Assembly (NCBI RefSeq): GCF_030758935.1
Contig: NZ_CP132333.1
Coordinates: 2,914,992 to 2,978,991 of the forward strand
Direction: 5' to 3'
DNA length: 64,000 nucleotides
Origin: Geothrix sp. PMB-07
Lineage (GTDB): Bacteria > Acidobacteriota > Holophagae > Holophagales > Holophagaceae
Both the position numbers and the translations under genes were made by a program. Numbering within the stretch: position 1 is the stretch's first letter; each line of letters starts with the position of its first letter. Positions 1 through 64,000 of this stretch are shown here, piece after piece. The notes under the pieces were generated by a model. It had not been told where the DNA came from. It did no database searches and was given only the letters and a program-made list of their open reading frames with translations.

Positions 1-1243
1 TCCGACCACTATCGAATTTTCCTTCTGCCCATAAACAAAAAAGTAAAAGGAGAGGGATTAAAAGTAAGACCGTCGTTTTGGCAAGAAGCCCGAGGCCAAG
101 AACAAGTCCTAATCTTAGTCCGAACTTCGCATCTAAAAGATCTTTCCTACTTGCGAATCGCCTGATAACCAAAAGGATAGCGACTGAAGACAGTGCCGCA
201 GCGAGTGGCTCATTTCCTATAACTTGACACAGGTATATATTCATAGGCAGGAAACCGCCCAAAGCCGTTCCTACCACTTGAATATCTTCTCTTTGTGGAA
301 ACAACGCCTTTAAGACACAGTACGAACACTCGAGCTGAGCAATCCCGCACAGCACCGGCAAGAGGCGCAGAACGTGTTGACAAGTCTGCTCACCCAGAAA
401 ATGAAATACATTATATATTGCAGCATAGAGTATATATGCCAGCGGGGCCTGAAACATTTGCCATCCTTCGGTCGCTAATGGGATCCGCCCGTTCAGAGCA
501 ACCGCTTTGATATATTCAAGGTGGCCTGCAGAATCCATTCCTATGCCAAGGGGAATTCGGAATATATTGTTGGCCGCGAGCAGGACCCACAAGATCAGCA
601 ATGCCCACCGGAAAGTGGAAGCCGCGGGCATCCACACATTCTTCTTCAGGCGCAGGAGAGACCAACCAACAGTCACGGAAAAAACTAACATCAGCCATGG
701 TGCAACCTGCTGGAGTGCTTGAATACTCGTAGGAAAGGCAAAGGAAATCTCCGGTCTATGAGGAGATCTAGCCAACATGGCCGGCCGCCAGGTTCGCCCA
801 CCATCCTTGGTCGTTTCCCAGTCAGGTCCCGTTTGGATCTTGAGAGTTTTACAGTAGGCCAGAACCGCAGGATGCGAGTCAGCACTTTGGACAGCCAGAA
901 TAAGCCGATGGGTGCCTGGTGAAAGTGTTGGAAGGGTGACGAACCTCTGATCCCTCCAAGGGTCCCCGTGAGCAAGATCATTTACAAGTTCAAATCCATC
1001 GAGAAATACGGCCACACCTCTCATTGCACGAACAGTAAGCACCTGAGGAGACGTAACTTGTGGAACAGAAAAAGTGCCCCGGAACACCGCGCCACGCTCC
1101 TGAACTACAACCCCTTGCAAAATGACGGGCATATCGACTCGAATCCAATCTGCCCCGCCCTCCGGAAACAACACGAACGAGGACCCGGAATGAATCCAAG
1201 ACCTGGTAAGTAATAGGAACAGTAGCAAGGAAATGAAACCCAT
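1..1243 (-). CDS. GT39/PMT-like integral membrane glycosyltransferase, C-terminus outside the window
   Basis: The minus strand stays open from the ATG at 1243 to the window edge, about 414 codons. An N-terminal hydrophobic segment (residues 3-13) is followed by an extracytoplasmic stretch to about 180. After it come at least five membrane segments, with the motif GMDSAGHLEYI at about 235-245 and GLLAKTTVLL at about 385-394. Both are typical of GT39/dolichyl-phosphate-mannose-type enzymes, which move a sugar from a lipid carrier onto protein or lipid outside the membrane. In-frame GTG codons at 1300 and 1285, just after a stop, are alternative starts; the one at 1285 has a G-run upstream. It lies downstream of a TPR membrane protein and a GT2 on the same strand, fitting an envelope or pilin glycosylation block. 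The acceptor is unknown. Confidence 0.75.
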   Translation of the reverse strand, partial: MGFISLLLFLLLTRSWIHSGSSFVLFPEGGADWIRVDMPVILQGVVVQERGAVFRGTFSVPQVTSPQVLTVRAMRGVAVFLDGFELVNDLAHGDPWRDQRFVTLPTLSPGTHRLILAVQSADSHPAVLAYCKTLKIQTGPDWETTKDGGRTWRPAMLARSPHRPEISFAFPTSIQALQQVAPWLMLVFSVTVGWSLLRLKKNVWMPAASTFRWALLILWVLLAANNIFRIPLGIGMDSAGHLEYIKAVALNGRIPLATEGWQMFQAPLAYILYAAIYNVFHFLGEQTCQHVLRLLPVLCGIAQLECSYCVLKALFPQREDIQVVGTALGGFLPMNIYLCQVIGNEPLAAALSSVAILLVIRRFASRKDLLDAKFGLRLGLVLGLGLLAKTTVLLLIPLLLLFCLWAEGKFDSGR

Positions 1244-1422
1244 TACGGGTTTGAACGTTACATGATGTAAAAACCCCTTCTGCACATACCCCCCAAACAC
1301 TCAGCCCCCTCAATGCCCTAATGTAAAGGCACTCAATTTACGCGTTCCCACACGTAAACAGGCAATGCTGACAGTAGACTAAGGTTGAATAAGTCATAGT
1401 ATTCATACTAGTTCAAGGGTAA

Positions 1423-3450
1423 TCAGTTGAGATGCCTTGCCTTTTCCAGCTCCAAAAAGGCTTGCTCAAGCAAGGGTGATTGCGGGTTAACTTCCTTAAG
1501 GTGGTTAAAAGCCCTTTCCGCCTCATCAACACGTTTCATGCTGAGAAATGCCAGCCCCAGGCGGAAGAGCAATTCGGGATCTCGACCTGTTAACGCAGGA
1601 GCGCTCTCCAATTGCTTTAGAGCTTCCATCTGGTAGCCAGACTCACTCAAAAGGCGACTGAGCACTAATCGTGCTTCAAAGGAATCCGGAGCCCTCTTCA
1701 GCACACCCTGGAGAATCGCCATTGCTTCCGGTCGATGATCGCGAGACCTCAAAATCATGGCCCAGTCAATTTGAGAAGTAACGGGGTTAACCGGATCTGA
1801 CCCCGTCCCACCAACATCGGGCAGGTGTAAAATCCTTTCCACAAAAGGAGCGGCCTCTTCGTACCGCCCCATACGAGTCAACAGATGTCCGTGTTTTTGG
1901 CAAGCGCCCATAAAATCGGGTTTTAAACGGCTTGCATTGTTATAGTAATATAAAGCATCGTCATTGCGCCCAAGGAGATCCAGCGCATACCCCACCCTAT
2001 AATGGGATAGATAGAGCGTCGGTGAAAACTTGAGCGCTTTAATGTAAGCTGCATATGCGTTCTGAACTTGATCCCTTTTAAGATATTCATCACCGATATT
2101 GATCAAGGCTACGGGATTGTCAACATCCATGCTTAGTGCATTTTTGAAAAGAGTTACATTGTCACGCCATACAGCCGTTTGGGCAGCAGTCAGCGTGAGC
2201 ATAGTTCCCATGAATGCCGCTCCAGTTGCTAAAGTCAATAATCTGGGAATCTTCAAACGTTCTATGGATTCTTCCACCAGCCAACAGATCATGATAAACA
2301 CACCAATGAGGGGGATGTATGTGTAACGATCTGCATGGGCCTGCCCCCCCACTTGAACAATACCTACAACGGGTAAGAGGGTAATTAGGTACCAGAGCCA
2401 TCCCACAATGAGGTAAGGCCTCCGTCGGAACTGAAAAATGGATATCAGGGTAACGATAAGGAGAAAAGAAACAACTCCCGCCACACGCCAAGCAGGAATA
2501 TTCGCCAGTGACATAGGATAAAAGGCGCTCAGATTCCACGGCCATACCATTTGGGTCAAATATTTGAAAATCGTCATAACAGCGTTAAAGAGTCTCGCGC
2601 GAAGCGACCAGCCGCCAAACTCAACCATGGCCCCAATACGCCTTTGGATAACAAAAGTAACCAATGCCGTTATGCAAGAGAGAATCATCAGAGGAATTTT
2701 TTCTAAAACCAATTTATAAAACACCTTAGATTTCATTATGGGCCTAAAACCCGCCCATTCAATCCGGCCAAGAGGCCAGGCATCAAATAGCAACAAGGTC
2801 AGTGGAAGGGTAACCAGCATGCTTTTGGAGAGCAGCCCAAGCACAAATAGAATCAACACTAAACCATATCGCCTCCAGTTGGCATGGTCCGTATAACGCA
2901 GGTAGGCCCAAGAAGTCAGGATCCAAAAAAAGGTACTGAGCACATCCTTGCGCTCGGATACCCAAGCCACACTCTCAACGTGCAGAGGATGAAGGGCAAA
3001 TAGAAATGCCACACCCGCACTAGGCCATTGCGACTTCGTAAGCCGCCTCAAAAACCCGAATAGGAGAATGCTATTCGCCACATGAAGCAGCAGGCTCACC
3101 AAATGGTGACCTCCGGCCCACATCTTGAATACCGAGAAACAGGTCGCGTGAGATAGCCAAACCAGGGGCAAATAGCTTCCGTCATCTCCGGAAGTAAATG
3201 CATACTTGATACTTTTCCAACTCAATCCCGACTGGATTGAGGTGTTGCGAGTCACGTAAACCGGGTCATCGAAGGTGACAAAATCGAATTTCACCACTTG
3301 AATATAAGCAGCAATCGTAAGGACCACAATTGCCAGCGTAATCAAGATTGCAGGAGATAAATATATCACTCTACCAACAGAATGGTGTTGTTTACAAACG
3401 GACTGACTTGGCTCAGTGATCATGTCGCCTTTAGGGTTTTCAAGCATCAT
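1423..3450 (-). CDS. TMTC/DUF1736-like multi-pass membrane protein with C-terminal TPR repeats
   Basis: 675 residues. A cytoplasmic tail is followed by about ten membrane segments (from residue 31 to about 425) and then by tetratricopeptide repeats to the end. The first extracytoplasmic loop has an acidic pair (FDDP, D61-D62), and residues 154-172 carry HPLHVESVAWVSERKDVLS, the signature of bacterial relatives of TMTC O-mannosyltransferases. The fold is therefore GT-C, probably transferring a sugar from a polyprenyl phosphate donor, with the TPR part binding the acceptor (inference). The start overlaps the stop of the upstream GT2 by 4 bp, so the two are translationally coupled. A GT2 of the DPM1 type could supply the lipid-linked sugar. 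Confidence 0.8.
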   Translation of the reverse strand: MMLENPKGDMITEPSQSVCKQHHSVGRVIYLSPAILITLAIVVLTIAAYIQVVKFDFVTFDDPVYVTRNTSIQSGLSWKSIKYAFTSGDDGSYLPLVWLSHATCFSVFKMWAGGHHLVSLLLHVANSILLFGFLRRLTKSQWPSAGVAFLFALHPLHVESVAWVSERKDVLSTFFWILTSWAYLRYTDHANWRRYGLVLILFVLGLLSKSMLVTLPLTLLLFDAWPLGRIEWAGFRPIMKSKVFYKLVLEKIPLMILSCITALVTFVIQRRIGAMVEFGGWSLRARLFNAVMTIFKYLTQMVWPWNLSAFYPMSLANIPAWRVAGVVSFLLIVTLISIFQFRRRPYLIVGWLWYLITLLPVVGIVQVGGQAHADRYTYIPLIGVFIMICWLVEESIERLKIPRLLTLATGAAFMGTMLTLTAAQTAVWRDNVTLFKNALSMDVDNPVALINIGDEYLKRDQVQNAYAAYIKALKFSPTLYLSHYRVGYALDLLGRNDDALYYYNNASRLKPDFMGACQKHGHLLTRMGRYEEAAPFVERILHLPDVGGTGSDPVNPVTSQIDWAMILRSRDHRPEAMAILQGVLKRAPDSFEARLVLSRLLSESGYQMEALKQLESAPALTGRDPELLFRLGLAFLSMKRVDEAERAFNHLKEVNPQSPLLEQAFLELEKARHLN

Positions 3451-4220
3451 TGACGGTCCCCGTCAGAAACATGGGTTGCTGGAAATAAAGGATCCCCCGG
3501 GAAACCCAGGCGAGCCCACCGGAATCTTAGGGCCGTTGCCAAACATCCGAACCCATACTGCACACTTCTCCTGAAATTAATGGAGGAAGCCTCTGCGAAA
3601 TACTTGGTGGGGCAAGTAATCTCAGCAATAGTATACCGCCGCCAAATAATCTGTGCCAGGATTTGATTATCGAACATAAAATCATCACTACATGAACCCA
3701 AATTAATACATTTCAACAATTCGGACGAGTACGCACGGTATCCCGTGTGGTATTCAGACAACTTGGCGCCAATAATTACATTTTCAATAAAGGTCAGAGC
3801 CCGGTTTGAGACATATTTCCAAAGTGGCATCCCATTCCTCAAAGCATAACCGCCAAGAACCCTTGATCCTAGCACGCAAGGATAGAGGCCTTGAGCGATG
3901 ATGGAAGCCATGGATGGAATGAGCTTCGGCGTGTACTGATAATCTGGATGAACCATAATAACAACATCTGCCCCCTCTTGTATTGCCAGTCGGTAGCAGG
4001 ACTTTTGATTGCCACCATAACCACAATTCTGGGCATGAACATGCACTAGTGTTGACGGAAGTGAACGAGCAATTAGGACAGTCTCATCACGACTCGAATC
4101 ATCAACAAGGATGACTAAATCCACTATTCCATGAGACATTACTTCATCATATGTTTTTTTTAAGGTTCGGGCTGCATTGTAGGCCGGCATGACAACAACG
4201 ATTTTTTTTCCATCAAGCAT
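3447..4220 (-). CDS. Family 2 glycosyltransferase, DPM1/polyprenyl-phosphate-sugar synthase type
   Basis: 257 residues from the ATG at 4220, which has a GGGGAA ribosome site 5-6 nt upstream; an upstream in-frame ATG at 4259 lacks one. The GT-A fold is visible: VVVMPAYNAARTL at the N-terminus, DDSSRDET near residue 40, and a DxD-like HPDYQ near residue 95. There is no obvious C-terminal membrane anchor. The family transfers sugar from a nucleotide donor to polyprenyl phosphate at the cytoplasmic face. The 4-bp ATGA overlap with the TMTC-like gene suggests it makes the lipid-linked donor for the two GT-C proteins downstream. Confidence 0.8.
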   Translation of the reverse strand: MLDGKKIVVVMPAYNAARTLKKTYDEVMSHGIVDLVILVDDSSRDETVLIARSLPSTLVHVHAQNCGYGGNQKSCYRLAIQEGADVVIMVHPDYQYTPKLIPSMASIIAQGLYPCVLGSRVLGGYALRNGMPLWKYVSNRALTFIENVIIGAKLSEYHTGYRAYSSELLKCINLGSCSDDFMFDNQILAQIIWRRYTIAEITCPTKYFAEASSINFRRSVQYGFGCLATALRFRWARLGFPGDPLFPATHVSDGDRQ

Positions 4221-4405
4221 ACTAATTCCCCATTCACCTAACAAATAATTCAAGGCCAAGACAGAACTTAACTTATATTTTTATTAACCGCAAACAAGCG
4301 ACGCATTATTGAGGTCGGATGCGAGCTATATACACGCAATATCCTAAACAAACAAGGACATTGTGAACAACTCTTACATGTAAGGAAACAGCACTAAACT
4401 TGAAT

Positions 4406-4837
4406 TTATTTATTGTACACCGTGTTTAGAGCAATAGCCCCACTTTGATTTGCAGTCAATACAGAAGCATCGTTCAGAATTGGATCCGTAACAGACAAAT
4501 CGTAGGAAATACCGTCCGCCTTCACTGTCACACTATAATTCATCTGGCTGGAACCTTTAGGGATAAAGGTAGGGGCCAAATCAGTAGACGGGCGGCTACC
4601 ATCTGCCTTCCACGTATAGACACCAGCAATGCCATATGTCCCCAGATCAGCTTTCCGAGACTCCAGTGCCATAATCAGCACATATGCATTACTTCGAGCA
4701 TCCCCGATGACCCGGGCCCGCCGACGCTGGCCGAGGAAACTCGGAATCGCAATGGCACTGATGATCCCGAGAATTGCCAGAACCAAAAGTACTTCAATAA
4801 GTGTAAAGCCGCGAGCACGGTTGGATGGGAGCAGCAT
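4406..4837 (-). CDS. pilA: Type IV major pilin-like prepilin
   Basis: 143 residues from the ATG at 4837 with a GGAGG site 5 nt upstream; the longer frame to 4870 lacks one. Leader RARG precedes the prepilin peptidase site G|FTLIE, with the invariant Glu at +5 and the helix LLVLAILGIISAIAIPSFL that packs the pilus core. The rest is a globular head without an obvious cysteine pair. It is the last gene of the pilB-pilT-pilC-pilA run and 44 bp from pilC. It could be a GspG-type pseudopilin, but its place beside pilT argues for a true pilus. Confidence 0.85.
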   Translation of the reverse strand: MLLPSNRARGFTLIEVLLVLAILGIISAIAIPSFLGQRRRARVIGDARSNAYVLIMALESRKADLGTYGIAGVYTWKADGSRPSTDLAPTFIPKGSSQMNYSVTVKADGISYDLSVTDPILNDASVLTANQSGAIALNTVYNK

Positions 4838-4881
4838 GCACACCTCCGAGGGTTTGGAGGAGTGTAGCAAGAATTGTGCGG

Positions 4882-6084
4882 TCAGTCCTTCCCCATCACA
4901 TTGGCCATGTTGAAGATTGGCATGTACATGGCCACCACAATAAAGCCAATGATGCCACCTAACATTCCAATCATGGCCGGCTCCATCAAGCTTGTGAGAT
5001 TGGCCACCGCATTATCAACTTCATCCTCATAGAAATCAGCCACCTTGGCCAGCATCGCATCCAAGGCGCCGGTGGCTTCGCCCACCCCCACCATCTGCAC
5101 CACCATGGGAGGAAACACCTTGGTTTCAGAGAGTGGAGCACTAATATTGCGTCCTTGTTCCACTGCGTCCTTTGATTTAAGGATTGCATTTTGAATGACC
5201 ATATTACCAGCAGTGCGCGCTGTAATATCCATGCCTTCAAGAATGGGTACTCCGGAACTGATCAGAGTCCCAAGCGTTCGGCAGAAACGAGCTACCGCGA
5301 CTTTGCGAAGCACATCGCCAAGGATAGGTAGTTTCAGAAGAATGCCATCGATCTGAAGTTGGCCCGCCGGTGTTTTGTAATACTGACGAAGGCCAACAAC
5401 GATGAGAGCAACCACGATAACAATAAGCCAACTGTAGTTGATTAGAGCATTGGAAATGCCCATACAAATGAGGGTCGGGTATGGCAATTTCGCGCCCATT
5501 CCTTCATACATGGCGGAAAATACAGGAATTACCTTTACCATGATAATAACCACAACCGTGATAGCAATAGTAATGACAGCTATTGGGTAAGTCATGGCTC
5601 CCTTGACCTTGGCTGTAAGTTTTACCGCCTTTTCAATATACCCTGAGAGCCTCTGAAGAATGATATCCAAAATGCCACCGGACTCGCCTGCGCCCACCAT
5701 GTTCACGTAGAGGTCGTTGAAAGCCTTCGGGTGCTTAGAGAGGGCCGTCTGAAGGGTAGATCCTTTCTCAACATCATCTCTCACAGATTCGATGATCCGC
5801 TGGAACCCTTTGTGGTCCTGCTGCCCGCCTAAGATTTCCAGACATTGAACCAGGGGTAGGCCAGCATCAATCATTACACTGAACTGCCGCGTGAAGATGG
5901 CCAGAGCTTTTGCTGGCACCTTGCCAAAGGATTTCCCCCCTTCCGCGGCCAGGATTCTGATGTTCACGACTTCAATGCCATTGCGTTTCAATGTCGCCGC
6001 TGCAGCATCACGTGAATCGGAAACCAGGACACCTTCCTGGACCTCCCCCATTCGATTCTTGCCTTTCCAAGCATAAGCGGGCAT
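4882..6084 (-). CDS. pilC: Type IV pilus inner-membrane platform protein PilC
   Basis: 400 residues, with GAGG 6 nt before the ATG. It contains two T2SSF repeats (about 60-185 and 262-385) and three strongly hydrophobic segments (about 165-190, 212-232, 372-392), the standard PilC/GspF layout. The family couples the PilB and PilT motor ATPases to pilin addition and removal in the inner membrane. N-terminal YAWKGKNRMGEVQEGVL is the usual start of the family. It sits between pilT and pilA on the same strand. Confidence 0.93.
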   Translation of the reverse strand: MPAYAWKGKNRMGEVQEGVLVSDSRDAAAATLKRNGIEVVNIRILAAEGGKSFGKVPAKALAIFTRQFSVMIDAGLPLVQCLEILGGQQDHKGFQRIIESVRDDVEKGSTLQTALSKHPKAFNDLYVNMVGAGESGGILDIILQRLSGYIEKAVKLTAKVKGAMTYPIAVITIAITVVVIIMVKVIPVFSAMYEGMGAKLPYPTLICMGISNALINYSWLIVIVVALIVVGLRQYYKTPAGQLQIDGILLKLPILGDVLRKVAVARFCRTLGTLISSGVPILEGMDITARTAGNMVIQNAILKSKDAVEQGRNISAPLSETKVFPPMVVQMVGVGEATGALDAMLAKVADFYEDEVDNAVANLTSLMEPAMIGMLGGIIGFIVVAMYMPIFNMANVMGKD

Positions 6085-6154
6085 GCGGACCTCGGCGAGC
6101 AGCTGACTACAAGTGTGCCATCAGAATAGGCAGGAAAGGATCTGCGGAGAAGTC

Positions 6155-7336
6155 CTAGGTGTATTTGATGTTGGGATTTCGCCCACCCAGGATGGAACTG
6201 GTGGGTTGAGCGGGCGTATTTGCTCGCCCCCCTGCGGATCCGAGGCCAACGCCCCGGTTGATGAGTTCACGCAACTCATCGGTATTGGATGAGTATTCGA
6301 AGGCCTGCTCTTGGGTGATCTCCTTGCGCATGACCAGATCTGCGAGGCTCTGGTTGAAGGTCTGCATGCCGTATTTTTGTTGGCCGGCCTGCATGGTGCC
6401 GTAGATCTGGTGGATCTTATCCTCGCGAATGAGGTTCCGGATGGCCGAGTTGGGGATCATGATTTCCAGGGCCAAAGCCCGGCCTTTGCCACTGGCCTTG
6501 GGAATGAGGCTTTGGCAGACGACCCCTTCCAGCACCAGGGAAAGCTGGGCTCGGACTTGAGGTTGCTGGTGGCTGGGGAACACGTCGATGATGCGGTTGA
6601 TGGTCTGCACGGTGCTGTTGGTGTGCAGCGTGCCGAAGGTGAGGTGGCCAGTTTCGGCGATCGTCAGGGCTGATTCGATGGTCTCCAGATCGCGCAGCTC
6701 ACCCACCAGCACCACATCGGGATCCTGGCGAAGGGCCGATCGCAGGGCCTTCTTGAAGCTGTGGGTATCTGCGTGGATCTCCCGCTGATTCACCAGAGCC
6801 CGCTTGTGCTTGTGGACGTATTCCACCGGATCTTCAATGGTGAGGATGTGAAGCGGTTCCTCTGCATTGATCTTGTCCACCATGGCCGCCAGGGTGGTGG
6901 ACTTGCCTGACCCCGTCACCCCCGTGACCAGCACCAGGCCTCGGGGCTTGTCGCAGAGGGCCTGGATGGAGGGCGGCAGGCCCAGCTGGTCGAAGCTGCG
7001 GATCTGTTCGGGAATCGTGCGAAACACACCGGCGGTGGCACCCCGCTGGTTGAACACATTGGCGCGGAAGCGGGCCACGCCCTGGAGACCGAAGGAGAAG
7101 TCCACTTCCAGATCCTCTTCCAGGCGGTGTTTCTGCTGGTCGGTCATGACGCCGTAGCAGAGCCAGCGCGTCTGGGCGGCATCCAGGGGAGGCAGCTTGA
7201 GCGGCACCATGCGGCCGTCGATGCGAATCTGGGGGGCCGTTTCCGTGGTGATGTGCAGATCCGTCCCCCCGTACTCCACCATGGTCTTGAGCAGCTGCTG
7301 GAGGGGGGCAACGTAGTTGGCGCCGATATCGCTCAC
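6155..7336 (-). CDS. pilT: Twitching motility retraction ATPase PilT
   Basis: 393 residues from a GTG start with AAAGAGG 6 nt upstream. Walker A is GVTGSGKST (139-147), Walker B is in VVLVGELRD (about 206-214), and the His box is GTLHTNS. SAIRNLIREDK carries the AIRNLIRE motif that distinguishes PilT from PilB. The hexameric motor powers pilus disassembly and so retraction. It is 11 bp downstream of pilB. Confidence 0.95.
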   Translation of the reverse strand: MSDIGANYVAPLQQLLKTMVEYGGTDLHITTETAPQIRIDGRMVPLKLPPLDAAQTRWLCYGVMTDQQKHRLEEDLEVDFSFGLQGVARFRANVFNQRGATAGVFRTIPEQIRSFDQLGLPPSIQALCDKPRGLVLVTGVTGSGKSTTLAAMVDKINAEEPLHILTIEDPVEYVHKHKRALVNQREIHADTHSFKKALRSALRQDPDVVLVGELRDLETIESALTIAETGHLTFGTLHTNSTVQTINRIIDVFPSHQQPQVRAQLSLVLEGVVCQSLIPKASGKGRALALEIMIPNSAIRNLIREDKIHQIYGTMQAGQQKYGMQTFNQSLADLVMRKEITQEQAFEYSSNTDELRELINRGVGLGSAGGRANTPAQPTSSILGGRNPNIKYT

Positions 7337-7347
7337 GCAGAACCTCT

Positions 7348-9201
7348 TTAGAGAACCGTCTCGCGGATGATTTCTTCGATGGTGGTGACACCATCCAGCA
7401 CCTTGCGGCAGCCTGAACGGCGGAGGGTGATCATGCCCTCCTTCTGCCCCTGCTCCCGAATCTCAATGGCCGAGGCGCCGGTGAGGATCATGTCCTTGAG
7501 GGTCTCCGACATCTCCAGCACCTCATAGAGCCCCACACGACCTTTGTAGCCACGCTTGTTGCAGGTCTCGCAGCCCACGGGCTTGTAGAAGGTGATGCCG
7601 GCCGCAACCTCCTCAGGCGTGAAGCCCACCTTGTAGAGGGCCTCCTCCGGCTGGTGATGAGTATCCACAGCCTTGCAGCTGGCGCAGAGCCTTCGCACCA
7701 GACGCTGGGCGCAGATGATGTTCACCGAGGTGGCCACCAGGAAGGGTTCCACGCCCATGTTCATGAGGCGGTTGATGGTGCTGGGAGCGTCGTTGGTGTG
7801 CAGGGTCGAGAGCACCAGGTGGCCCGTGAGTGAAGCCTTGATGGCGATCTCGGCCGTCTCGAAGTCCCGGATCTCGCCCACCAGGATGATGTTGGGATCT
7901 TGTCGCAGAAAGGAGCGCAGCGCCGCGGCGAAATTGAGGCCGATCTGCTCCTTCATCTGCACCTGGTTGATGCCGGGGAAGTTGAACTCGACCGGATCCT
8001 CGGCCGTCATGATGTTGGTGTCCACCGTGTTCAGCTTGGCGATGGAGGAATACAACGTGTTCGTCTTGCCCGAACCCGTCGGGCCCGTCACCAGCACCAT
8101 GCCGTAGGGCTTGGAGATCTGGCGGTCCCAGCGCTCGAGGCTCTCGGGTTCGAAGCCCAGCTTGGTGAGGTCGAGCATGAGCTTGTCGCTGTCCAGCAGC
8201 CGCAGCACGATCTTTTCGCCGAAAAGGGTGGGCAGGATGCTGACACGGTAGTCGATGACCTTCTGCCGACCAGCCATGTTGACGCGCAGCTTGATGCGAC
8301 CGTCCTGGGGCAAGCGCCGCTCGGCGATGTTGAGCTTGGCCAGGATCTTCACACGGGAGGTCAGCGGATCCTTCAACTTCAGGTTGGGCCGCATGACCTC
8401 CATGAGGATGCCGTCGATGCGGAACCGGATGCGGTAGTTCTTCTCGTAGGGCTCGATGTGGATGTCCGAGGCGCCCCGCTTGATGGCGTCGATGAGCACC
8501 ATGTTCACGAGCTTCACCACCGGGGCGTCCTCGCTGCCCCGCTTGAGGTTGCCGACATTGACGCTGTCTTCATCATCGTCCGCGGCGTCGAATTCGGCAT
8601 CCGCATCCAACTCCTGCTCCAGTTCGGACAGGTCGAAATGCTCGTCTTCTTCATTGAAAGGCAGGGCGGCTTCCATGGAGCTGGTCCCAGTAGCCATGGG
8701 TCCGCCCCCCCCTCCGTGGCTGGTTTGTGCGCTACGCGGGCTGGCAGTGCCGTCGGCCAGGCGCACGGCGCTGTTGCCGCCATAGTATTTCTCCACGGCC
8801 CGAGCCAGGCCCATCTCGCTCGACACGACGGGATCCACGTTGTAGCCCGTGTGGAACCTCACGTCATCCATGGCGAAGATGTCCGTGGGATCGGACATGG
8901 CCAGGGTCAAGACATTGCCAGTGCGCTGGAGGGGCAGAACCTTGTGGCGCTGGGCGAGATCCCTGGGGATCAGAGCGATGACACTGGAATCGATGGGAGG
9001 CCATTGTTCCAAATCAGCTGCCGGAACGCCGTACTGCATGCCAAGGAAGCTCACGATGTCCTGATCCGAGCAGAAACCGGACCGGGCCACGATGCTTCCG
9101 AGCTTTCCGCCTTCTCTCCGCTGGATTTTCATCACCTCGTCCAGCTGGGCTTCGGTGATGAGTTGGGCCTTGACGAGCATTTCCCCGAGCTTGCTGACCA
9201 C
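7348..9201 (-). CDS. pilB: Type IV pilus assembly ATPase PilB
   Basis: 617 residues if translation starts at the GTG at 9201, which has GGAGG 6 nt upstream; the open frame continues to 9399 but would overlap the divergent gene. An N-terminal MshEN domain (LGEMLVKAQLITEAQLDEV) is followed by an acidic linker (about 180-215) and the motor domain: Walker A GPTGSGKT (373-380), VGEIRD (about 441-446), and a tetracysteine zinc site (CASC and CETC). MshEN domains of this type often bind c-di-GMP, and a GGDEF protein lies 2 kb away, so cyclic-dinucleotide control of pilus extension is plausible (inference). Confidence 0.93.
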   Translation of the reverse strand: MVSKLGEMLVKAQLITEAQLDEVMKIQRREGGKLGSIVARSGFCSDQDIVSFLGMQYGVPAADLEQWPPIDSSVIALIPRDLAQRHKVLPLQRTGNVLTLAMSDPTDIFAMDDVRFHTGYNVDPVVSSEMGLARAVEKYYGGNSAVRLADGTASPRSAQTSHGGGGGPMATGTSSMEAALPFNEEDEHFDLSELEQELDADAEFDAADDDEDSVNVGNLKRGSEDAPVVKLVNMVLIDAIKRGASDIHIEPYEKNYRIRFRIDGILMEVMRPNLKLKDPLTSRVKILAKLNIAERRLPQDGRIKLRVNMAGRQKVIDYRVSILPTLFGEKIVLRLLDSDKLMLDLTKLGFEPESLERWDRQISKPYGMVLVTGPTGSGKTNTLYSSIAKLNTVDTNIMTAEDPVEFNFPGINQVQMKEQIGLNFAAALRSFLRQDPNIILVGEIRDFETAEIAIKASLTGHLVLSTLHTNDAPSTINRLMNMGVEPFLVATSVNIICAQRLVRRLCASCKAVDTHHQPEEALYKVGFTPEEVAAGITFYKPVGCETCNKRGYKGRVGLYEVLEMSETLKDMILTGASAIEIREQGQKEGMITLRRSGCRKVLDGVTTIEEIIRETVL

Positions 9202-9281
9202 GTGCTGCCTCCAGATTTGGGGTGAAGCGATGGTAACACCTGCGAAGGCCGACGAAGGCCTAACCATTGTATGCTTTTGCC
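9202..9281. promoter_or_regulatory. Divergent promoter region of the pil operon
   Basis: An 80-bp spacer separates the inferred pilB start from the first plus-strand ATG of the next gene. It must hold promoters for both directions if the GTG start of pilB is right. I see no clear consensus boxes. Confidence 0.35.
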
Positions 9282-11240
9282 ATGTCATCTCCAGGCACCC
9301 AGCCCCAGCGACTGCTGCTGGCCCGGCAGTTGGTCCGGGACAAGGGCCTGTCGCGGACCGACCTGGCCTTGCTTGAAGACATCCTCCGCGAGGGCGCACG
9401 GGATCTGGAGCCGCTCATCGAGGCCACCCCGCAGCGGGAGGCGCTGGCCGAGGAATCTCCGGCCCAGGCCGCGCTCCGCCGGAACCTGGGGTTCTTCCTG
9501 GCCTTCCTCCATGGGTTCTCGCCCCGAAGGCTGGGTGAAGCGCGCAACGCCATGGGCCTGGTCATGCTGCACAGCCTGGGGCGCCTGGGCGACCAGGCCG
9601 AGGCCGCCCACCGCGAACTGCTCGCGGAACTGAAACAGCCGGAATGGGTGACCCAGCTGCTGGACCTGCTCGCTTCCCTGCGGGCCATGTCGCTGGCCCC
9701 TTCCGAGGATCAAAACAACCTGCGGCTTCTCTGGTCCGCCTTCCTGGCCGACCACCGCGACGCCTTCCGTGACATTCTCGCGGCCCTGCAGGCCAGCGAA
9801 CCCGGCGCCGCCAGCGTCGCCCGCCTCAATGCCCAGATGAAGGCCGTGAACCGGGCCATCCAGGGGCAGGGCCGACTGGAGGAAGCACTCACTCGCCTGG
9901 CGGAACACCTGGAATCCTGCATTCCTGCTGAGATCCATTCCCGCGTGGAGCCCCTCCTCCTGCTCGAGCACGTGGTGTCGCACTTGCGTCTCAGCCTGGT
10001 GCGGCCCTTGGACCGGGGCATCCATTGGCCCGCCGTGGAACAGGTGCGCGGGAGTCTGCGCTGGCTCTGGGACCACCTGGGCTGGTCCCTGCCCCGCATG
10101 GACGCCGAACTGTTCCGGGACAGCATGCCGCCCGAGCTGCGGCGCCTCCTCCAGCAGCTGCGCCGGAGTGATCGGCCCGCCTTCTCCCTGGTGGCGCGTG
10201 CGCTGGCCAGCCACATTTCCCTGCTGGGTCTCCTGGAATCACTGGAGCCCGCCACCAGTGCGGGCCTGCGGGATCGCTACGCCGCCGTCCCCACCTTCCT
10301 GGTGCTGGAATCAGAACTGAGCCGCCTGGCGGAACGGTCCTACGACCCAGCCCGGGGCGAATCGCTGAACCCCTCCAGGCCCGAAACGCATCGCCTGCGC
10401 GCCTTCCTTCGCCAGGCCGTGCTCAGCCTCCAGCAGGACCAGAGCACCCTGAGAGGCCTCCTGCAGCAGGCCTTGGCCGGACAGGATGCCGATCAGTTGG
10501 CCCTGACCCTGGACAACCTGCGGGCCCTCTTGATGAACCACCAGAAGCAGCTCATGGGCGAACTCGTGGGGATCTTCTCACCTGATGTGCAGAACCGCCT
10601 CTTCCCGGAATCCCCCAGCATGATGGAGGAGGGCGAGCGCCTGCGGGTTCGGCTTCAGCGCCTCTGGGAGCAGGTGCCGCCCCTCCAGGGCCAGCTGCTC
10701 CTGCACCTCGAACTGCAGGACTGGCCGCGTCTGGCCCTGGGCCTATCGCACACCTTTCGCCACCTCCTGGCCTTCCGGCGGAGCCCCGAATTCCCGCTCA
10801 TGCGCCGCCCTGACCGTGAAGAGGCCGAGCGCCTCATCGAGGAGATGGGGCAGTTGCTCGAATCCCCCCAGGATGTGCCCCAGGCCCTGCGCGAGGGCAT
10901 GGATCTGTTGGGTGAACTGCTTCGCTTCCTCGAACTCTTCCTGCTGCGCATCAATGCCCGGGTGCCCCTCATCCGCCAGGATCTGGAGGTGGCCCAGGAA
11001 GCCCTGCGGCTCATTTCCGAGCTGCAGAATCATCCTTCCGGCGCAGAGCGCACCCGCCTCTCCCACATGTTGATCCAGACCTCCAAGCGTCTCGGCGTGC
11101 GCGATCCCCAGGCCCTGGCTCTGCTCAAACGCTGGATCCGCATCGAGCGCAGTCAGAAGGAAGGCCCGATGCCCTCGCTGGATCAACTGGCGAGCCACCT
11201 CCGGCACCTCGCCCTCCGCCTCGAAGCGGCCCTGGGTTAA
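9282..11240 (+). CDS. Large all-helical protein of unknown function beside pil genes
   Basis: 652 residues from the second ATG (an upstream in-frame ATG at 9267 is possible). I do not recognise the family. The sequence is rich in Leu, Arg, Glu and Ala, almost free of Cys, and lacks a signal peptide or membrane segment. It reads as consecutive amphipathic helices with coiled-coil potential near residues 360-400 (QDQSTLRGLLQQALAGQDAD). It is transcribed away from pilB and followed 45 bp later by a GGDEF protein, so the two may form an operon. A cytoplasmic scaffold or regulator is possible but not shown. Confidence 0.7.
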   Translation: MSSPGTQPQRLLLARQLVRDKGLSRTDLALLEDILREGARDLEPLIEATPQREALAEESPAQAALRRNLGFFLAFLHGFSPRRLGEARNAMGLVMLHSLGRLGDQAEAAHRELLAELKQPEWVTQLLDLLASLRAMSLAPSEDQNNLRLLWSAFLADHRDAFRDILAALQASEPGAASVARLNAQMKAVNRAIQGQGRLEEALTRLAEHLESCIPAEIHSRVEPLLLLEHVVSHLRLSLVRPLDRGIHWPAVEQVRGSLRWLWDHLGWSLPRMDAELFRDSMPPELRRLLQQLRRSDRPAFSLVARALASHISLLGLLESLEPATSAGLRDRYAAVPTFLVLESELSRLAERSYDPARGESLNPSRPETHRLRAFLRQAVLSLQQDQSTLRGLLQQALAGQDADQLALTLDNLRALLMNHQKQLMGELVGIFSPDVQNRLFPESPSMMEEGERLRVRLQRLWEQVPPLQGQLLLHLELQDWPRLALGLSHTFRHLLAFRRSPEFPLMRRPDREEAERLIEEMGQLLESPQDVPQALREGMDLLGELLRFLELFLLRINARVPLIRQDLEVAQEALRLISELQNHPSGAERTRLSHMLIQTSKRLGVRDPQALALLKRWIRIERSQKEGPMPSLDQLASHLRHLALRLEAALG

Positions 11241-11285
11241 GCGGGACCACACTCCCTGCCGAAGAGCAGGTCATCAGGGAGCCCC

Positions 11286-12443
11286 ATGCCCCGCATTCAC
11301 TGGCTGGACGTCCACCCCTCCGTCGCGGGGGAAAACCTGCGTGCAGCCTTCCTGAAGTGGGGCTTCGACCTCGCCCCAGGCCCCGGACCCGGCTCCATCG
11401 TGCTGGTGGCCGAACACCCGGATGCTCGGCTGGTGCCCGCCGAAGGCACGGAAATCCTTTGGTGGGTGGAGCAGGCGGATCCCGAAGAAGTGAGCGCGGT
11501 ATTGAATCTCCGCCCGGGCTGGGTGCTGCTGCAGGATCGGCCCCTCGAGGCCGCCCGCGAGGCCCTGCAGCACATCCGCCAGCGCGATCTGGGCAGCGAG
11601 GGTTGGCTGCGCCAGATGATGCACTTGGCCTCCATGGATGATCTGTTGCGGCTGGTGCTGGGCCGCGCCGTGCGGCTCTCCGGTGCCCAGGGTGGCGCCA
11701 TCTGGCTGCGCAAGGACGATACGTTCTACCAACGGGCCGGCGATGGCATCTTCCCGGAAGCCCCCCTGCCCCGCCAGGAAGCGGCCGAACTGGTGCGACG
11801 GGGCGAAGCCTTCCTGCTGGCCCCCTCGGAACAGCTTGGCATCCTGCGGCTGGCAGAGCCCAAGGAGATGTCGGAGCTGTTCCTCCACGGCTTCGACGAC
11901 ATGGAACCGCTGCTGCTCAACGCCTGGCGCCTGGAGGAAAGCCGCGCCCTGTCCTTCAAAGACGATCTCACGGTGGCCCAGAACCGGCGCTGCCTGGAGG
12001 CGGAACTGCCCCAGTCTGTGCGTTCCGCCGCCACCAAGTCCGAGCCCCTGGCCCTCCTCTTCATCGACGTGGACGATCTGAAGCGCGTCAACACCCACCA
12101 TGGCCACCCCGCCGGCAGCCTGTTGCTGGAAACCGTGGCCCGCACCGCCCAGCGGCTCTGCCGCGCCCATGATCGCCTCTACCGCTATGGAGGCGACGAG
12201 TTCTGCATCCTCATGCCCGGCACCACCTCCACGGGTGCCCTCAAGCTGGGCGAGCGCCTGCTCCAAACCGTCCGGGAGCAGCCCCTGATGTTCGGAGAAG
12301 AATCCCTCCAGGTATCCCTCAGCGCCGGGGTGGCGGCCTTCCCGGAACACGCGGATGGCGCGGGACACCTCATCGAACAGGCCGACCACGCCCTGCTGCG
12401 GGCCAAGCGCGAAGGCAAGGGCCGCGTGATCGTCGCGGGTTGA
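11286..12443 (+). CDS. GGDEF-domain diguanylate cyclase
   Basis: 385 residues. The N-terminal 100 residues look like a degenerate receiver-type fold without the usual Asp. A GAF-like middle follows (about 110-220), then a GGDEF domain (about 225-385) with intact GGDEF at 302-306, the metal-site Asp in FIDVDD, and an inhibitory I-site RAHD (293-296) five residues ahead. It should therefore make c-di-GMP and be inhibited by its product. Its position next to pilB, which has an MshEN domain, suggests pilus control (inference). No membrane segment is seen. Confidence 0.88.
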   Translation: MPRIHWLDVHPSVAGENLRAAFLKWGFDLAPGPGPGSIVLVAEHPDARLVPAEGTEILWWVEQADPEEVSAVLNLRPGWVLLQDRPLEAAREALQHIRQRDLGSEGWLRQMMHLASMDDLLRLVLGRAVRLSGAQGGAIWLRKDDTFYQRAGDGIFPEAPLPRQEAAELVRRGEAFLLAPSEQLGILRLAEPKEMSELFLHGFDDMEPLLLNAWRLEESRALSFKDDLTVAQNRRCLEAELPQSVRSAATKSEPLALLFIDVDDLKRVNTHHGHPAGSLLLETVARTAQRLCRAHDRLYRYGGDEFCILMPGTTSTGALKLGERLLQTVREQPLMFGEESLQVSLSAGVAAFPEHADGAGHLIEQADHALLRAKREGKGRVIVAG

Positions 12444-12449
12444 GAAGGT

Positions 12450-13613
12450 CTACTTCCGCTTTTTCTTCTTGGCCTTTTCGGAACCGAACACCTTGGCCAG
12501 GAACCCTTCTTCCTCGCCTTCGGCGGTCTCGCCTTCCAGACTGCGGCGCAGCTGTTCCACCAGTTCTTTCTGCTCCGCCGTGAGGGACTTCGGCACCGCC
12601 ACCCGGAGGTGGAGGTAGAGGTCACCGCGGCCGCTGCTCTGCAGACGCGGGACGCCCGCGTTCACCAGCTTCACCACGTGGTCGGCGGGGGTGCCCGGGG
12701 CCAGCTTCACTTTGTCTGAGCCGTAGGGCGTCTCCACTTCAAGGGTGCCGCCGGTCACCAGCAGGGGCCAGTGCACCTCGAGGCGGCGGTGCAGATCGCT
12801 GCCGTCCCGCTCATAGCGCGCATCGGGTTCCACGTCGAACACCACATACAAGTCACCGGTGCGCCCGCCGGAGCGGCCCGCCTCACCCTGGTTCTGCAAC
12901 CGCAACCGGGTGCCACGGTCCACGCCGGCAGGGACCTTGAAGCTGACCTTGGCCTTCTTGTGAACCCGCCCCTCGCCGTGGCAGCTGCGGCAGGGCTTGG
13001 GAATGATGCGACCGCGCCCTTCGCAGCGCGGGCACTGGGCCAGCATCTGGAAGAACCCCTGGCGCACGGCCACCTGGCCCGCGCCCCGGCACTGGGGGCA
13101 TGTTTCCGCCCGCGTCCCCGCCTCGCAGCCGGAGCCGTGGCAGGTCTCGCAGGCTTCGAGCCGGGGAATGGAGAGCTCCACCGCCTCCTTGCCGAAGATG
13201 GCGTCCTGGAAGCTGAGCTTCAGGTTGTACTGCAGATCCGAGCCCCGCTCCTCGCCATTGGCACGGCGCCGGCCGCCACCGCCGAAGAGATCCCCGAAGA
13301 GGCCCCCTCCGAAGAAGCTGCCCAGGATGTCCTCGAAATCCGCGAACTGGTTCGGATCGAACTGGAACTGCTGGCCGCCGCCACCGGCGCCGCCCAGCCC
13401 CGCATGGCCGAACTGATCGTAGACCTTCCGCTTCTCGGCGTCCGACAGCACGCTGTAGGCCTCGGCCGCCTCTTTGAACTTCTCCTCCGCCTCCTTGTTG
13501 CCCGGATTGCGGTCGGGGTGCAGTTCCATGGCCAGCTTGCGGTAGGCCTTCTTCAGTTCATCCGCCCCGGCCTCCTTGGAGACACCGAGCACTTCGTAGT
13601 AGTCGCGTTTCAT
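12450..13613 (-). CDS. dnaJ: Co-chaperone DnaJ
   Basis: 387 residues from the ATG of [10 protein letters not shown]; codons further upstream do not match the family. The J domain has HPD (HPDRNPG), followed by a Gly/Phe-rich linker. Four zinc-binding CxxCxGxG repeats follow ([32 protein letters not shown]), then the C-terminal substrate domains and a Lys-rich tail. It stimulates DnaK ATPase and delivers unfolded proteins. It is last in the hrcA-grpE-dnaK-dnaJ run. Confidence 0.96.
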
Positions 13614-13653
13614 CATCCCATCCTGAACTTCCAGGATAGCCGATGCGGGCCCT

Positions 13654-15519
<1,866 letters not shown>

Positions 15520-15605
15520 GGGTCGAACTCCAGGGGTCGCGTCCAATTATCGTATGACATATCAGTGGAGCATCCAGCACTTGCCTTCAACTTAACCAGT
15601 TTTTT

Positions 15606-16304
15606 TCACGCATCATGGATGCGGTTCACCACCACCCGGGCAGCTCGCAGGAGCTGCCCCTTGAGGTTGAAGCCCCTTTCGTAGATGGCCGCCACCGCGC
15701 CATCGGGAAGGTTGGGATCGGAGAAGGTGGTGAGGGCTTCGGCATTGAGGGCATCGAAAGGATCGCCCACCTGGAGGGGCAGCGGCTCCACATGCACCTT
15801 GCGCATGGCTTCCAGGAACTGCTTGCGGATGAGCTCCACACCAGAACGGAAGGATTCCACATCCTGGTAGGTGGCACTCATGCCCCGCTCGAAATTGTCA
15901 AAAACGGGAAGCATTTCCAGGAGGATCTTCCGTTCCGCCTGCTCCACGGCCAGGGCGATGTCGCGCTGGGCCCGGTTGCGGAAGTTGTTGAAGTCCGCCG
16001 CGAGGCGGCGCTGCTGATCCATCAGCTCCGCTTCGCGCCGGAGCAGATCCTCCATCTGACGCTCAGCCTCAGTCAGCGCGGACTCAAGATCGACCCGCGA
16101 TTCCGGTTCAGCCGCAGGCTGAATCAGTTCGGGGAGATCCATCTCGGGAACCACCTGGGTGTGGTATTCCGAGGCGACTTCATCGGCGACTGCCTGGAGA
16201 TCGGCATCTGGGCTGTCATCCAGATTGAGGTCCACCAGGTCTTCCGGTTCACCGGAATGGGAGGCTGGAACGGATTCGGACGGCTTGGGAACATCGTTTG
16301 GCAT
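15606..16304 (-). CDS. grpE: Nucleotide exchange factor GrpE
   Basis: 232 residues from the ATG of MPNDVPKPSESVP. A disordered acidic N-terminus (1-80) leads into a long dimerising coiled coil (about 90-150, with LAADFNNFRNRAQRD). The C-terminal beta domain ends in GFNLKGQLLRAARVVV. It releases ADP from DnaK. It lies 84 bp downstream of hrcA and upstream of dnaK. Confidence 0.93.
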   Translation of the reverse strand: MPNDVPKPSESVPASHSGEPEDLVDLNLDDSPDADLQAVADEVASEYHTQVVPEMDLPELIQPAAEPESRVDLESALTEAERQMEDLLRREAELMDQQRRLAADFNNFRNRAQRDIALAVEQAERKILLEMLPVFDNFERGMSATYQDVESFRSGVELIRKQFLEAMRKVHVEPLPLQVGDPFDALNAEALTTFSDPNLPDGAVAAIYERGFNLKGQLLRAARVVVNRIHDA

Positions 16305-16388
16305 CGCAGCAGTATAAGCAGTTCCCGCAAGGGCCGGGAATGCTTTAGGGCTCGCCCAGGCGCGTGGGCCAGGCCGGAAAACCAAGAA

Positions 16389-17450
16389 TCAGGCCTGCCC
16401 GCGCCGCCTCTGCACTTGCCGCGACCACCACTGCAGGCCACCCATGACCCGCCCGTAATCCATGCGGAGCGGCCCCACCAGCGCGAAGGTGACGAATCCA
16501 GAGGGCCCCAGAGCTACCGTTCGGACGGCGGTGGCCAGTGGCCAGGTTTCGAAGTACGGGTTCTCGGTACCCAGCAGGAACTGAACATCCTCGGAGGCCC
16601 GGCCCGCAAACGCATTCAGCAGTTTGGCCAACCGGCCGTGCTCCTCAAAGGCGGCCACCAGGTCACGGAACCGCGGCAGATCCTCGAATTCAGGCAACTC
16701 GCCCAGACGGCCCAGGCCCGACACCAGAACCGGGGGATCCGTTTCATGCGAGCCCTCAGGCCAGCGAGCGGCCAGCTCTTGAAGGCGGCCGCGGATGCTC
16801 TCGCCTTCCTGCACGCCCGCCCGGAGGGCCTCCAGAAGGCGCGACCGCATCTCTCCGAGGGTCAGCCCCGAGAAGTGCGCCGTCGCGTAGTTCCCCAGCT
16901 CCGTCAGCACCGCTTCAGAGTGGTTCCAAGGATTCTCCATGAGGCGGTGCTCCACCTCGCCCAGGCTGCCCACCCATACCGCCACCAGCCGTCCCGGTGG
17001 GACGGGGATGAACTCCAGTCGCACCAGGCGGCTCTGGGTGAGCGGCAGCGGCAGGGCCACGCAAACACCGCCCATGACCTCCGCCAGGGTGCGGCTCGCA
17101 TGCCGGGCCCAGGCCTCTGGATCGGTGTCCAGGCCCTCCAAAGTCGACGACAACCGCCCTTCCAACTCAGGCCCCAGGGGACGGGAGGTCATCCACCGGT
17201 CCAGGTAGTACCGGTAGGCCCGCTCCGTGGGGATCCGTCCCGCGGAGGTGTGCGGTTGCGCCACCATGGATTCATCTTCGAGATCCGACAGCACGTTGCG
17301 GATGGTGGCGCTGGAGAGGGGTTCCGGGTACCGCTTGGCCAGCAGCCGCGAGCCCACGGGCTCGCCCTCTTCGAGGTAGGTCTCGATGAGGGTGCGCAGC
17401 ACAGATTCGCCGCGAAGGTTGAGGTGGGGGTCGGTTTTGGGTCGGGCCAT
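16389..17450 (-). CDS. hrcA: Heat-inducible transcription repressor HrcA
   Basis: 353 residues from the ATG of MARPKTDPHLNLRGE. The N-terminal winged helix contains LIETYLEEGEPVGSRLLAKRY and SSATIRNVLSDLE, the HrcA signature. A GAF-like effector domain fills the rest. HrcA normally represses the heat-shock operons by binding CIRCE, with GroEL as corepressor. No CIRCE inverted repeat is visible between this gene and the divergent lipoprotein gene. Confidence 0.92.
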   Translation of the reverse strand: MARPKTDPHLNLRGESVLRTLIETYLEEGEPVGSRLLAKRYPEPLSSATIRNVLSDLEDESMVAQPHTSAGRIPTERAYRYYLDRWMTSRPLGPELEGRLSSTLEGLDTDPEAWARHASRTLAEVMGGVCVALPLPLTQSRLVRLEFIPVPPGRLVAVWVGSLGEVEHRLMENPWNHSEAVLTELGNYATAHFSGLTLGEMRSRLLEALRAGVQEGESIRGRLQELAARWPEGSHETDPPVLVSGLGRLGELPEFEDLPRFRDLVAAFEEHGRLAKLLNAFAGRASEDVQFLLGTENPYFETWPLATAVRTVALGPSGFVTFALVGPLRMDYGRVMGGLQWWSRQVQRRRGQA

Positions 17451-17474
17451 CGGAGGATCCCTGTCGGGATGCCA

Positions 17475-17481
17475 TACTATA
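17475..17481 (-). promoter_or_regulatory. Possible -10 box for the hrcA operon
   Basis: On the minus strand TATAGT lies 25-30 nt upstream of the hrcA ATG, within the 61-bp spacer shared with the divergent lipoprotein gene. A -35 box is not convincing. Low confidence. Confidence 0.25.
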
Positions 17482-17511
17482 CGGCACCCCCCACCTTCCC
17501 ATGGAGGCTCC

Positions 17512-18354
17512 ATGCGTTTCCCCCTGCCCCACCTGGCCATCGCCGCCGCGCTGGTTCTCACGTCCGCCTGCAACCACAAGAGCCAGGCGGCCATTCAAGC
17601 CGAAGAAGCGGCCAAGGCCGCCGAAACCAAGGTGGCCCTGCTGGAACAGCAGCTGGCCGAGGCCAAGTCCGGCAAGACGGTCGGCGGAGAGGCCGACACG
17701 GTCCAGCACCTCACCAAATCCCAGGTGAAGGCCCTGGAGCGCCAGGTCGCCGACGCGAAGAAGCGTGCCGAGATCAAGAAGCAGGAGGCCCTCACCCTGG
17801 CCCAGGCACCCGCGCCCCGCGAAGATCCTAAGCCCATCGTGGTGGAGGTGCCCACCGGCACGAAGCTGGAAATCAGCCTCGCCCGCGAACTCAGCACTGA
17901 GAAGGATCAGGCCGGGGATGCCTGGGAAGGCGCGCTCGCCGCCGACATCGTCCAGGATGGCAAGCTGGTGTGGAGCGCTGGCAGCCCCGCCCGCGGTGTC
18001 ATCACCCAGAGCGCCGCGGCCGGACGCCTCAGCAATGGCCAGGGAGCCCTGGGCATTCGCCTGACGGAAATCGCCGGGGTCGGCATCGACACCGACACCC
18101 ACGTGGTGGTCGCCACCGCCAAGGGCGAGCGCAACGCCAAGTACATCGGCGGCGGTGCGGCCCTGGGCGCCCTGATCGGCATTCTCTCGGACAAGAACCA
18201 CAAGAACGACCACGCCCTGGGGGGAGCGGCCCTGGGCGCCGCCGCCGGCACGGCCCTGGCCGCCGGCACCGCGGACACCGTCATCCGCATCCCCAATACC
18301 AAGCCCGTCTCCTTCAGCCTCACCACCCCGGAGCGGGTCACGCTGAAGAAGTAG
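17512..18354 (+). CDS. Lipoprotein with coiled coil and glycine-zipper segment
   Basis: 280 residues from an ATG with GGAGG 5 nt upstream. A signal peptide ends in the lipobox LTSAC (Cys20). Residues 25-95 form an Ala/Glu/Lys-rich coiled coil like that of Lpp-type or alanine-zipper proteins. A beta-rich middle follows, and residues about 205-245 hold Gly/Ala-rich hydrophobic stretches (GGGAALGALIGILSDKN and a second copy, GGAALGAAAGTALAAG) resembling glycine zippers of outer-membrane lipoproteins. Function unknown. The gene ends at a bidirectional terminator shared with prfA. Confidence 0.75.
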   Translation: MRFPLPHLAIAAALVLTSACNHKSQAAIQAEEAAKAAETKVALLEQQLAEAKSGKTVGGEADTVQHLTKSQVKALERQVADAKKRAEIKKQEALTLAQAPAPREDPKPIVVEVPTGTKLEISLARELSTEKDQAGDAWEGALAADIVQDGKLVWSAGSPARGVITQSAAAGRLSNGQGALGIRLTEIAGVGIDTDTHVVVATAKGERNAKYIGGGAALGALIGILSDKNHKNDHALGGAALGAAAGTALAAGTADTVIRIPNTKPVSFSLTTPERVTLKK

Positions 18355-18383
18355 CCGCTTCCGTCTTGCGGTCGGCAGTCAAC

Positions 18384-18412
18384 AAAATCGGGAGGCATGG
18401 CCTCCCGATTTT
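18384..18412. terminator. Bidirectional rho-independent terminator
   Basis: A perfect 13-bp inverted repeat (arm AAAATCGGGAGGC) with a 3-nt loop lies between the convergent lipoprotein and prfA genes. The arms start and end in A4 and T4 runs, so it can stop transcription from both sides. Confidence 0.9.
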
Positions 18413-18444
18413 GCATGTCACGGCACAAAAGGAGACTCGCCCCT

Positions 18445-19518
18445 TCAGGCCTCCAGCGCCTGGAGCCGCTCGGCTTCGAACGCGGAGCGCAGGGGTTCGA
18501 GGATGGGCTCGATCTGGCCACCCATGAAGCTGTCGATCTGGTGGATGGTCACGCCGATGCGGTGATCGGTCACGCGGCCCTGGGGAAAGTTGTAGGTGCG
18601 GATCTTCTCGCTGCGGTCGCCACTGCCCACCTGGGACTTGCGCATGGCCGAGTGGATGGCGTCGGCCTCGTCCTGGGCCTTCTGGAGCAGGCGGCTGCGG
18701 AGCACGGTCATGGCCTTGGCCATGTTCTTGATCTGGCTGCGCTCGTCCTGGCACTGCACCACCGTGTTGGTGGGGAGGTGGGTGAGGCGCACGGCCGAGT
18801 AGGTGGTGTTCACGCTCTGACCGCCCTTGCCACCCGAACAGAACGTGTCGATGCGCAGGTCCTTCTGATGGATCTCGATGTCCACCTCTTCGGCCTCGGG
18901 CATGACCGCCACGGTGCAGGCTGAGGTGTGGATGCGGCCCTGGGTTTCGGTCTTGGGCACCCGCTGGACACGGTGCACGCCGCTCTCGAACCGGAACAGG
19001 CTGTAGGCCCCCTCGCCCTGGATCTCGGCGGTGGCATCCTTGAGCCCGCCCGCATCGGCATCGCTTTCATCGAGCACGGAAACCTTGAAGCCCCGGCGCT
19101 CGGCAAAGCGGATGTACATGCGGAAGATCTCCGCCGCGAAGAGCGCCGCTTCTTCGCCGCCGGTGCCAGCCCGTACTTCGAGGATCACGTTTTTCGAGTC
19201 GGCAGGGTCCTTGGGAACCAGCAGGCGGCGGATCTCGGTCTCACCCGCGGCGATGGCCGTTTTCAGGTCGGGGATCTCCATCTCAGCCATCTCGCGGAGA
19301 TCCGCATCCATGGACTTGTCGCCCAGGATGGCCTCGGCCTCCTCCAGCTGTTTGAGCAGGTTGCGCTGCCCCTGAAAGGCCAGCACCACAGGCTCCAGTT
19401 CCGCACGGAGCTTGGACAGCTCCCGCAGGCGCTTGGGATCCGACACCACGGCCGAATCCTGCAGCTGCGCCTCCACTTCCTGGAAGCGGGCTTCAACGGC
19501 TTCAAGTTGGTCGAGCAT
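18445..19518 (-). CDS. prfA: Peptide chain release factor 1
   Basis: 357 residues. The GGQ catalytic loop is [37 protein letters not shown] covers the region after the codon-recognition loop that marks RF1, as opposed to RF2. The N-terminal helical domain is complete. The factor releases peptides at UAA and UAG. It lies downstream of rpmE, an arrangement also seen in other bacteria. Confidence 0.95.
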
Positions 19519-19599
19519 GATCCACCTCCCAGTTCATGCGGCACTCCCTGGGGAGAGCACCAGCCCTGGACCGGCTTTGCCGGGGCGGGGCGCGGGGGT

Positions 19600-19631
19600 C
19601 CGGGGGTGTTCGCGAAGCGAGGAACCCCCGG
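19600..19631 (-). repeat. GC-rich palindromic hairpin between rpmE and prfA
   Basis: Arms CCGGGGGT and ACCCCCGG enclose an inner TCGC-GAA-GCGA hairpin, so the whole 32-bp unit can fold almost completely. It follows the rpmE terminator and precedes prfA. It could be a second terminator, an attenuator or a REP-like unit. Confidence 0.45.
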
Positions 19632-19642
19632 AGAATATAAAC

Positions 19643-19674
19643 AAAGAACGGGCCGATCACTCGGCCCGTTCTTT
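19643..19674 (-). terminator. rpmE terminator
   Basis: A 14-bp perfect inverted repeat (arm AAAGAACGGGCCGA, loop of 4) lies 12 bp after the rpmE stop, followed by a T-rich run on the minus strand. Confidence 0.88.
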
Positions 19675-19686
19675 GGAACAAGGTAG

Positions 19687-19938
19687 CTAGGCTTCGGTGG
19701 TCGCAGGGGCCTCGGGCGCCGCTTCGACGACCGCGACTTCCTTCTTCGCATACTTCTTGTTGAACTTCTCCACACGGCCTTCGGTGTCCATCAGGCGCTG
19801 CTTGCCCGTGAAGTAGGGGTGGCAGTTCGAGCAGATTTCCACGCGCAGCTCCTTCTTGGTGGAGCGCGTCATGAACTCGTTGCCGCAGGCGCAGTGAACC
19901 TTCACTTCGTGAAGTTCGGGATGCATGTTCTCTTTCAT
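19687..19938 (-). CDS. rpmE: 50S ribosomal protein bL31
   Basis: 83 residues from the ATG of [16 protein letters not shown], preceded by [16 protein letters not shown] is an alternative start. It is the zinc-binding form: CAC near residue 16 and CSNC near residue 36, then [20 protein letters not shown]. The Ala/Glu/Pro-rich tail after residue 65 is longer than usual. The protein bridges the ribosomal subunits. Confidence 0.95.
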
Positions 19939-20050
19939 CTCTTCCTCCTGGGACCGACCGGATGCCCCCATGGGCGGGGTATCTGCACGCGGCTTGTCCA
20001 CGCAAGACAGCCAGTCTACCGCCGGAGCCCTTCTGACTCAAGGGGGATTC

Positions 20051-20818
20051 CTAGAGTGAGCCCCCCTGCTCCTGGGGCGTCAACACCCGACGCTCGGCCA
20101 GCATGCGCTTGAACCGGTTGGCCAGCATCACGCTCAGCAGCAGGGTGGCGTTGAAGCTCAACTCCAAAGGCACCTTCCACCACTGGAACCGGATGCGGCC
20201 GAGAATACCCGCCTCGAGGATGAACATGAGGGCCGTGAACAGGGCCGGTTCCAGCAGGGTTTCCCAGAGGGGGCGCTCCTGGCTGTGACGCTCCAGCAGG
20301 TAACCGGTGAAGGCCCCGTACAGCAGGCGGGTGGGCTTGAAGCCATGATGGGTGGTGAAGCCCAAGGGAATTGACAGCAGCGACGTGATCAACACGGCCA
20401 CCAGGGTGCGGGCCCATGGATTGAGGCGCAGCCAGTGACGGCGCACCCAGAAATACCCGGCACCCACCGCCAGGCCCTGTGCGGCGGCGAAAGCCAGGCA
20501 GATGTACCAGCGCCACCCCTCGAACCACATGTGGCCGCCGGTGGCGAGGCCGATGATCATGCCTGCGGCCAGGGCCGTGCCGCCTCTGTGGGTGGCGTCC
20601 TGCCCCTCCCCTGCGCTGAGCTCTTCGGCCAGCAAACTGGGGTGTTCTTTCTCTGAAAGCATGGCCGACATGGCCGATTCGGAGTCGATGCCCCGCGCTT
20701 CTGCTTCATCCTGCAGGTGGGCTTCCAGCTCGCGGATCAGGGTCAGCCGCCGCCGCCTGGAGAGGCCCCGGAAACCGGAGTCCACCTGAGCGAGATAGGC
20801 ATTCAGCGCCCGGGACAC
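20051..20818 (-). CDS. HAAS-type membrane protein paired with PadR
   Basis: 255 residues. Residues 1-70 form a helical HAAS/permease-prefix domain (YLAQVDSGFRGLSRRRRLTLIRELEAHL). Membrane segments follow at about 90-110, 115-132, 140-160 and 190-235. Such proteins are commonly encoded with PadR regulators of ABC exporters; here padR is 12 bp upstream on the same strand. The exact function is unknown. Confidence 0.7.
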   Translation of the reverse strand: MSRALNAYLAQVDSGFRGLSRRRRLTLIRELEAHLQDEAEARGIDSESAMSAMLSEKEHPSLLAEELSAGEGQDATHRGGTALAAGMIIGLATGGHMWFEGWRWYICLAFAAAQGLAVGAGYFWVRRHWLRLNPWARTLVAVLITSLLSIPLGFTTHHGFKPTRLLYGAFTGYLLERHSQERPLWETLLEPALFTALMFILEAGILGRIRFQWWKVPLELSFNATLLLSVMLANRFKRMLAERRVLTPQEQGGSL

Positions 20819-20830
20819 GGCTGGTCCAGC

Positions 20831-21157
20831 CTAGACCTTGGGTCCCACAAAGGCCTGGACCATGTCCACGAACTGATTCCACTCCTGCTTCTTGGCCTCC
20901 AGGAAGGAGAGGCCCGCAGGCTGGATGGCGTAGTAGCGGCGCTCCCGGCCATTTTCCTGGGTCTCCCAGTAGGAGGCGATGAACTCGGTGGCTTCCAGCT
21001 TGTGGAGCGCCGGGTACAGGGCCCCTTCCTTCAGCGTGTAGCTCCCTCCCGTGCGCTGACGGACCGTCTCGATGATCTGATAGCCGTACATGGGCCCCTC
21101 GCAGAGCAAGGACAACAGCAGCAACGGGGTGCTGCCCTTCAGCAGTTCACGGTCCAC
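20831..21157 (-). CDS. PadR-family transcriptional regulator
   Basis: 108 residues. The winged-helix core LLSLLCEGPMYGYQIIETVRQRTGG, then YTLKEGALYPALHKLEATEFI and GRERRYYAIQPAG, matches the family closely. PadR proteins act as dimers, often autoregulate and control adjacent transport genes. The target is probably its own operon and possibly the ABC export genes just upstream at 21268-25714. Confidence 0.88.
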   Translation of the reverse strand: MDRELLKGSTPLLLLSLLCEGPMYGYQIIETVRQRTGGSYTLKEGALYPALHKLEATEFIASYWETQENGRERRYYAIQPAGLSFLEAKKQEWNQFVDMVQAFVGPKV

Positions 21158-21267
21158 AAGGGCCTCCGGGTTAGGAGAAAAATCGCACCTTTAATGTGCA
21201 TCGCAAAGTGATGGCCGTCAAGGCTGCAGCCTTTACCTGTTCCCTTTTGAATGCTTTAGCTGCGACT

Positions 21268-22494
21268 TCACCCTCCCTTCATGGCCTCGGTCAACGGAAT
21301 GCGGCTGGCCCGCCAGGCCGGCAAAAAGCCCCCCAGCAGCCCCATCACCAGGCTGAAGGCCACGCCCTGGGCCATGAGCCCAGGAGTGATCGTGAAGGCG
21401 AAGCTCACGTCGCTGAAGGTCTCGAAGCTGGTGGTGCCGGTCTGGATGCCATTGGCGAAGAGGGCCAGGCCTGAGCCCAGAAGCCCGCCTGCCAGACAGA
21501 GGAAGATGCTCTCCCACTGGAAGCTGGCCAGGATCTCCCGCTGGCGGAAGCCCAGGGCCCGCAGGGTGCCGATCTCCTTCGTGCGCCCGGCCACAGCCGC
21601 GTACATGGTGTTCATGGCCGCAAAGATCGCTGCTCCCGTGAGGATGAGCGTGATGAGGTTGCCGAGAATCTTGATGGGGTCGCCCGCCTTGGTGAGTTCC
21701 TTGAAGTAGTCCGTCTCCCGAACCGTCTCAAGCTGCAGCCGCTTGTCGGCCTCCACCGCCTTCGCGAAACCCTCCAGGCGCGAGGCATTCTCAAGCCGAG
21801 CCAGCATGGCCGAGTAGGAATCCCGGCGGAAGGCCTGCATCACATCGTTCACATCCGACCAGACTTCGCTCTCGTAGCTGGCGCCGCCCGCCTCGAAGGC
21901 GCCGACAATCTGCCAGTCCCGGCCGCCCATGCGAAGGCTCCTGCCCACCTCCATGCCCGGGAAGCGGCCCTGCATCTTGCGGGGCACCACCACCTCGCTG
22001 AGTCCGGGGCGGAACCACCGGCCCTGGATCAAGTGGACCTGAGGCCGCATGGCGATGCCCATGCCTTCGAGCCCCCGGATGGTCACGTTCGTATCTGTGC
22101 CGTCGGCCATGGGGAAGAGCTTCACCACCACCACCTCGGCGCTGGCCATGGGCTCGCTGCCCAAGCGCTTGAGCAGGGGGTGCACCTTGAGGATGCGCAT
22201 GCGGTCCCGCTCGATGGAGCTGTTGAGTTCGAAGCGGGCATTGGGCCGCAGCACCAGGGCCTGATCAGGCCGACCGCTGCTGACGAAGGCCTGGGAAAGC
22301 CCTTGGGCAAGGCTCAGCACCACCACGAAGATGCCCACCACCAGGGCGATGGCAGCGGCCGTGCTGAAGCTGGAGAGCTTGCGCTGCCACAGGGAGCGCA
22401 GGTTGTAGCCCAGGGGAATCGGGTAGGCCACGAGCGCCCAGACCAGCCAGGCCAGGTAGGCCAGGAAGGGCGCGGCGAGCAGGAATCCCAGCAT
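21268..22494 (-). CDS. MacB/FtsX-type ABC transporter permease (second)
   Basis: 408 residues. It has an N-terminal membrane segment (about 5-25) plus one near 50-70, a large periplasmic MacB-PCD domain (about 75-280), and three C-terminal segments (about 285-305, 335-360, 370-392) of the FtsX fold. It has the motif GRTKEIGTLRALGFRQREI. The gene overlaps the first permease by 1 bp. It should form a mechanotransmission-type exporter with the ATPase and adaptor upstream; the substrate is unknown. Confidence 0.85.
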   Translation of the reverse strand: MLGFLLAAPFLAYLAWLVWALVAYPIPLGYNLRSLWQRKLSSFSTAAAIALVVGIFVVVLSLAQGLSQAFVSSGRPDQALVLRPNARFELNSSIERDRMRILKVHPLLKRLGSEPMASAEVVVVKLFPMADGTDTNVTIRGLEGMGIAMRPQVHLIQGRWFRPGLSEVVVPRKMQGRFPGMEVGRSLRMGGRDWQIVGAFEAGGASYESEVWSDVNDVMQAFRRDSYSAMLARLENASRLEGFAKAVEADKRLQLETVRETDYFKELTKAGDPIKILGNLITLILTGAAIFAAMNTMYAAVAGRTKEIGTLRALGFRQREILASFQWESIFLCLAGGLLGSGLALFANGIQTGTTSFETFSDVSFAFTITPGLMAQGVAFSLVMGLLGGFLPAWRASRIPLTEAMKGG

Positions 22495-23663
22495 CAGCCC
22501 ACCGCCTTCAGGCCCTCGGTGATGGGGCGCCGCGTGGCCGAGTAGGCCGGGATGAAGGTGGCCAGCACGCCGATGGCCAGAGCGCCGCCCATGCAGGCCG
22601 CCACAGTGTCAGGCAGGATGGCGAAGTCAGCGAAGAAGGGCATGGCCGCGCCCAGGGAGGCCCGCACGCCGCCCGCGGCCAGGTTGGCCAGCAGCACGCC
22701 CAGGAAGCCGCCCACGCCCACCAGCAGCACGCCTTCCGCCAGCAGCAGGCTCAGCACGCGCCCCGATGAGAAGCCCATGGCCCGGAACACGGCGATCTCC
22801 GTGGTGCGCTCGCGGATGGCCGTGGCCATGGTGTTGCCCGTGACGATGAGGATGGCCACCACCACTGCTGCGGTGATGCCCTGGATGATGGCGCCGATGT
22901 TGCCGAGCATCTTCACGAAGGCCAGATTGAAGGCGTTCTCCGTTTCCGTGAGCGCCTCGTAGGCACTGTTGGCATAGTGGCGGTCCACGCGCTCGATAAG
23001 CCGGGGAATGTCCTCGGGCCGCCGGGCCCGCACCCAGAAGGAGCCGCAGAGCCCCTTCATGTAGGGCACGCCCTCCTCCAGCACCTTGTAGTGGAAATGC
23101 AGGGCGTTCTCATCCGAGGCCTTGGGGCTCTTGAAGATGAGACGGATGGTGAGGCGTGGGTTGATGGGAAAAATGGTACCCGTGAGCGGCACCACATCGC
23201 CCACCTTCCAGCCGTTCTTCTTGGCCAGGCTTTCACCGACAATGCAGCCTGCGCCATCCCGCAGGTAGTCCTTCATCTGGGCTTCGGTGATGCCGGAGGC
23301 GCCGAACTCCTCCCGGAAGATCTGGAAGATCGTGGTTTCGTCACTGGCGAAGTTCGCGAAGAAGTTGCGGGGGTCCTGATAGTAGCCGCCGAACCATTGC
23401 AGCGCGCAAACCGTCTCCACCTCCGGTTGCTGGCGGAGGTAGGCCTCGTAGCTGCGGGGCAGCATCTGCGTGAGGCCGCTCTTGTGGCGCACCACCAGCC
23501 GGTTGCTGGAATTGGGGTTGTTGGTGATCGAATCCAGGGTGGTGAGCAGGCTTTGCAGGACCGCCACCGTAAACACGGACAGGATGAGGCTGCCCACGAT
23601 GAGCAGGGTGCGCCGCTTGGAGCGCATGAGGCTCTTCCAGATGAGCGCCAGCCAGCGCATCAC
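22494..23663 (-). CDS. MacB/FtsX-type ABC transporter permease (first)
   Basis: 389 residues. One N-terminal membrane segment (about 17-40), a periplasmic domain (about 45-255) and three FtsX segments (about 258-283, 308-330, 350-375). RERTTEIAVFRAMGFSSGRV is the conserved coupling region. The paired permease downstream makes a heterodimer likely. Confidence 0.85.
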   Translation of the reverse strand: MMRWLALIWKSLMRSKRRTLLIVGSLILSVFTVAVLQSLLTTLDSITNNPNSSNRLVVRHKSGLTQMLPRSYEAYLRQQPEVETVCALQWFGGYYQDPRNFFANFASDETTIFQIFREEFGASGITEAQMKDYLRDGAGCIVGESLAKKNGWKVGDVVPLTGTIFPINPRLTIRLIFKSPKASDENALHFHYKVLEEGVPYMKGLCGSFWVRARRPEDIPRLIERVDRHYANSAYEALTETENAFNLAFVKMLGNIGAIIQGITAAVVVAILIVTGNTMATAIRERTTEIAVFRAMGFSSGRVLSLLLAEGVLLVGVGGFLGVLLANLAAGGVRASLGAAMPFFADFAILPDTVAACMGGALAIGVLATFIPAYSATRRPITEGLKAVG

Positions 23664-23736
23664 GCGGCCCGTCCTAGGCCGCGCCCTATCCGGGCGGTCC
23701 TGCGGACCGTGGCCCTCCGCTCCTGCTCCGGCCTCA

Positions 23737-23795
23737 CCGGTTCACCTCCACCGTGCGGTCGAGCACGCCTTTCTCGAGGTGGATCTGATGCCCTC
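23737..23795 (-). pseudogene. Orphan 3' end copy of the adjacent ABC ATPase gene
   Basis: On the minus strand the frame [18 protein letters not shown] followed by TGA repeats the last 18 codons of the ATPase at 23892 ([18 protein letters not shown]) with several silent and two replacement changes. Nothing upstream of it resembles an ATPase. It is a diverged, allele-like remnant of a gene end, separated from the functional end by about 100 bp of GC-rich hairpins. Confidence 0.75.
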
Positions 23796-23891
23796 CACCT
23801 ATCGCAGAGCGCCCCGCGCTCTGCTCCCGCTCGCCGCTCCGCGGCTCGGCGGAGGTGGAGCCTCCGTGATGCTCACGCGCGGCACGAGGAC
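23796..23891. repeat. GC-rich spacer between two copies of the ATPase gene end
   Basis: A segment of about 96 bp with small inverted repeats (for example CGCCGCTCCGCGG and GGAGGTGGAGCCTCC) separates the orphan and functional ATPase 3' ends. No open frame is credible. See the finding on duplicated gene ends. Confidence 0.4.
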
Positions 23892-24614
23892 TCACCGGTT
23901 CACCTCCACAGCCTTGTCGAGCACGCCCTTCTCCAGGTGGATCTGGTGCCGCGCGTGATGCGCGGCTTTCGGATCGTGGGTCACCATGACGATGGTCTTG
24001 CCCAGTTCTGCATTGAGCTGCTCCATGAGGGCCAGCACTTCCTCCGCGTTTTTCGCATCCAGGGCGCCGGTGGGCTCGTCGGCCACCAGCAGATCAGGGT
24101 CGGTGACGATGGCCCGGGCAATGGCCACCCGCTGTTCCTGGCCGCCGCTGAGCTGGCGCGGATAGTTGCGCATCCGGTCCGTGAGGTTCACCAGCGTCAG
24201 CGCCTGCTCCACCCGGTCGCGGCGTTCGCCGCGCCCTGCGCCCGTGATCAGCAGGGGCAGCTCCACGTTTTCAAAGGCGTTCAGCACCGGCACCAGGTTG
24301 TAGTTCTGAAAGATGAAACCCACGTGGAGGTTCCGCCAGGAGGCCAGTTGATCGTCATCCAGATTGTTCAACTCATGACCGCAGACTTCCAGTGAACCGC
24401 CCGTGGGCCGGTCGATGCCTGCGATGAGGTTGAGCAGGGTGGTCTTCCCGCTGCCCGAGGGCCCCATCAGGGCCACGTAGGCACCTGCGGGGATCTCCAG
24501 ATCGATGCCCTGCAGCACCGGGATTTCCAGATCCTCCCGCCAATAACTCTTGGCGATGTCTCGCAGGGTGATGATGGGCTCGCCTCCGCCCAGATCGAAG
24601 CGGTCGCTGTTCAT
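23892..24614 (-). CDS. ABC transporter ATP-binding protein, MacB/LolD type
   Basis: 240 residues. Walker [10 protein letters not shown], the Q-loop in [14 protein letters not shown], signature [14 protein letters not shown], Walker [13 protein letters not shown] and the H-loop VTHD are all present. It energises the two FtsX-type permeases downstream. The start overlaps the adaptor stop by 1 bp. Confidence 0.93.
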
Positions 24615-25714
24615 CAGCCCTTGACCTTCACCTTGGCGCCGGGCTTCAGGGAGTCCGGCGGTGCCACGATGAGCTGTGCATCTTTGGCCAGTCCGCTCAC
24701 TTCGAGACCGATGGGATTCTCCGCCTTCACCGTGACGAATTTCTGCACGGCCAGGCCATTCTCCACCACCCAGGCGAAGGTCTTGCCCTCGTACTTCTTG
24801 ACCTGCTCCCGGCCCAGCACCACCACCTCCTGAGCAAAGGCATCGCCCAGGAAGGTGACCTTGGCGCCCATGTCGGGCACCAGCAGCGGATCCTTGTCCA
24901 CGAAGGCCACGCGCACGATGACCACGGCTTTCTGGCGGTTGGAGCTGGGGTAGATTTCGCGCAACCGGCCCTTCAGAACGGAGCGGGGCCCCTGCCCATC
25001 CAAGGCATCCACACGGACTTCCGCGGGCATGCCCTTGCTGAGCTTGGCGATGGAGGCCTCATTCACTTCCACTTCCACCTCCAGCGTGTCGAAGTCGGCC
25101 ATGACCAGGATGGCGTTGATGGCGTTGGCACCGCCGGCGCTGCCGGGGGCCACGGTCTCACCGACCTCCGAGAGTTTCTGGGTGACGACGCCACTGAAGG
25201 GGGCCTTCAGTTCCATGCTGTCCAGCAGTGCGTTCTGGTAGGCCAGCTGAGCTTCCAAGGTGAGCTTCTGACTCCGCAGCCTGTCCACGGTAGCGACATC
25301 CTGGATGCCCTGGGCTTGCAGCTTCACGGCACGATCCAGATCCACCTTGGCCTGGTCGAGCTGCGCCTTCACCTGATCGCGGGCAGCGGCCAGATCCGGT
25401 GATTCGAGGCGAGCCAACACCTGCCCCTTGACCACGCGGCTGCCTTCCTGGACGCCCAGCCAGCTCACGCGGCCGAGGACCTTGCTCGACAGGGTCGCCC
25501 GGGTGCGGGCCACCAGGTAGCCCGAGGCGGTGACCAGCGGGTTGCGCTCCCCGGCCTTGAACACCGTGGATGAGGACACCGCCACGGTCATGGGCGCTCC
25601 CTTGGCCGCAAGCATGGCCACCGCCACGCCGACGCCGATGATGCCCAGGATCAGCCAGCCCCAGGGAAAACGCTTCTTGATCACCGAGGGCTTGCGGGCG
25701 GGGGACTCGCTCAT
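24614..25714 (-). CDS. Periplasmic adaptor (HlyD/MacA/RND type) of the ABC exporter
   Basis: 366 residues. A cytoplasmic tail and one membrane anchor (about 18-35) come first. A lipoyl/barrel-sandwich domain follows with [31 protein letters not shown], then an alpha-hairpin (about 110-160), the second lipoyl half ([20 protein letters not shown]) and beta-barrel domains. It would link the inner-membrane exporter to an outer-membrane channel, which is not encoded nearby. It lies 44 bp after the methyltransferase gene and may be read from the lipid operon. Confidence 0.87.
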
Positions 25715-25758
25715 GCGCCGATCTCCAAATATCCAGGTGACGACAGGCTATCCTGGCT

Positions 25759-26781
25759 TCAGCGGAGACGGAAGCGGTAGTGGCTGACGAACCATTCCGT
25801 GCCCCCACGGAAGCCCCACAACTCTGCGCAGGCCATGAAGAAGATGCGCCACTGCGCAAAGCGCCAGCGGGCCTCTTCGCCATACACCGAGCGGAACAGT
25901 CCCAGGATCTCGTTGCGATGGCTGTCCTGGTTGCGCAGCCAAGCTTCCGCCGTGGCCTGGTAGTGAGTGCCCGACACGCGCCAGTGGTCCTCCAGGCGGA
26001 GCTGCTCCTGGAACCGGATGAGGTAGCCGTCCGCGGGCATGATGCCGCCGGTGAAGAAGTACTTGGCCATCCAGTCGGAATCGTCGCGGACCTCGAAGGG
26101 ATAGGTGAACTCCCGATGGGTGAAGATGTGGACGAACAGTGCGCCCCGGGGCCGCAGCCACCGCGCGATCCGACCCATGAGCTCGCCGTGGTTGCGCAAG
26201 TGCTCGAACATCTCGACACTCACCACGCGATCAAAGGTGCCCGGGGCCTCAAAGGTGTTCATGTCCGCCGTGAGGATCTCCACATTGGTGAGTCCCCGCG
26301 CCGCGGCCCGCGCGAGGATGAAGGCCCGCTGGTCCTTCGAGTTCGACACGCCGATGATGCGGCTGTTGGGATACCGCTCCGCCATCCACAGAGTGAGGCT
26401 GCCCCAGCCACAGCCCAGCTCCAGCACATCCTGGCCCTCCGCCAACTGGGCCCGCTCACAGGTGAGGGCCAGCATGGCCTCCTCTGCCTCGCCCAGGCCC
26501 GTGACCCCAGGGCCAAAGAGCGCGGAACTGTACTTCAGCCGGGGGCCAAGAGCCAGCTCGAAAAACCGCGGCGGCACCTCGTAGTGCTGCTCGTTGGCGT
26601 CCTGGGTGTTCACCGCGATGGGGCCTGCGGCCCAGGCGCTTAGGTATTGACGCAGCCGCTCATGCGCCGCCTCGAGGCCCCCCGCCGATTCCTCCTCCAG
26701 GCGCTGACGGAGCAGCTGCCGGATGCGCAGGCGGATGAGGGCGTCGGGCACGAGGCCGGAGGCGAGCAGGGCATCGATCAT
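25759..26781 (-). CDS. CFA-synthase-like SAM-dependent methyltransferase
   Basis: 340 residues from the ATG at 26781, which overlaps the preceding stop in ATGA. The SAM site is VLELGCGWGSLTLWMAERYP near 130, followed by DRVVSVEMFEHLRNHGEL. The protein matches the mycolic acid/cyclopropane synthase fold but lacks part of the N-terminal domain of classical Cfa (about 380-420 residues). It may methylate or cyclopropanate unsaturated acyl chains of phospholipids, alongside the full-length CFA synthase of the same operon. Confidence 0.82.
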   Translation of the reverse strand: MIDALLASGLVPDALIRLRIRQLLRQRLEEESAGGLEAAHERLRQYLSAWAAGPIAVNTQDANEQHYEVPPRFFELALGPRLKYSSALFGPGVTGLGEAEEAMLALTCERAQLAEGQDVLELGCGWGSLTLWMAERYPNSRIIGVSNSKDQRAFILARAAARGLTNVEILTADMNTFEAPGTFDRVVSVEMFEHLRNHGELMGRIARWLRPRGALFVHIFTHREFTYPFEVRDDSDWMAKYFFTGGIMPADGYLIRFQEQLRLEDHWRVSGTHYQATAEAWLRNQDSHRNEILGLFRSVYGEEARWRFAQWRIFFMACAELWGFRGGTEWFVSHYRFRLR

Positions 26782-27560
26782 GTGCCGACCTTTGGAAACC
26801 ACGGGATGAAGGGCGAGGTCTCGCGCTGGTAGCGGGCGTAGTCCTCCGGGCGGCTGCGCAGGCTCTGGGCCTCGGTGTAAGGGATGCCGGTCACGCGCAG
26901 CAGGAAGTGGAGCATGAGGGCCGGGGCCACCACAGCAGTCCAGCCCCAGGGCGCGGTCAGGGCCAGCAGGAGGTAGGCCACCCACACCAGCCACTCGAAG
27001 AAGTAGTTGGGGTGCCGGGAGTAGCGCCACAGGCCTTCGCGGCAGGTGCGACCCGTTGCTTCGGGCCGGGCCTTGAAGCGGCGCAGCTGGCCATCGGCCA
27101 GGGACTCGCCCACCCAGGCCACCAGCCAGAGCAGCGCGGCTGCCCACTCCAGGGGATGCAGGCTGGGCCGGGGGTTCCAGGCGGCCAGCAGGAAGGGCCA
27201 ACCCAAGGCCACATCCAGCAGGGCCTGCACCTGGAAGAATGCGAAGAACTTCACCTGGAGACCCGGCTGCCAGGCCACCCGGAGGGCCTGGTAGCGGCCA
27301 TCTTCATGGGCGTCCGTGGCCACGCGATGCCAGAGGTGAAGGCCCAGCCGCAGCCCGTGGAGCCCACCCATGAGGCCCACCAGCAGCCGTCGTTGCATAG
27401 GCGCCGGTCCCAGGGACGCGGCCACCAGGGCCATCACGGCCAAGCCGAAGGCCCAGCCCACATCCACCCAGCTGGCGTTGCGGGTACGCAGCTGCCAGAG
27501 CCAGAGGCCCAGCTGCAGCGTGCACAGAAATCCCGCGCCCCAGAGCGCCGCCGCGATCAC
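26778..27560 (-). CDS. DUF1295 / steroid 5-alpha-reductase-like membrane protein
   Basis: 260 residues from a GTG at 27560 that overlaps the previous stop (GTGA). It has six or seven membrane segments and the C-terminal motif LWRYSRHPNYFFEWLVWVAY, typical of the DUF1295 and isoprenylcysteine methyltransferase-like fold, which binds a nucleotide or SAM cofactor. Such genes recur in clusters with CFA synthase and DUF1365, where an acyl-chain reductase role is suspected. Confidence 0.82.
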   Translation of the reverse strand: MIAAALWGAGFLCTLQLGLWLWQLRTRNASWVDVGWAFGLAVMALVAASLGPAPMQRRLLVGLMGGLHGLRLGLHLWHRVATDAHEDGRYQALRVAWQPGLQVKFFAFFQVQALLDVALGWPFLLAAWNPRPSLHPLEWAAALLWLVAWVGESLADGQLRRFKARPEATGRTCREGLWRYSRHPNYFFEWLVWVAYLLLALTAPWGWTAVVAPALMLHFLLRVTGIPYTEAQSLRSRPEDYARYQRETSPFIPWFPKVGT

Positions 27561-28030
27561 GCGGGGTTCCGCTGAAGGCGGCGGGCCGTGGCGCGGAAGA
27601 TCGGCGTCAGGAGACCCGCCAGCAAAGCCGCCCCCAGCGGAGCGGTGATGAGCCAGGCCACGCCCGCGTGCCAGAGGCTGGTCCAGAAGGTCTGCATGGC
27701 CAGTCGGGGGTTGGCGCGGAGAGCGGCGGAGAGCACGTCCACCGACAGGGTCAGGCGCGGGGCGCTGAAAAGCACCTCGCCCAGGCGGATGAAAGGGATG
27801 AGCAGGGCCAGCTGCAGCGGGTAGGCCAGGTAGTTGGCGACCTGCATGACCACTTGGTTCAGACGGAACACGAAGGCCAGGGCAATGCAGAGGCCCGTGC
27901 TGGTGCCCACCAGCGGGGAGACGCCCGCGCCCAGGCCCAGCGATAGGCTCCAGGCCATGCCCCGGGGGCTGAGGCCTTGGCGCAGCTGTGCCAAGAGGGG
28001 TTCCCAGAGGCGTTGACGAATCCAATTCAT
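27557..28030 (-). CDS. DUF2062 small membrane protein
   Basis: 157 residues from the ATG at 28030, in a 4-bp overlap with the previous stop. It has an amphipathic N-terminus, the Gly-rich segment LSLGLGAGVSPLVGTSTGLCIALAFVFRLN and further membrane segments to the C-terminus. This matches DUF2062, whose function is unknown. Its tight coupling to the lipid genes suggests a membrane-lipid role. Confidence 0.78.
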   Translation of the reverse strand: MNWIRQRLWEPLLAQLRQGLSPRGMAWSLSLGLGAGVSPLVGTSTGLCIALAFVFRLNQVVMQVANYLAYPLQLALLIPFIRLGEVLFSAPRLTLSVDVLSAALRANPRLAMQTFWTSLWHAGVAWLITAPLGAALLAGLLTPIFRATARRLQRNPA

Positions 28031-28359
28031 GAAGGCTTCCGCAGCAGCAGGGCCTCGACGCCGTCGCCCCGTTTCAGGCGGGCCAGCTGGACCATCACAT
28101 AGGCTGCCATGGCCAGGTTGCCCAGGGCGAACAGCAGCAGCAGCCAGAGCAGGCTCCGCCCCAGATGGCCTTCCTTGTAGAGGATCCAGAGCCAGAACCA
28201 GAGAAAGCCGAAGTAGGCGTCGAATAGCGTGGCCACCCCCCAGCGGTCCGCCAGCAGCCGCTGGAAGCCCACCAGCACGTTGGCCTCCAGGCTGGCCCAG
28301 GTGGTGACGGCCACCATGGCGGCAAAGACCACGCCTGCGAAGATCCAGAGCGGCCGCAT
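28027..28359 (-). CDS. DUF1475-like small membrane protein
   Basis: 110 residues from the ATG at 28359 (a GTG three bases earlier is equally possible). Three membrane segments with WASLEANVLVGFQ and FDAYFGFLWFWLWILYKE resemble DUF1475. No catalytic residues are evident. Both ends overlap neighbours by 4 bp or less. Confidence 0.72.
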   Translation of the reverse strand: MRPLWIFAGVVFAAMVAVTTWASLEANVLVGFQRLLADRWGVATLFDAYFGFLWFWLWILYKEGHLGRSLLWLLLLFALGNLAMAAYVMVQLARLKRGDGVEALLLRKPS

Positions 28360-29627
28360 CACCAGGGCTCGTTGAAGTGCGTCGCCTGGCCATCCGGCTT
28401 GGCCAGCAGAAGCTGGGCGTCGCCGATGTACCGCTCGGCGAAGGCGCCCTCGCAGTAGGCCAGGTAGTAGTCCCACATGCGGATGAAGGTCTCATCAAAG
28501 CCCTGGCCGCGCACCTCGTCCAGCCGCGCCCGGAAGGCCTCCCGCCAGGCATGCAGGGTGTGGGCGTAATGCAGGCCGATGTCCTCGAGGTGATGGAGGT
28601 TCATGCGGGTGCAGCGCCCGATGGACGCCACCACGCGCGACACGGAGGCCAGCTCGGCGCCGGGGAAAATGTATTTCTGGATCCAGTCGCTCTGCCGGCT
28701 GTAGTCGGCGAAGCGCTGCTCGTTCATGGTGATGGTCTGCAGCAGGAAGCGCCCGCCGGGCTTCAGCAGGCGATCCACCGTGCTGAAGTAGGTGTCATAG
28801 AACTCCAGGCCCACGGCCTCGAACATCTCGATGCTCACGGCCTTGTCGAACTGCCCTTCCAGATGCCGGTAGTCCTCCAGCCGCAGGTCGATGCGGTCCG
28901 TCATCCCCTCACGCTGGAAGAGGTCGCGGGCGTACTCGAACTGCTGGCGGCTGATGGTGGTGGTGGTCACCCGGCAGCCAGAGGTGCGAGCTGCGTGCAG
29001 AGCGAAGCCACCCCAGCCCGTGCCGATTTCCAGCAGGTGGTCCTCCGGCCCCAGGTTCAGCTTCCGGCAGATGAGATCGAACTTGGCCCGCTGGGCCTCC
29101 TCCAAGCTCTGGTCCGCCCGCTCAAACACAGCGCAGGAATAGGCCAGGGTGGGGTCCAGCCAGAGGCGGTAGAAATCATTGCCCAGGTCGTAGTGGTGGC
29201 CGATGTTCCGCCGAGAGCCTTCCACGTGGTTGCGCCGACGCCGGTGCAGCAGGCGGTTCGCCGCCTTGCCCAGGGACGCGAGGAAGCCCCCGCCCTGGTC
29301 GAAGGCCGCCATGTTCCGCACCGCGATGCGCACCACCGACACCAGGTCATCCGTCTCCCACCAGCCCGCCATGAAGGCCTCGCCCAGACCGATCTCCCCG
29401 TGGAGGAGCCCGGCCCGGAAGGCGCGGGCATCGCGGATGTGCACCCGGGCGCGAAGCGCCGAGTCGGGATCGCCCAACAGCAGCACCCGTCCATTCACCT
29501 CCAGATCCAAACGGCCCGCCTGAATGCCGGAAAGGCCCTTCAGGAGGAGGCGCTGGGCGAAGCTGGGGGCTGCGTCGGGGGCGTCGAAGGGCCGGGATGG
29601 GTGAACACCGGCACGCGCTTGATCCAT
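28359..29627 (-). CDS. cfa: Cyclopropane-fatty-acyl-phospholipid synthase
   Basis: 422 residues from the ATG of MDQARAGVHPS. An N-terminal acyl-binding domain (about 20-130) includes GLGEAFMAGWWETDDLV. The SAM domain has DHLLEIGTGWGGFALHAA, ISRQQFEYA and DKAVSIEMFEAVGLE. It is of full Cfa length with the usual order of motifs. It adds a methylene (or methyl) group from SAM across cis double bonds of membrane phospholipids. Its start overlaps the DUF1365 C-terminus by about 90 bp. Confidence 0.92.
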   Translation of the reverse strand: MDQARAGVHPSRPFDAPDAAPSFAQRLLLKGLSGIQAGRLDLEVNGRVLLLGDPDSALRARVHIRDARAFRAGLLHGEIGLGEAFMAGWWETDDLVSVVRIAVRNMAAFDQGGGFLASLGKAANRLLHRRRRNHVEGSRRNIGHHYDLGNDFYRLWLDPTLAYSCAVFERADQSLEEAQRAKFDLICRKLNLGPEDHLLEIGTGWGGFALHAARTSGCRVTTTTISRQQFEYARDLFQREGMTDRIDLRLEDYRHLEGQFDKAVSIEMFEAVGLEFYDTYFSTVDRLLKPGGRFLLQTITMNEQRFADYSRQSDWIQKYIFPGAELASVSRVVASIGRCTRMNLHHLEDIGLHYAHTLHAWREAFRARLDEVRGQGFDETFIRMWDYYLAYCEGAFAERYIGDAQLLLAKPDGQATHFNEPW

Positions 29628-30343
29628 AACCAGAGGGCCTCCCAATGAATGGCAGCCAGAACCTTGAGGGTCATCCAGGGGAACCGGATGAGGGTCTTCC
29701 TTAGGATGCCGGCGGTCCAGGGTTGTCGCTGGAGATGGAGACTAGCGTCAAAAAATAAATCTCGACAATTAAATTCCGCGATGTGGACCCTCAACGTCTC
29801 CCCAGGGGGCGTGAACGCCCAGCGGTAGTGGCAGTCCATGGGCATGAAGGGGCTCACATGGAAGGCTTTGGGCACCTCGAAGCTGACCCCGCCCTCGCGC
29901 TGGTGCCCCTCAGCCACGGGCATCCAGTAGGTGTGCCGCTCGCGCCAGGGGGTGTTGGTCACCTGGGCCATGATCAGGGCCAGGCGCCCTTCCCGATCAT
30001 GGCAGTAGAAGTAGCTCACCGGGTTGAAGCAGATCCCCAGGTAGCGCAGGTGGGTGAGCAGGTAGATGGGGCCGTCGGGCAAGGCATGACCCTTGGTCTC
30101 GGCATCCAGGCGCAGGCGCTCACGCAGCGGCAGCGTGGGATCGCCGAACTGATCTTCCTCGTGGAAGGCGGCCCAATTCCAGCCGCCGTAGCTGAGGAAG
30201 GGCGACACCTTGCACAGCTCCGGAATGCGGTCGATGTCCAGGAAGGCCATGAACAGCGGGTACGTGAAGGCATGCACCTTGGGCTTCAGGCGGCGGTGGC
30301 GCACCTCGCCCACATAGAGCGCGGGTTCGGGGGCGCTCACCAT
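29540..30343 (-). CDS. DUF1365 domain protein of the CFA cluster
   Basis: 267 residues from the ATG of MVSAPEPALYVGEVRHRRL. LYVGEVRHRRLKPKVHAFTYPLFMAFLDID and GICFNPVSYFYCHD are DUF1365 hallmarks. The family almost always sits between an FAD oxidoreductase and a CFA synthase, as here. Its start codon falls in the first unit of the 107-bp tandem repeat. The biochemical role is not established. Confidence 0.88.
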   Translation of the reverse strand: MVSAPEPALYVGEVRHRRLKPKVHAFTYPLFMAFLDIDRIPELCKVSPFLSYGGWNWAAFHEEDQFGDPTLPLRERLRLDAETKGHALPDGPIYLLTHLRYLGICFNPVSYFYCHDREGRLALIMAQVTNTPWRERHTYWMPVAEGHQREGGVSFEVPKAFHVSPFMPMDCHYRWAFTPPGETLRVHIAEFNCRDLFFDASLHLQRQPWTAGILRKTLIRFPWMTLKVLAAIHWEALWLWIKRVPVFTHPGPSTPPTQPPASPSASS

Positions 30344-30606
30344 GCGACACACAGGTCGCGCGCCACCCTGACTCCTGAACGAACGCCGTCCACTCGGCAT
30401 CCGCTACGCGGATGCGCGAGACCTCCCGTCCTGTGGCGCCCGCTCACCATGGGACACCGAGGTCACGTGCGACCTTGATCCCAGAACGAACGCCGTCCAC
30501 TCGGCATCCACTACGCGGATGCGCGAGACCTCCCGCCCTGTGGCGCCCGCTCACCACGGAACACCCAGGTCACGCGCGACCCTGATCCCAGAACGAACGC
30601 CGTCCT
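30334..30606 (-). repeat. 107-bp tandem repeat made of gene ends, about 2.5 units
   Basis: Units begin at 30334, 30441 and 30548, an exact 107-bp period. Each carries, on the minus strand, a version of the last codons of the FAD oxidoreductase (GVRSGIRVARDLGVPW plus stop). Units one and two also carry a spacer of about 50 bp with the hairpin GCATCCGC/GCGGATGC and the sequence CTGTGGCGCC. The third copy is the real gene end. Copies differ mostly at third codon positions. Confidence 0.88.
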
Positions 30607-31804
30607 CATGAAAGCCGTAGCCCCAGTAGGCGCCGGCGTAGTGGGTGCGACCGTGCACCGAGGCGGCACCACTCACCTCTGACCACCGCGCTTGGGCGCG
30701 GATGGCGGCCTGGGTGTAACGGGGGTGCTCGTAGTCGTAGCGACCGGCGACGGTGGCGGAATCCACCAGGTCATCCGCGTGGAGGCTGACGAACCAGTCC
30801 TGTCGAGTGGGCAGGGGCTGGAGCCGGTTCATGTGGTAGGTCAGCACCAGGCGGTGGGCCTCGGGGTGGGTGCGGAAGTTCCAGGAGGCCCAGCCCCGGC
30901 GCTGCTTCGGAAGCAGGGAGGCATCACGGTGCAGGATGGTGGGGCTCCGGTTGCTGGTGAAGGCGCCGAAGACCTCCCGCTCCTGAGGGCTGGCGTCCGC
31001 CAGGAGAGGCAGCACCTGGTCGCCATGGCAGGCCAGCACGGCGTGGTCGAAGGTCAGGGGCTCCTGGCCCTCCAGGTGGAGGTGGACGCCGTTGTCCGAA
31101 CGGCGCAGGCTGATGATCCCTGCACCGGTCACCAGCCGTTCCCGGAAGGCTGCCGTCAGTGACGCGAGGTAGGTCGCGGTGCCGCCGGGGATGGTGCGCC
31201 AGGGATGGTGCGTGGTGACGCCGAGGAAGCCGTGGTTGTGGAAGAACCGCACCAGGGTGGCGGCGGGGAAGGCCTCCATGTCCACCAGGCTGGTGGACCA
31301 GACCGCGCCAGCCATGGGGAACAGATACTCGGTTTTGAAGCGGTCGGAGAACCGGTGCTGCTGCAGGTACTCGCCCAGGGTCGGGCCCTCGCCATCGGGC
31401 AGCTGAAGGAGGCCCCTGGCCACCCGGTTGAAGCGCAGCACCTCCCACCACAGGCCGCAGAACGCGGGATCCAGCAGGTGCCGCCGCTCCGTGAAAAGGC
31501 CGTTCAGACCTCGGCTGCACCAGGGGTGGGCGTTGCCGCTGGCGGCGAAGCTCATGTCGCTGGGGCAGGTGGCCACGCCCAGTTCCTCCATGAGCCGGAT
31601 GAAATTCGGGTAGTTCACCCGGTTGTGGACGATGAAGCCGGTGTCCACCGCCACCGGCCCTTCGGGCGCCGACACGGTCACCGTGTGGGTATGCCCGCCG
31701 ATGCGATCTGCCTTCTCGAAGACCCAGACCTCATGCTCCCGGCTGAGCAGCCAGGCCGCGGAAAGCCCTGCGATGCCCGAGCCGAGGACGGCGACGCGGC
31801 TCAT
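30551..31804 (-). CDS. FAD-dependent amine-oxidase-like oxidoreductase of the CFA cluster
   Basis: 417 residues. The dinucleotide fold is VLGSGIAGLSAAWLLSREHEVWVFEKADRIGGHT. Middle motifs include DTGFIVHNRVNYPNF and FPMAGAVWSTSLVDMEAFPA, and the C-terminal FAD motif is HYAGAYWGYGFHEDGVRSG. This subgroup lies beside DUF1365 and CFA synthase in many bacteria. Related clusters (for example ufa genes of alphaproteobacteria) introduce extra unsaturation into methylated acyl chains; that assignment here is inference. The start overlaps the desaturase stop (ATGA). Confidence 0.88.
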   Translation of the reverse strand: MSRVAVLGSGIAGLSAAWLLSREHEVWVFEKADRIGGHTHTVTVSAPEGPVAVDTGFIVHNRVNYPNFIRLMEELGVATCPSDMSFAASGNAHPWCSRGLNGLFTERRHLLDPAFCGLWWEVLRFNRVARGLLQLPDGEGPTLGEYLQQHRFSDRFKTEYLFPMAGAVWSTSLVDMEAFPAATLVRFFHNHGFLGVTTHHPWRTIPGGTATYLASLTAAFRERLVTGAGIISLRRSDNGVHLHLEGQEPLTFDHAVLACHGDQVLPLLADASPQEREVFGAFTSNRSPTILHRDASLLPKQRRGWASWNFRTHPEAHRLVLTYHMNRLQPLPTRQDWFVSLHADDLVDSATVAGRYDYEHPRYTQAAIRAQARWSEVSGAASVHGRTHYAGAYWGYGFHEDGVRSGIRVARDLGVPW

Positions 31805-32634
31805 GGGCGGGTGGCGCCCGAGGCAGGCCTGGGGAAAGGTCGGATGTCGCGCACGATGCCCACCCAGCTCAATGCCTTCAGCGTGTAGTAGGTGGGATCA
31901 ACCTCCCACCAGCGGATGCCCTGGCGGCAGCTGGCCTGGTAGTGGTGGTGGTTGTTGTGCCAGCCCTCGCCCAGCGTGATGAGCGCCAGCACGAAGTTGT
32001 TGCGGCTCTGGTCGCTGGTCTCGAAGCGCCGCGTGCCCCAGACATGCGTGAGGGAGTTGATGCAGAAGGTCCCGTGCCACAGCAGCACGGTGGAGATCAC
32101 GAACCCCCAGACCAGGGCTTCCCAGGCGCCGATGCCCGTCCAGGCGCCGAAGGCGAAGGTGGCGGTGCCTAGCAGCCAGGGGCAGAGCCAGTGGTAGGCG
32201 TCCAGGAAGCGCAGCTCAGGGAAGCGGCCGAAATCCTCGATGGACTTGGCATCGTAGTGGTCATGGGCGTCAGAAAGGATCCAGCCCACGTGGGACCACC
32301 AGAAGCCATCCGTCACCGGGGAATGGAGATCCCGCCCTGTGTCCGAGAAGCGGTGGTGGTGCCGGTGGTGGGCCGCCCACCAGAGCACACCCTTCTGGGC
32401 CGAGGTCTGCGCCACGAAGGCCAACGCGAACTGCGGCACCCGGCCCAGCTTGTAGCTGCGGTGGCTGAAGTAGCGGTGGTAGCCCGCCGTCACGGCGAAC
32501 ATGCGGATGAGGTAGAGGGCCGCGCAGAGCGCCACCAGCTTCCAGGAGAAGGTCAGCCAGATCGCCGCCAGGCAGGCCAGATGAAGCAGAACGAAGGAAA
32601 CCGAGGTGACGGTCACGGAGAAGGGCTTGCGCAT
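31801..32634 (-). CDS. Acyl-CoA/acyl-lipid delta-9-type fatty acid desaturase
   Basis: 277 residues from the ATG of MRKPFSVTVTS; upstream codons are not conserved. The three histidine boxes of the diiron site are HRYFSHR (HX4H), HHRHHH (HXXHH) and HNNHHHY. Four membrane segments surround them. It would insert a cis double bond, the substrate for the CFA synthases downstream. It is first in the run of lipid genes. Confidence 0.92.
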   Translation of the reverse strand: MRKPFSVTVTSVSFVLLHLACLAAIWLTFSWKLVALCAALYLIRMFAVTAGYHRYFSHRSYKLGRVPQFALAFVAQTSAQKGVLWWAAHHRHHHRFSDTGRDLHSPVTDGFWWSHVGWILSDAHDHYDAKSIEDFGRFPELRFLDAYHWLCPWLLGTATFAFGAWTGIGAWEALVWGFVISTVLLWHGTFCINSLTHVWGTRRFETSDQSRNNFVLALITLGEGWHNNHHHYQASCRQGIRWWEVDPTYYTLKALSWVGIVRDIRPFPRPASGATRP

Positions 32635-32770
32635 CGAAGGTCCGCCGGAAGAGCCCCCAGGGTAGCCTGGGATGCCTTCCCCCACGGGTGGTGTCCAGAA
32701 AGTTTCACGGTGGTGATCCTTTGGAAACCCTTCAGCCCAGCGCCCTGCCCACCGAGTGAGGCTTTGATCA

Positions 32771-34159
32771 TCAGCGCGTGGGTTGAGGCGGCGCGGGCAG
32801 CTCAATCCGCACCCGCAGCCCAGACGGTCCCGCCGTCGGAAGGAAGGCCACGTTGCCCCTGTGCAGTTCCACGGCACGCTGGACGATGGCCAGACCGAGC
32901 CCCGCGCCGACCGCGTGGGAGCCCAGTTCCCGCGAGAACCGCTCGAAGGCCCGCGCTTTGAAGGCCTCGCTCATGCCGGGCCCGTCATCTTCCACCTCGA
33001 AGCAGGGCCGCCCCTCCTCCCGCCCGAAGCGGAGGGTGACTGTGCCTCCCTCAGGCGTGTAGCGGATGGCGTTCTCCAGCAGGTTGTCCATGGCCATGCC
33101 CAACACACTGCCATCACCCCGCACCTCCAGCCGCTCTGGGCCTTCCACGCCCAGGTCTTGTTTCTTCGCAAGGGCCAGGGGCAGGATGTGCGAAGTCCGA
33201 TCCCGGGCCAGGGCTGCCAGATCCACCACCTCTTCGGAAAGTTCGGGCCCCGCCGCCTCCAGGCGGGCCACGGCCAGCAGCTGCCGCACCAGCCCTGTGG
33301 CCCGCTCAATGCCGCGCTGCAGATCCAGGCCGATGGCCTCCCGCTGGGCCGCATCCTCTTCACGGATGAGTGTGTGGGCCTGCGTGCCCACCACCGCCAG
33401 CGGCGTGCGCAGCTCGTGGGCAGCGTCTGCCACGAAGCGCCGCTGCGCCTGGAGGAGTTCGGAAACCCGCGACAGCAGCCCATTCAAGGAGGCCACCAGG
33501 GGGCGGGTCTCTTTGAGATCCACCGCCGGGTGGAGCGGGCTCAGGTCGCCAGGCTTGCGGCGCTCGACGCTTTCAGCCAGCAGGCGCAAGGGCCTCAGGG
33601 CACGGCGGCTGAGGAGCCAGGTGCAGACTGCGATGATGAGGAAGATAAGCGGGAAGGCCACAGGCGTGGACCGGAGGAAACGCCAGCCCAACCGTTTCCG
33701 CATGCTCAGGGATTCCGCCACCGCCACCCGGTAGCGGCCTGAAGGGTCATCCTGCACGAACACCCGGTACGACTCCCCCTGCACATCCACCCGGTGGAAG
33801 CCGGTCCCCTGCTCCGCAAGGGAGCCCACCGGAGCCGAGGGGGACAGATAGAGCAGGTGTCCATCCCGATCGAAGATCTGGTAGCGGGCGTGGTATTCCC
33901 CGGTTTTAAAGGTGTCTTCAGAGGTGAAGGTTTCATCCAGCACACGGATGCGTTCCGCTTGCTGGCGAATGCGTTCCGGCTGGTTCTCATCCTGAAGGAA
34001 GGCCACCAGGGCCGCAGCGCACATCCTCAAGGTCGAATCAAAAGCCCAGCTGCTGTCCCGGTAGGCAGGGATGAGGGTGATGGCCACCTGCAGGACCCAT
34101 AGCAGCCCGATGCTGATGCCCTGGGCCCAGATCATGCGGCGCAGCAGGGAGGTCTTCAC
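32771..34159 (-). CDS. Two-component sensor histidine kinase (QseC-like)
   Basis: 462 residues. Membrane segments at about 12-30 and 165-185 enclose a periplasmic sensor, followed by a HAMP-like linker, HisKA with AHELRTPLAVVG, and HATPase with NLLENAIRYTPEGG, DDGPGM and GAGLGLAI. The start overlaps the response regulator stop by 4 bp. The signal is unknown. Confidence 0.92.
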   Translation of the reverse strand: MKTSLLRRMIWAQGISIGLLWVLQVAITLIPAYRDSSWAFDSTLRMCAAALVAFLQDENQPERIRQQAERIRVLDETFTSEDTFKTGEYHARYQIFDRDGHLLYLSPSAPVGSLAEQGTGFHRVDVQGESYRVFVQDDPSGRYRVAVAESLSMRKRLGWRFLRSTPVAFPLIFLIIAVCTWLLSRRALRPLRLLAESVERRKPGDLSPLHPAVDLKETRPLVASLNGLLSRVSELLQAQRRFVADAAHELRTPLAVVGTQAHTLIREEDAAQREAIGLDLQRGIERATGLVRQLLAVARLEAAGPELSEEVVDLAALARDRTSHILPLALAKKQDLGVEGPERLEVRGDGSVLGMAMDNLLENAIRYTPEGGTVTLRFGREEGRPCFEVEDDGPGMSEAFKARAFERFSRELGSHAVGAGLGLAIVQRAVELHRGNVAFLPTAGPSGLRVRIELPAPPQPTR

Positions 34160-34827
34160 GTGTTCTCCAGCAGGTAGCCCAGGCCGCGGATGGTGCGGAT
34201 GCGGCGGTGGCCGAGCTTCCTGCGCAGGCGGTGGATGTGCACTTCGATGGTGTTGCTTTCCGGTTCTTCACCCAGATCGAAGATGTCCTCCTCCAGCTGG
34301 GTGCGGCTCACCACGCGCCCCGCCGACCGCGCCAAAAGAAGCAGCACCTGGTACTCGCGCGGGCCCAGCTCCAGGGCCTCTCCCTTCAGCGTGACGACGC
34401 GGTTTTCGGGCTCCAGGACCAGGTCCCCCAACACCCAGCGCCGGGCGGCGAAGCCCGAGCTGCGGCGCACCAGGGCCCGGATGCGTGACAGCAGCTCCGG
34501 AACCGCGAAGGGCTTCACCAGGTAGTCGTCGGCGCCCTCATCCAGGCCCAGCACGCGATCCTCAAGGCCGTCCCGCGCGGTGAGAATGAGCACAGGGGTG
34601 CGGTCATCGCGCAGGCGCAGGGCCTTGAGCACGTCCATGCCCGAGCCGTCGGGAAGGCCCAGGTCCAGCAGCAGCGCTCCGTAGGATTGGGTGCGCAGGT
34701 GGAGGTCGCCATCCTGCGCGCCCCGCACCCACGTCGCGTCGAAGCCCGCCTGCACAAGCGCCCGCAGCAGGGCGGCGCCCAATTGGGCATCATCCTCCAC
34801 CAGAAGGATCCGGATTTCTGCGCTCAT
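34156..34827 (-). CDS. OmpR-family response regulator
   Basis: 223 residues from the ATG at 34827, with GAGGAAG 9 nt upstream; the ATG at 34836 is too close to that site. The receiver has the acidic pair in LLVEDD, phosphoacceptor Asp in LLLDLGLPDG and Lys in YLVKPF. A winged-helix DNA-binding domain ends the protein (LRRKLGHRRIRTIRGLGYLL). It forms an operon with the kinase and faces a large secreted protein gene, a likely target. Confidence 0.93.
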   Translation of the reverse strand: MSAEIRILLVEDDAQLGAALLRALVQAGFDATWVRGAQDGDLHLRTQSYGALLLDLGLPDGSGMDVLKALRLRDDRTPVLILTARDGLEDRVLGLDEGADDYLVKPFAVPELLSRIRALVRRSSGFAARRWVLGDLVLEPENRVVTLKGEALELGPREYQVLLLLARSAGRVVSRTQLEEDIFDLGEEPESNTIEVHIHRLRRKLGHRRIRTIRGLGYLLENT

Positions 34828-34877
34828 GGCTGGCATCTTCCTCTCAACCCTATGGTGCGTGACCATCCTTATCGAAT

Positions 34878-34930
34878 GCTTACAGGCCAGGGCGTTCGGT
34901 TCGGTGCCGCCCCTGCCTGTAAGGTTGCCT
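34878..34930. promoter_or_regulatory. Inverted repeat in the divergent regulator/secreted-protein spacer
   Basis: CTTACAGGCCAGGG and CCCCTGCCTGTAAG face each other across about 20 bp, with GGTTGCCTTAAGGC beyond. The 311-bp spacer (34828-35138) has no other gene. The symmetry and position suit an operator for the response regulator. Confidence 0.45.
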
Positions 34931-35138
34931 TAAGGCAGGCCTCGGATGCTTGGAAGATCCCGAAGGAACTTCTGACTCCCTCGGACGCATCCAAGAAGCC
35001 GATAACCCAATCCAGCCGCCGATCCGTATCGGTTGGGTTCCAAGAGATCGGCCGGCGGACTGCAGGAATGATTCAAACGTAGGCTGCCGCTTTTTGAAAA
35101 ACACCCGCGAAATTTCCGCGTGGACCGAAGGAGACCTG

Positions 35139-37625
35139 GTGAAACGTCTGGTTCAAACCCTCCCGTGCCTGTCCGTGGCCCTCGTGGCTTCCGCCCAGAC
35201 AGCGCCTCTCCAGGTGCCACCCATCCAGGTTTCCCTGCCGGAGCCCCAGACCCTCGACCTCCGTCAGGTGCAGGCTACCGCCTTGCTGCCGGGTGAACAC
35301 CGCGATCCGGCCCGCCTCGAAGCGGTGCAGAAAGCCTGGGAACCACTGCTGCGCCAGGTCGATGGGGCCGCGGGCGTGCGCCTGCTTCTGCCCGCGGGGC
35401 CAGAGCGTTTGCAGCTGCTGCTGGCGGCCAGCCAGGCCCTGCGCGCCCGCAACCCGAAGCTGCGCCTCTACGTCGCCTACCAGCCCGAGCTGAGCCCGCT
35501 CATGGACGAGTTGGCCTGGGGCGCTGTGGATGGCGGCGCACTGCTCGCCGCAGATCTCGGAGCCGATGCTGAGCGGTGGCGGAACCTGCTGACGCAGGCC
35601 CAGAACACCTTCCCCGGTCGGCCCTGGTTCCTGTGGGTGCCGACGGATCCCGGCGCCCGCGCAGCACAGCTTCTGGGCGATGGCGGCCGCTTGGTGCTGC
35701 CCACGGGCGGGCCCGGCGCCAAGCTGGCGCAGGAGCTGCCCCCGGGCTACACCGAGGTGGAGGGTGGCCTTGGCGACCTGACCCTGCGCAAGCGCAGCAC
35801 GGGCGAGGCTTTCCGCCGCATCTTCCAGAATGGGCAGTGGATCTCCGCGCCCCTGCCCAAGGATCGGCACGAGGTGCAGGTGCAGGATCAGGAGCAGTAC
35901 GACCTGGGCGCCCTGCTGGCCCGCGTGCGCGCCACACACCTGCGCGACAAGTCCGCGCTCCGCACCGTGCGCGCCCTGGTGGACGTGAACATCCACGTGC
36001 AGGCAGAAGGCGGTGGCGGCGATCTCGGCTTCCGCTTTCAGGGCTTTGAAAAGCAAGGTGAGCCCGAGGAACTCCTGCGAAAAGAGGTTCGATTCAACGG
36101 CGTGAAGGCCAACCTCTCGGAATCCGCCCAGCTGCCCATCCTCGAATCCCGCACCAGCGCCGCGGCCCCCGTGGCGCTCACCCTCACGGAACGCTACCGC
36201 TACTCGGATGGCGGCCCTGCGGGCCCCGGCAAGCGGCTGCTGCGCTTCGAGCCCGTGGACAACGACCCGCTGCTGTTTGAAGGCGAACTCACGGTGGACG
36301 AGGCCTCGGGCCGCATCCTGCGGGAGCAGAGCCACCGCTCGAACCTGCCAGGGCTGGTGCGCAGCGAGCGCCGCGATCTCACCTACGGCGAGCCCCTGCC
36401 CGGCCACTGGCGCGTGATGCGCATCCACACCGCCGAGCGCTGGATTGGCACCGGCGGCACCGCCCAGGTGCTGCGCGATCTCGACTACAGCGATTTCCGC
36501 ATCAACGACCCTGGCTATGACGAAGCCCTGAGCGCCGCCCGGGCCAGCAGCGCCAGCATCCTGCAGAACACCCCCGATGGTTACCGCTACTCGGTGAAAC
36601 AGGCCGATGGCAGCCGCAAGCTGGAAACCAAGGCCACCAGCCGCATCCGCGCCGTGGGCGGTGTGCTGCTGGTCCAGCCCGGCAGCGACTTGCCCATCGC
36701 ACCCCTGGCCGGCTACCTGATCTCCGATTTCAACGCCCTCGACAAGGGCATCCAGTACAACTTCCTCACGGCGGTGGTCTTCAACGCGGGTTCCGTGATG
36801 GTGCCCCGGGCCTTCCTGGGCTTGGATTTCTCCGCCTCCGGGGCCCTCTCCATCTTCGGGGGCACGGATCGCCCGGTGAAAGACGGCAAACAGCTGGACA
36901 AGGATGGCGTCCAGCGCCGCTCCCAGAACCTGGAACTGGGCCTGGGCCGCGACCTGGGCGCGGGCTTCCGCCTGGATTTGAAAGGCCAGTTCCAACACAA
37001 CGCCTTCTCCGATCCCAAGGAGGACAAGTACAAAACACCGGGTTTCCTGAACCCGCCTTCAGGCTGGACTCGCCTGGGCGGGGCCGGACTCACCTGGCAG
37101 TTCGAGGGCTTCCACCTGCAGGGCACCTACCTGAAGGGCCTGCGGCCCGATGGCAGCTACGGAGCCCCCGGCGATGTGCAGGCCGTGCCCGACCAGGGCC
37201 GCCTCGTGCGCTGGGATACCGGCGCCATGTTTGACCACGAACTGGCCAAGGGCGTCTGGTTCACGGCCAATGTGGGCCATGCAGGTGGCGAGGGCTTTGA
37301 CCGCTTCCAGCCCCTCAGCTTCGACGGCCGCGTCTCCGGCATCAAGCCCTACGCCGTGGTGGCGGATCGCATGACCTATGGCGGCTTCAACATCGCCTTC
37401 CCCACCGGCCCCAACCTTCGCCTCACCTTGGGCCTCGATCACGGTCAGGCCCACAGCCTCACCGACCAGAAAACCTACGGCTTCACCGGTCTGAAAGTCG
37501 CCGGCGACCTGCCCGGCTTCTGGTGGTTCACCACCATCCGGGTGGACTTGGGCGCCGGCCTGCAGAGCGACGTGAAGGGCGTCAAGACCGTGAATGGCAT
37601 GATCTCCTTCCTGCACCTGTTCTAG
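35139..37625 (+). CDS. Large secreted, probably outer-membrane protein of unknown function
   Basis: 828 residues from a GTG with AAGGAG 6-7 nt upstream. A signal peptide (VKRLVQTLPCLSVALVASAQ) is followed by a mixed alpha/beta region (20-450) and a C-terminal half with alternating hydrophobic and aromatic strands (for example FRLDLKGQFQHNAF, FEGFHLQGTYLKG), ending in Phe (FLHLF) like a beta-barrel. I do not recognise the family. It is divergent from the two-component system. Confidence 0.72.
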   Translation: MKRLVQTLPCLSVALVASAQTAPLQVPPIQVSLPEPQTLDLRQVQATALLPGEHRDPARLEAVQKAWEPLLRQVDGAAGVRLLLPAGPERLQLLLAASQALRARNPKLRLYVAYQPELSPLMDELAWGAVDGGALLAADLGADAERWRNLLTQAQNTFPGRPWFLWVPTDPGARAAQLLGDGGRLVLPTGGPGAKLAQELPPGYTEVEGGLGDLTLRKRSTGEAFRRIFQNGQWISAPLPKDRHEVQVQDQEQYDLGALLARVRATHLRDKSALRTVRALVDVNIHVQAEGGGGDLGFRFQGFEKQGEPEELLRKEVRFNGVKANLSESAQLPILESRTSAAAPVALTLTERYRYSDGGPAGPGKRLLRFEPVDNDPLLFEGELTVDEASGRILREQSHRSNLPGLVRSERRDLTYGEPLPGHWRVMRIHTAERWIGTGGTAQVLRDLDYSDFRINDPGYDEALSAARASSASILQNTPDGYRYSVKQADGSRKLETKATSRIRAVGGVLLVQPGSDLPIAPLAGYLISDFNALDKGIQYNFLTAVVFNAGSVMVPRAFLGLDFSASGALSIFGGTDRPVKDGKQLDKDGVQRRSQNLELGLGRDLGAGFRLDLKGQFQHNAFSDPKEDKYKTPGFLNPPSGWTRLGGAGLTWQFEGFHLQGTYLKGLRPDGSYGAPGDVQAVPDQGRLVRWDTGAMFDHELAKGVWFTANVGHAGGEGFDRFQPLSFDGRVSGIKPYAVVADRMTYGGFNIAFPTGPNLRLTLGLDHGQAHSLTDQKTYGFTGLKVAGDLPGFWWFTTIRVDLGAGLQSDVKGVKTVNGMISFLHLF

Positions 37626-37671
37626 CCAACCTTGAACCAAACCCCATTCAGCGCCATGATGGAAGGTCGCA

Positions 37672-37714
37672 GTACCCGTAGCTCAGTTGGATAGAGCGTT
37701 GGCCTCCGAAGCCA
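37672..37714 (+). tRNA. tRNA-Arg(CCG), 5' half only
   Basis: The sequence from GTACCCG through the D-arm (GCTC-AGTTGGATA-GAGC) to the anticodon arm (TTGGC-CTCCGAA-GCCA) is a standard tRNA-Arg with anticodon CCG. Homology stops one base before the anticodon stem closes. No T-arm, acceptor 3' strand or GGTTCGAATCC follows anywhere in the window. This is a tRNA fragment at the edge of an integrated element, with the complementary half expected at the other end. Confidence 0.8.
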
Positions 37715-37755
37715 CGAGTCCTTCTTTGACGACTCATTGATCTTCAACCAAAAAT

Positions 37756-37880
37756 GTTGTATTTAGACGACTTATCAGATTGCATCGCCTGTTAAGGGAA
37801 TTTTAAAAGCCCTAATAGGCGTTATTTGAAACCTAAATACAACCCATATCCTGGCAAATCCTGGCAAAAATCCTGGCAAA
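37756..37880. repeat. Attachment-end repeats: nested palindromes and three phased direct repeats
   Basis: GTTGTATTTAG (37756) pairs with CTAAATACAAC (37833), enclosing a second imperfect pair (CGCCTGTTAAGGG with CCCTAATAGGCG). Then ATCCTGGCAAA occurs three times, at 37848, 37858 and 37870, spaced 10 and 12 bp, so on the same face of the helix. This layout resembles arm-type or accessory sites of site-specific recombinases. Confidence 0.6.
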
Positions 37881-37884
37881 AGAT

Positions 37885-37912
37885 CACAAAAATATGGCCC
37901 CAAATCGGGGCC
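37885..37912 (-). terminator. Rho-independent terminator of the first element gene
   Basis: On the minus strand GGCCCC-GATTT-GGGGCC is followed by ATATTTTTGTG, 26 bp after the stop of the gene ending at 37938. Confidence 0.8.
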
Positions 37913-37937
37913 GTATTTGTAGTGAATTTTGCATCGA

Positions 37938-38660
37938 TTAGTCGTCGTCATCCGGAGCATTAAGGGGCGAAACGCGGAGAGTCTTCCAATTGACCTTGTA
38001 ACCCTTCTTGCGGAGGTAATCCTCTTGAAGAGCCTTCGACTCTGCAGGGCTGGCGGTTTTCAGCGCCCGTCGAAGTTCGCGTTGCGCATCAGCGTCCTGT
38101 GCCCTTTTGTCGTCTTGGGCCTTGCTCGCGAGCATCTGCTCAAGCTGGAGATGCTGAACTACTCTGGCTTTCCCGACAATCCAGGCATTCCGTCCGCCGT
38201 CTGGTCCGAGCTGTTGGAACCACCCCGCTTTGTAAGCCACGGCGTTCGTGAACGCCTGATCATATACATCTTGGAGAGGACGGTCGCACCCAACGGGTGC
38301 CGACACGAGACCGTCGTTGATGAGCATCCCACCCACGGTCAGCCGCGTGGACGGCCTCCAACCATCGCTCACGCGGCGGACCACCCATAGGTCTGCGTAG
38401 CCACTATCCACATCAGGATCGTTTGTGAGGGCGACCTCCCAGGAACTGCTGCAGAAACGATCCAGTGAAGCCTGGGCCATGGCCTGCGCTTGGGCAGTCG
38501 GTGGCTGAGAAAGAGGCAGTGCCACACGGAATCGTTCTGGCAGGTTTGGGGCGTCTGCCAGCCCCACAACGAGGCCGGGGTGGGACCCAGCAACATAGTA
38601 GTGCTGGGCTGATAAAGCCACCGAGACCAGGGAGAAAACCAAGAGGAGGAGTGAGCGCAT
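37938..38660 (-). CDS. Secreted protein of unknown function
   Basis: 240 residues. A signal peptide (MRSLLLLVFSLVSVALSAQ) is followed by a beta-rich region with two aromatic segments and a Lys/Arg/Asp-rich helical C-terminus from about 165 (LEQMLASKAQDDKRAQDADAQ), ending in DDDD. I do not recognise it. It is the last gene before the element's left end and has its own terminator. Confidence 0.65.
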   Translation of the reverse strand: MRSLLLLVFSLVSVALSAQHYYVAGSHPGLVVGLADAPNLPERFRVALPLSQPPTAQAQAMAQASLDRFCSSSWEVALTNDPDVDSGYADLWVVRRVSDGWRPSTRLTVGGMLINDGLVSAPVGCDRPLQDVYDQAFTNAVAYKAGWFQQLGPDGGRNAWIVGKARVVQHLQLEQMLASKAQDDKRAQDADAQRELRRALKTASPAESKALQEDYLRKKGYKVNWKTLRVSPLNAPDDDD

Positions 38661-38663
38661 AAT

Positions 38664-38867
38664 CTAGCCTTTCCGCCGCGGTGCGTGGCTCTTGGTATCG
38701 CGGTATCCGAAGTAATCGACCTCGTCGGGAGGCCATGAAACGACTGGCGCAGTGGACCCCAACCTCTCGTTTTTCCATGCCTCGAAACGCTTCAGCTCAG
38801 CCTCAACAGTGAGACCACGCCGAGGTCCGCGAGCGCTCACTGGGGTTCGAGCGGTGCGAGTCATCAC
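38664..38867 (-). CDS. Small basic hypothetical protein
   Basis: 67 residues, Arg-rich at both ends (MMTRTARTPVSARGPRRG, SHAPRRKG), with a short amphipathic helix between. It overlaps the RHH gene upstream by 4 bp and is 3 bp from the next gene, so it belongs to the parA operon. Function unknown. Confidence 0.5.
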   Translation of the reverse strand: MMTRTARTPVSARGPRRGLTVEAELKRFEAWKNERLGSTAPVVSWPPDEVDYFGYRDTKSHAPRRKG

Positions 38868-39157
38868 AGCTCCTCCTTTTTGGGAGTGAACCGCTCAATG
38901 AACTGAGGACTGGCCAATGCCAGGCGGAGGGCCTCACCGACAAGGACGCCGAGCGGCACCTTGGTATCGAGCTGGAATATGCGAAGTTCCCGCGCAGCAT
39001 CAGCGGCAATTCGGCAATTGATGCGCTCGACTCCTTCGGTGTGGGTGCGAGGCCTACCACCAACATTGATGGTAGGAGCCTTGGCCTCCACCTTCTGAAG
39101 GTGCTCCGGGCGCGCCTTGGCGCCGCCCTGGAGCCAGGCTTTCGGATCTGCACTCAC
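38864..39157 (-). CDS. RHH-like DNA-binding partition partner
   Basis: 97 residues. A flexible basic N-terminus is followed by RINCRIAADAARELRIFQLDTKVPLGVLVGEALRLAL, a ribbon-helix-helix-like core. It is coupled to parA by a 4-bp overlap, as ParG-like centromere-binding proteins are. It probably binds the ACGTT-rich region upstream of parA (inference). Confidence 0.6.
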   Translation of the reverse strand: MSADPKAWLQGGAKARPEHLQKVEAKAPTINVGGRPRTHTEGVERINCRIAADAARELRIFQLDTKVPLGVLVGEALRLALASPQFIERFTPKKEEL

Positions 39158-39813
39158 AGGACCTCCTTTACGGCAAATGGGATGTCGAGGCCAAGGATCT
39201 CGGCGACACGGACCATGGCCTCGCGAACCTCAACGCCCGCGGCGTTGGGTTGCTGGCAGGCGGCAATGCCGCGGCCAAAAGCGTCGACGAGGCCCTGGCG
39301 TTCCTGGACCAGACCAGCGAAGTGGATGTCCTCCTCAGGGCTGGCCGACGCCTCCAGGGCTCCTGCCCAATTCCTCCACCAGCCAGTGTTCGCCCGGTAA
39401 TTGGTCCCAAGGATGGCGACGCGCATCTCGGGGTTGGCCCCTGCCTTCGCGGCGCGGACAAGATCCAGGGTTCGCCCAAGGCCACGCAGATCCTGTGGAC
39501 TTGGACCAACAGGCACCAGAATCCCTGCCGAATAAGCCAAGGCCGTGCGGGTCTCCTCGCCCTCCCACGGTGGGCAATCGGCCACGAAGATCTGTTTGCC
39601 CTTAGCGGCCTGCTCAAGCAGGCCGAGGTCTGTTGGGTAGAGGCTGCGACACGGAACTGCCGCCAGCTCGGCCCAAGCCCTGAAATCGCCATTCTCGGGG
39701 TTCAGATCCAGACCCTTGGCCAGCAGACCGTATTCAGCCAATAGTGATGCCAACTCCTTGGAATAAGTGGTCTTACCTGATCCACCTTTGAGGTTGATGA
39801 GGCTAATGAGCAT
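39154..39813 (-). CDS. parA: ParA-family partition ATPase
   Basis: 219 residues from the ATG at 39813 with AGGAGGG 5 nt upstream. Deviant Walker A KGGSGKTT (9-16), with the signature Lys, follows LISLINL. FVADCPPWEGEET resembles the Walker A' region and VPVGPSPQDLRGL the Walker B segment. It would partition or stabilise the element when excised. It is first of a three- or four-gene operon with an RHH partner. Confidence 0.88.
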   Translation of the reverse strand: MLISLINLKGGSGKTTYSKELASLLAEYGLLAKGLDLNPENGDFRAWAELAAVPCRSLYPTDLGLLEQAAKGKQIFVADCPPWEGEETRTALAYSAGILVPVGPSPQDLRGLGRTLDLVRAAKAGANPEMRVAILGTNYRANTGWWRNWAGALEASASPEEDIHFAGLVQERQGLVDAFGRGIAACQQPNAAGVEVREAMVRVAEILGLDIPFAVKEVL

Positions 39814-39840
39814 GTTCCCTCCTGGAAGCGTCATCGGCAT

Positions 39841-40075
39841 TTTATGAACGTTCTAAAGCCCTAAAGTCAAGAACGTTGAAAGTTTTGAACGCTCGACGTT
39901 TTGGCGTCGCAAACCTCAAAACCCCAAAACGTTCAAATTTCTATTGTCGAAATATTAAGGCATTTCGACGTTCTTACGCTTATACGTTACGAAGCCAATA
40001 ACATCGAAACGCCGAAAGTTTTGGCGTTTTTAACGTAATGTTTAAATCGCCAAAGGCCGATAAAACCAATAGAAG
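39841..40075. promoter_or_regulatory. AT-rich ACGTT-repeat region: candidate centromere/operator
   Basis: This spacer between divergent parA and a secreted-protein gene holds seven ACGT(T/A) cores (near 39848, 39873, 39895, 39928, 39968, 39984 and 40032). They include the palindrome GAACGTTC at 39846 and a direct repeat GAAAGTTTTGRMCG at 39878 and 40014. Such clustered repeats beside parA commonly serve as parS and operator. Confidence 0.5.
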
Positions 40076-40083
40076 GAGACCCC

Positions 40084-40560
40084 ATGAAGCCACTTATCCT
40101 CGGCCTCACGCTTGCGCTCACCACCCTCGCCCAGGCCAGCGACTACCCGCGTACCCTCCCGCGGGAGTATTACCTTGAGACCGCCAGGCGTGGCACCAAC
40201 AAGAATTGCTATTTCTGGGTGGCCCCAGGCTTCGACCGCTCTCGTGGCATCACCTGGAGTGGCGAGGTTGAATGGGCCGCCAAGGAGCGTTCGGTCGAGT
40301 TCCTCAAGACCCTAAAGCAGGGCCTGAAAGACATCACCACCGCACATGGCGCCTATAGCCTCAAGGTGGCCGTGGTGCTCGTGGAGACCGATTTCTGGGC
40401 CACCGGAGACGCCCGAATTGAGGTCGAGATCCGCGACGAGGCAGGTCGAATCATGGCACTCGGTTCCGATTGGGCCATGACTGCGATGGGCGGTGCGAAT
40501 GGCCAGAGGGCCCTAGCCGATAGCGTCGTTGGAAGCCTTGAAGCCGACCTGTTTAAGTAG
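40084..40560 (+). CDS. Small secreted protein of unknown function
   Basis: 158 residues, with GAAGGAG upstream of the ATG. Signal peptide MKPLILGLTLALTTLAQA. The mature part is a compact alpha/beta domain with DYPRTLPREYYLETARRG and VETDFWATGDARIEVEIRDEAG. I do not recognise it. It is the first plus-strand gene after the parA region. Confidence 0.65.
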   Translation: MKPLILGLTLALTTLAQASDYPRTLPREYYLETARRGTNKNCYFWVAPGFDRSRGITWSGEVEWAAKERSVEFLKTLKQGLKDITTAHGAYSLKVAVVLVETDFWATGDARIEVEIRDEAGRIMALGSDWAMTAMGGANGQRALADSVVGSLEADLFK

Positions 40561-40579
40561 CCCCCCCAAAAACAACTTT

Positions 40580-40636
40580 GGTCACATTTGTACCATCAGA
40601 CATTCAGCGGCGAGTCCATGCGGTCGAAATGTGACC
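40580..40636. repeat. Inverted repeat GGTCACATTT / AAATGTGACC
   Basis: Two perfect 10-bp arms are separated by 37 bp in the spacer between two plus-strand genes. They could be a paired operator or the base of an RNA stem. Confidence 0.45.
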
Positions 40637-40731
40637 TGAAGACGTATGCACCGCCATTACCCTGTCGAAGCTTGGCGATTCATAGCTGAGATAGTGATTC
40701 CAAATATTGAGACAATCTCTGGGATGAGATC

Positions 40732-41817
40732 GTGCTGATTGAGAAAATTCGTTCGTTCTTCTCGCCCTGGTGGTCCAGACCGCTTTTCGCTCTTAGTGTT
40801 GGCGCTTGCCTCACCACCCTGTTGCTGGGTGGCTTCCCTGAAGCAATGAAAGCCGCTTCCAAGGGAATCTCAGACCAAATTCAAAGCGCAATCGGACCTA
40901 CCGAACAGCAGATCCGTGCCCAGGAATTGAGCGAAGAGTTACGAAGACAGTCTCAAGAATCTCAAGAACGAATGGCAAAGCTCCGGGAAACGCCACCGCC
41001 CACCAGAGGGAAGAAAAAGCGCGCCCAGGACAAAGCCAACGAGGCAGATGAAGTGAAGGCTCTAGCTCCCATGCATGCCAAGCGAGAAACTTTAATCGAC
41101 ATTTCCGCTAAACAACTAGTACTGACGCTGAGCGTGGTGGTGGTGATCAGTCTCTGGCTCGCGTTATCTGCGTTCGCGGGAAGAATTTATCGAAAACGGA
41201 TGGAGCGGATCCTATTCCTGGCCCGAGATGCTGAGAGGCGACGTCGGGAATCTGTCATTCGCCACAATGAGCGAATCGACTACTACCGGCAGTTTCCGTT
41301 AGCCGACCACACCCTCTGTTCAACATGTGGCTGGATTGGCCTCTTTCGAAGCAATGCACCTACTTATGATGGGGCGAAAGCCATTGGTACTGCTGCGGCT
41401 GTCGGCGGAACAGGCCTGGCTGCCGCAGGATGCGGTGGATCCGCTCTAGGGATCATCTTGATCCTGATCGGACTGCCTCTTCTTTTCCTTTTTTGCATCG
41501 GCGTCATCCCAATCGGCATTGGAATCTTCTTAATCATTGCTGGTGGAACCGCAACCACCGCTGGGGCCACCGTTGCGGCCTCAGGTGCCTCCTCCGCTGC
41601 TGGTGCCACTCAAGCCGCGCAACGTGCTGCCGCAGCACCAAACCAATGCCCACAATGTAAGAACGTCGGCCTGATCCCGGCGTTATCACCAATGGGCGTT
41701 CATCAAATCGAAAACACACCCACTGTTGCTGCGGCAGCTCAGGCCGAATCCATCCGCGTCATCGAGGGTCTTCCTAGCGTTATCGACATTGAACTCCTTC
41801 CAACCCTAGAGGGCTGA
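40732..41817 (+). CDS. Membrane protein with zinc-ribbon cysteines and glycine-zipper helices
   Basis: 361 residues from a GTG start. One membrane segment lies near 15-35, then a charged coiled coil (50-115) and a second segment (about 128-148). CSTC (about 202-205) and CPQC (about 304-307) look like halves of a zinc ribbon split by about 90 residues of Gly/Ala-rich hydrophobic sequence (AVGGTGLAAAGCGGSALGII and later ASGASSAAGATQAA). The arrangement is unusual and I know no family. Confidence 0.6.
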   Translation: MLIEKIRSFFSPWWSRPLFALSVGACLTTLLLGGFPEAMKAASKGISDQIQSAIGPTEQQIRAQELSEELRRQSQESQERMAKLRETPPPTRGKKKRAQDKANEADEVKALAPMHAKRETLIDISAKQLVLTLSVVVVISLWLALSAFAGRIYRKRMERILFLARDAERRRRESVIRHNERIDYYRQFPLADHTLCSTCGWIGLFRSNAPTYDGAKAIGTAAAVGGTGLAAAGCGGSALGIILILIGLPLLFLFCIGVIPIGIGIFLIIAGGTATTAGATVAASGASSAAGATQAAQRAAAAPNQCPQCKNVGLIPALSPMGVHQIENTPTVAAAAQAESIRVIEGLPSVIDIELLPTLEG

Positions 41818-41871
41818 CATCCAAAGCATTAAATGTTTGGTGGTATAAACTCCTAAAGCAGGAGGGCCACC

Positions 41872-42345
41872 ATGGGCCGACCCCCAAAGCCAGGTGAAAA
41901 GAAGGAGCGAACCCACCCCCAGGGGCGTGTGGCTGGTCCGTTCCAGAAGCCACTTAGCCTAAGGCTTACGCTTCGGGGTTGGGAAACTCTGGTGGCCGAG
42001 CGCAAGGCCCTCCAGGATCTGGTAGACCGCGGCGAAATATCCCAGGCGGAATGCTCCTATAGCTACATCCTGGAGAGGGCTCTGACTCAGCACGCCGCTC
42101 GTGCCAACACGGCGGAAGGCAAGGCCGCCGACCTGGCGTTTTTGGCGGATCTCCGGAAGCGCTGGCAGACCGAAAGCCCCAAACCAATGCCCCTGGCATC
42201 CTCCATGGGCACCGCAGACATCAAGGCGCTCGTTCGGCAGGAATTGGCCTCGGCTCTCCAAAGCGAACTACCGGGCATCCTTCAGGCCATCGCTGACGGG
42301 GCCGGAAAAGCCGCTAAGGCACCAGCCAAAAAGCCTAAAAGGTAA
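41872..42345 (+). CDS. Hypothetical DNA-binding-like protein
   Basis: 157 residues, with GGAGGG 5 nt before the ATG. The basic N-terminus MGRPPKPGEKKERTHPQGR resembles AT-hook or relaxosome proteins. A helical core follows (RLTLRGWETLVAERKALQDLVDRGEISQ, then SYILERALTQHA), and the C-terminus is Ala/Lys-rich (AKAPAKKPKR). It may be an accessory DNA-binding protein; unproven. Confidence 0.55.
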   Translation: MGRPPKPGEKKERTHPQGRVAGPFQKPLSLRLTLRGWETLVAERKALQDLVDRGEISQAECSYSYILERALTQHAARANTAEGKAADLAFLADLRKRWQTESPKPMPLASSMGTADIKALVRQELASALQSELPGILQAIADGAGKAAKAPAKKPKR

Positions 42346-42360
42346 GGCCCCTACCCCAAA

Positions 42361-42409
42361 TCCTCGGCGCTGTGCGCCTGCGGGGATTTAACGCTTTTGG
42401 CCAGAGATC
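42361..42409 (+). repeat. Element-specific structured repeat, copy A
   Basis: TCCTCGGCG, 5 bp, GCGCCTGCGGGGATTTA, then a variable stretch and CCAGAGATC. The left part can fold with AAATCC upstream against GGATTT. The same unit occurs at 49461 and 63642. Here it lies between two convergent genes. Confidence 0.7.
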
Positions 42410-42413
42410 CTAG

Positions 42414-42662
42414 TCACGGCCTCCATTTCTTGGCGTCGGCGGGGTCACCTTTTTCTCTTGCACGAGATTCCCACTGATCAGTGCCCGCGTCCAAGATGAA
42501 ACCCATCCCGACGCCAGGTTCCCCAACGATCAAAGTGTGCTGATGAACTCGATCAATTCGCATGAGGGTATCGCGTCGGCCAGAGCCCTTGGAAAGCTTC
42601 GGCTTGATGGTGAGGGCCTCAGCAAAGCACTCAACGAAGGAGTTCCAACGAGTGACCAGCAT
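42414..42662 (-). CDS. Small hypothetical protein
   Basis: 82 residues from an ATG with AGGAGG 5-6 nt upstream; the longer frame to 42824 would overlap the preceding gene and has no ribosome site. It contains EALTIKPKLSKGSGRRDTLMRIDRV and ends in KKWRP. No recognisable domain. It is third in a minus-strand run from 43253. Confidence 0.5.
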   Translation of the reverse strand: MLVTRWNSFVECFAEALTIKPKLSKGSGRRDTLMRIDRVHQHTLIVGEPGVGMGFILDAGTDQWESRAREKGDPADAKKWRP

Positions 42663-42711
42663 GTTCGCCTCCTGGCGGGTGATGTCCCAATGGATAAATT
42701 GTTTTCGTTTG

Positions 42712-42978
42712 CTACCAACGAACCAGCCGATGGCCGAAGGCGTCGTAGGCCAATCCAATGACGCTGCGCCTGGCGCGGACAGTGTTGAGCTGGCCGAAAG
42801 GATGGTTCGATTCGTAGCTTTCAAAGCTCTCGCCGAGGGCCCACAACCCCCACGTCGCCCACGACAGAATGAGGAATTCGCTATCGCAGCCGAGGTCTAC
42901 AAGCATTGAAAGAATGAGCATCAGGGTTGCACCAACACAGATGCCCAACGCAAGCCGGTAGGGTGTGGATTCGCTCAT
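42712..42978 (-). CDS. Small membrane protein
   Basis: 88 residues with two hydrophobic segments (YRLALGICVGATLMLILSML and FLILSWATWGLWALGE). It overlaps the upstream gene by 4 bp. Function unknown. Confidence 0.5.
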   Translation of the reverse strand: MSESTPYRLALGICVGATLMLILSMLVDLGCDSEFLILSWATWGLWALGESFESYESNHPFGQLNTVRARRSVIGLAYDAFGHRLVRW

Positions 42979-43253
42979 CCCCGCACCTCCATAGCGGCAA
43001 AGGCCTCCGGCGGGAGGTCTTCGCCGCGGCGACGAAGCTCTTTGCGCAGGACGCGAAGTGTCCCCTGAGCCTGTTGGAGGCGACCGAAGTTACTCCCCCG
43101 AGAATAGGCCTTGCTGGTCCACTCGGTCTGCGTATCGGCCTTCCGAGCACAGGCTTCAGTGTGGCCGAGAAGGGCTTCGTCAACATCCCGGACCAGCCGT
43201 TCGATAAGCATCCTTTCAGTCCGGCTAAGGCCACTGATCAATTGGGTCTGCAT
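42975..43253 (-). CDS. Small helical hypothetical protein
   Basis: 92 residues with long amphipathic helices (SRTERMLIERLVRDVDEALLG; RLQQAQGTLRVLRKELRRRG). It is the first gene of the small minus-strand run and coupled to the next by ATGA. Function unknown. Confidence 0.5.
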   Translation of the reverse strand: MQTQLISGLSRTERMLIERLVRDVDEALLGHTEACARKADTQTEWTSKAYSRGSNFGRLQQAQGTLRVLRKELRRRGEDLPPEAFAAMEVRG

Positions 43254-43359
43254 TCCATCTCTCCCCTCAAGGCCTTATCGGCAACGCCTATTGAGCTTTA
43301 ACTATTTATCCCAAACTAGAGGCATCTCTTCCGCCTTCCAACCCCGCCTTTGCCTTAAC

Positions 43360-43647
43360 CTACGAGGCCCAAACCATCCCGGCCAACCGCGGCGCGAGGA
43401 CTTCAACCAACGGCGTCCGACCCTCCAAGGCAACACGATGCCGCAGCGCCTCTCGCGTCATCGAAGTGAGCCGCTCTTCGAGTCGGTCAGCGGCTTCTAG
43501 GAGGCAGAGACGATTTAGCAAGGCGATGTCACCAAGCAACGCATCCATCTCCTGTTCGAGGCGTGCAAGCCGAGCCTGTAGGACCCGCCGACGGAAAGAT
43601 TCCTGCCGGGCTTCGCTATAGGCCGTAATTGAGGTTTTGTTTCGCAT
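43360..43647 (-). CDS. Small coiled-coil hypothetical protein
   Basis: 95 residues from the ATG of MRNKTSITAYSEARQE; the frame upstream runs into the GC-rich block and is not credible. Residues 12-70 are a strong coiled coil (RRRVLQARLARLEQEMDALLG, LLEAADRLEERLTSMTREAL). Function unknown. It lies immediately downstream, on the minus strand, of the hairpin-rich region. Confidence 0.5.
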   Translation of the reverse strand: MRNKTSITAYSEARQESFRRRVLQARLARLEQEMDALLGDIALLNRLCLLEAADRLEERLTSMTREALRHRVALEGRTPLVEVLAPRLAGMVWAS

Positions 43648-43656
43648 GTCCGCTCT

Positions 43657-44100
43657 TTTTGGTTTGTGGTGACCGCCGCGCACTCCCAACGGGAGGCCGG
43701 GGGCCTTACCCGGCCTTCCACAGGCGAAGCCCCAGGGACGAAGGAGCCCGAAGCGCAGGGGGAAAATCGGAGGGACCCGCTCGCGGGAGACCGGGGCCGG
43801 AGGCCCGCCCGAAGGGCGTTTTCTCCTTGCGCGTAGGGACCGCGAAGCGGCGGGTTTGGGGGGACCCGGCGAGGAACCAGGCCAGCGCAGGAGGGCGCAC
43901 TTCCCGACGAGCAGGACTGGCAGCCGGGGCACCACGAACCCGTCCTGACGGACCACCCCCTGGAGCGGCGGTCATTCGATCCAGGGCTCAATCTTTCGTT
44001 GGTTTCATGGAGGTCCGGGGTTCCCCCCCGGCAGATGGGGAAGGAGAGACCGCTCGCGGGCTCGACTGGGGGAAGGGGCTCCGGCCCTTCCCCCGACCTT
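43657..44100. ncRNA. GC-rich, hairpin-dense non-coding block: candidate structured RNA or oriT-like region
   Basis: This segment of about 440 bp is much richer in GC than its neighbours and has only arginine-rich shadow frames. Stable hairpins follow one another: AGGCCGGG/CCCGGCCT (43694-43716), CCCGC-TC-GCGGG (43776-43787), CGCCC-GAA-GGGCG (43806-43818), CCGC-GAA-GCGG (43840-43850), CCGGGG/CCCCGG (44015-44031) and a 10-bp GGGGGAAGGG/CCCTTCCCCC (44068-44094). The string CCGCTCGCGGG occurs twice. The strand is unknown. Confidence 0.4.
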
Positions 44101-44169
44101 AGCTGTTGCGCAAATTAAGCCCAGGTTTATTGCTACCCTGACGTTTCTACCACCAGACAAAGGTGTTCA

Positions 44170-44766
44170 ATGAACCCCAAAGACCCTGATTACGACGAAT
44201 GGCTCCAGTGCATGAATGGGATTTCCAGCCTCGACGATTACGCCTATGTCGTTTTGAAATTCATCGCTGACACAGCCAATTTCGTTGTCTCAAGCTGCAA
44301 TTTGGCCTCCCGGCATTCGACCGGGTCCAGCATCTCCGAGCAAGAACACCTCATTGCCGAGAGGACCTTCGCTTTATTTGCTCACCTATTCAATAGGGGC
44401 TGGATGGCACATGGCTGTTCAACCTGTCACTTAGCATCAATCCAGGAGTCGATCTGGCCAAAATTGGCACGCCTGGCTGTCATCAATCACTATGGCGAGC
44501 GCCCAGATGAAATCCTGGAGCACGAAATGGACAAGGTCCTCCACCGGTTCAACAGCGCCGAGATTCTGTACTCGAAGTGCACGGAACTAGTCAGCAAAGA
44601 GAACCCCTTTTCGCCCACTTCACTCTTCGGGCTCTTTAGCCACCAGGTCGCGAAAGTACTCGGATGCGAATCAGACCCTTACGAGCTTTTCGCCATCCAC
44701 CACGCCGCTGCCCAGCTCTTCACCGACCTCGATGAGCTGGCTAAGCACGCAAAGCACGTCACCTAG
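44170..44766 (+). CDS. Hypothetical cytoplasmic protein
   Basis: 198 residues, mostly helical, with several Cys and His (HGCSTCHLAS near 80-89, CTEL, CESD). No signal peptide or membrane segment. I do not recognise it. It precedes the AAA/TOPRIM pair by about 310 bp on the same strand. That spacer (44767-45075) holds a TTATAGA promoter-like string near 44830 but no gene I can support. Confidence 0.55.
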   Translation: MNPKDPDYDEWLQCMNGISSLDDYAYVVLKFIADTANFVVSSCNLASRHSTGSSISEQEHLIAERTFALFAHLFNRGWMAHGCSTCHLASIQESIWPKLARLAVINHYGERPDEILEHEMDKVLHRFNSAEILYSKCTELVSKENPFSPTSLFGLFSHQVAKVLGCESDPYELFAIHHAAAQLFTDLDELAKHAKHVT

Positions 44767-45075
44767 TGCAGCACAAAGCACGCCTAGACATAGTCCAGTA
44801 AGACGACAATCGCCTCTGAATTGAGGAGCATTATAGAGGTATGGTGACCCCCCTGTGGGAGACTGCCGAACCAGACCGAGGCCACCAGTCCAGCACAAGG
44901 CCGACTCTGACGGGACCACAACAATGGGCTCGGGTAGGTCAGATAGGCAGAAAGGCATTTGCCTGAGCCAGAGGAATCACTGGCAGGAGGGCAGGATGCG
45001 ATCTCCTCTCTTCAGTGCTGTAACCCTGGAAAACAAGCTGGCCTTCCGCTATGCTCGGCGCTTCAGAGGGTGGCG

Positions 45076-46353
45076 ATGGCGCGTCTTCTTGGTATTCGAA
45101 TCAAAAACTACAAATCGTTCGCCGATATTAAACTCGGCCAAACAGATTATGGAAAAGGTGAGCCACTTCCTAGTTTCGTCTGCTTCATTGGACCGAATGG
45201 TTCTGGGAAATCGACACTCCTAGATGCGTTTGGATTCGTTTCGGACTGCTTACTCGAAGGTGTCGAAGGGGCTTGCGACAAACCTGCCCGTGGCGGGTTT
45301 GAGCGCCTTCGAACCCAGGGATCGACAGGACCAATTACTTTTGAAATTTTCTTCGAGCATGATGACCCGGATCGACCAATTGTCTACAAACTCCAAATTG
45401 ATCTAATCGACGGTGTCCCTTCGGCCGTCAAAGAGACTCTTCGGCAACGCCGTAGAGGTGAAACACGCGGTCAGCCTTACTACTTCCTAAATCTCACCCG
45501 TGGGCGAGGAAGGGTATGGGCAGGCGATCGCGTCGGGGCAGCTAAGGACGTGAAGGCCTCTAAATCAGTTCGATTGGCAGACTTGAATCAGCTTGGCCTA
45601 GCAACACTTGGTAACCTTGCTGATCATCCGCGAATCGTCGCTCTTCGTAGTTACGTCGAGCAGTGGTACCTATCATATTTTGTTCCTGATGCAGCGCGCG
45701 AGCTACCGCCGTCAGGAGCACAGAAATGGCTTGATCGTAAGGGTTCAAACGTTGGAAACGTTCTTCAGTATCTTGAACGGACATACTCAAAACCCAACTT
45801 TCAAAAGATCATCGACCGAGTGACGCGCGCCATCCCGGGGCTAAAGAACATCAAGTGTGAACCGAGTGCAGACAAGCGACTGCTCATCCGTTTCGATGAA
45901 GCAGGTTATATGGACCCCTTCTACCAACAAAGTATGTCCGACGGTACGTTAAAGATGCTTGCCTATGCAGTGTTATTGTCTGATCCGCAACCTCGCCCAT
46001 TCATCGGAATCGAGGAACCTGAGAATGGACTTTACATCGACTTGATTGAGCACCTAGCCCGCCAGTTTGTATCCCATTCATCAAACAAAGATAGGCCTAC
46101 CCAGATTCTTGTAACCACCCATTCGTCCTACTTTGTGGATGCACTTGGTCCCGATCAGGTTTGGATCATTCGGAAGGGAATTGATGGCCATGCGGCTGCA
46201 ACGCGGGTGGCTGACCTTCCGAATGTGCGTGAGCTGACATTCCAGGGCGTACCACTGGGCGCCCAGTGGTACAGCGACCATTTTGGAACCGAGGAAATTC
46301 CTTCTCTCGAACAACTTGAGAACCCCAAAACGACTAGGGCGTCAGCGCAATGA
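45076..46353 (+). CDS. AAA15/AAA21-type ABC-ATPase (SMC/OLD-like), probable defence sensor
   Basis: 425 residues from the ATG of MARLLGIRIKNYKSF; the frame further upstream is not conserved. Walker A GPNGSGKST (39-47), signature SMSDGTLKM (286-294), Walker B FIGIEEPENGL (309-319) and switch His in VTTHS (349) are intact, with a helical insertion between. This architecture belongs to OLD/PARIS/RloC-like ATPases that sense phage or foreign DNA. The next gene starts inside its stop codon (ATGA) and encodes a TOPRIM-like protein, the usual partner. Confidence 0.85.
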   Translation: MARLLGIRIKNYKSFADIKLGQTDYGKGEPLPSFVCFIGPNGSGKSTLLDAFGFVSDCLLEGVEGACDKPARGGFERLRTQGSTGPITFEIFFEHDDPDRPIVYKLQIDLIDGVPSAVKETLRQRRRGETRGQPYYFLNLTRGRGRVWAGDRVGAAKDVKASKSVRLADLNQLGLATLGNLADHPRIVALRSYVEQWYLSYFVPDAARELPPSGAQKWLDRKGSNVGNVLQYLERTYSKPNFQKIIDRVTRAIPGLKNIKCEPSADKRLLIRFDEAGYMDPFYQQSMSDGTLKMLAYAVLLSDPQPRPFIGIEEPENGLYIDLIEHLARQFVSHSSNKDRPTQILVTTHSSYFVDALGPDQVWIIRKGIDGHAAATRVADLPNVRELTFQGVPLGAQWYSDHFGTEEIPSLEQLENPKTTRASAQ

Positions 46354-47033
46354 AGGTTCATGTACTTGTAGAGGGAAAATCTGATAAAGCATTTATTGAT
46401 GGTTGGGCCCCTCGGGCTTTCAGAGGCCACTCATTCCAGACCCACGCGCACCAGGGGAAAGGGACCCTACCACGAGATCCTTCTGCACCCCCGCTGCCGA
46501 GGCGTCAAGGCCTTCTTGATCTGCTTCCTGCTAAATTGCGCGCCTTCGCTGCGGTTGCTTCCGAAAACGACCATGCCGTCCTTGTTCTTGTCGATGCTGA
46601 CGATGAAAATTGCGAGATTCTCAAGCAGAATCTTGTCGAGATATCGAATAGTCAGGCTCCGAGCCTAAACGTAGTTTTCCGGATTGCAGTCGAGGAAAGT
46701 GAAGCGTTCTACCTTGGCGACCTTCGAGCACTCAAGCTAGCCTTCCCCCAAGCAGACATGCAGAAAGCACAAGCATACAGACCTGATTCCGTTTGTGGGA
46801 CTGCCGAACTATTCTGCGAAATCGTGGGAGACGGAACGATGGACAAGGTTTCTTGGGCCGAGAAAATGGGGCCTCGTATGACGATTCTTCCTGAGCAGAG
46901 TCGCTCGCCTTCATTTCGTGCACTTCATGCAGGAATAGAGAAACTCACCACTCAAACTGTCACCGAACCAAAATCAGAGAAGCGGAAATACCGTCACCTG
47001 CCCCGAACATCGCCCATTCGGCGCCAACGATAA
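46350..47033 (+). CDS. DUF4276/TOPRIM-like effector paired with the AAA ATPase
   Basis: 227 residues. The TOPRIM pattern is visible: Glu8 in VLVEGKSDKAF, the acidic triad VLVDADDEN (D82, D84, D85) and a later acidic cluster VEESEAFYLGD (E115-E118). These match the DUF4276/DUF4435 families, which act as nucleases or toxins next to AAA ATPases. The basic tail (KSEKRKYRHLPRTSPIRRQR) could bind nucleic acid. The 4-bp overlap implies a two-protein complex. The PARIS comparison is analogy, not identity. Confidence 0.78.
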   Translation: MKVHVLVEGKSDKAFIDGWAPRAFRGHSFQTHAHQGKGTLPRDPSAPPLPRRQGLLDLLPAKLRAFAAVASENDHAVLVLVDADDENCEILKQNLVEISNSQAPSLNVVFRIAVEESEAFYLGDLRALKLAFPQADMQKAQAYRPDSVCGTAELFCEIVGDGTMDKVSWAEKMGPRMTILPEQSRSPSFRALHAGIEKLTTQTVTEPKSEKRKYRHLPRTSPIRRQR

Positions 47034-47088
47034 TCCCCAAGCCACCTGATGGCGATTGGTAGACCTTGCGGTAGAGAGTAGAGGTCGC

Positions 47089-47193
47089 CTAAGCGGCCTC
47101 TGCTGGTTTCTCTATCGCATTCCGACGAAGGATGAAATCGGCAGCTTTCTGGGAGTGTTCCGCGGCCGTACCCAACCTAGAGATTCGACGCAT
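47089..47193 (-). CDS. Short open frame, possible gene fragment
   Basis: A 34-codon frame (MRRISRLGTAAEHSQKAADF... ending EAA) is bounded by stops, has a helical, protein-like composition and no good ribosome site. It may be the tail of a decayed gene. It is embedded in the 200-bp spacer after the TOPRIM gene, next to the imperfect hairpin GAGGTCGC/GCGGCCTC. Confidence 0.2.
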   Translation of the reverse strand: MRRISRLGTAAEHSQKAADFILRRNAIEKPAEAA

Positions 47194-47234
47194 ACTGTCC
47201 AACCCAATGCCCCAGTCTCAGGCTAGGAGCAACC

Positions 47235-47462
47235 ATGTGCCTTGGACCGGAGTTCTTCGACCAACGTGAGGAGATGATCCGAACCCGTGAGGCCAAAGGC
47301 ATCTTGGAGGTCGAACACTTCATCCGGTCTAAGCGGCTGTGCCTCAACACGCTTGTCGAGCTAGGTTATTTCGAGTGCAACATGGAGCCACCCAACACGG
47401 CCGAGGTCTTCCTCGAAAGGGTTTCAAAGGTGCCCAGCAGGAACCAATTGGCGCCTCGGTAG
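47235..47462 (+). pseudogene. 5' fragment of an unknown gene, truncated at a deletion junction
   Basis: The ATG has AGGAG 6 nt upstream and codes for MCLGPEFFDQREEMIRTREA and onward, a credible protein to about residue 67. From about 47,435 the sequence is the reverse complement of an ArdC gene, so the last ten codons are foreign. The family of the N-terminal part is not recognised. Confidence 0.45.
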
Positions 47463-47596
47463 AGGTTTCCTGCCACGTTGCGGGGTCGCGTGTTTCCCGA
47501 AGCCCTCAGGGCGCACCAGGGGCGACGCCAGGGGATCTTCCCGCCAGCCAGCATGGCGGCGATCTTTTCGGTGACGACTTCATAGGTTTTGCTCAT
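47366..47596 (-). pseudogene. ardC: Truncated ArdC-like antirestriction gene
   Basis: MSKTYEVVTEKIAAMLAGG, then KIPWRRPW and NLYRGANWFLL, are the first 50 residues of ArdC (DUF1738, single-stranded-DNA-binding part). The homology stops at about 47,435. The metalloprotease-like C-terminal domain (HExxH), normally giving about 300 residues, is missing. Confidence 0.7.
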
Positions 47597-47628
47597 GGCG
47601 ATCAGCAAGGAATCGAGGGGATAAAGAA

Positions 47629-47655
47629 GGGGCCGCCGAAACTACCGGCGGCCCC
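47629..47655 (-). terminator. Terminator after the ssb-like gene
   Basis: GGGGCCGCC and GGCGGCCCC form a strong stem, followed on the minus strand by TTCTTTATC. It lies 8 bp beyond the stop at 47663 and separates this gene from the ArdC fragment. Confidence 0.8.
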
Positions 47656-47662
47656 TGGTTGG

Positions 47663-48124
47663 CTAGGCCTGCACCTTCACCGGGCGGGCCAGCAAGTAGA
47701 AGTTCTGCGCGGCGAACTCAGTGGCGACGCAGCTGTTCTCGTCCTTGTCGGTGTAGGGGCGTTCGGCTTCCTGGCCGTGGACGAGGACCTTGGCACCCTT
47801 GTAGAGCAGGTTGGCGGCACGTTCGGCTCGCTTGCCCCAGCGGGAAACCCGGTGCCAGACGGTGCTCTTCTTGCCCTGGGCGTCGCGCACTTCGGTGGCG
47901 ATGCTGGCCCGATCAACCGTCAACGCAAAGAAAGCCTCATGCAGCTTGCCAATGGGGCGGGTTTCGATGAGAACCAGACGGCCTTCGTGACGGCTTTCCT
48001 GGATCGAAGTAGTAGCACCTTCAAGAAAGCCATTGTTGAAATTGCTTGGGGGTCCTTTGTCTGGCTTGTCTCTGAGCCAGACAATCTGATCGATATGCGT
48101 GATGGTCGGGCAACCACCCTCCAC
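47663..48124 (-). CDS. ssb: Single-stranded DNA-binding protein (SSB-like)
   Basis: Up to 153 residues from a GTG; the true start is uncertain. From about residue 48, GRLVLIETRPIGK, FFALTVDR, TVWHRVSRWGKRAERAANLL, KGAKVLVHGQEAERPYTDKD and ATEFAAQNFYLL follow the SSB OB-fold. The protein lacks the acidic C-terminal tip (DDDxPF-like) that recruits host partners. The first 45 residues do not look like SSB. Such plasmid-type SSBs protect single-stranded DNA during conjugal transfer. Confidence 0.72.
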   Translation of the reverse strand: MEGGCPTITHIDQIVWLRDKPDKGPPSNFNNGFLEGATTSIQESRHEGRLVLIETRPIGKLHEAFFALTVDRASIATEVRDAQGKKSTVWHRVSRWGKRAERAANLLYKGAKVLVHGQEAERPYTDKDENSCVATEFAAQNFYLLARPVKVQA

Positions 48125-48170
48125 ACCCTAAAGGCTCAAGGCTGATTGAACACGTACTGCCGGAGCAATC

Positions 48171-48548
48171 ATGAAGATTCAAGACGAACACCTTGAAGCA
48201 ATCATCGTTTCCATGCTCGCTGTTAAAAATTTCAGCTTGGAACGAGCCTATGGGTTGCTTCCTGCCATGAGGAAATCCGGTCTAACTTGCCCGAAATCTG
48301 TGATCGACACTCCGCCAGACACGATTAAGGCTGAACTGGCCAATGCAGGCTATCAGCGTGGCCACCTCACAAAAATGTTCGCCGAACGTCTGATTTCTCT
48401 TATGAAAGTGGTCGATGCGGGGAAATTAGACTGAATTGGCTCCTTGGTATCGAAAAGAAAGGAGGACGAAGCGCAGGAAGCACTCTGTATGGTTCCGGGA
48501 ATAGGGCCAAAAGTTGTTGCGCACGCATGGCTTTTGATGACGACCTAG
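48171..48548 (+). pseudogene. HhH-GPD (endonuclease III-like) fragment with an in-frame TGA
   Basis: An 87-codon frame with CGGAG upstream ends at a TGA (48432-48434). The same frame continues for 37 codons and contains ALCMVPGIGPKVVAHAWLL, a helix-hairpin-helix DNA-glycosylase motif, before a TAG at 48546. The parts together resemble a small HhH-GPD domain. A nonsense mutation is the simplest reading; readthrough cannot be excluded. It converges on radC. Confidence 0.6.
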
Positions 48549-48566
48549 CCAGGGAACAGGGACTCC

Positions 48567-49217
48567 TCACCGGTCCCACCCCTCAGCAGCCCTGAAGCTG
48601 TGCCAGGTTTCGCCGATGATGATGTGGTCGGCGAGCGGAACCCCGAGGGCATCGCCCGAGGTTCGGAGGCGTTTCGTGAGGGCTGCGTCCTCACGAGAGG
48701 GCGTGGGGTCGCCGCTGGGATGGTTATGCCAGGCGAGGGCTGTGGTCGCTCCGAATCGGAGCGCCTCACGGAAGAACTCCCGAGGAGAGACCATGCAGGC
48801 TGTGGCCGTTCCGCGAGCGATAATGCGGTCTGCCAGCACTCCTCCCTTGGCATTGAGGGCCACCAGCCCAAAAACTTCCTCCGTGAGGCCCTGGGCCTTC
48901 GGCAGGAGGTAGGCTCCGGCCGCACGCGGGCTACATATCTTCTCGCCAGGCTTGCGGGTGCTGCGCCGCTGCACCTCGACGAGGACAGAGATCCGAGCGG
49001 CCTCCGACTCAGTTAGACCGATTTCGGTTAGCTCAGCAGGTCCCATGGCAAGGAGTGGGCGGAACCCGCCGACGATTACCATGAACTCGGCGGCCCGCGG
49101 CAGGGACGGCGTGTCGAGCATCGCCTCGATGATCTGTTCATCGGTCAGGGCTTCGGGTCCGTAGACGGCCACCGTCTCGGCTGCACTCAAGATGTCGCTA
49201 AACAGTCTGCGTTTCAT
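48567..49217 (-). CDS. radC: RadC/JAMM-domain protein
   Basis: 216 residues, with AGGAGG before the ATG. The JAMM metalloprotease-like site is AWHNHPSGDPTPSREDAALT (H164, H166, S174, D177) with a preceding Glu in LTEEVFG. The N-terminal UPF0758 helix-hairpin-helix domain is present but short. RadC homologues are frequent on conjugative elements; their role is still unclear and they are not proven DNA repair enzymes. Confidence 0.9.
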   Translation of the reverse strand: MKRRLFSDILSAAETVAVYGPEALTDEQIIEAMLDTPSLPRAAEFMVIVGGFRPLLAMGPAELTEIGLTESEAARISVLVEVQRRSTRKPGEKICSPRAAGAYLLPKAQGLTEEVFGLVALNAKGGVLADRIIARGTATACMVSPREFFREALRFGATTALAWHNHPSGDPTPSREDAALTKRLRTSGDALGVPLADHIIIGETWHSFRAAEGWDR

Positions 49218-49460
49218 GGGACCTCCTCATGCCGCTTTGGGCACCAAGAGGCCGGACGCCAAGCTCCCCAGGAGTGAACCGGGAAAGAACCGAGAATTGG
49301 GCAAAGAGCGGGCAACGACGCCGCGGCGCAAAAGCGTCTCAGGCCAGTGCCGAAGAAGGCTGGGTGGTCCTTTCCGCAATCAATGTCGACATCGGGCAAC
49401 AGAAATGGATGACGGCCTTGCCAGAAAGGCCTCTATCCACTGCACTCGAAATACAGCATC

Positions 49461-49508
49461 TCCTCGGCCCTTGGCGCCTGCGGTGATTTACCGCCAGGGT
49501 CAGAGATT
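49461..49508 (+). repeat. Element-specific structured repeat, copy B
   Basis: TCCTCGGCCCTTGGCGCCTG, then CGGTGATTTACCGC and CAGAGATT. It aligns with copies A (42361) and C (63642) with small changes in the loop regions. It lies in the 509-bp spacer between radC and the next plus-strand gene. Confidence 0.7.
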
Positions 49509-49511
49509 CAC

Positions 49512-49690
49512 GAAAAAGAGCCCCGCGGATACGGGGCTCAGGGGTTGGGGATCCGACGATCTCCGGCGACCGTCGACGCTCGGGTCGCATCCCTGCGTTG
49601 CCCTGTCTTCCGACGGATATGGCACAAATCGGCCTCGAATGCCTAATCATTTAGGGCTTTTTTGCTTTAACGCTTCATATTTGTTCACAC
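49512..49690 (-). ncRNA. Candidate small RNA with its own terminator
   Basis: On the minus strand a canonical terminator, GAGCCCCG-TATCCG-CGGGGCTC followed by TTTTT (49513-49539), has no protein gene before it that I can support. Upstream lies AT-rich sequence with TATGAAG and TAAATGAT strings near 49650-49690 that could act as a promoter. The transcript would be about 110-170 nt. Confidence 0.35.
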
Positions 49691-49726
49691 CATGTCGAAT
49701 AGCTATAGAGCGGAAAGGATTCTCCG

Positions 49727-50020
49727 ATGAAGACATCCACCTCAACTTGCCTTCTGGAACGAAATGGCGACGTTGCCATGCTCGCCTATGGACCAACGCC
49801 AGTCCTGGATTTGTTGACCAGAATTGGCTATCGAACCTCGAATGGACAAGGCTCAAGAGGACGCGGGGTTTGGCTTCGCGGAACAAGCATCGATGCTGGT
49901 TTCGAGGTGATTAGCCAGGCGGTTGCCCGCGGCAAAATGTGGATTCATCCACCCATTGGAGAGCCTGTGGTGGTGAGGCTTTGCGAGGTATTGGCGACTA
50001 ATTCGGTCGGGGAGGAATAA
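49727..50020 (+). CDS. Small hypothetical protein at the head of the VirB-like run
   Basis: 97 residues, AAGGA 7 nt upstream. It contains VLDLLTRIGYRTSNGQGSRGRGVWLRGTSI and a C-terminal EVISQAVARGKMWIHPPIG; no signal peptide is clear. Its stop is followed one base later by the next start, so it is translationally linked to the VirB-like genes. Function unknown. Confidence 0.5.
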   Translation: MKTSTSTCLLERNGDVAMLAYGPTPVLDLLTRIGYRTSNGQGSRGRGVWLRGTSIDAGFEVISQAVARGKMWIHPPIGEPVVVRLCEVLATNSVGEE

Positions 50021-50021
50021 C

Positions 50022-50177
50022 TTGGGGATTATTTTTCACGGCCTCAGCTTCGTGGCGATGGCCCAGGCACCGGCAGCCACGGCATCACTCCTTACTGGCG
50101 GCCTTCTTGGCTTGTGGAGCGCCTGGAAAATGGTTAGCGCCTCGGCTGAATTGTTTATTTATTTGAGGAGGCTCTAA
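50022..50177 (+). CDS. 51-residue small membrane protein with TTG start
   Basis: A TTG start has GGAGG 6 nt upstream, and the stop overlaps the next ATG (TAATG). The product (LGIIFHGLSFVAMAQ... ending YLRRL) has a hydrophobic core containing LLGLWSAWKMVSASAELFIYL. This closely resembles LLGLWGSWKLIGAAVELFSYL of the VirB6-like protein 2.5 kb downstream. It may be a VirB2/VirB3-like or regulatory subunit. Confidence 0.55.
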   Translation: MGIIFHGLSFVAMAQAPAATASLLTGGLLGLWSAWKMVSASAELFIYLRRL

Positions 50178-51835
50178 TGGGGTTGATCCATGAAATCGCC
50201 TACCTGGTGGTATCGGCCGTGTTCCCATGCCTTACGGCCGAGACGTTTGCGTCCTGGCGACTTGGGCGAAGGCTCACAAGCGGTGCTCTTGCCGGACTGT
50301 TGATCATGGGGGCCATGCCCGCCAAGGCACAAACGACTGACGTTCCAGCCTTCTGGCAGCGAGCCGCGGAATACATGAAAACCGCATATCGAGAGGTGAA
50401 ATCAGACCTCCAGTGGGTGGAATCCAAAGCAACCACTGACTACTGGGCTGTTCGTCAGGCCATGGCCACATACGAGGACTATCAAAACGGCGTACGTCTT
50501 TACCAGCGCGTTACCAACCCGAACACATCAATCAACCTGATTCAGGGCATGCCAATGCTGGAGGCATTCGCTAGCCAAACCGATGGAGCCGAGGATCACT
50601 GGGTGTTGCGTCCAGTTTTGCGCCCTCAGCAGAGGCTGAACTCGCCCCATCTTCCCGGAATGAATTTCGGCGGCTTTGAAGACATCTACTCCGGTCTTAA
50701 GACCGGCAACCTGAATTTTGATCTCGACCATTTTACGATTGTGAGGCGTGCTGATGACGCAAACCTATCCCCTGCCGAGTTGCAAAAGCGTGCCACAGAA
50801 GACGCGTGGGGCAATTGGCGCAGTGCGCAGAAAATCAACGAGGTCGAGGAGGCTTATTACGATGTTCCGTTCGACGCTAGTACCTATATCGGCCTCAAGC
50901 AGGAGACACAGGCCTATTTTCGTAAGCGTCGTGAAACACTTCAACGATCAGCAGAATTTCTCTCGGCACGCGGCCAGGACGACCCGACTTATCAAGCGGC
51001 ACTGAAACTCCTCTCTGACCTAAACGATGCGCTTGCCAAAGGTGAGGACACTCAGGCCGCTGAAAACACAGCAAATCGCCTGCTCAAAATCGATGGCCAG
51101 GCGGCGGAGGTGGTTGCTATTGTCGCGCGGTTGCGAGTGGCGGTCGGAGAAGTGGCGAAAAGACAAAGCACGAAGCACGACAACATCCAGGAGCTAAAAA
51201 GCCAGTACAAGCCTCCCGCAGAGGGGGTTCTTTCATTTACGAGTTGGTTCAACAAACTGGGCGACAACAACGGGAAAACCGCCAACAAGGAGCAGCTTTC
51301 AGCGGCGATGCTAGCCAACGCCCATGCGGAGGCAAGCGGCACAAATGTTGAGGAGCAGCTCAAGCACAATCTGCTGACCCAAATCCAGGACCAGAACGAC
51401 AAACTTCGAGATTTTGCTTCCCAGAAGGCTCGCGCCTTCCAGGACATGCGCGGAATCATGGGCGATCAATGGTATGCAGAGCAAATGGGACTGCTGAATC
51501 TACAGATTCAACAGGACACGACGATGGCTCGGCTGCGACTGATCCTCGCGAAACTTCCCAGTCCGACGATGATTCCGGTTCGCGTTCCCGACCAGCTTGC
51601 TACGCTGCCAGGAACCATTCCTGCATCATCCGCTCAACAGGTTAAAAACCCGGCCGAGGCGATCGCGGCAGACCTCCCTGCGAAACTCGCGAGCCGGTTG
51701 AGTGATGTAACGGGATACGTGAAATCCAGCAAAACCATGAGCCTTGGCGCACTCCAGCCTGTACTCGAGGGCCTGGATGCTGGAGCCAGGGCTGTCTTTG
51801 GAAAAAGCTTCAACCTGTCGAGCTGGGGGTCGTGA
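50177..51835 (+). CDS. VirB5/TrbJ-like periplasmic transfer protein
   Basis: 552 residues. A signal peptide ends near GAMPAKAQ (about residues 45-53). Long helices follow, including ATYEDYQNGVRLYQRVTNPN, which matches the TrbJ/VirB5 helical core, and two coiled coils (about 240-330 and 380-450). It is much longer than ordinary VirB5 (about 220-260). The gene is coupled to its neighbours on both sides. Assignment rests on order and pattern only. Confidence 0.6.
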   Translation: MGLIHEIAYLVVSAVFPCLTAETFASWRLGRRLTSGALAGLLIMGAMPAKAQTTDVPAFWQRAAEYMKTAYREVKSDLQWVESKATTDYWAVRQAMATYEDYQNGVRLYQRVTNPNTSINLIQGMPMLEAFASQTDGAEDHWVLRPVLRPQQRLNSPHLPGMNFGGFEDIYSGLKTGNLNFDLDHFTIVRRADDANLSPAELQKRATEDAWGNWRSAQKINEVEEAYYDVPFDASTYIGLKQETQAYFRKRRETLQRSAEFLSARGQDDPTYQAALKLLSDLNDALAKGEDTQAAENTANRLLKIDGQAAEVVAIVARLRVAVGEVAKRQSTKHDNIQELKSQYKPPAEGVLSFTSWFNKLGDNNGKTANKEQLSAAMLANAHAEASGTNVEEQLKHNLLTQIQDQNDKLRDFASQKARAFQDMRGIMGDQWYAEQMGLLNLQIQQDTTMARLRLILAKLPSPTMIPVRVPDQLATLPGTIPASSAQQVKNPAEAIAADLPAKLASRLSDVTGYVKSSKTMSLGALQPVLEGLDAGARAVFGKSFNLSSWGS

Positions 51836-53154
51836 TGGACAACCACCTGATTCAGAACATCGCAAATTTCTATTACATCATCGTCAAAGGCTTGCTCGAC
51901 GCGTCGTCGAGCATGGTGATTGGGGTTGTTTCCACGGTGGTATGGGCCGCGGCTGGAGCCATCTATTTATTGAACCAGTACCTGAACTGGGTGGGCGACA
52001 GCACCGACGCAGCTAAGAGCCTAAAGTTTTTCGCCAAAGCTCACGCAAAGTTGTTCGTCGTTTGGTTTTTAGTGATGGGAGCTTCTCCAATTTTCGGGAC
52101 GATGGCGAGCTGGGCTGGCACCCGCGTCATTGAGGCAGCCAATGGTCCGATGGTCGATGCCACTCAGAAGCTGTTCAGCCAGGTGTTGGATACAACCATT
52201 TCCATGGTGGAACTGGAGGGCGCCTACGCGAACGCCATGTTCGAAGCGACGCCCGTCCTGAACAAGCTTTCGGGTTACCGTCTGGAAGACCTCAGCGGAA
52301 TGACTGACGCGCAGGCTTCGGCAACGCTCGCCAATGCGGTAAACAACCAGGAAATGGCCATGCGAGATCTTCAGGCCCAGCTCGCCGCAGCACGAAAAAT
52401 GGCTACAAGTGATAATCCTGATCGGGCCAGACTCGGAAACGAATCTGTGGCATCCATCCGCGAAAGGATCGATTCGACGACAGCTACGATCAATGATCTG
52501 AAGGCGAAGGCCAAAGCCCAGAAACCAGTCCCACCACCCAAGGAGGACGGCTGGTTCGCAAAGCTGACTTCCATCGCTCAGATGGGAGTTCAGGTTTTCG
52601 TCGGGTTCGTGTCGAGCGCTATTTCTGCCCCGTGGCTTGCCCTTTGCCATCTCAGTGCGACCATAACGCTCCTTCCTGGCATTCTGTTAGGGCTTTGGGG
52701 ATCGTGGAAACTCATTGGCGCTGCAGTGGAACTGTTCAGCTACCTGTTTTCGTTCGCGGCCAAAGTTATCGTCGCCTCCATGATTAGTGTGGGCTTTGCA
52801 CCCCTGAGCATGATTTCCTTCCTGTTCCCGTCCACGCAGCAATATGGGAAGAATTTTTGTTTGTGGTGGGCGCAGGCAATCGTGGCGTCCATATCGCTCG
52901 GCATTGTCGTTCAGCTCGGGGCATATGGCGTTGGCGCTATCACGGACTCCGTCGGTGGCCTTAGCGTCGAACTCACTCGGATCCTACTTGGTGGCCTGAG
53001 TGGAACCGCCAGCACTGGAATGGCTCTCACGGAATCCATCGGAGCCGGGACAGCACTTCTCAGTGTTGGGTATTCGATGTCGTTCCTCACGCAACTGGTA
53101 AAGGGCTCGATCTCAGCGAGCGCTGGCCTTGTTTCCGGCCATTTCCATGCCTAA
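51832..53154 (+). CDS. VirB6/TrbL-like polytopic transfer protein
   Basis: 440 residues; GTG at 51832 or ATG at 51835. Hydrophobic segments lie at about 22-45 and 65-85, then a helical periplasmic or cytoplasmic loop (about 100-240), then five or more membrane segments to about 430. It has the Gly-rich LLGLWGSWKLIGAAVELFSYL. This layout fits VirB6/TrbL, the inner-membrane channel of type IV secretion. It overlaps the VirB5-like gene. Confidence 0.62.
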   Translation: MMDNHLIQNIANFYYIIVKGLLDASSSMVIGVVSTVVWAAAGAIYLLNQYLNWVGDSTDAAKSLKFFAKAHAKLFVVWFLVMGASPIFGTMASWAGTRVIEAANGPMVDATQKLFSQVLDTTISMVELEGAYANAMFEATPVLNKLSGYRLEDLSGMTDAQASATLANAVNNQEMAMRDLQAQLAAARKMATSDNPDRARLGNESVASIRERIDSTTATINDLKAKAKAQKPVPPPKEDGWFAKLTSIAQMGVQVFVGFVSSAISAPWLALCHLSATITLLPGILLGLWGSWKLIGAAVELFSYLFSFAAKVIVASMISVGFAPLSMISFLFPSTQQYGKNFCLWWAQAIVASISLGIVVQLGAYGVGAITDSVGGLSVELTRILLGGLSGTASTGMALTESIGAGTALLSVGYSMSFLTQLVKGSISASAGLVSGHFHA

Positions 53155-53359
53155 ACGTGGTCGACCCACCTCCCCAGTCCGGCGCCACCCAGTCGGCCTT
53201 ACCCTCTCCGAGGAGTTGCTCCACATCGTGGATGAGGAGGTCCTCCGTCGTCGTAGCCTAGCCATCCAGGGGAAGGTCCACGCGTCGCGGGCGACACGAA
53301 CCGCGGTGCTCACGGAGGCTCTTGAAGCCAAGTTCCGACTGAAATTGAGGGCACTATGA
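53147..53359 (+). CDS. Small RHH-like DNA-binding protein
   Basis: 70 residues from the ATG of MPKRGRPTSPVRRHP (a TTG at 53129 is possible). VGLTLSEELLHIVDEEVLRRRSLA and ATRTAVLTEALEAKFRLKL resemble ribbon-helix-helix regulators. It overlaps the genes on both sides by a few bases. It may regulate the transfer operon or act in the relaxosome. Confidence 0.55.
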   Translation: MPKRGRPTSPVRRHPVGLTLSEELLHIVDEEVLRRRSLAIQGKVHASRATRTAVLTEALEAKFRLKLRAL

Positions 53360-54027
53360 GCAGCCAACTCAACACTCCCGAACTGGCAGAACTGCTCCAA
53401 CAGGCCAAGGCTGGCCTGTCCACTCAAAAGGGCCAGGTTGTCATCCAGCAAATTCACCTCCACCAAAACCCTACCGAGCCACAGGGGCTCATGAAGGCAA
53501 CCTTCCGCGGAACGATGCGCTGGGTCTTTCGGCCCATAGGGGAGGTCGCGAAGTGGCTCTTTACTCCAATTTGGTGGCCGCTTGGGATGCTGGTTCGTGA
53601 TGTTGTGGCGACGCCCAAGCGCGTTTGGAAAGCTTTCGCGGAGCCCTGGCAACAGGAAGTGCTCGCACTGAAGGAGGACCACGTGGCCTGGGCGCAAGCG
53701 TCGCCAGAGGCCCGACGCGCCATGGAGCTGCAGGCAAAGGGTTGGCTCGGAATCAGTTTTCCGTTTATCGTCTGGATTTTTGCCATTGAGGGAAATTGGA
53801 AGTGGATCCCCATCCTGCTGTTTCTCGGCCTGACGGCCGCCCGGCGGGGATGGTGTCCAGTTCGCTGTTACCTGGGCCTTCCCCAGGGGGGGTGGCCTGA
53901 AATGATCGGCTACTGGAAGGAGTCCCTTCCTGTTGTTATGCGGGGTGGCGTAATTCCACACCAGGCCAAATCGGCAGCCCAGGCACTGGCAGCGCCGGTG
54001 TCCGATGAGCCCCCCGACTTGGGGTAG
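53356..54027 (+). CDS. Hypothetical membrane protein of the transfer run
   Basis: 223 residues with a soluble N-terminus, a re-entrant hydrophobic stretch (WLFTPIWWPLGMLV, about 68-81) and a membrane hairpin (about 130-165: LGISFPFIVWIFAIEG and WIPILLFLGLTA). Many Trp. No known family. The start overlaps the RHH gene by 4 bp. Confidence 0.55.
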   Translation: MSSQLNTPELAELLQQAKAGLSTQKGQVVIQQIHLHQNPTEPQGLMKATFRGTMRWVFRPIGEVAKWLFTPIWWPLGMLVRDVVATPKRVWKAFAEPWQQEVLALKEDHVAWAQASPEARRAMELQAKGWLGISFPFIVWIFAIEGNWKWIPILLFLGLTAARRGWCPVRCYLGLPQGGWPEMIGYWKESLPVVMRGGVIPHQAKSAAQALAAPVSDEPPDLG

Positions 54028-54184
54028 GCCCGAAGCCGGGATGACGCTCCTTCCCCAGGGCAAAGTAGCGCAGCTGAAGAACGCCCCCCCCAGGGGAGGC
54101 TTCCGGTCTTGATTACTTGATTTTTGACCGCATAAATTCGAGTATTTTGCTATCCTTGCCCAGTTTTAACAACATGGAGATTTT

Positions 54185-55198
54185 ATGTATCAGTGCATTA
54201 CCTCAAGGGGGGTCATACCGTCCCTGCGGTTTGTATCCCTGATTGCGTTTCTCTGCGCGGCAGCTCCCCTCGCCTTCGCCCAAACGCCGCCCGCGAAGGA
54301 CCAAAAGCCCCAGAAAGACGTCCAGAAGAAGGACGGAGAGGGGACCAAGACTGAGAAGACGCAGGAGGAGAATGACAAGAGTGCCATGCAGGATGCCCTC
54401 AACGCGCTCGACCTTCCTGGGGTCAGCGTCTACCTTGTGTCCGGTACGACCAATGTGGGGCGTAATCCTGCTGCCCAGAACAACTCCCCACGAACGGACG
54501 GAATCTTGGCTGAGTTCGGTTCATGGAAGCCGAGCCCCAAGTTTATGGGCTACTGGCTAGTGACCGGCCGCGTGAACTTCTATTCTTCTGACCCAACGGT
54601 GGTCTCAAGTACCAAGGATTCCGCCGCGGCACCAGGCACGCCGTACGTGAACACCCTTCTAGCCATCAACAAGAGCATCGAGGCCGAGTACCGGGGCATG
54701 AAGTTCACCAACAGCGCGAAGGACCAGGGCGTTGGCCTCATCCTGGCAGTAGGCCGCAGCGAATACGAGCAATCCACCGAGACCATCGTGGAACAAAGCG
54801 GCTCCAAAACGATCACGCCTGGCCCCACCGAGAACAGCCAGTACACGAGTTGGCGTCTCGCTGGGCGCTATGAATGGCTCCCACGACCGCGCACGGCTGT
54901 CGGAGGACTCGACATTGGGGGCTCCTTCTTTGAGGCGGGTTTCCTGAGGGATCCGTTCTACAAGATGAACCTCGACGGCATGGGGGTATCCAAGCAGGAT
55001 CGGTTCTATCTCATGGGACGACTGCAAGTGCCGTTTGGGCAATCCAGCCACGGGTTCTTGGAAGGAAAGTTCATCACTGGGTATGGCCAGCGGGACACCT
55101 GGGGCTGGGCCTTCGGCGTGAAGGTGCCCTTGGGCGCCCTCATCTCGCTGGCAGGCGCACCGCCCACTGCAGCCCAGGCCGCGCCTCATGCCCAATAG
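54185..55198 (+). CDS. Secreted, possibly outer-membrane protein
   Basis: 337 residues with GGAG before the ATG. A signal peptide (RFVSLIAFLCAAAPLAFAQ) is followed by a Lys/Gln/Glu-rich linker (35-75) and a beta-rich domain with many Ser, Gly and aromatic residues (WKPSPKFMGYWLVTGRVNFYSS, SWRLAGRYEWLPRPRTAVGG). An outer-membrane barrel or surface protein is possible. An extended -10-like TGCTATCCT lies at about 54149-54157. Confidence 0.6.
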   Translation: MYQCITSRGVIPSLRFVSLIAFLCAAAPLAFAQTPPAKDQKPQKDVQKKDGEGTKTEKTQEENDKSAMQDALNALDLPGVSVYLVSGTTNVGRNPAAQNNSPRTDGILAEFGSWKPSPKFMGYWLVTGRVNFYSSDPTVVSSTKDSAAAPGTPYVNTLLAINKSIEAEYRGMKFTNSAKDQGVGLILAVGRSEYEQSTETIVEQSGSKTITPGPTENSQYTSWRLAGRYEWLPRPRTAVGGLDIGGSFFEAGFLRDPFYKMNLDGMGVSKQDRFYLMGRLQVPFGQSSHGFLEGKFITGYGQRDTWGWAFGVKVPLGALISLAGAPPTAAQAAPHAQ

Positions 55199-55262
55199 GA
55201 CCCTCAAGAGAATGAGGTTCACTTTGTCCCCAATCCTCCACATTTATAGATAGGGAGAGAGC

Positions 55263-56761
55263 GTGAAAACCACTTCCAAGATCGCAATCGCCCTGGTGGC
55301 GGCTGGACCTCTATTGTCCTATGAGGGGCCCGAACATCGGTGGCTATCGCAGACCGCGTTCACCCTCGCATTAAAAATTGCTCGCCAGGAAATTAAAACC
55401 AAGAAACTCCGAGATGGCCGGTCTCTACCTGACACATTTGGCCTCCTTGAAGACTCCAACCCATCGGCAAAAAAAAGCTTTGGGAGGATTACTGTACTTG
55501 TCGATGATGTGCTCTATCCGAACCAGATGTTTGGGAGGCAAGGAAAAAACGGCCCTACCCTGAAAGTCTTGATGACCTTCATCAAGACGTATTCAGTCGG
55601 GAAGTCCCAAGTGATGGCAAGGCCAGGGCGGCACACGTCAACGATGCCCACTTCCAAGATGGAGCTTTAAGGGAGATGGCCAATTGGGATAGCCAGGCAA
55701 GGAGTCAGGCGCGTCAGGGCAATCTATTCGGCGCTCTTGTCTGCTCTGCGATATCCGCACATTACCTTCAAGATGTATTAGCGGCGGGTCACATGGCCAC
55801 CGCGAGAAAGGGCCTTCACGATGCGTTCGCACTTGCAATTCACGATGAAGCCAATTCGTTTGGCGCGAGGTTCGTGTTAGAAAGTTCCTTCTGGACTACC
55901 GACAGGGATAACATCCTACGCGAGATGAACGGCATCGATGGAATTACCCCAAACTCACTTGAGTTACTTAGAAAAAGCTATAACGTTCGTCTTCACGGGG
56001 ATAGCTTCTTGGATAGGAATGCTGAAGCAAAGGCCTTGATTCTTCTGATTCAGACGAACGCCATTCTAAATGTATTTAGAACTTACTACTCGCTTGATGA
56101 ACCCACCGCAATCCTACAGAAATACACCTGGGAGTCATCCCGCTTATGCAAGGGGGTATTCACTGGGCCTAATGCGGGCATTGATGGCATTGGGAGGTAT
56201 GTGATCCCAGTTTCTTTAACCAAAGAACCCGCTCCAGTTGCCGGGATTTCTTTTCTCTCAGAAAGTAGTACTGCCGCGTCCTATCCAACTCGCCTTGGTA
56301 TAGGTGGAGAGTTTGGGGTTTCTGGATTCCCTGCGGGTGGAAATTTCGCTCGGGACTGTCAAGATGGGTCAGTCATTAAGTGGTGGGAAAATATAGAATT
56401 AGCTTTAGGTGCGCGATGGACCCAAAATCACAATGATGGCTCATTAAAATATTCTGCCCGTTTCATCAAAGCCTTTCCATTCACTGAGTCGTCGATTTCG
56501 GCGTATTTCTTTCGGGATCGCCATGACTTTCGAGGTGGAAGTATTAAGGATCAGGAGTGGCGAAGCGAGTGGGGCCTTCGAGGGGATCTTGGGTTTAGCG
56601 TTGCAACAGGGTTTGTAGAGGTTGGGCGAGGACATGGATTCAACGCAACTGGGAGTTTCGTGGCTCAGTGGGAGGTCAACACCGGAATCACTTTTATCTT
56701 CCCAATGAGTAGAATCCCGAGGATCGGAGGTTGGTTTACCCGCAATCCACCGAAAGAATAA
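55263..56761 (+). pseudogene. Zinc phospholipase C / S1-P1-nuclease-like gene broken by a frameshift
   Basis: The GTG start has GGGAGAG upstream and codes for a signal peptide, then YEGPEHRWLSQTAFTLAL, a typical N-terminus of this zinc-enzyme group. The frame drifts after an A8 tract (55469-55476) and ends at 55670. A second frame, which continues from about 55514 to 56761, carries the metal-binding motif SAHYLQDVLAAGHM (H29, D33 and H39 counted from the ATG at 55676) and a beta-rich C-terminal part. Between them the second frame has one TGA (near 55512). Two linked lesions, or programmed slippage, are possible. Confidence 0.6.
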
Positions 56762-56962
56762 TTCACAAAAGAATGGCAGGTTCTCCCTTGAACTAAACCG
56801 CTAGGCAGGGGGCATAAGCGCATCTGGCAACTTGGGAAGACGAGAGGTTAAAGCTGTGATGGTGAGGCTCGCCACTTGTGTTACCAACTGAGTTTAATCA
56901 AACCACAAAGCAATAGACCTAAATAGCAATATTTATTTATTTGCAATCGAATATGTTAATCA

Positions 56963-57004
56963 CCCCAAAGAAGAAGCCCCCTTTCGGGGGCTTCTTCTTT
57001 GGGG
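56963..57004. terminator. Long bidirectional terminator
   Basis: A perfect 19-bp inverted repeat (CCCCAAAGAAGAAGCCCCC and its complement) with loop TTTC lies between the convergent phospholipase-like and coupling-protein genes. The preceding spacer from 56,762 holds nothing I can support. Confidence 0.85.
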
Positions 57005-57020
57005 TGCTCCCTCCCTATAT

Positions 57021-58910
57021 CTAGTCGATCTCCCACCCAGCGGTATGTTCCAGCTGCGCAGCGGCAGCCAGCGCGGCCTTGATCTCATCCTCATGGATGA
57101 CCTTGGTTGTGGACTGGTTGACCAATTCAGGCGTGGGGTAAAACGCATTCTCAGTACTGGAGATGGCTGTGGCTTCCTGAACCTCCGCCTCAATGTCCTC
57201 AGCCTTCGGGCGCTTCGCGAAGCCGGCACCAACCATCTGGCCGAGAATTCGGGCTCCAGACTTGGTGGCGCCAACAGCGGAGACCACAGCCCACCAGCGC
57301 TCATATTGATTGGCGCGACGCGCCAAATCGTCCTTGGTCAAGAGGTCGGCCAGGTGGTGCCCAGCCCTCCCGTCAGGCCCCTTCTCCTGCACCAGGCGCT
57401 GTCCAAGAACCCTACGGAGGCGCTCTTGGTCGTTTGTGGACAAGCCATTGAGCAACCAGATTCGAGATGCGAAGCCGCTAATCAAGGCCTCGGCTTCGTC
57501 TCCATACTCGCGACGGACGCCGTCCTCGTGCTGCACGCCGAAAACCACCCCGATGCCCTTCGAGCGAGCAGTTTCTAGCACGACATTGATGTTTTCGATG
57601 CGTCCTACAGCCAAGGCCTCATCGAAAAGCAGAGTCATCGGCCGAATTCGATTCGATGTCGTGATGTCGCGGATAATGAACCGCCAAAACATGGTGAGTG
57701 GCACGCGCCGAGACATATCGAACTCGGCGGACAGGACATAGCCTCCACGCTCCATCATGTCGGCAATGGAGAATTCGTGATGTGAGGTGACGGTTCGCCC
57801 CCAACCAGAACCGAAAGCCGCCAGCGCAGAAAAAATCGTAGTTCCGAGGTACTCCTTGACGTTCTTCCCTTCAAGGGCAGCCAGAAGACCGGTGGGCACG
57901 CCTGACTTATCCAGTACGGAAGCCACGCCAGCCTGAACCAGATTGTCGTACACGTCCCCCAGTGTCGTGTACCCACCGTGAGCGAGAATCCAACCTAAGA
58001 TCGGCCTGGCGAGCTGCGATACCCAGTCGTCGGCGCCCCGGCTGGGCACGAGGGTCGCAGCCAAAAAGTGGATCGCATTCATGTTTCCCTTGCACTCCTC
58101 CAGGGGATTCCACCCCATGGAGGGGAGTCCATCGTCTGCCGCGGCACCCCATCGGATTGGCTCCGTACCAGTGCGTTCTCTCAGGATTTCGTAGCCGGGC
58201 ATCTCAGCCTTGAAGTCCTGGTAGATGAAAGGAACACGACTGCTAGAGATGATGGGATTGAAGATCCCGAATCCCTTGGCGGCACCCGACTGACCCACGA
58301 GGAAGACGTGGCGCACAGCCGTATTCGCAGGAAGGGCCACCAACGTGCGGCCCGCTCCACGTTTCCACTCCTCGGATTGCCCGCGGTAATGCACCCAGAT
58401 GGGCAGCACCCAGCGGTGGTCGTTGGCGAATTTGACCTCGCCCCATGCAGCCCAATGAGCTTTCCCGCGGGATGTTTCAATGATCTTTTCCCGCGAAAGT
58501 CGCTTGGCGGCCTCCACGACTCCGAGCAAACCAACTGCCGCCATGGGGAGGGTCACGCTTGCCACCCAACCTGGACTTAAGGTGCCAATGTATACGAACC
58601 ATTCTGGGCGGAGATCCGCCATTCCGCTCGCGAAACCCGGTAGAAGGGCCGAGGCGCCGAACGCCGCCGATGCCGCGGCCAAAGGCCCCACGTACGGCCC
58701 GTTCAGCGCCTTGTAGGTGCGAGGCGCTTCCCACGCGAGCTTTTGCCCGCGGCGCGTCATCCGGTAGATGGACGCACCGATCAGGGCCGCACCACCAACG
58801 AGGGAGACGACAGCCCAGGGCAGCACTTCAGGGTGCTTGAGGTAGAGCAGTGAGGCATACCAGGATGTAAATTTGGAACTAATCTGGATGTAGCCGTTAG
58901 GGTCATGCAT
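57021..58910 (-). CDS. VirD4/TraG-family type IV secretion coupling protein
   Basis: 629 residues, GGAG 5 nt before the ATG. N-terminal membrane segments at about 30-48, 75-95 and 105-135 precede the ATPase. Walker A is atypical, GQSGAAKG (206-213), keeping Gly and Lys but followed by Gly instead of Thr/Ser. Walker B is in PMTLLFDEALAVG (about 412-424). Later motifs VVFGVQHEDGVRREYG and ISGFASRIWLLNGLS fit the family. It hands the relaxase-DNA complex to the secretion channel. The relaxase gene is 15 bp upstream. Confidence 0.85.
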   Translation of the reverse strand: MHDPNGYIQISSKFTSWYASLLYLKHPEVLPWAVVSLVGGAALIGASIYRMTRRGQKLAWEAPRTYKALNGPYVGPLAAASAAFGASALLPGFASGMADLRPEWFVYIGTLSPGWVASVTLPMAAVGLLGVVEAAKRLSREKIIETSRGKAHWAAWGEVKFANDHRWVLPIWVHYRGQSEEWKRGAGRTLVALPANTAVRHVFLVGQSGAAKGFGIFNPIISSSRVPFIYQDFKAEMPGYEILRERTGTEPIRWGAAADDGLPSMGWNPLEECKGNMNAIHFLAATLVPSRGADDWVSQLARPILGWILAHGGYTTLGDVYDNLVQAGVASVLDKSGVPTGLLAALEGKNVKEYLGTTIFSALAAFGSGWGRTVTSHHEFSIADMMERGGYVLSAEFDMSRRVPLTMFWRFIIRDITTSNRIRPMTLLFDEALAVGRIENINVVLETARSKGIGVVFGVQHEDGVRREYGDEAEALISGFASRIWLLNGLSTNDQERLRRVLGQRLVQEKGPDGRAGHHLADLLTKDDLARRANQYERWWAVVSAVGATKSGARILGQMVGAGFAKRPKAEDIEAEVQEATAISSTENAFYPTPELVNQSTTKVIHEDEIKAALAAAAQLEHTAGWEID

Positions 58911-58925
58911 GGGTTCTCCTCTGAT

Positions 58926-60224
58926 TTAGCGGTCGATTTCGATGTCCTTGGTTTTCGGATTTTCCCGGGGCATTTCAGGGGTGGCGGCTGCCGCGGCCTT
59001 CAGCACATTTCCTTCCGCCATGGACTGGAATATGGTTCGAGCAGTCTTTGTGATTGCTTGAACCACTTCCTCAGCACCCCGAGGTGATGCCGCCTCCACC
59101 GCGCGCAAAAGACTTCTACCCAGGGACGCCTCAATCGGTTTTGAGGCGATACCACTGAGCAACTGACCATCCTTCCCGCGCCCAAGAAAATCCATCGTGA
59201 CGTTCTTCACGGCCCCAAAAGTGGAAGTGGCCAGTTCTGCCGCGGCGCGTTCGACCTGGCGTTGGTGCGCCTCAGCCTCGCGCCCGGCGCGTGTTTTTCG
59301 ATGGTCCTTCTCAGCACCCTTTTCGATAGCCGACGCCTCGGCTCCGGCAGTTCGAGCGGCGCTCCGCGCCTGTCGATTCGCGGAAGTGATTGACCGGCCT
59401 TGGCGAAACTTCTCGTCCTTCGACCGGAGATAATTTTCGCGACGTCCGATTCGGTCGTGAGAACCCGACCTGCGGTTCTCGGCCTTTTTCAGCTCCGAGG
59501 CATGGTGGGCGGTTCCAACCATTTCTCTGCTTGAATACCGCGCGTCGATGGCCGCGATTTCGAGCTTATGCCGCTTTTCGATGAGCGAACGCTCCCTTGC
59601 GTCGAACGACGCGCGAATTGCTTCTCGCTCCTCGCCCGTCTTTCCCTTCAGGGCGTGGAACCGATCCTTACCAAGTTTGCGTAGCTCGGCGCGGACTTGA
59701 TCGCCCTCCTTCTTCAGTCGTTGATATTCGCGGTGCTCGGACCAATTCCGGATTTTTTTCTTCTCCGTCGCCTCCCACTCTATGTCCCAGGCGCGCTGGA
59801 TGGTGCCGCTTTCACCGTAGAGGAACGTCTTCGGCAGCTCCTTGCCGCTGATGTGGTAGTGCCACTTGGGTGGCACTTCGCTGTCCCAATGGATAGCCAC
59901 CATGGGGCGCTCTGATTTATTCAGCGCGCCGATTCGCTCAGACAAAAACCGCCCGTGTTCACGAGCGGCCTTCTCATGGTCACCCCCGTAGCGTGCGACA
60001 AGGGCCTCGCACTCTTCTTCCGATGGACAGGCGAGGCCATCCCAGTAAGTGGCATCCTCGCCACCAATATTGGCGATCATCTCGGTTGCGGTAATGTCGC
60101 GGCCGAATCCATCCATGAGAACGATCCGTTCGCGCGATTCTCGGTCATCGGCTAGGTATTTGGCCCAATCACCAGCCGCAGGCCTCTTGCCGCCTCTGTG
60201 CTCAGGCTTCGGGCAAACGGCCAT
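58926..60224 (-). CDS. Mobilization relaxase-like protein
   Basis: 432 residues from the ATG at 60224 with AGGAGG 7 nt upstream. AIHWD (His112) followed by KWHYHISGKELPK (H122, H124) resembles the HUH metal site of MOB relaxases. Tyr candidates near the N-terminus (Y23, Y60) could be the nicking residue. The long C-terminal half is charged and coiled-coil (about 170-350). It overlaps the start of the RHH accessory gene's stop region and lies directly upstream of the coupling protein. The MOB family is not clear to me. Confidence 0.7.
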   Translation of the reverse strand: MAVCPKPEHRGGKRPAAGDWAKYLADDRESRERIVLMDGFGRDITATEMIANIGGEDATYWDGLACPSEEECEALVARYGGDHEKAAREHGRFLSERIGALNKSERPMVAIHWDSEVPPKWHYHISGKELPKTFLYGESGTIQRAWDIEWEATEKKKIRNWSEHREYQRLKKEGDQVRAELRKLGKDRFHALKGKTGEEREAIRASFDARERSLIEKRHKLEIAAIDARYSSREMVGTAHHASELKKAENRRSGSHDRIGRRENYLRSKDEKFRQGRSITSANRQARSAARTAGAEASAIEKGAEKDHRKTRAGREAEAHQRQVERAAAELATSTFGAVKNVTMDFLGRGKDGQLLSGIASKPIEASLGRSLLRAVEAASPRGAEEVVQAITKTARTIFQSMAEGNVLKAAAAATPEMPRENPKTKDIEIDR

Positions 60225-60660
60225 GCTGAGCCTCCTGTAACAGTCGGGTGATCTCGGCCTCAATGTCTGGCCGAGATTTCAGAGTGTTCACCATGGCCCT
60301 AAGCAGGAGCGCGGCGGTTCCGGCGTGCGACCGAGCTTCACCCGCGACCCCCTTCAGGACACTCTCCACGCCACGAACAACCTCAATGGAGTTATTCACT
60401 CGGCTCTTAGTGGCGGCCAGATCGGCAGAGAGTTCCGTGGCTCGGTCCAAGATCAATTGCGTTTTTTCGACAAGGTAATCGATCTTCGTGCCCATCAATT
60501 CTTGGACCTGACGCTCGTACGTCAGCTCCACCGCCCGGCGAATTGCATCTGATTTGGTTGTGCCAAAAGTTGCGGCAAGGTGGGCGAGCCGCTCTAGGTC
60601 GGCCTGTCCAAAAATCAGGTTGAATTGTCCGGGTCTTGCCCGTGGCTTCTTGGGTTCCAT
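60202..60660 (-). CDS. RHH relaxosome accessory protein (MobC-like)
   Basis: 152 residues with AGGAGG 6 nt before the ATG. The N-terminal half is a ribbon-helix-helix (FNLIFGQADLERLAHLAATFGTTKSDAIRRAVELTYE). The C-terminal half is a long helix suitable for dimer or relaxase contact. MobC-like proteins bind oriT and help nicking. It is first in the mob operon. Confidence 0.72.
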   Translation of the reverse strand: MEPKKPRARPGQFNLIFGQADLERLAHLAATFGTTKSDAIRRAVELTYERQVQELMGTKIDYLVEKTQLILDRATELSADLAATKSRVNNSIEVVRGVESVLKGVAGEARSHAGTAALLLRAMVNTLKSRPDIEAEITRLLQEAQHGRLPEA

Positions 60661-60988
60661 GGAGATCCTCCTGATTTTCTATCGACATTACTAGTTTAGG
60701 ACTTTATATATATACATATATCTATGAAACAAAGCTCAAGTTTTCCGGTCTTTTTTAGGCGAAGCCTACAGTTATGCCTATGGCACCATCTGGCCCCACA
60801 AAAGTGGGGTCTCCCTTCCCTTAAGCATGAAAGGCCCCATCGAATAGAAACCATCTCATCTGGAGGGGCAAACAATCAGAACGAGGCCTAGTGGAGCAGC
60901 TAGTGATCGAGTGTTTTACATTTAAGGCCTTTGTCGATTTATCCGATAAATATTTCATCGCGGCGACCCGTGACCAACAAGGAGCCCC
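60661..60988. other. Divergent spacer with candidate oriT and promoter
   Basis: This 328-bp spacer between the mob operon and a plus-strand run holds a TA-rich string (TTTATATATATACATATATC, near 60701-60720), two short inverted repeats (AGGCGAAGCCT at about 60758; CCCCAC-AAAA-GTGGGG at 60794-60809) and no gene. Position next to MobC/relaxase genes is where oriT is normally found. Confidence 0.5.
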
Positions 60989-61351
60989 ATGGCCACCACC
61001 GAAATCTTCAAGGCAAAGCCCATCCCCCAGGCCCGAGAACAGAGGAAGTTTTCCATCACCGAAAGCCACAACTTCTGGCTGGTATCGCGGGCGAAGGAAA
61101 AGGAGATCACCACCAGCGAGGCCTTGGAACAGCTCATTGATTTTGGGTCTGCTGCTGAACAGGGAATCCTCTTTGCCCCAAGCAAGGCCGAAGTCCTGGC
61201 ACTTACTGAGTGGGCCTCGTCACTCGGCCAATCCCCTGAGGTCCTGTTTACAGAGGCTTTGAAAACGCACAAGGCTTACCTCGACAAGGCCAGCAAGAAG
61301 GCCAGCAAGAAGTTCGAGAAGGGCAAGCAGGATGCCGAGGCCAGCCTCTAA
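60989..61351 (+). CDS. Small hypothetical protein, possibly DNA-binding
   Basis: 120 residues, AAGGAG before the ATG. KFSITESHNFWLVSRAKEKEITTSEALEQLIDFG resembles an RHH-like module, followed by a helical middle and a Lys/Ala/Ser-rich tail (KASKKASKKFEKGKQDAEASL). It is the first gene of the last plus-strand run. Function unknown. Confidence 0.5.
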   Translation: MATTEIFKAKPIPQAREQRKFSITESHNFWLVSRAKEKEITTSEALEQLIDFGSAAEQGILFAPSKAEVLALTEWASSLGQSPEVLFTEALKTHKAYLDKASKKASKKFEKGKQDAEASL

Positions 61352-62010
61352 TGGCCTCCAGCTCCGGTCCGATGGCCTGGCTGTCAGGAAAGGGCAGCCG
61401 GGCCAAGGCCTTCTTGAATTGGCTGCCGGAGAGACTCTCTCCCTCTGCCCAGGATGAACTGCTCCGGCGCATGCGGTGGGGCCTCTACTTGACAAGCGGC
61501 TTTGCCGCTGCCGCGTGGGGTGTTGTCGGGCTCACGACCCCCGGCGCACGAGCCAAGGCCCTGCGAATCACCTACGAGCGCCAATACGTGATGGCAGATC
61601 TCGGCGCAGAGTACTACCTCCGAGGGGCAAAGCAGGTGGCCAATCAGTCCAACATGGTGGCTAGGGCGGAAGGCATTTCGCCCGGGGAACGGTCGGCACG
61701 CTTGAACGATTATCAACGCGTTGCCCTGAATCTTGGCGGGCACTACGTCGGCTGGCAGCGGATGGTGTCCAGGCTGGATACGGCTCGACTATCCATCCCC
61801 GTCAGGATCTGGCCAAAGACCGAAGTCATCGACGCATCGACAGGACTCAGGGTATGGACTGGTGCCTCCGAGCAGCAACTCGTGGAGCACGATCTCAAGT
61901 GGTTGCGAGCCGATCCGCGGAACCAACAACTAATAAAGGTGGCCACACACTGGGCTGCGCCGGGTGCCCCACTCATGCCCAGCCCAGACCTAGGGATGGA
62001 GTTCGAATGA
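61351..62010 (+). CDS. Hypothetical membrane-anchored protein
   Basis: 219 residues; the ATG overlaps the previous stop (TAATG). One membrane segment (about 45-65, LYLTSGFAAAAWGVVGLTT) is followed by a soluble domain with many Arg and Tyr (ITYERQYVMADLGAEYYLRGAKQ). Single-anchor proteins in transfer regions may be VirB8/VirB10-like in place, but no sequence motif supports this. Confidence 0.5.
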   Translation: MASSSGPMAWLSGKGSRAKAFLNWLPERLSPSAQDELLRRMRWGLYLTSGFAAAAWGVVGLTTPGARAKALRITYERQYVMADLGAEYYLRGAKQVANQSNMVARAEGISPGERSARLNDYQRVALNLGGHYVGWQRMVSRLDTARLSIPVRIWPKTEVIDASTGLRVWTGASEQQLVEHDLKWLRADPRNQQLIKVATHWAAPGAPLMPSPDLGMEFE

Positions 62011-62576
62011 AGCCACTCACGCGCTTCAAAATCCAATTTACCGCTCTAGGTGTTCTGACGTTGGGATCGCTCGCCATCCTCGGCTGGGGAGTCTCGCGCG
62101 TCATGAGGACGGAACCTGTAGCCCAGGAATGGGCTGGGGAACTGCTGGACCGGATGGCTGCCAGCTATGCCATTGCTCGGCGCAATCTGGCCAACGAACA
62201 GATTCAGCAATTGTCGATTGTTGCCGCCGTCACCCAGGAGGCCGGAGGTGACGACCTGGATACCCGGATGGCCAATCTCCAGAAATTCTTTGGGCTAGTC
62301 CAGGCCCAGCGCCGAGTCGCCGAGGAAGCCAACCGTCTCCCAGCAAAGTGGTCCCCGGTAACTTGGTGGACCAACCCCCTCACCGGTAAGCGAACGGCCC
62401 TAAATGCCACAACGGATGGGCGTCTTGACCCGGTTGCCGTTGCTTTCGTGAAGGCCTCGATTGACCTCGATGTGGTAGCTGCTTTGGCGCGGGAGCGGGC
62501 CGCCCAGGATGCGCCACTCAGCCCTCGGGAGCGTGTCGACCGCGATCTGGCGGCCTTACACGGAAGGCCTCAATGA
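62007..62576 (+). CDS. Hypothetical membrane-anchored protein
   Basis: 189 residues from the ATG overlapping the previous stop. One membrane segment (about 12-32) precedes a helical soluble domain (AAVTQEAGGDDLDTRMANLQKFF). Function unknown. It is tightly coupled in the run 60989-63403. Confidence 0.5.
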   Translation: MKPLTRFKIQFTALGVLTLGSLAILGWGVSRVMRTEPVAQEWAGELLDRMAASYAIARRNLANEQIQQLSIVAAVTQEAGGDDLDTRMANLQKFFGLVQAQRRVAEEANRLPAKWSPVTWWTNPLTGKRTALNATTDGRLDPVAVAFVKASIDLDVVAALARERAAQDAPLSPRERVDRDLAALHGRPQ

Positions 62577-62917
62577 TATCGACCGATTTCATATTTCAGG
62601 TCGGCTTGCCCGTCGGTGTACCACCAATCGACACGAGAGCGTTAAGGATTCTCATGCGTCGGAGGGCCTGGATGTGTCTTCGTCCCCACACACCAAGTGG
62701 GTGGAAGGCGCTGGACGAGGCACACCTAGCGGACTACTTCGCAAAGCCCTATTGGACGACCATCGGTCACGAAGACCCTTGGCTCGCAGATCTGGCCAGC
62801 GAAATCTTTATGGTATGCCGTGTCGCTACTGGGCACTTCTGGAAGCCATCCCCTTTCCTCCTGGCGAAAAACCGTTGGTTCCTGCTGACTGTTCTACGCG
62901 CTGGAGAGAGGCAGTGA
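62573..62917 (+). CDS. Small hypothetical protein
   Basis: 114 residues; starts in an ATGA overlap. Contains ALDEAHLADYFAKPYWTTIGHEDPW and several Trp. No known domain. The next start (GTG) overlaps its stop. Confidence 0.5.
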   Translation: MISTDFIFQVGLPVGVPPIDTRALRILMRRRAWMCLRPHTPSGWKALDEAHLADYFAKPYWTTIGHEDPWLADLASEIFMVCRVATGHFWKPSPFLLAKNRWFLLTVLRAGERQ

Positions 62918-63048
62918 TCCGTCGAATCCTGACCTATGTCCTAGCTGGCCTGGCCCTTTGGGGCGCCAAAGCCCTCATCCGCAATTACACGAAATCGACC
63001 CGACAGGAGTCCTACCATGGCCCAACCCATCCCACCCCACGTGACTAG
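62914..63048 (+). CDS. 44-residue single-span membrane protein
   Basis: A GTG start overlaps the previous stop (GTGA). Basic N-terminus RR, membrane helix ILTYVLAGLALWGAKALI, and a hydrophilic tail that overlaps the next gene by 32 bp. Small single-span proteins of this size are common in transfer operons. Function unknown. Confidence 0.45.
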   Translation: MIRRILTYVLAGLALWGAKALIRNYTKSTRQESYHGPTHPTPRD

Positions 63049-63403
63049 GCGCCACATCAAATGGCATCGTTTTCGGCTCTATCTTATCGCAGGGCTCACC
63101 GCTGCCATGTTCCTTGGCTCATGGATCGTAGTGGCCCGCCGCCAGGCCAAGGCACAATCTGAGGCGGAGCGCGCTGAGGCAGTGCGCCAGGCCGAGGCAG
63201 TGACCAAGCTAAGCGGCGAAGCATACACGATGAAGGCCGAGGGAGACGAGTTTGCACACCGAATCGCACCATTCGCCCTGGCCTCCCAAGAGGTCCGTCG
63301 GCTGGAGGCGATGCACCCGGTGAACCACAAGGCCCTTGCCGCGGCGAAGGCCCACCAATACGAAGTCATGCAGGGGGTCTTTAAGTCACCACAGGGGAAG
63401 TGA
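63017..63403 (+). CDS. Hypothetical single-span membrane protein with coiled coil
   Basis: 128 residues. Cytoplasmic basic tail, one membrane segment (about 20-40, LYLIAGLTAAMFLGSWIVVA), then an Ala/Glu-rich coiled coil (41-75). It is last in the run and converges on a minus-strand gene whose 3' end overlaps it by 23 bp. Confidence 0.5.
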   Translation: MAQPIPPHVTRRHIKWHRFRLYLIAGLTAAMFLGSWIVVARRQAKAQSEAERAEAVRQAEAVTKLSGEAYTMKAEGDEFAHRIAPFALASQEVRRLEAMHPVNHKALAAAKAHQYEVMQGVFKSPQGK

Positions 63404-63605
63404 CGGCCTTCCGCTTATCCACAGCCCGCTTCTTGGCGGGCATTTTTTTGCCGAGAGACGTCCTCCATGCCATGGCCGTAGCCTTGAGGCCTGCCTGCTC
63501 GGCGGCCTCGGCATAGGCGAGGATCGCGGCCCGCACCTTTGATTCAGGTCGGCCACGCTCGACTGCTGTGCGGGCAACGGCGTGAAGCTCCTCAAGACGA
63601 TTCAT
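63381..63605 (-). CDS. Small basic hypothetical protein
   Basis: 74 residues. A helical first half (MNRLEELHAVARTAVERG) is followed by a Lys/Arg-rich tail (GKKMPAKKRAVDKRKAVTS). A 21-bp palindrome spans its start codon. Function unknown. Confidence 0.45.
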   Translation of the reverse strand: MNRLEELHAVARTAVERGRPESKVRAAILAYAEAAEQAGLKATAMAWRTSLGKKMPAKKRAVDKRKAVTSPVVT

Positions 63606-63624
63606 GCCCCCATGGTGGGGGCAT
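63604..63624. promoter_or_regulatory. Palindrome over the start codon of the small basic gene
   Basis: ATGCCCCC and GGGGGCAT arms flank a 5-bp centre and include the initiation codon. It could be a hairpin that blocks translation or an autoregulatory operator. Confidence 0.4.
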
Positions 63625-63641
63625 GAGAGGCTGCCTTCAAG

Positions 63642-63691
63642 TCCTCGGCGTCTTCGCGCCTGCGGGGATTTACCGCCTCCCGCCAGAGATC
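63642..63691 (+). repeat. Element-specific structured repeat, copy C
   Basis: TCCTCGGCG, TCTTC, GCGCCTGCGGGGATTTA, CCGCCTCC, CGCCAGAGATC. It is the third copy of the unit seen at 42361 and 49461, lying just upstream of the minus-strand gene at 63605. Confidence 0.7.
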
Positions 63692-64000
63692 ATAGGAGGC
63701 AAACATCAAGACCAAGGGATAGCGCTCCGGCCGCTGCTGCAACCCGAATCGTGGCGATGCGGTTCACCTGACGCCCGATGGTCGCGGATACCCTACCCAG
63801 AAAGAGAATACTGGATGGGGAGTGCCCTCTGACTCAACCCACACAACTACCCCGCATTCCAATTCTCTCCTTTTTCCCTGATTCGATATATCGAACGGGG
63901 CAAAGCCCTCAATACCGGGCGGGCCTTAATCCTTCCTTTGGTAAACCGCACGCAGCGAAACCATCAATTGCCTCATTGGACCTAACGACATGTGCCAACT
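63692..64000. other. Terminal spacer without supported gene; contains a 14-bp palindrome
   Basis: No credible open frame is seen to the window edge. TTCGATATATCGAA at 63883-63896 is a perfect palindrome of operator size. A gene may begin beyond 64,000. Confidence 0.4.

Follow-up and report, generated by a model that had tools for sequence, protein, structure and literature searches.

A half tRNA-Arg(CCG) gene as the left scar of a 5'-type integration in Geothrix sp. PMB-07, with a candidate replacement promoter in the integrase 3' end

We analysed a window of 64,000 nucleotides from the genome of Geothrix sp. PMB-07 that contains half of a tRNA gene. On sequence evidence, this half tRNA is the left scar of a site-specific integration in the 5' configuration, in which the 5' fragment of the gene was displaced and the tRNA was rebuilt at the integrase end, and a consequence that the first-pass annotation had missed is that integration separates the rebuilt tRNA from its own promoter. 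The explanation as a whole, comprising 5'-type integration, a rebuilt tRNA, arm sites and a new promoter for the rebuilt tRNA, is in our judgement very likely correct. The direct repeat, the rebuilt tRNA, the empty site and the displaced native promoter can all be read directly from the DNA.

Positions 37672-37714 of the window are exactly nucleotides 1-43 of tRNA-Arg(CCG). With one upstream base they form the attL core (37671..37714, plus strand), a 44-bp direct repeat whose second, identical copy was found by whole-genome search 38,323 bp downstream (genome positions 2990985-2991028); an exact repeat of this length is not explained by chance. The intact tRNA-Arg(CCG) occupies genome positions 2990986-2991062, outside the window (L003:11995-12071, plus strand). 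The two copies first differ at the last base pair of the anticodon stem (GCCA/C versus GCCA/A), and thus the first-pass description of a tRNA cut inside the anticodon stem proved exact when aligned with the intact copy. That annotation had also stated that the tRNA is not rebuilt on the window side, where indeed only the 5' half stands, and had allowed either that the intact gene lies at the other end or that the host lost this copy. The former is the case, with the intact gene 38,323 bp downstream, and the latter is not, as the single tRNA-Arg(CCG) of the genome is intact (further copies were searched for and none found). Beyond position 64,000, where it had advised looking, there are both a whole tRNA-Arg(CCG) and a tyrosine integrase. 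Neither ARAGORN nor Rfam reported a tRNA in the window, because only half a tRNA is present there.

The remaining arginine tRNAs of the genome have the anticodons TCT, TCG, ACG and CCT. CGG accounts for 31% of arginine codons in seven host ORFs, and tRNA-Arg(TCG) might read it by wobble. An initial assumption that tRNA-Arg(CCG) is essential was withdrawn, since tRNA-Arg(TCG) exists.

The direction of the event is clear from the empty site in a sister genome, G047, which lacks the element. There, a left flank matching ours (86% identity over 1500 bp, ending at the base that precedes the tRNA) runs straight into an intact tRNA-Arg(CCG), and the left-flank gene at 34950-37625 of the window is syntenic host DNA. 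The first-pass reading would have fallen had an element-free relative carried the same truncated tRNA; the G047 tRNA is intact. The arrangement also corresponds to an Islander island: an intact tRNA and its cognate fragment lie on the same strand of one contig, 38,323 bp apart (2-200 kb allowed), the 5' fragment (nucleotides 1-43) is upstream of the intact tRNA, as in the Islander configuration filter, and a tyrosine integrase is encoded inside the island. To these criteria we added an empty site in a relative, which G047 provides.

The in-window part of the 38,323-bp element spans 37671..64000, and the element runs on to genome position 2990984. Its G+C content in the window is 0.50-0.61, versus 0.62-0.69 just left of the core; a second low-G+C region (0.46-0.50) lies at the left edge of the window (1-6000), outside the element. 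The direct repeat, the integrase and the intact tRNA at the far end together support the earlier suggestion that the window site is an element end. The tyrosine integrase (382 aa; L003:10830-11978, plus strand) reads towards the tRNA, with its stop 16 bp before the intact gene. It matches Pfam Phage_integrase (2.1e-24) and PHROG 1 (9.5e-51), has the R, HxxR, H and Y motifs as LGLRESE, HRLR, LGH and Y, and is not of the Xer or integron type, scoring far below the NCBIfam cut-offs for both.

Three further genes are on the minus strand, encoding a VirD4/TraD-type coupling protein (57021..58910; Pfam TrwB_AAD_bind, 1.8e-9; TraG-D_C, 1.2e-8), a candidate relaxase (58926..60263; HYH motif by eye, without a Pfam hit) and a ParA-like ATPase (39154..39840; Pfam AAA_31, 1.1e-10; PHROG 164 ParA-like, 9.7e-16). 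A ribbon-helix-helix protein (60202-60660; RHH_1, 2.6e-4) adjoins the candidate relaxase, and the element also encodes SSB and RadC. Self-transmissible ICEs are defined by a coupling protein together with a relaxase and a VirB4-type ATPase. Here the coupling protein is present but no VirB4-type ATPase was found among the large ORFs scanned, so we call the 38.3-kb element integrative and probably mobilizable, not self-transmissible. The scanned parts of the element held no other tRNA gene. Other contents include a possible anti-phage pair (window 44959-47033), made up of an AAA_21 (OLD/Abi-type) ATPase and, after it, a DUF4276 protein, and, near the right end, an 1850-aa protein whose sequence resembles that of an RHS-repeat protein (L003:965-6517), with an IS200-type Y1 transposase ahead of it (L003:420-884).

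The left end of the element (37715..37925, plus strand) consists of hairpins, arm-type repeats and a terminator-like stem. The hairpins lie at 37715-37735 and 37756-37766/37833-37843, the latter an inverted repeat pairing at 11 of 11 positions; the stem at 37890-37918 is formed by an inverted repeat (37890-37901/37907-37918) pairing at 92%, and on the minus strand it stands as a terminator-like structure after the leftward gene. The RNA fold of 37672-37925 has a z of -3.7. The ATCCTGGCAAA-type repeats of this end are three copies of CCTGGCAAA (37850..37880, plus strand) starting at 37850, 37860 and 37872, the first of them 136 bp beyond the left core. Nested palindromes and three repeats spaced by 10 and 12 bp had been described in the first pass, and we confirmed both the positions and the spacing. 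The total number of CCTGGCAAA copies in the window is unremarkable (three were reached in 9 of 100 shuffles), and the chance of three within 31 bp is about 1e-7. Two more copies occur at the far end, at L003:11946 and 11958, within 60 bp before the intact tRNA. A different element in G055 has one CCTGGCAAA on its left at offset 137 (versus 136 here) and two inverted copies on its right. The repeats on both sides look like candidate arm-type sites of the integrase.

The integration can be described as follows. The attP of the element carries the 5' half of the host's only tRNA-Arg(CCG) gene, so that integration leaves the host promoter and the 5' half at the left and rebuilds the whole tRNA at the right, as the sequence shows. 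Strand exchange by the encoded tyrosine integrase would presumably take place within the 7-nt anticodon loop CTCCGAA, with the integrase binding the arm sites on both sides.

We considered whether the half tRNA could be a pseudogene or a segmental duplication unrelated to any mobile element, as the genus has many tRNA fragments near tRNA genes. The integrase, the direct repeat, the G+C step, the arm repeats at both ends and the empty site in G047 make this very improbable. It is scarcely credible, too, that the integration was of the 3' type and the window end a displaced fragment of an element lying left of 37671, despite the drop in G+C at 1-6000: the fragment is a 5' half that follows the native promoter, G047 shows the left flank with the gene at 34950-37625 to be syntenic host DNA, and the intact tRNA on the right side refutes such an arrangement.

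The main consequence of this 5'-type integration concerns the promoter. The native promoter of tRNA-Arg(CCG) (37632..37660, plus strand) consists of TTGAAC (37632-37637), a 17-nt spacer and CATGAT (37655-37660). TTGAAC-N17-CATGAT is found directly before tRNA-Arg(CCG) in 30 of 39 genomes of the genus with an intact copy (29 by pattern search, with G017 added), and the other nine (G000, which is the genome studied here, G003, G011, G019, G023, G042, G053, G055 and G056) have a different upstream region. G022 was rejected as a genome without tRNA-Arg(CCG), as its contig ends there. In G000 and G055 the native promoter is kept at the displaced 5' half. In our genome it now precedes the truncated copy only, reading into the hairpins of 37715-37925, and is absent before the rebuilt tRNA. 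Because the 5' half that was left behind carries the native promoter, the rebuilt tRNA needs a new one.

A -10 motif was learned, unsupervised, from 38 distinct upstream regions of the genome's other tRNAs. The resulting host motif, NGSTAGACTG, occurs in 28 of the 38 regions, mostly 3-26 nt ahead of the gene. One strong match, AGGTAGACTCGA, stands out in the 200 bp that precede the rebuilt tRNA; it scores 10.5 bits (P = 4.7e-5 per site against the 64-kb background, 0.009 in 200 bp) and lies in the coding end of the integrase gene, where the next-best score across the whole gene is 4.2 bits. The candidate -10, TAGACT (L003:11905-11910, plus strand), is within the last integrase codons, 84 bp before the tRNA (81 bp from the end of the 12-base match), and would give a long leader compared with the approximately 3-26 nt of native sites. 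Among the 3' ends of 11 related integrases, none reaches 10.5 bits (best 7.9). No good -35 was present 15-19 nt upstream of this hexamer, and scanning the integrase 3' end for generic sigma-70 promoters found nothing.

Other islands at tRNA genes in the genus show which copies have such a site. At tRNA-Arg(CCG) in G055, a different element, of 5,095 bp, is bordered by the same 44-bp block; it contains an integrase (L054:1843-2884) that is, by eye, of the integron type and apparently frameshifted. In G016, the 5' 41-nt half of tRNA-Arg(CCT) is displaced together with 23 more upstream bases that include its -10, the two ends of the case being on different contigs. The common 3' type is seen at tRNA-Arg(CCG) in G002 and G052, where nucleotides 32/33-77 are displaced and a related integrase adjoins the fragment. 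A whole or nearly whole tRNA is duplicated with related integrases in G007 (tRNA-Thr), in our own genome (tRNA-Phe) and in G006 (tRNA-Met), this last pair perhaps being a natural tandem copy instead. The copies that need a promoter (G000, G016 and G055) do have a -10-like site, and two of the three whole-tRNA duplicates at the integrase end are without one. An integrase scan of genome contigs gave nothing closer than distant relatives from other phyla, a few of which lie near tRNAs, and these were left out of the evidence.

Several side observations concern the same loci. The whole tRNA-Phe copies of our genome (G000:C1:264500-272500, L055) are separated by 4.7 kb that include a related integrase, and each has a promoter -10. 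A displaced 3' tRNA piece with anticodon arm TTC, probably of tRNA-Glu (G000:C1:3261445-3261501, L230), is beside an integrase match (3260100-3260555) and marks a second island scar. Small palindromic repeats seem to be inserted at tRNA-Arg(CCG) genus-wide (L002:1620-1770, after the intact tRNA of our own genome; L027, L030, L031, L033, L034, L048 and L049). The downstream palindromic copies start with the inverted T-arm (GAATCGAACCAGCGAGTGG) and often end in a copy of the tRNA 3' end; upstream, the promoter and tRNA nucleotides 1-19 are found in tandem (a unit of approximately 153 bp) with a GAGGCTCCGCCTCC...CTGTCC palindrome.

A -10-like site scoring 4.9 bits or more stands 72-115 bp before the tRNA in each of the nine replaced upstream regions. 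This is the best site in seven of the nine, a better one being elsewhere in G023 and G003. The combined P value of 3e-6 for the nine overstates their independence, as the regions are partly related. The word GCCAGG/CCTGGC, counted post hoc, occurs within 130 bp in 8/9 replaced upstream regions versus 1/18 native ones. In G019 and G053, only 67-84 C-terminal integrase residues are left before the tRNA. Such relics suggest that as elements decay the promoter piece tends to stay, presumably because the tRNA now depends on it.

We lean towards transcription of the rebuilt tRNA from the host-type -10 promoter in the last integrase codons, possibly joined by integrase read-through, with the transcript trimmed by RNase P. 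Alternatively, after the same 5'-type integration, transcription of the tRNA could depend entirely on read-through, coming from the integrase or from an element promoter upstream, and the -10-like site would be a coding coincidence. The integrase and the tRNA are on the same strand and 16 bp apart, a -35 was not found near the candidate -10, and the integrase promoter is reported to drive expression of archaeal pTN3-type tRNAs (PMC8371274). However, the 10.5-bit site is single, relics without the rest of the integrase have one in a similar position, and a tRNA that is needed all the time would be poorly served by an integrase that is normally silent, all of which makes sole reliance on read-through rather unlikely. 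A broader proposal built on the embedded promoter, which we regard as evenly poised between right and wrong, is that the integrase 3' coding end doubles as promoter of the anticodon-split tRNA, that such elements repeatedly replaced the promoter of one tRNA across the genus, and that the integrase 3' stubs are domesticated promoters remaining after element loss.

This kind of integration is already known but uncommon; the integrase-embedded promoter and the repeated promoter turnover are what we infer from sequence comparison, and we found no description of such a promoter in the literature searched. Islander lists 159 islands with a 5' fragment versus 3760 with a 3' fragment, of 3919 (PMC4383910). 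The former resemble our element in their tyrosine integrase, intact tRNA with a same-orientation 5' fragment upstream, and anticodon-centred site (PMC4383910), whereas our case differs in the -10-like promoter proposed for the integrase 3' end and in the promoter relics traced across the genus. According to a review, loss of the native promoter is very rare among rebuilt tRNA genes of bacteria, with pTN3-like archaeal integrases as the contrasting case (PMC8371274). pTN3, which needs nucleotides 2-44, separates tRNA-Leu from its promoter (PMC5495485), and pTN3/TKV-type archaeal elements likewise share the tRNA 5' half and part the gene from its native promoter (PMC5495485, PMC8371274). However, pTN3 integration splits its integrase gene, whereas the integrase ORF here is complete, ends 16 bp before the tRNA and belongs to a bacterial host. 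State-dependent promoter switching in ICEKp1 is similar in that integration links element and tRNA transcription, but it is a mirror image: ICEKp1 is transcribed from the tRNA promoter and moves the terminator away (PMC13023037), whereas here the element's promoter seems to drive the tRNA, whose downstream hairpin stays in place. In tRNA-dependent lysogeny, too, integration disrupts a tRNA gene of the host, whose function has to come from the element; there the core is approximately 10 bp and a phage tRNA gene substitutes (PMC10865867), whereas here the tRNA is rebuilt through a 44-bp core.

This locus and its relatives are clean, testable exceptions to the rule that rebuilt bacterial tRNAs keep their promoters. 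Elements of the 5'-half and 3'-half types occur at the same tRNA in one genus, with whole-tRNA elements of the same integrase family at other tRNAs, and thus the choice of which side is restored is open to direct study. Once a host tRNA is transcribed from an element, losing that element could come at a cost, and the promoter stub can persist after the rest of the element has gone.
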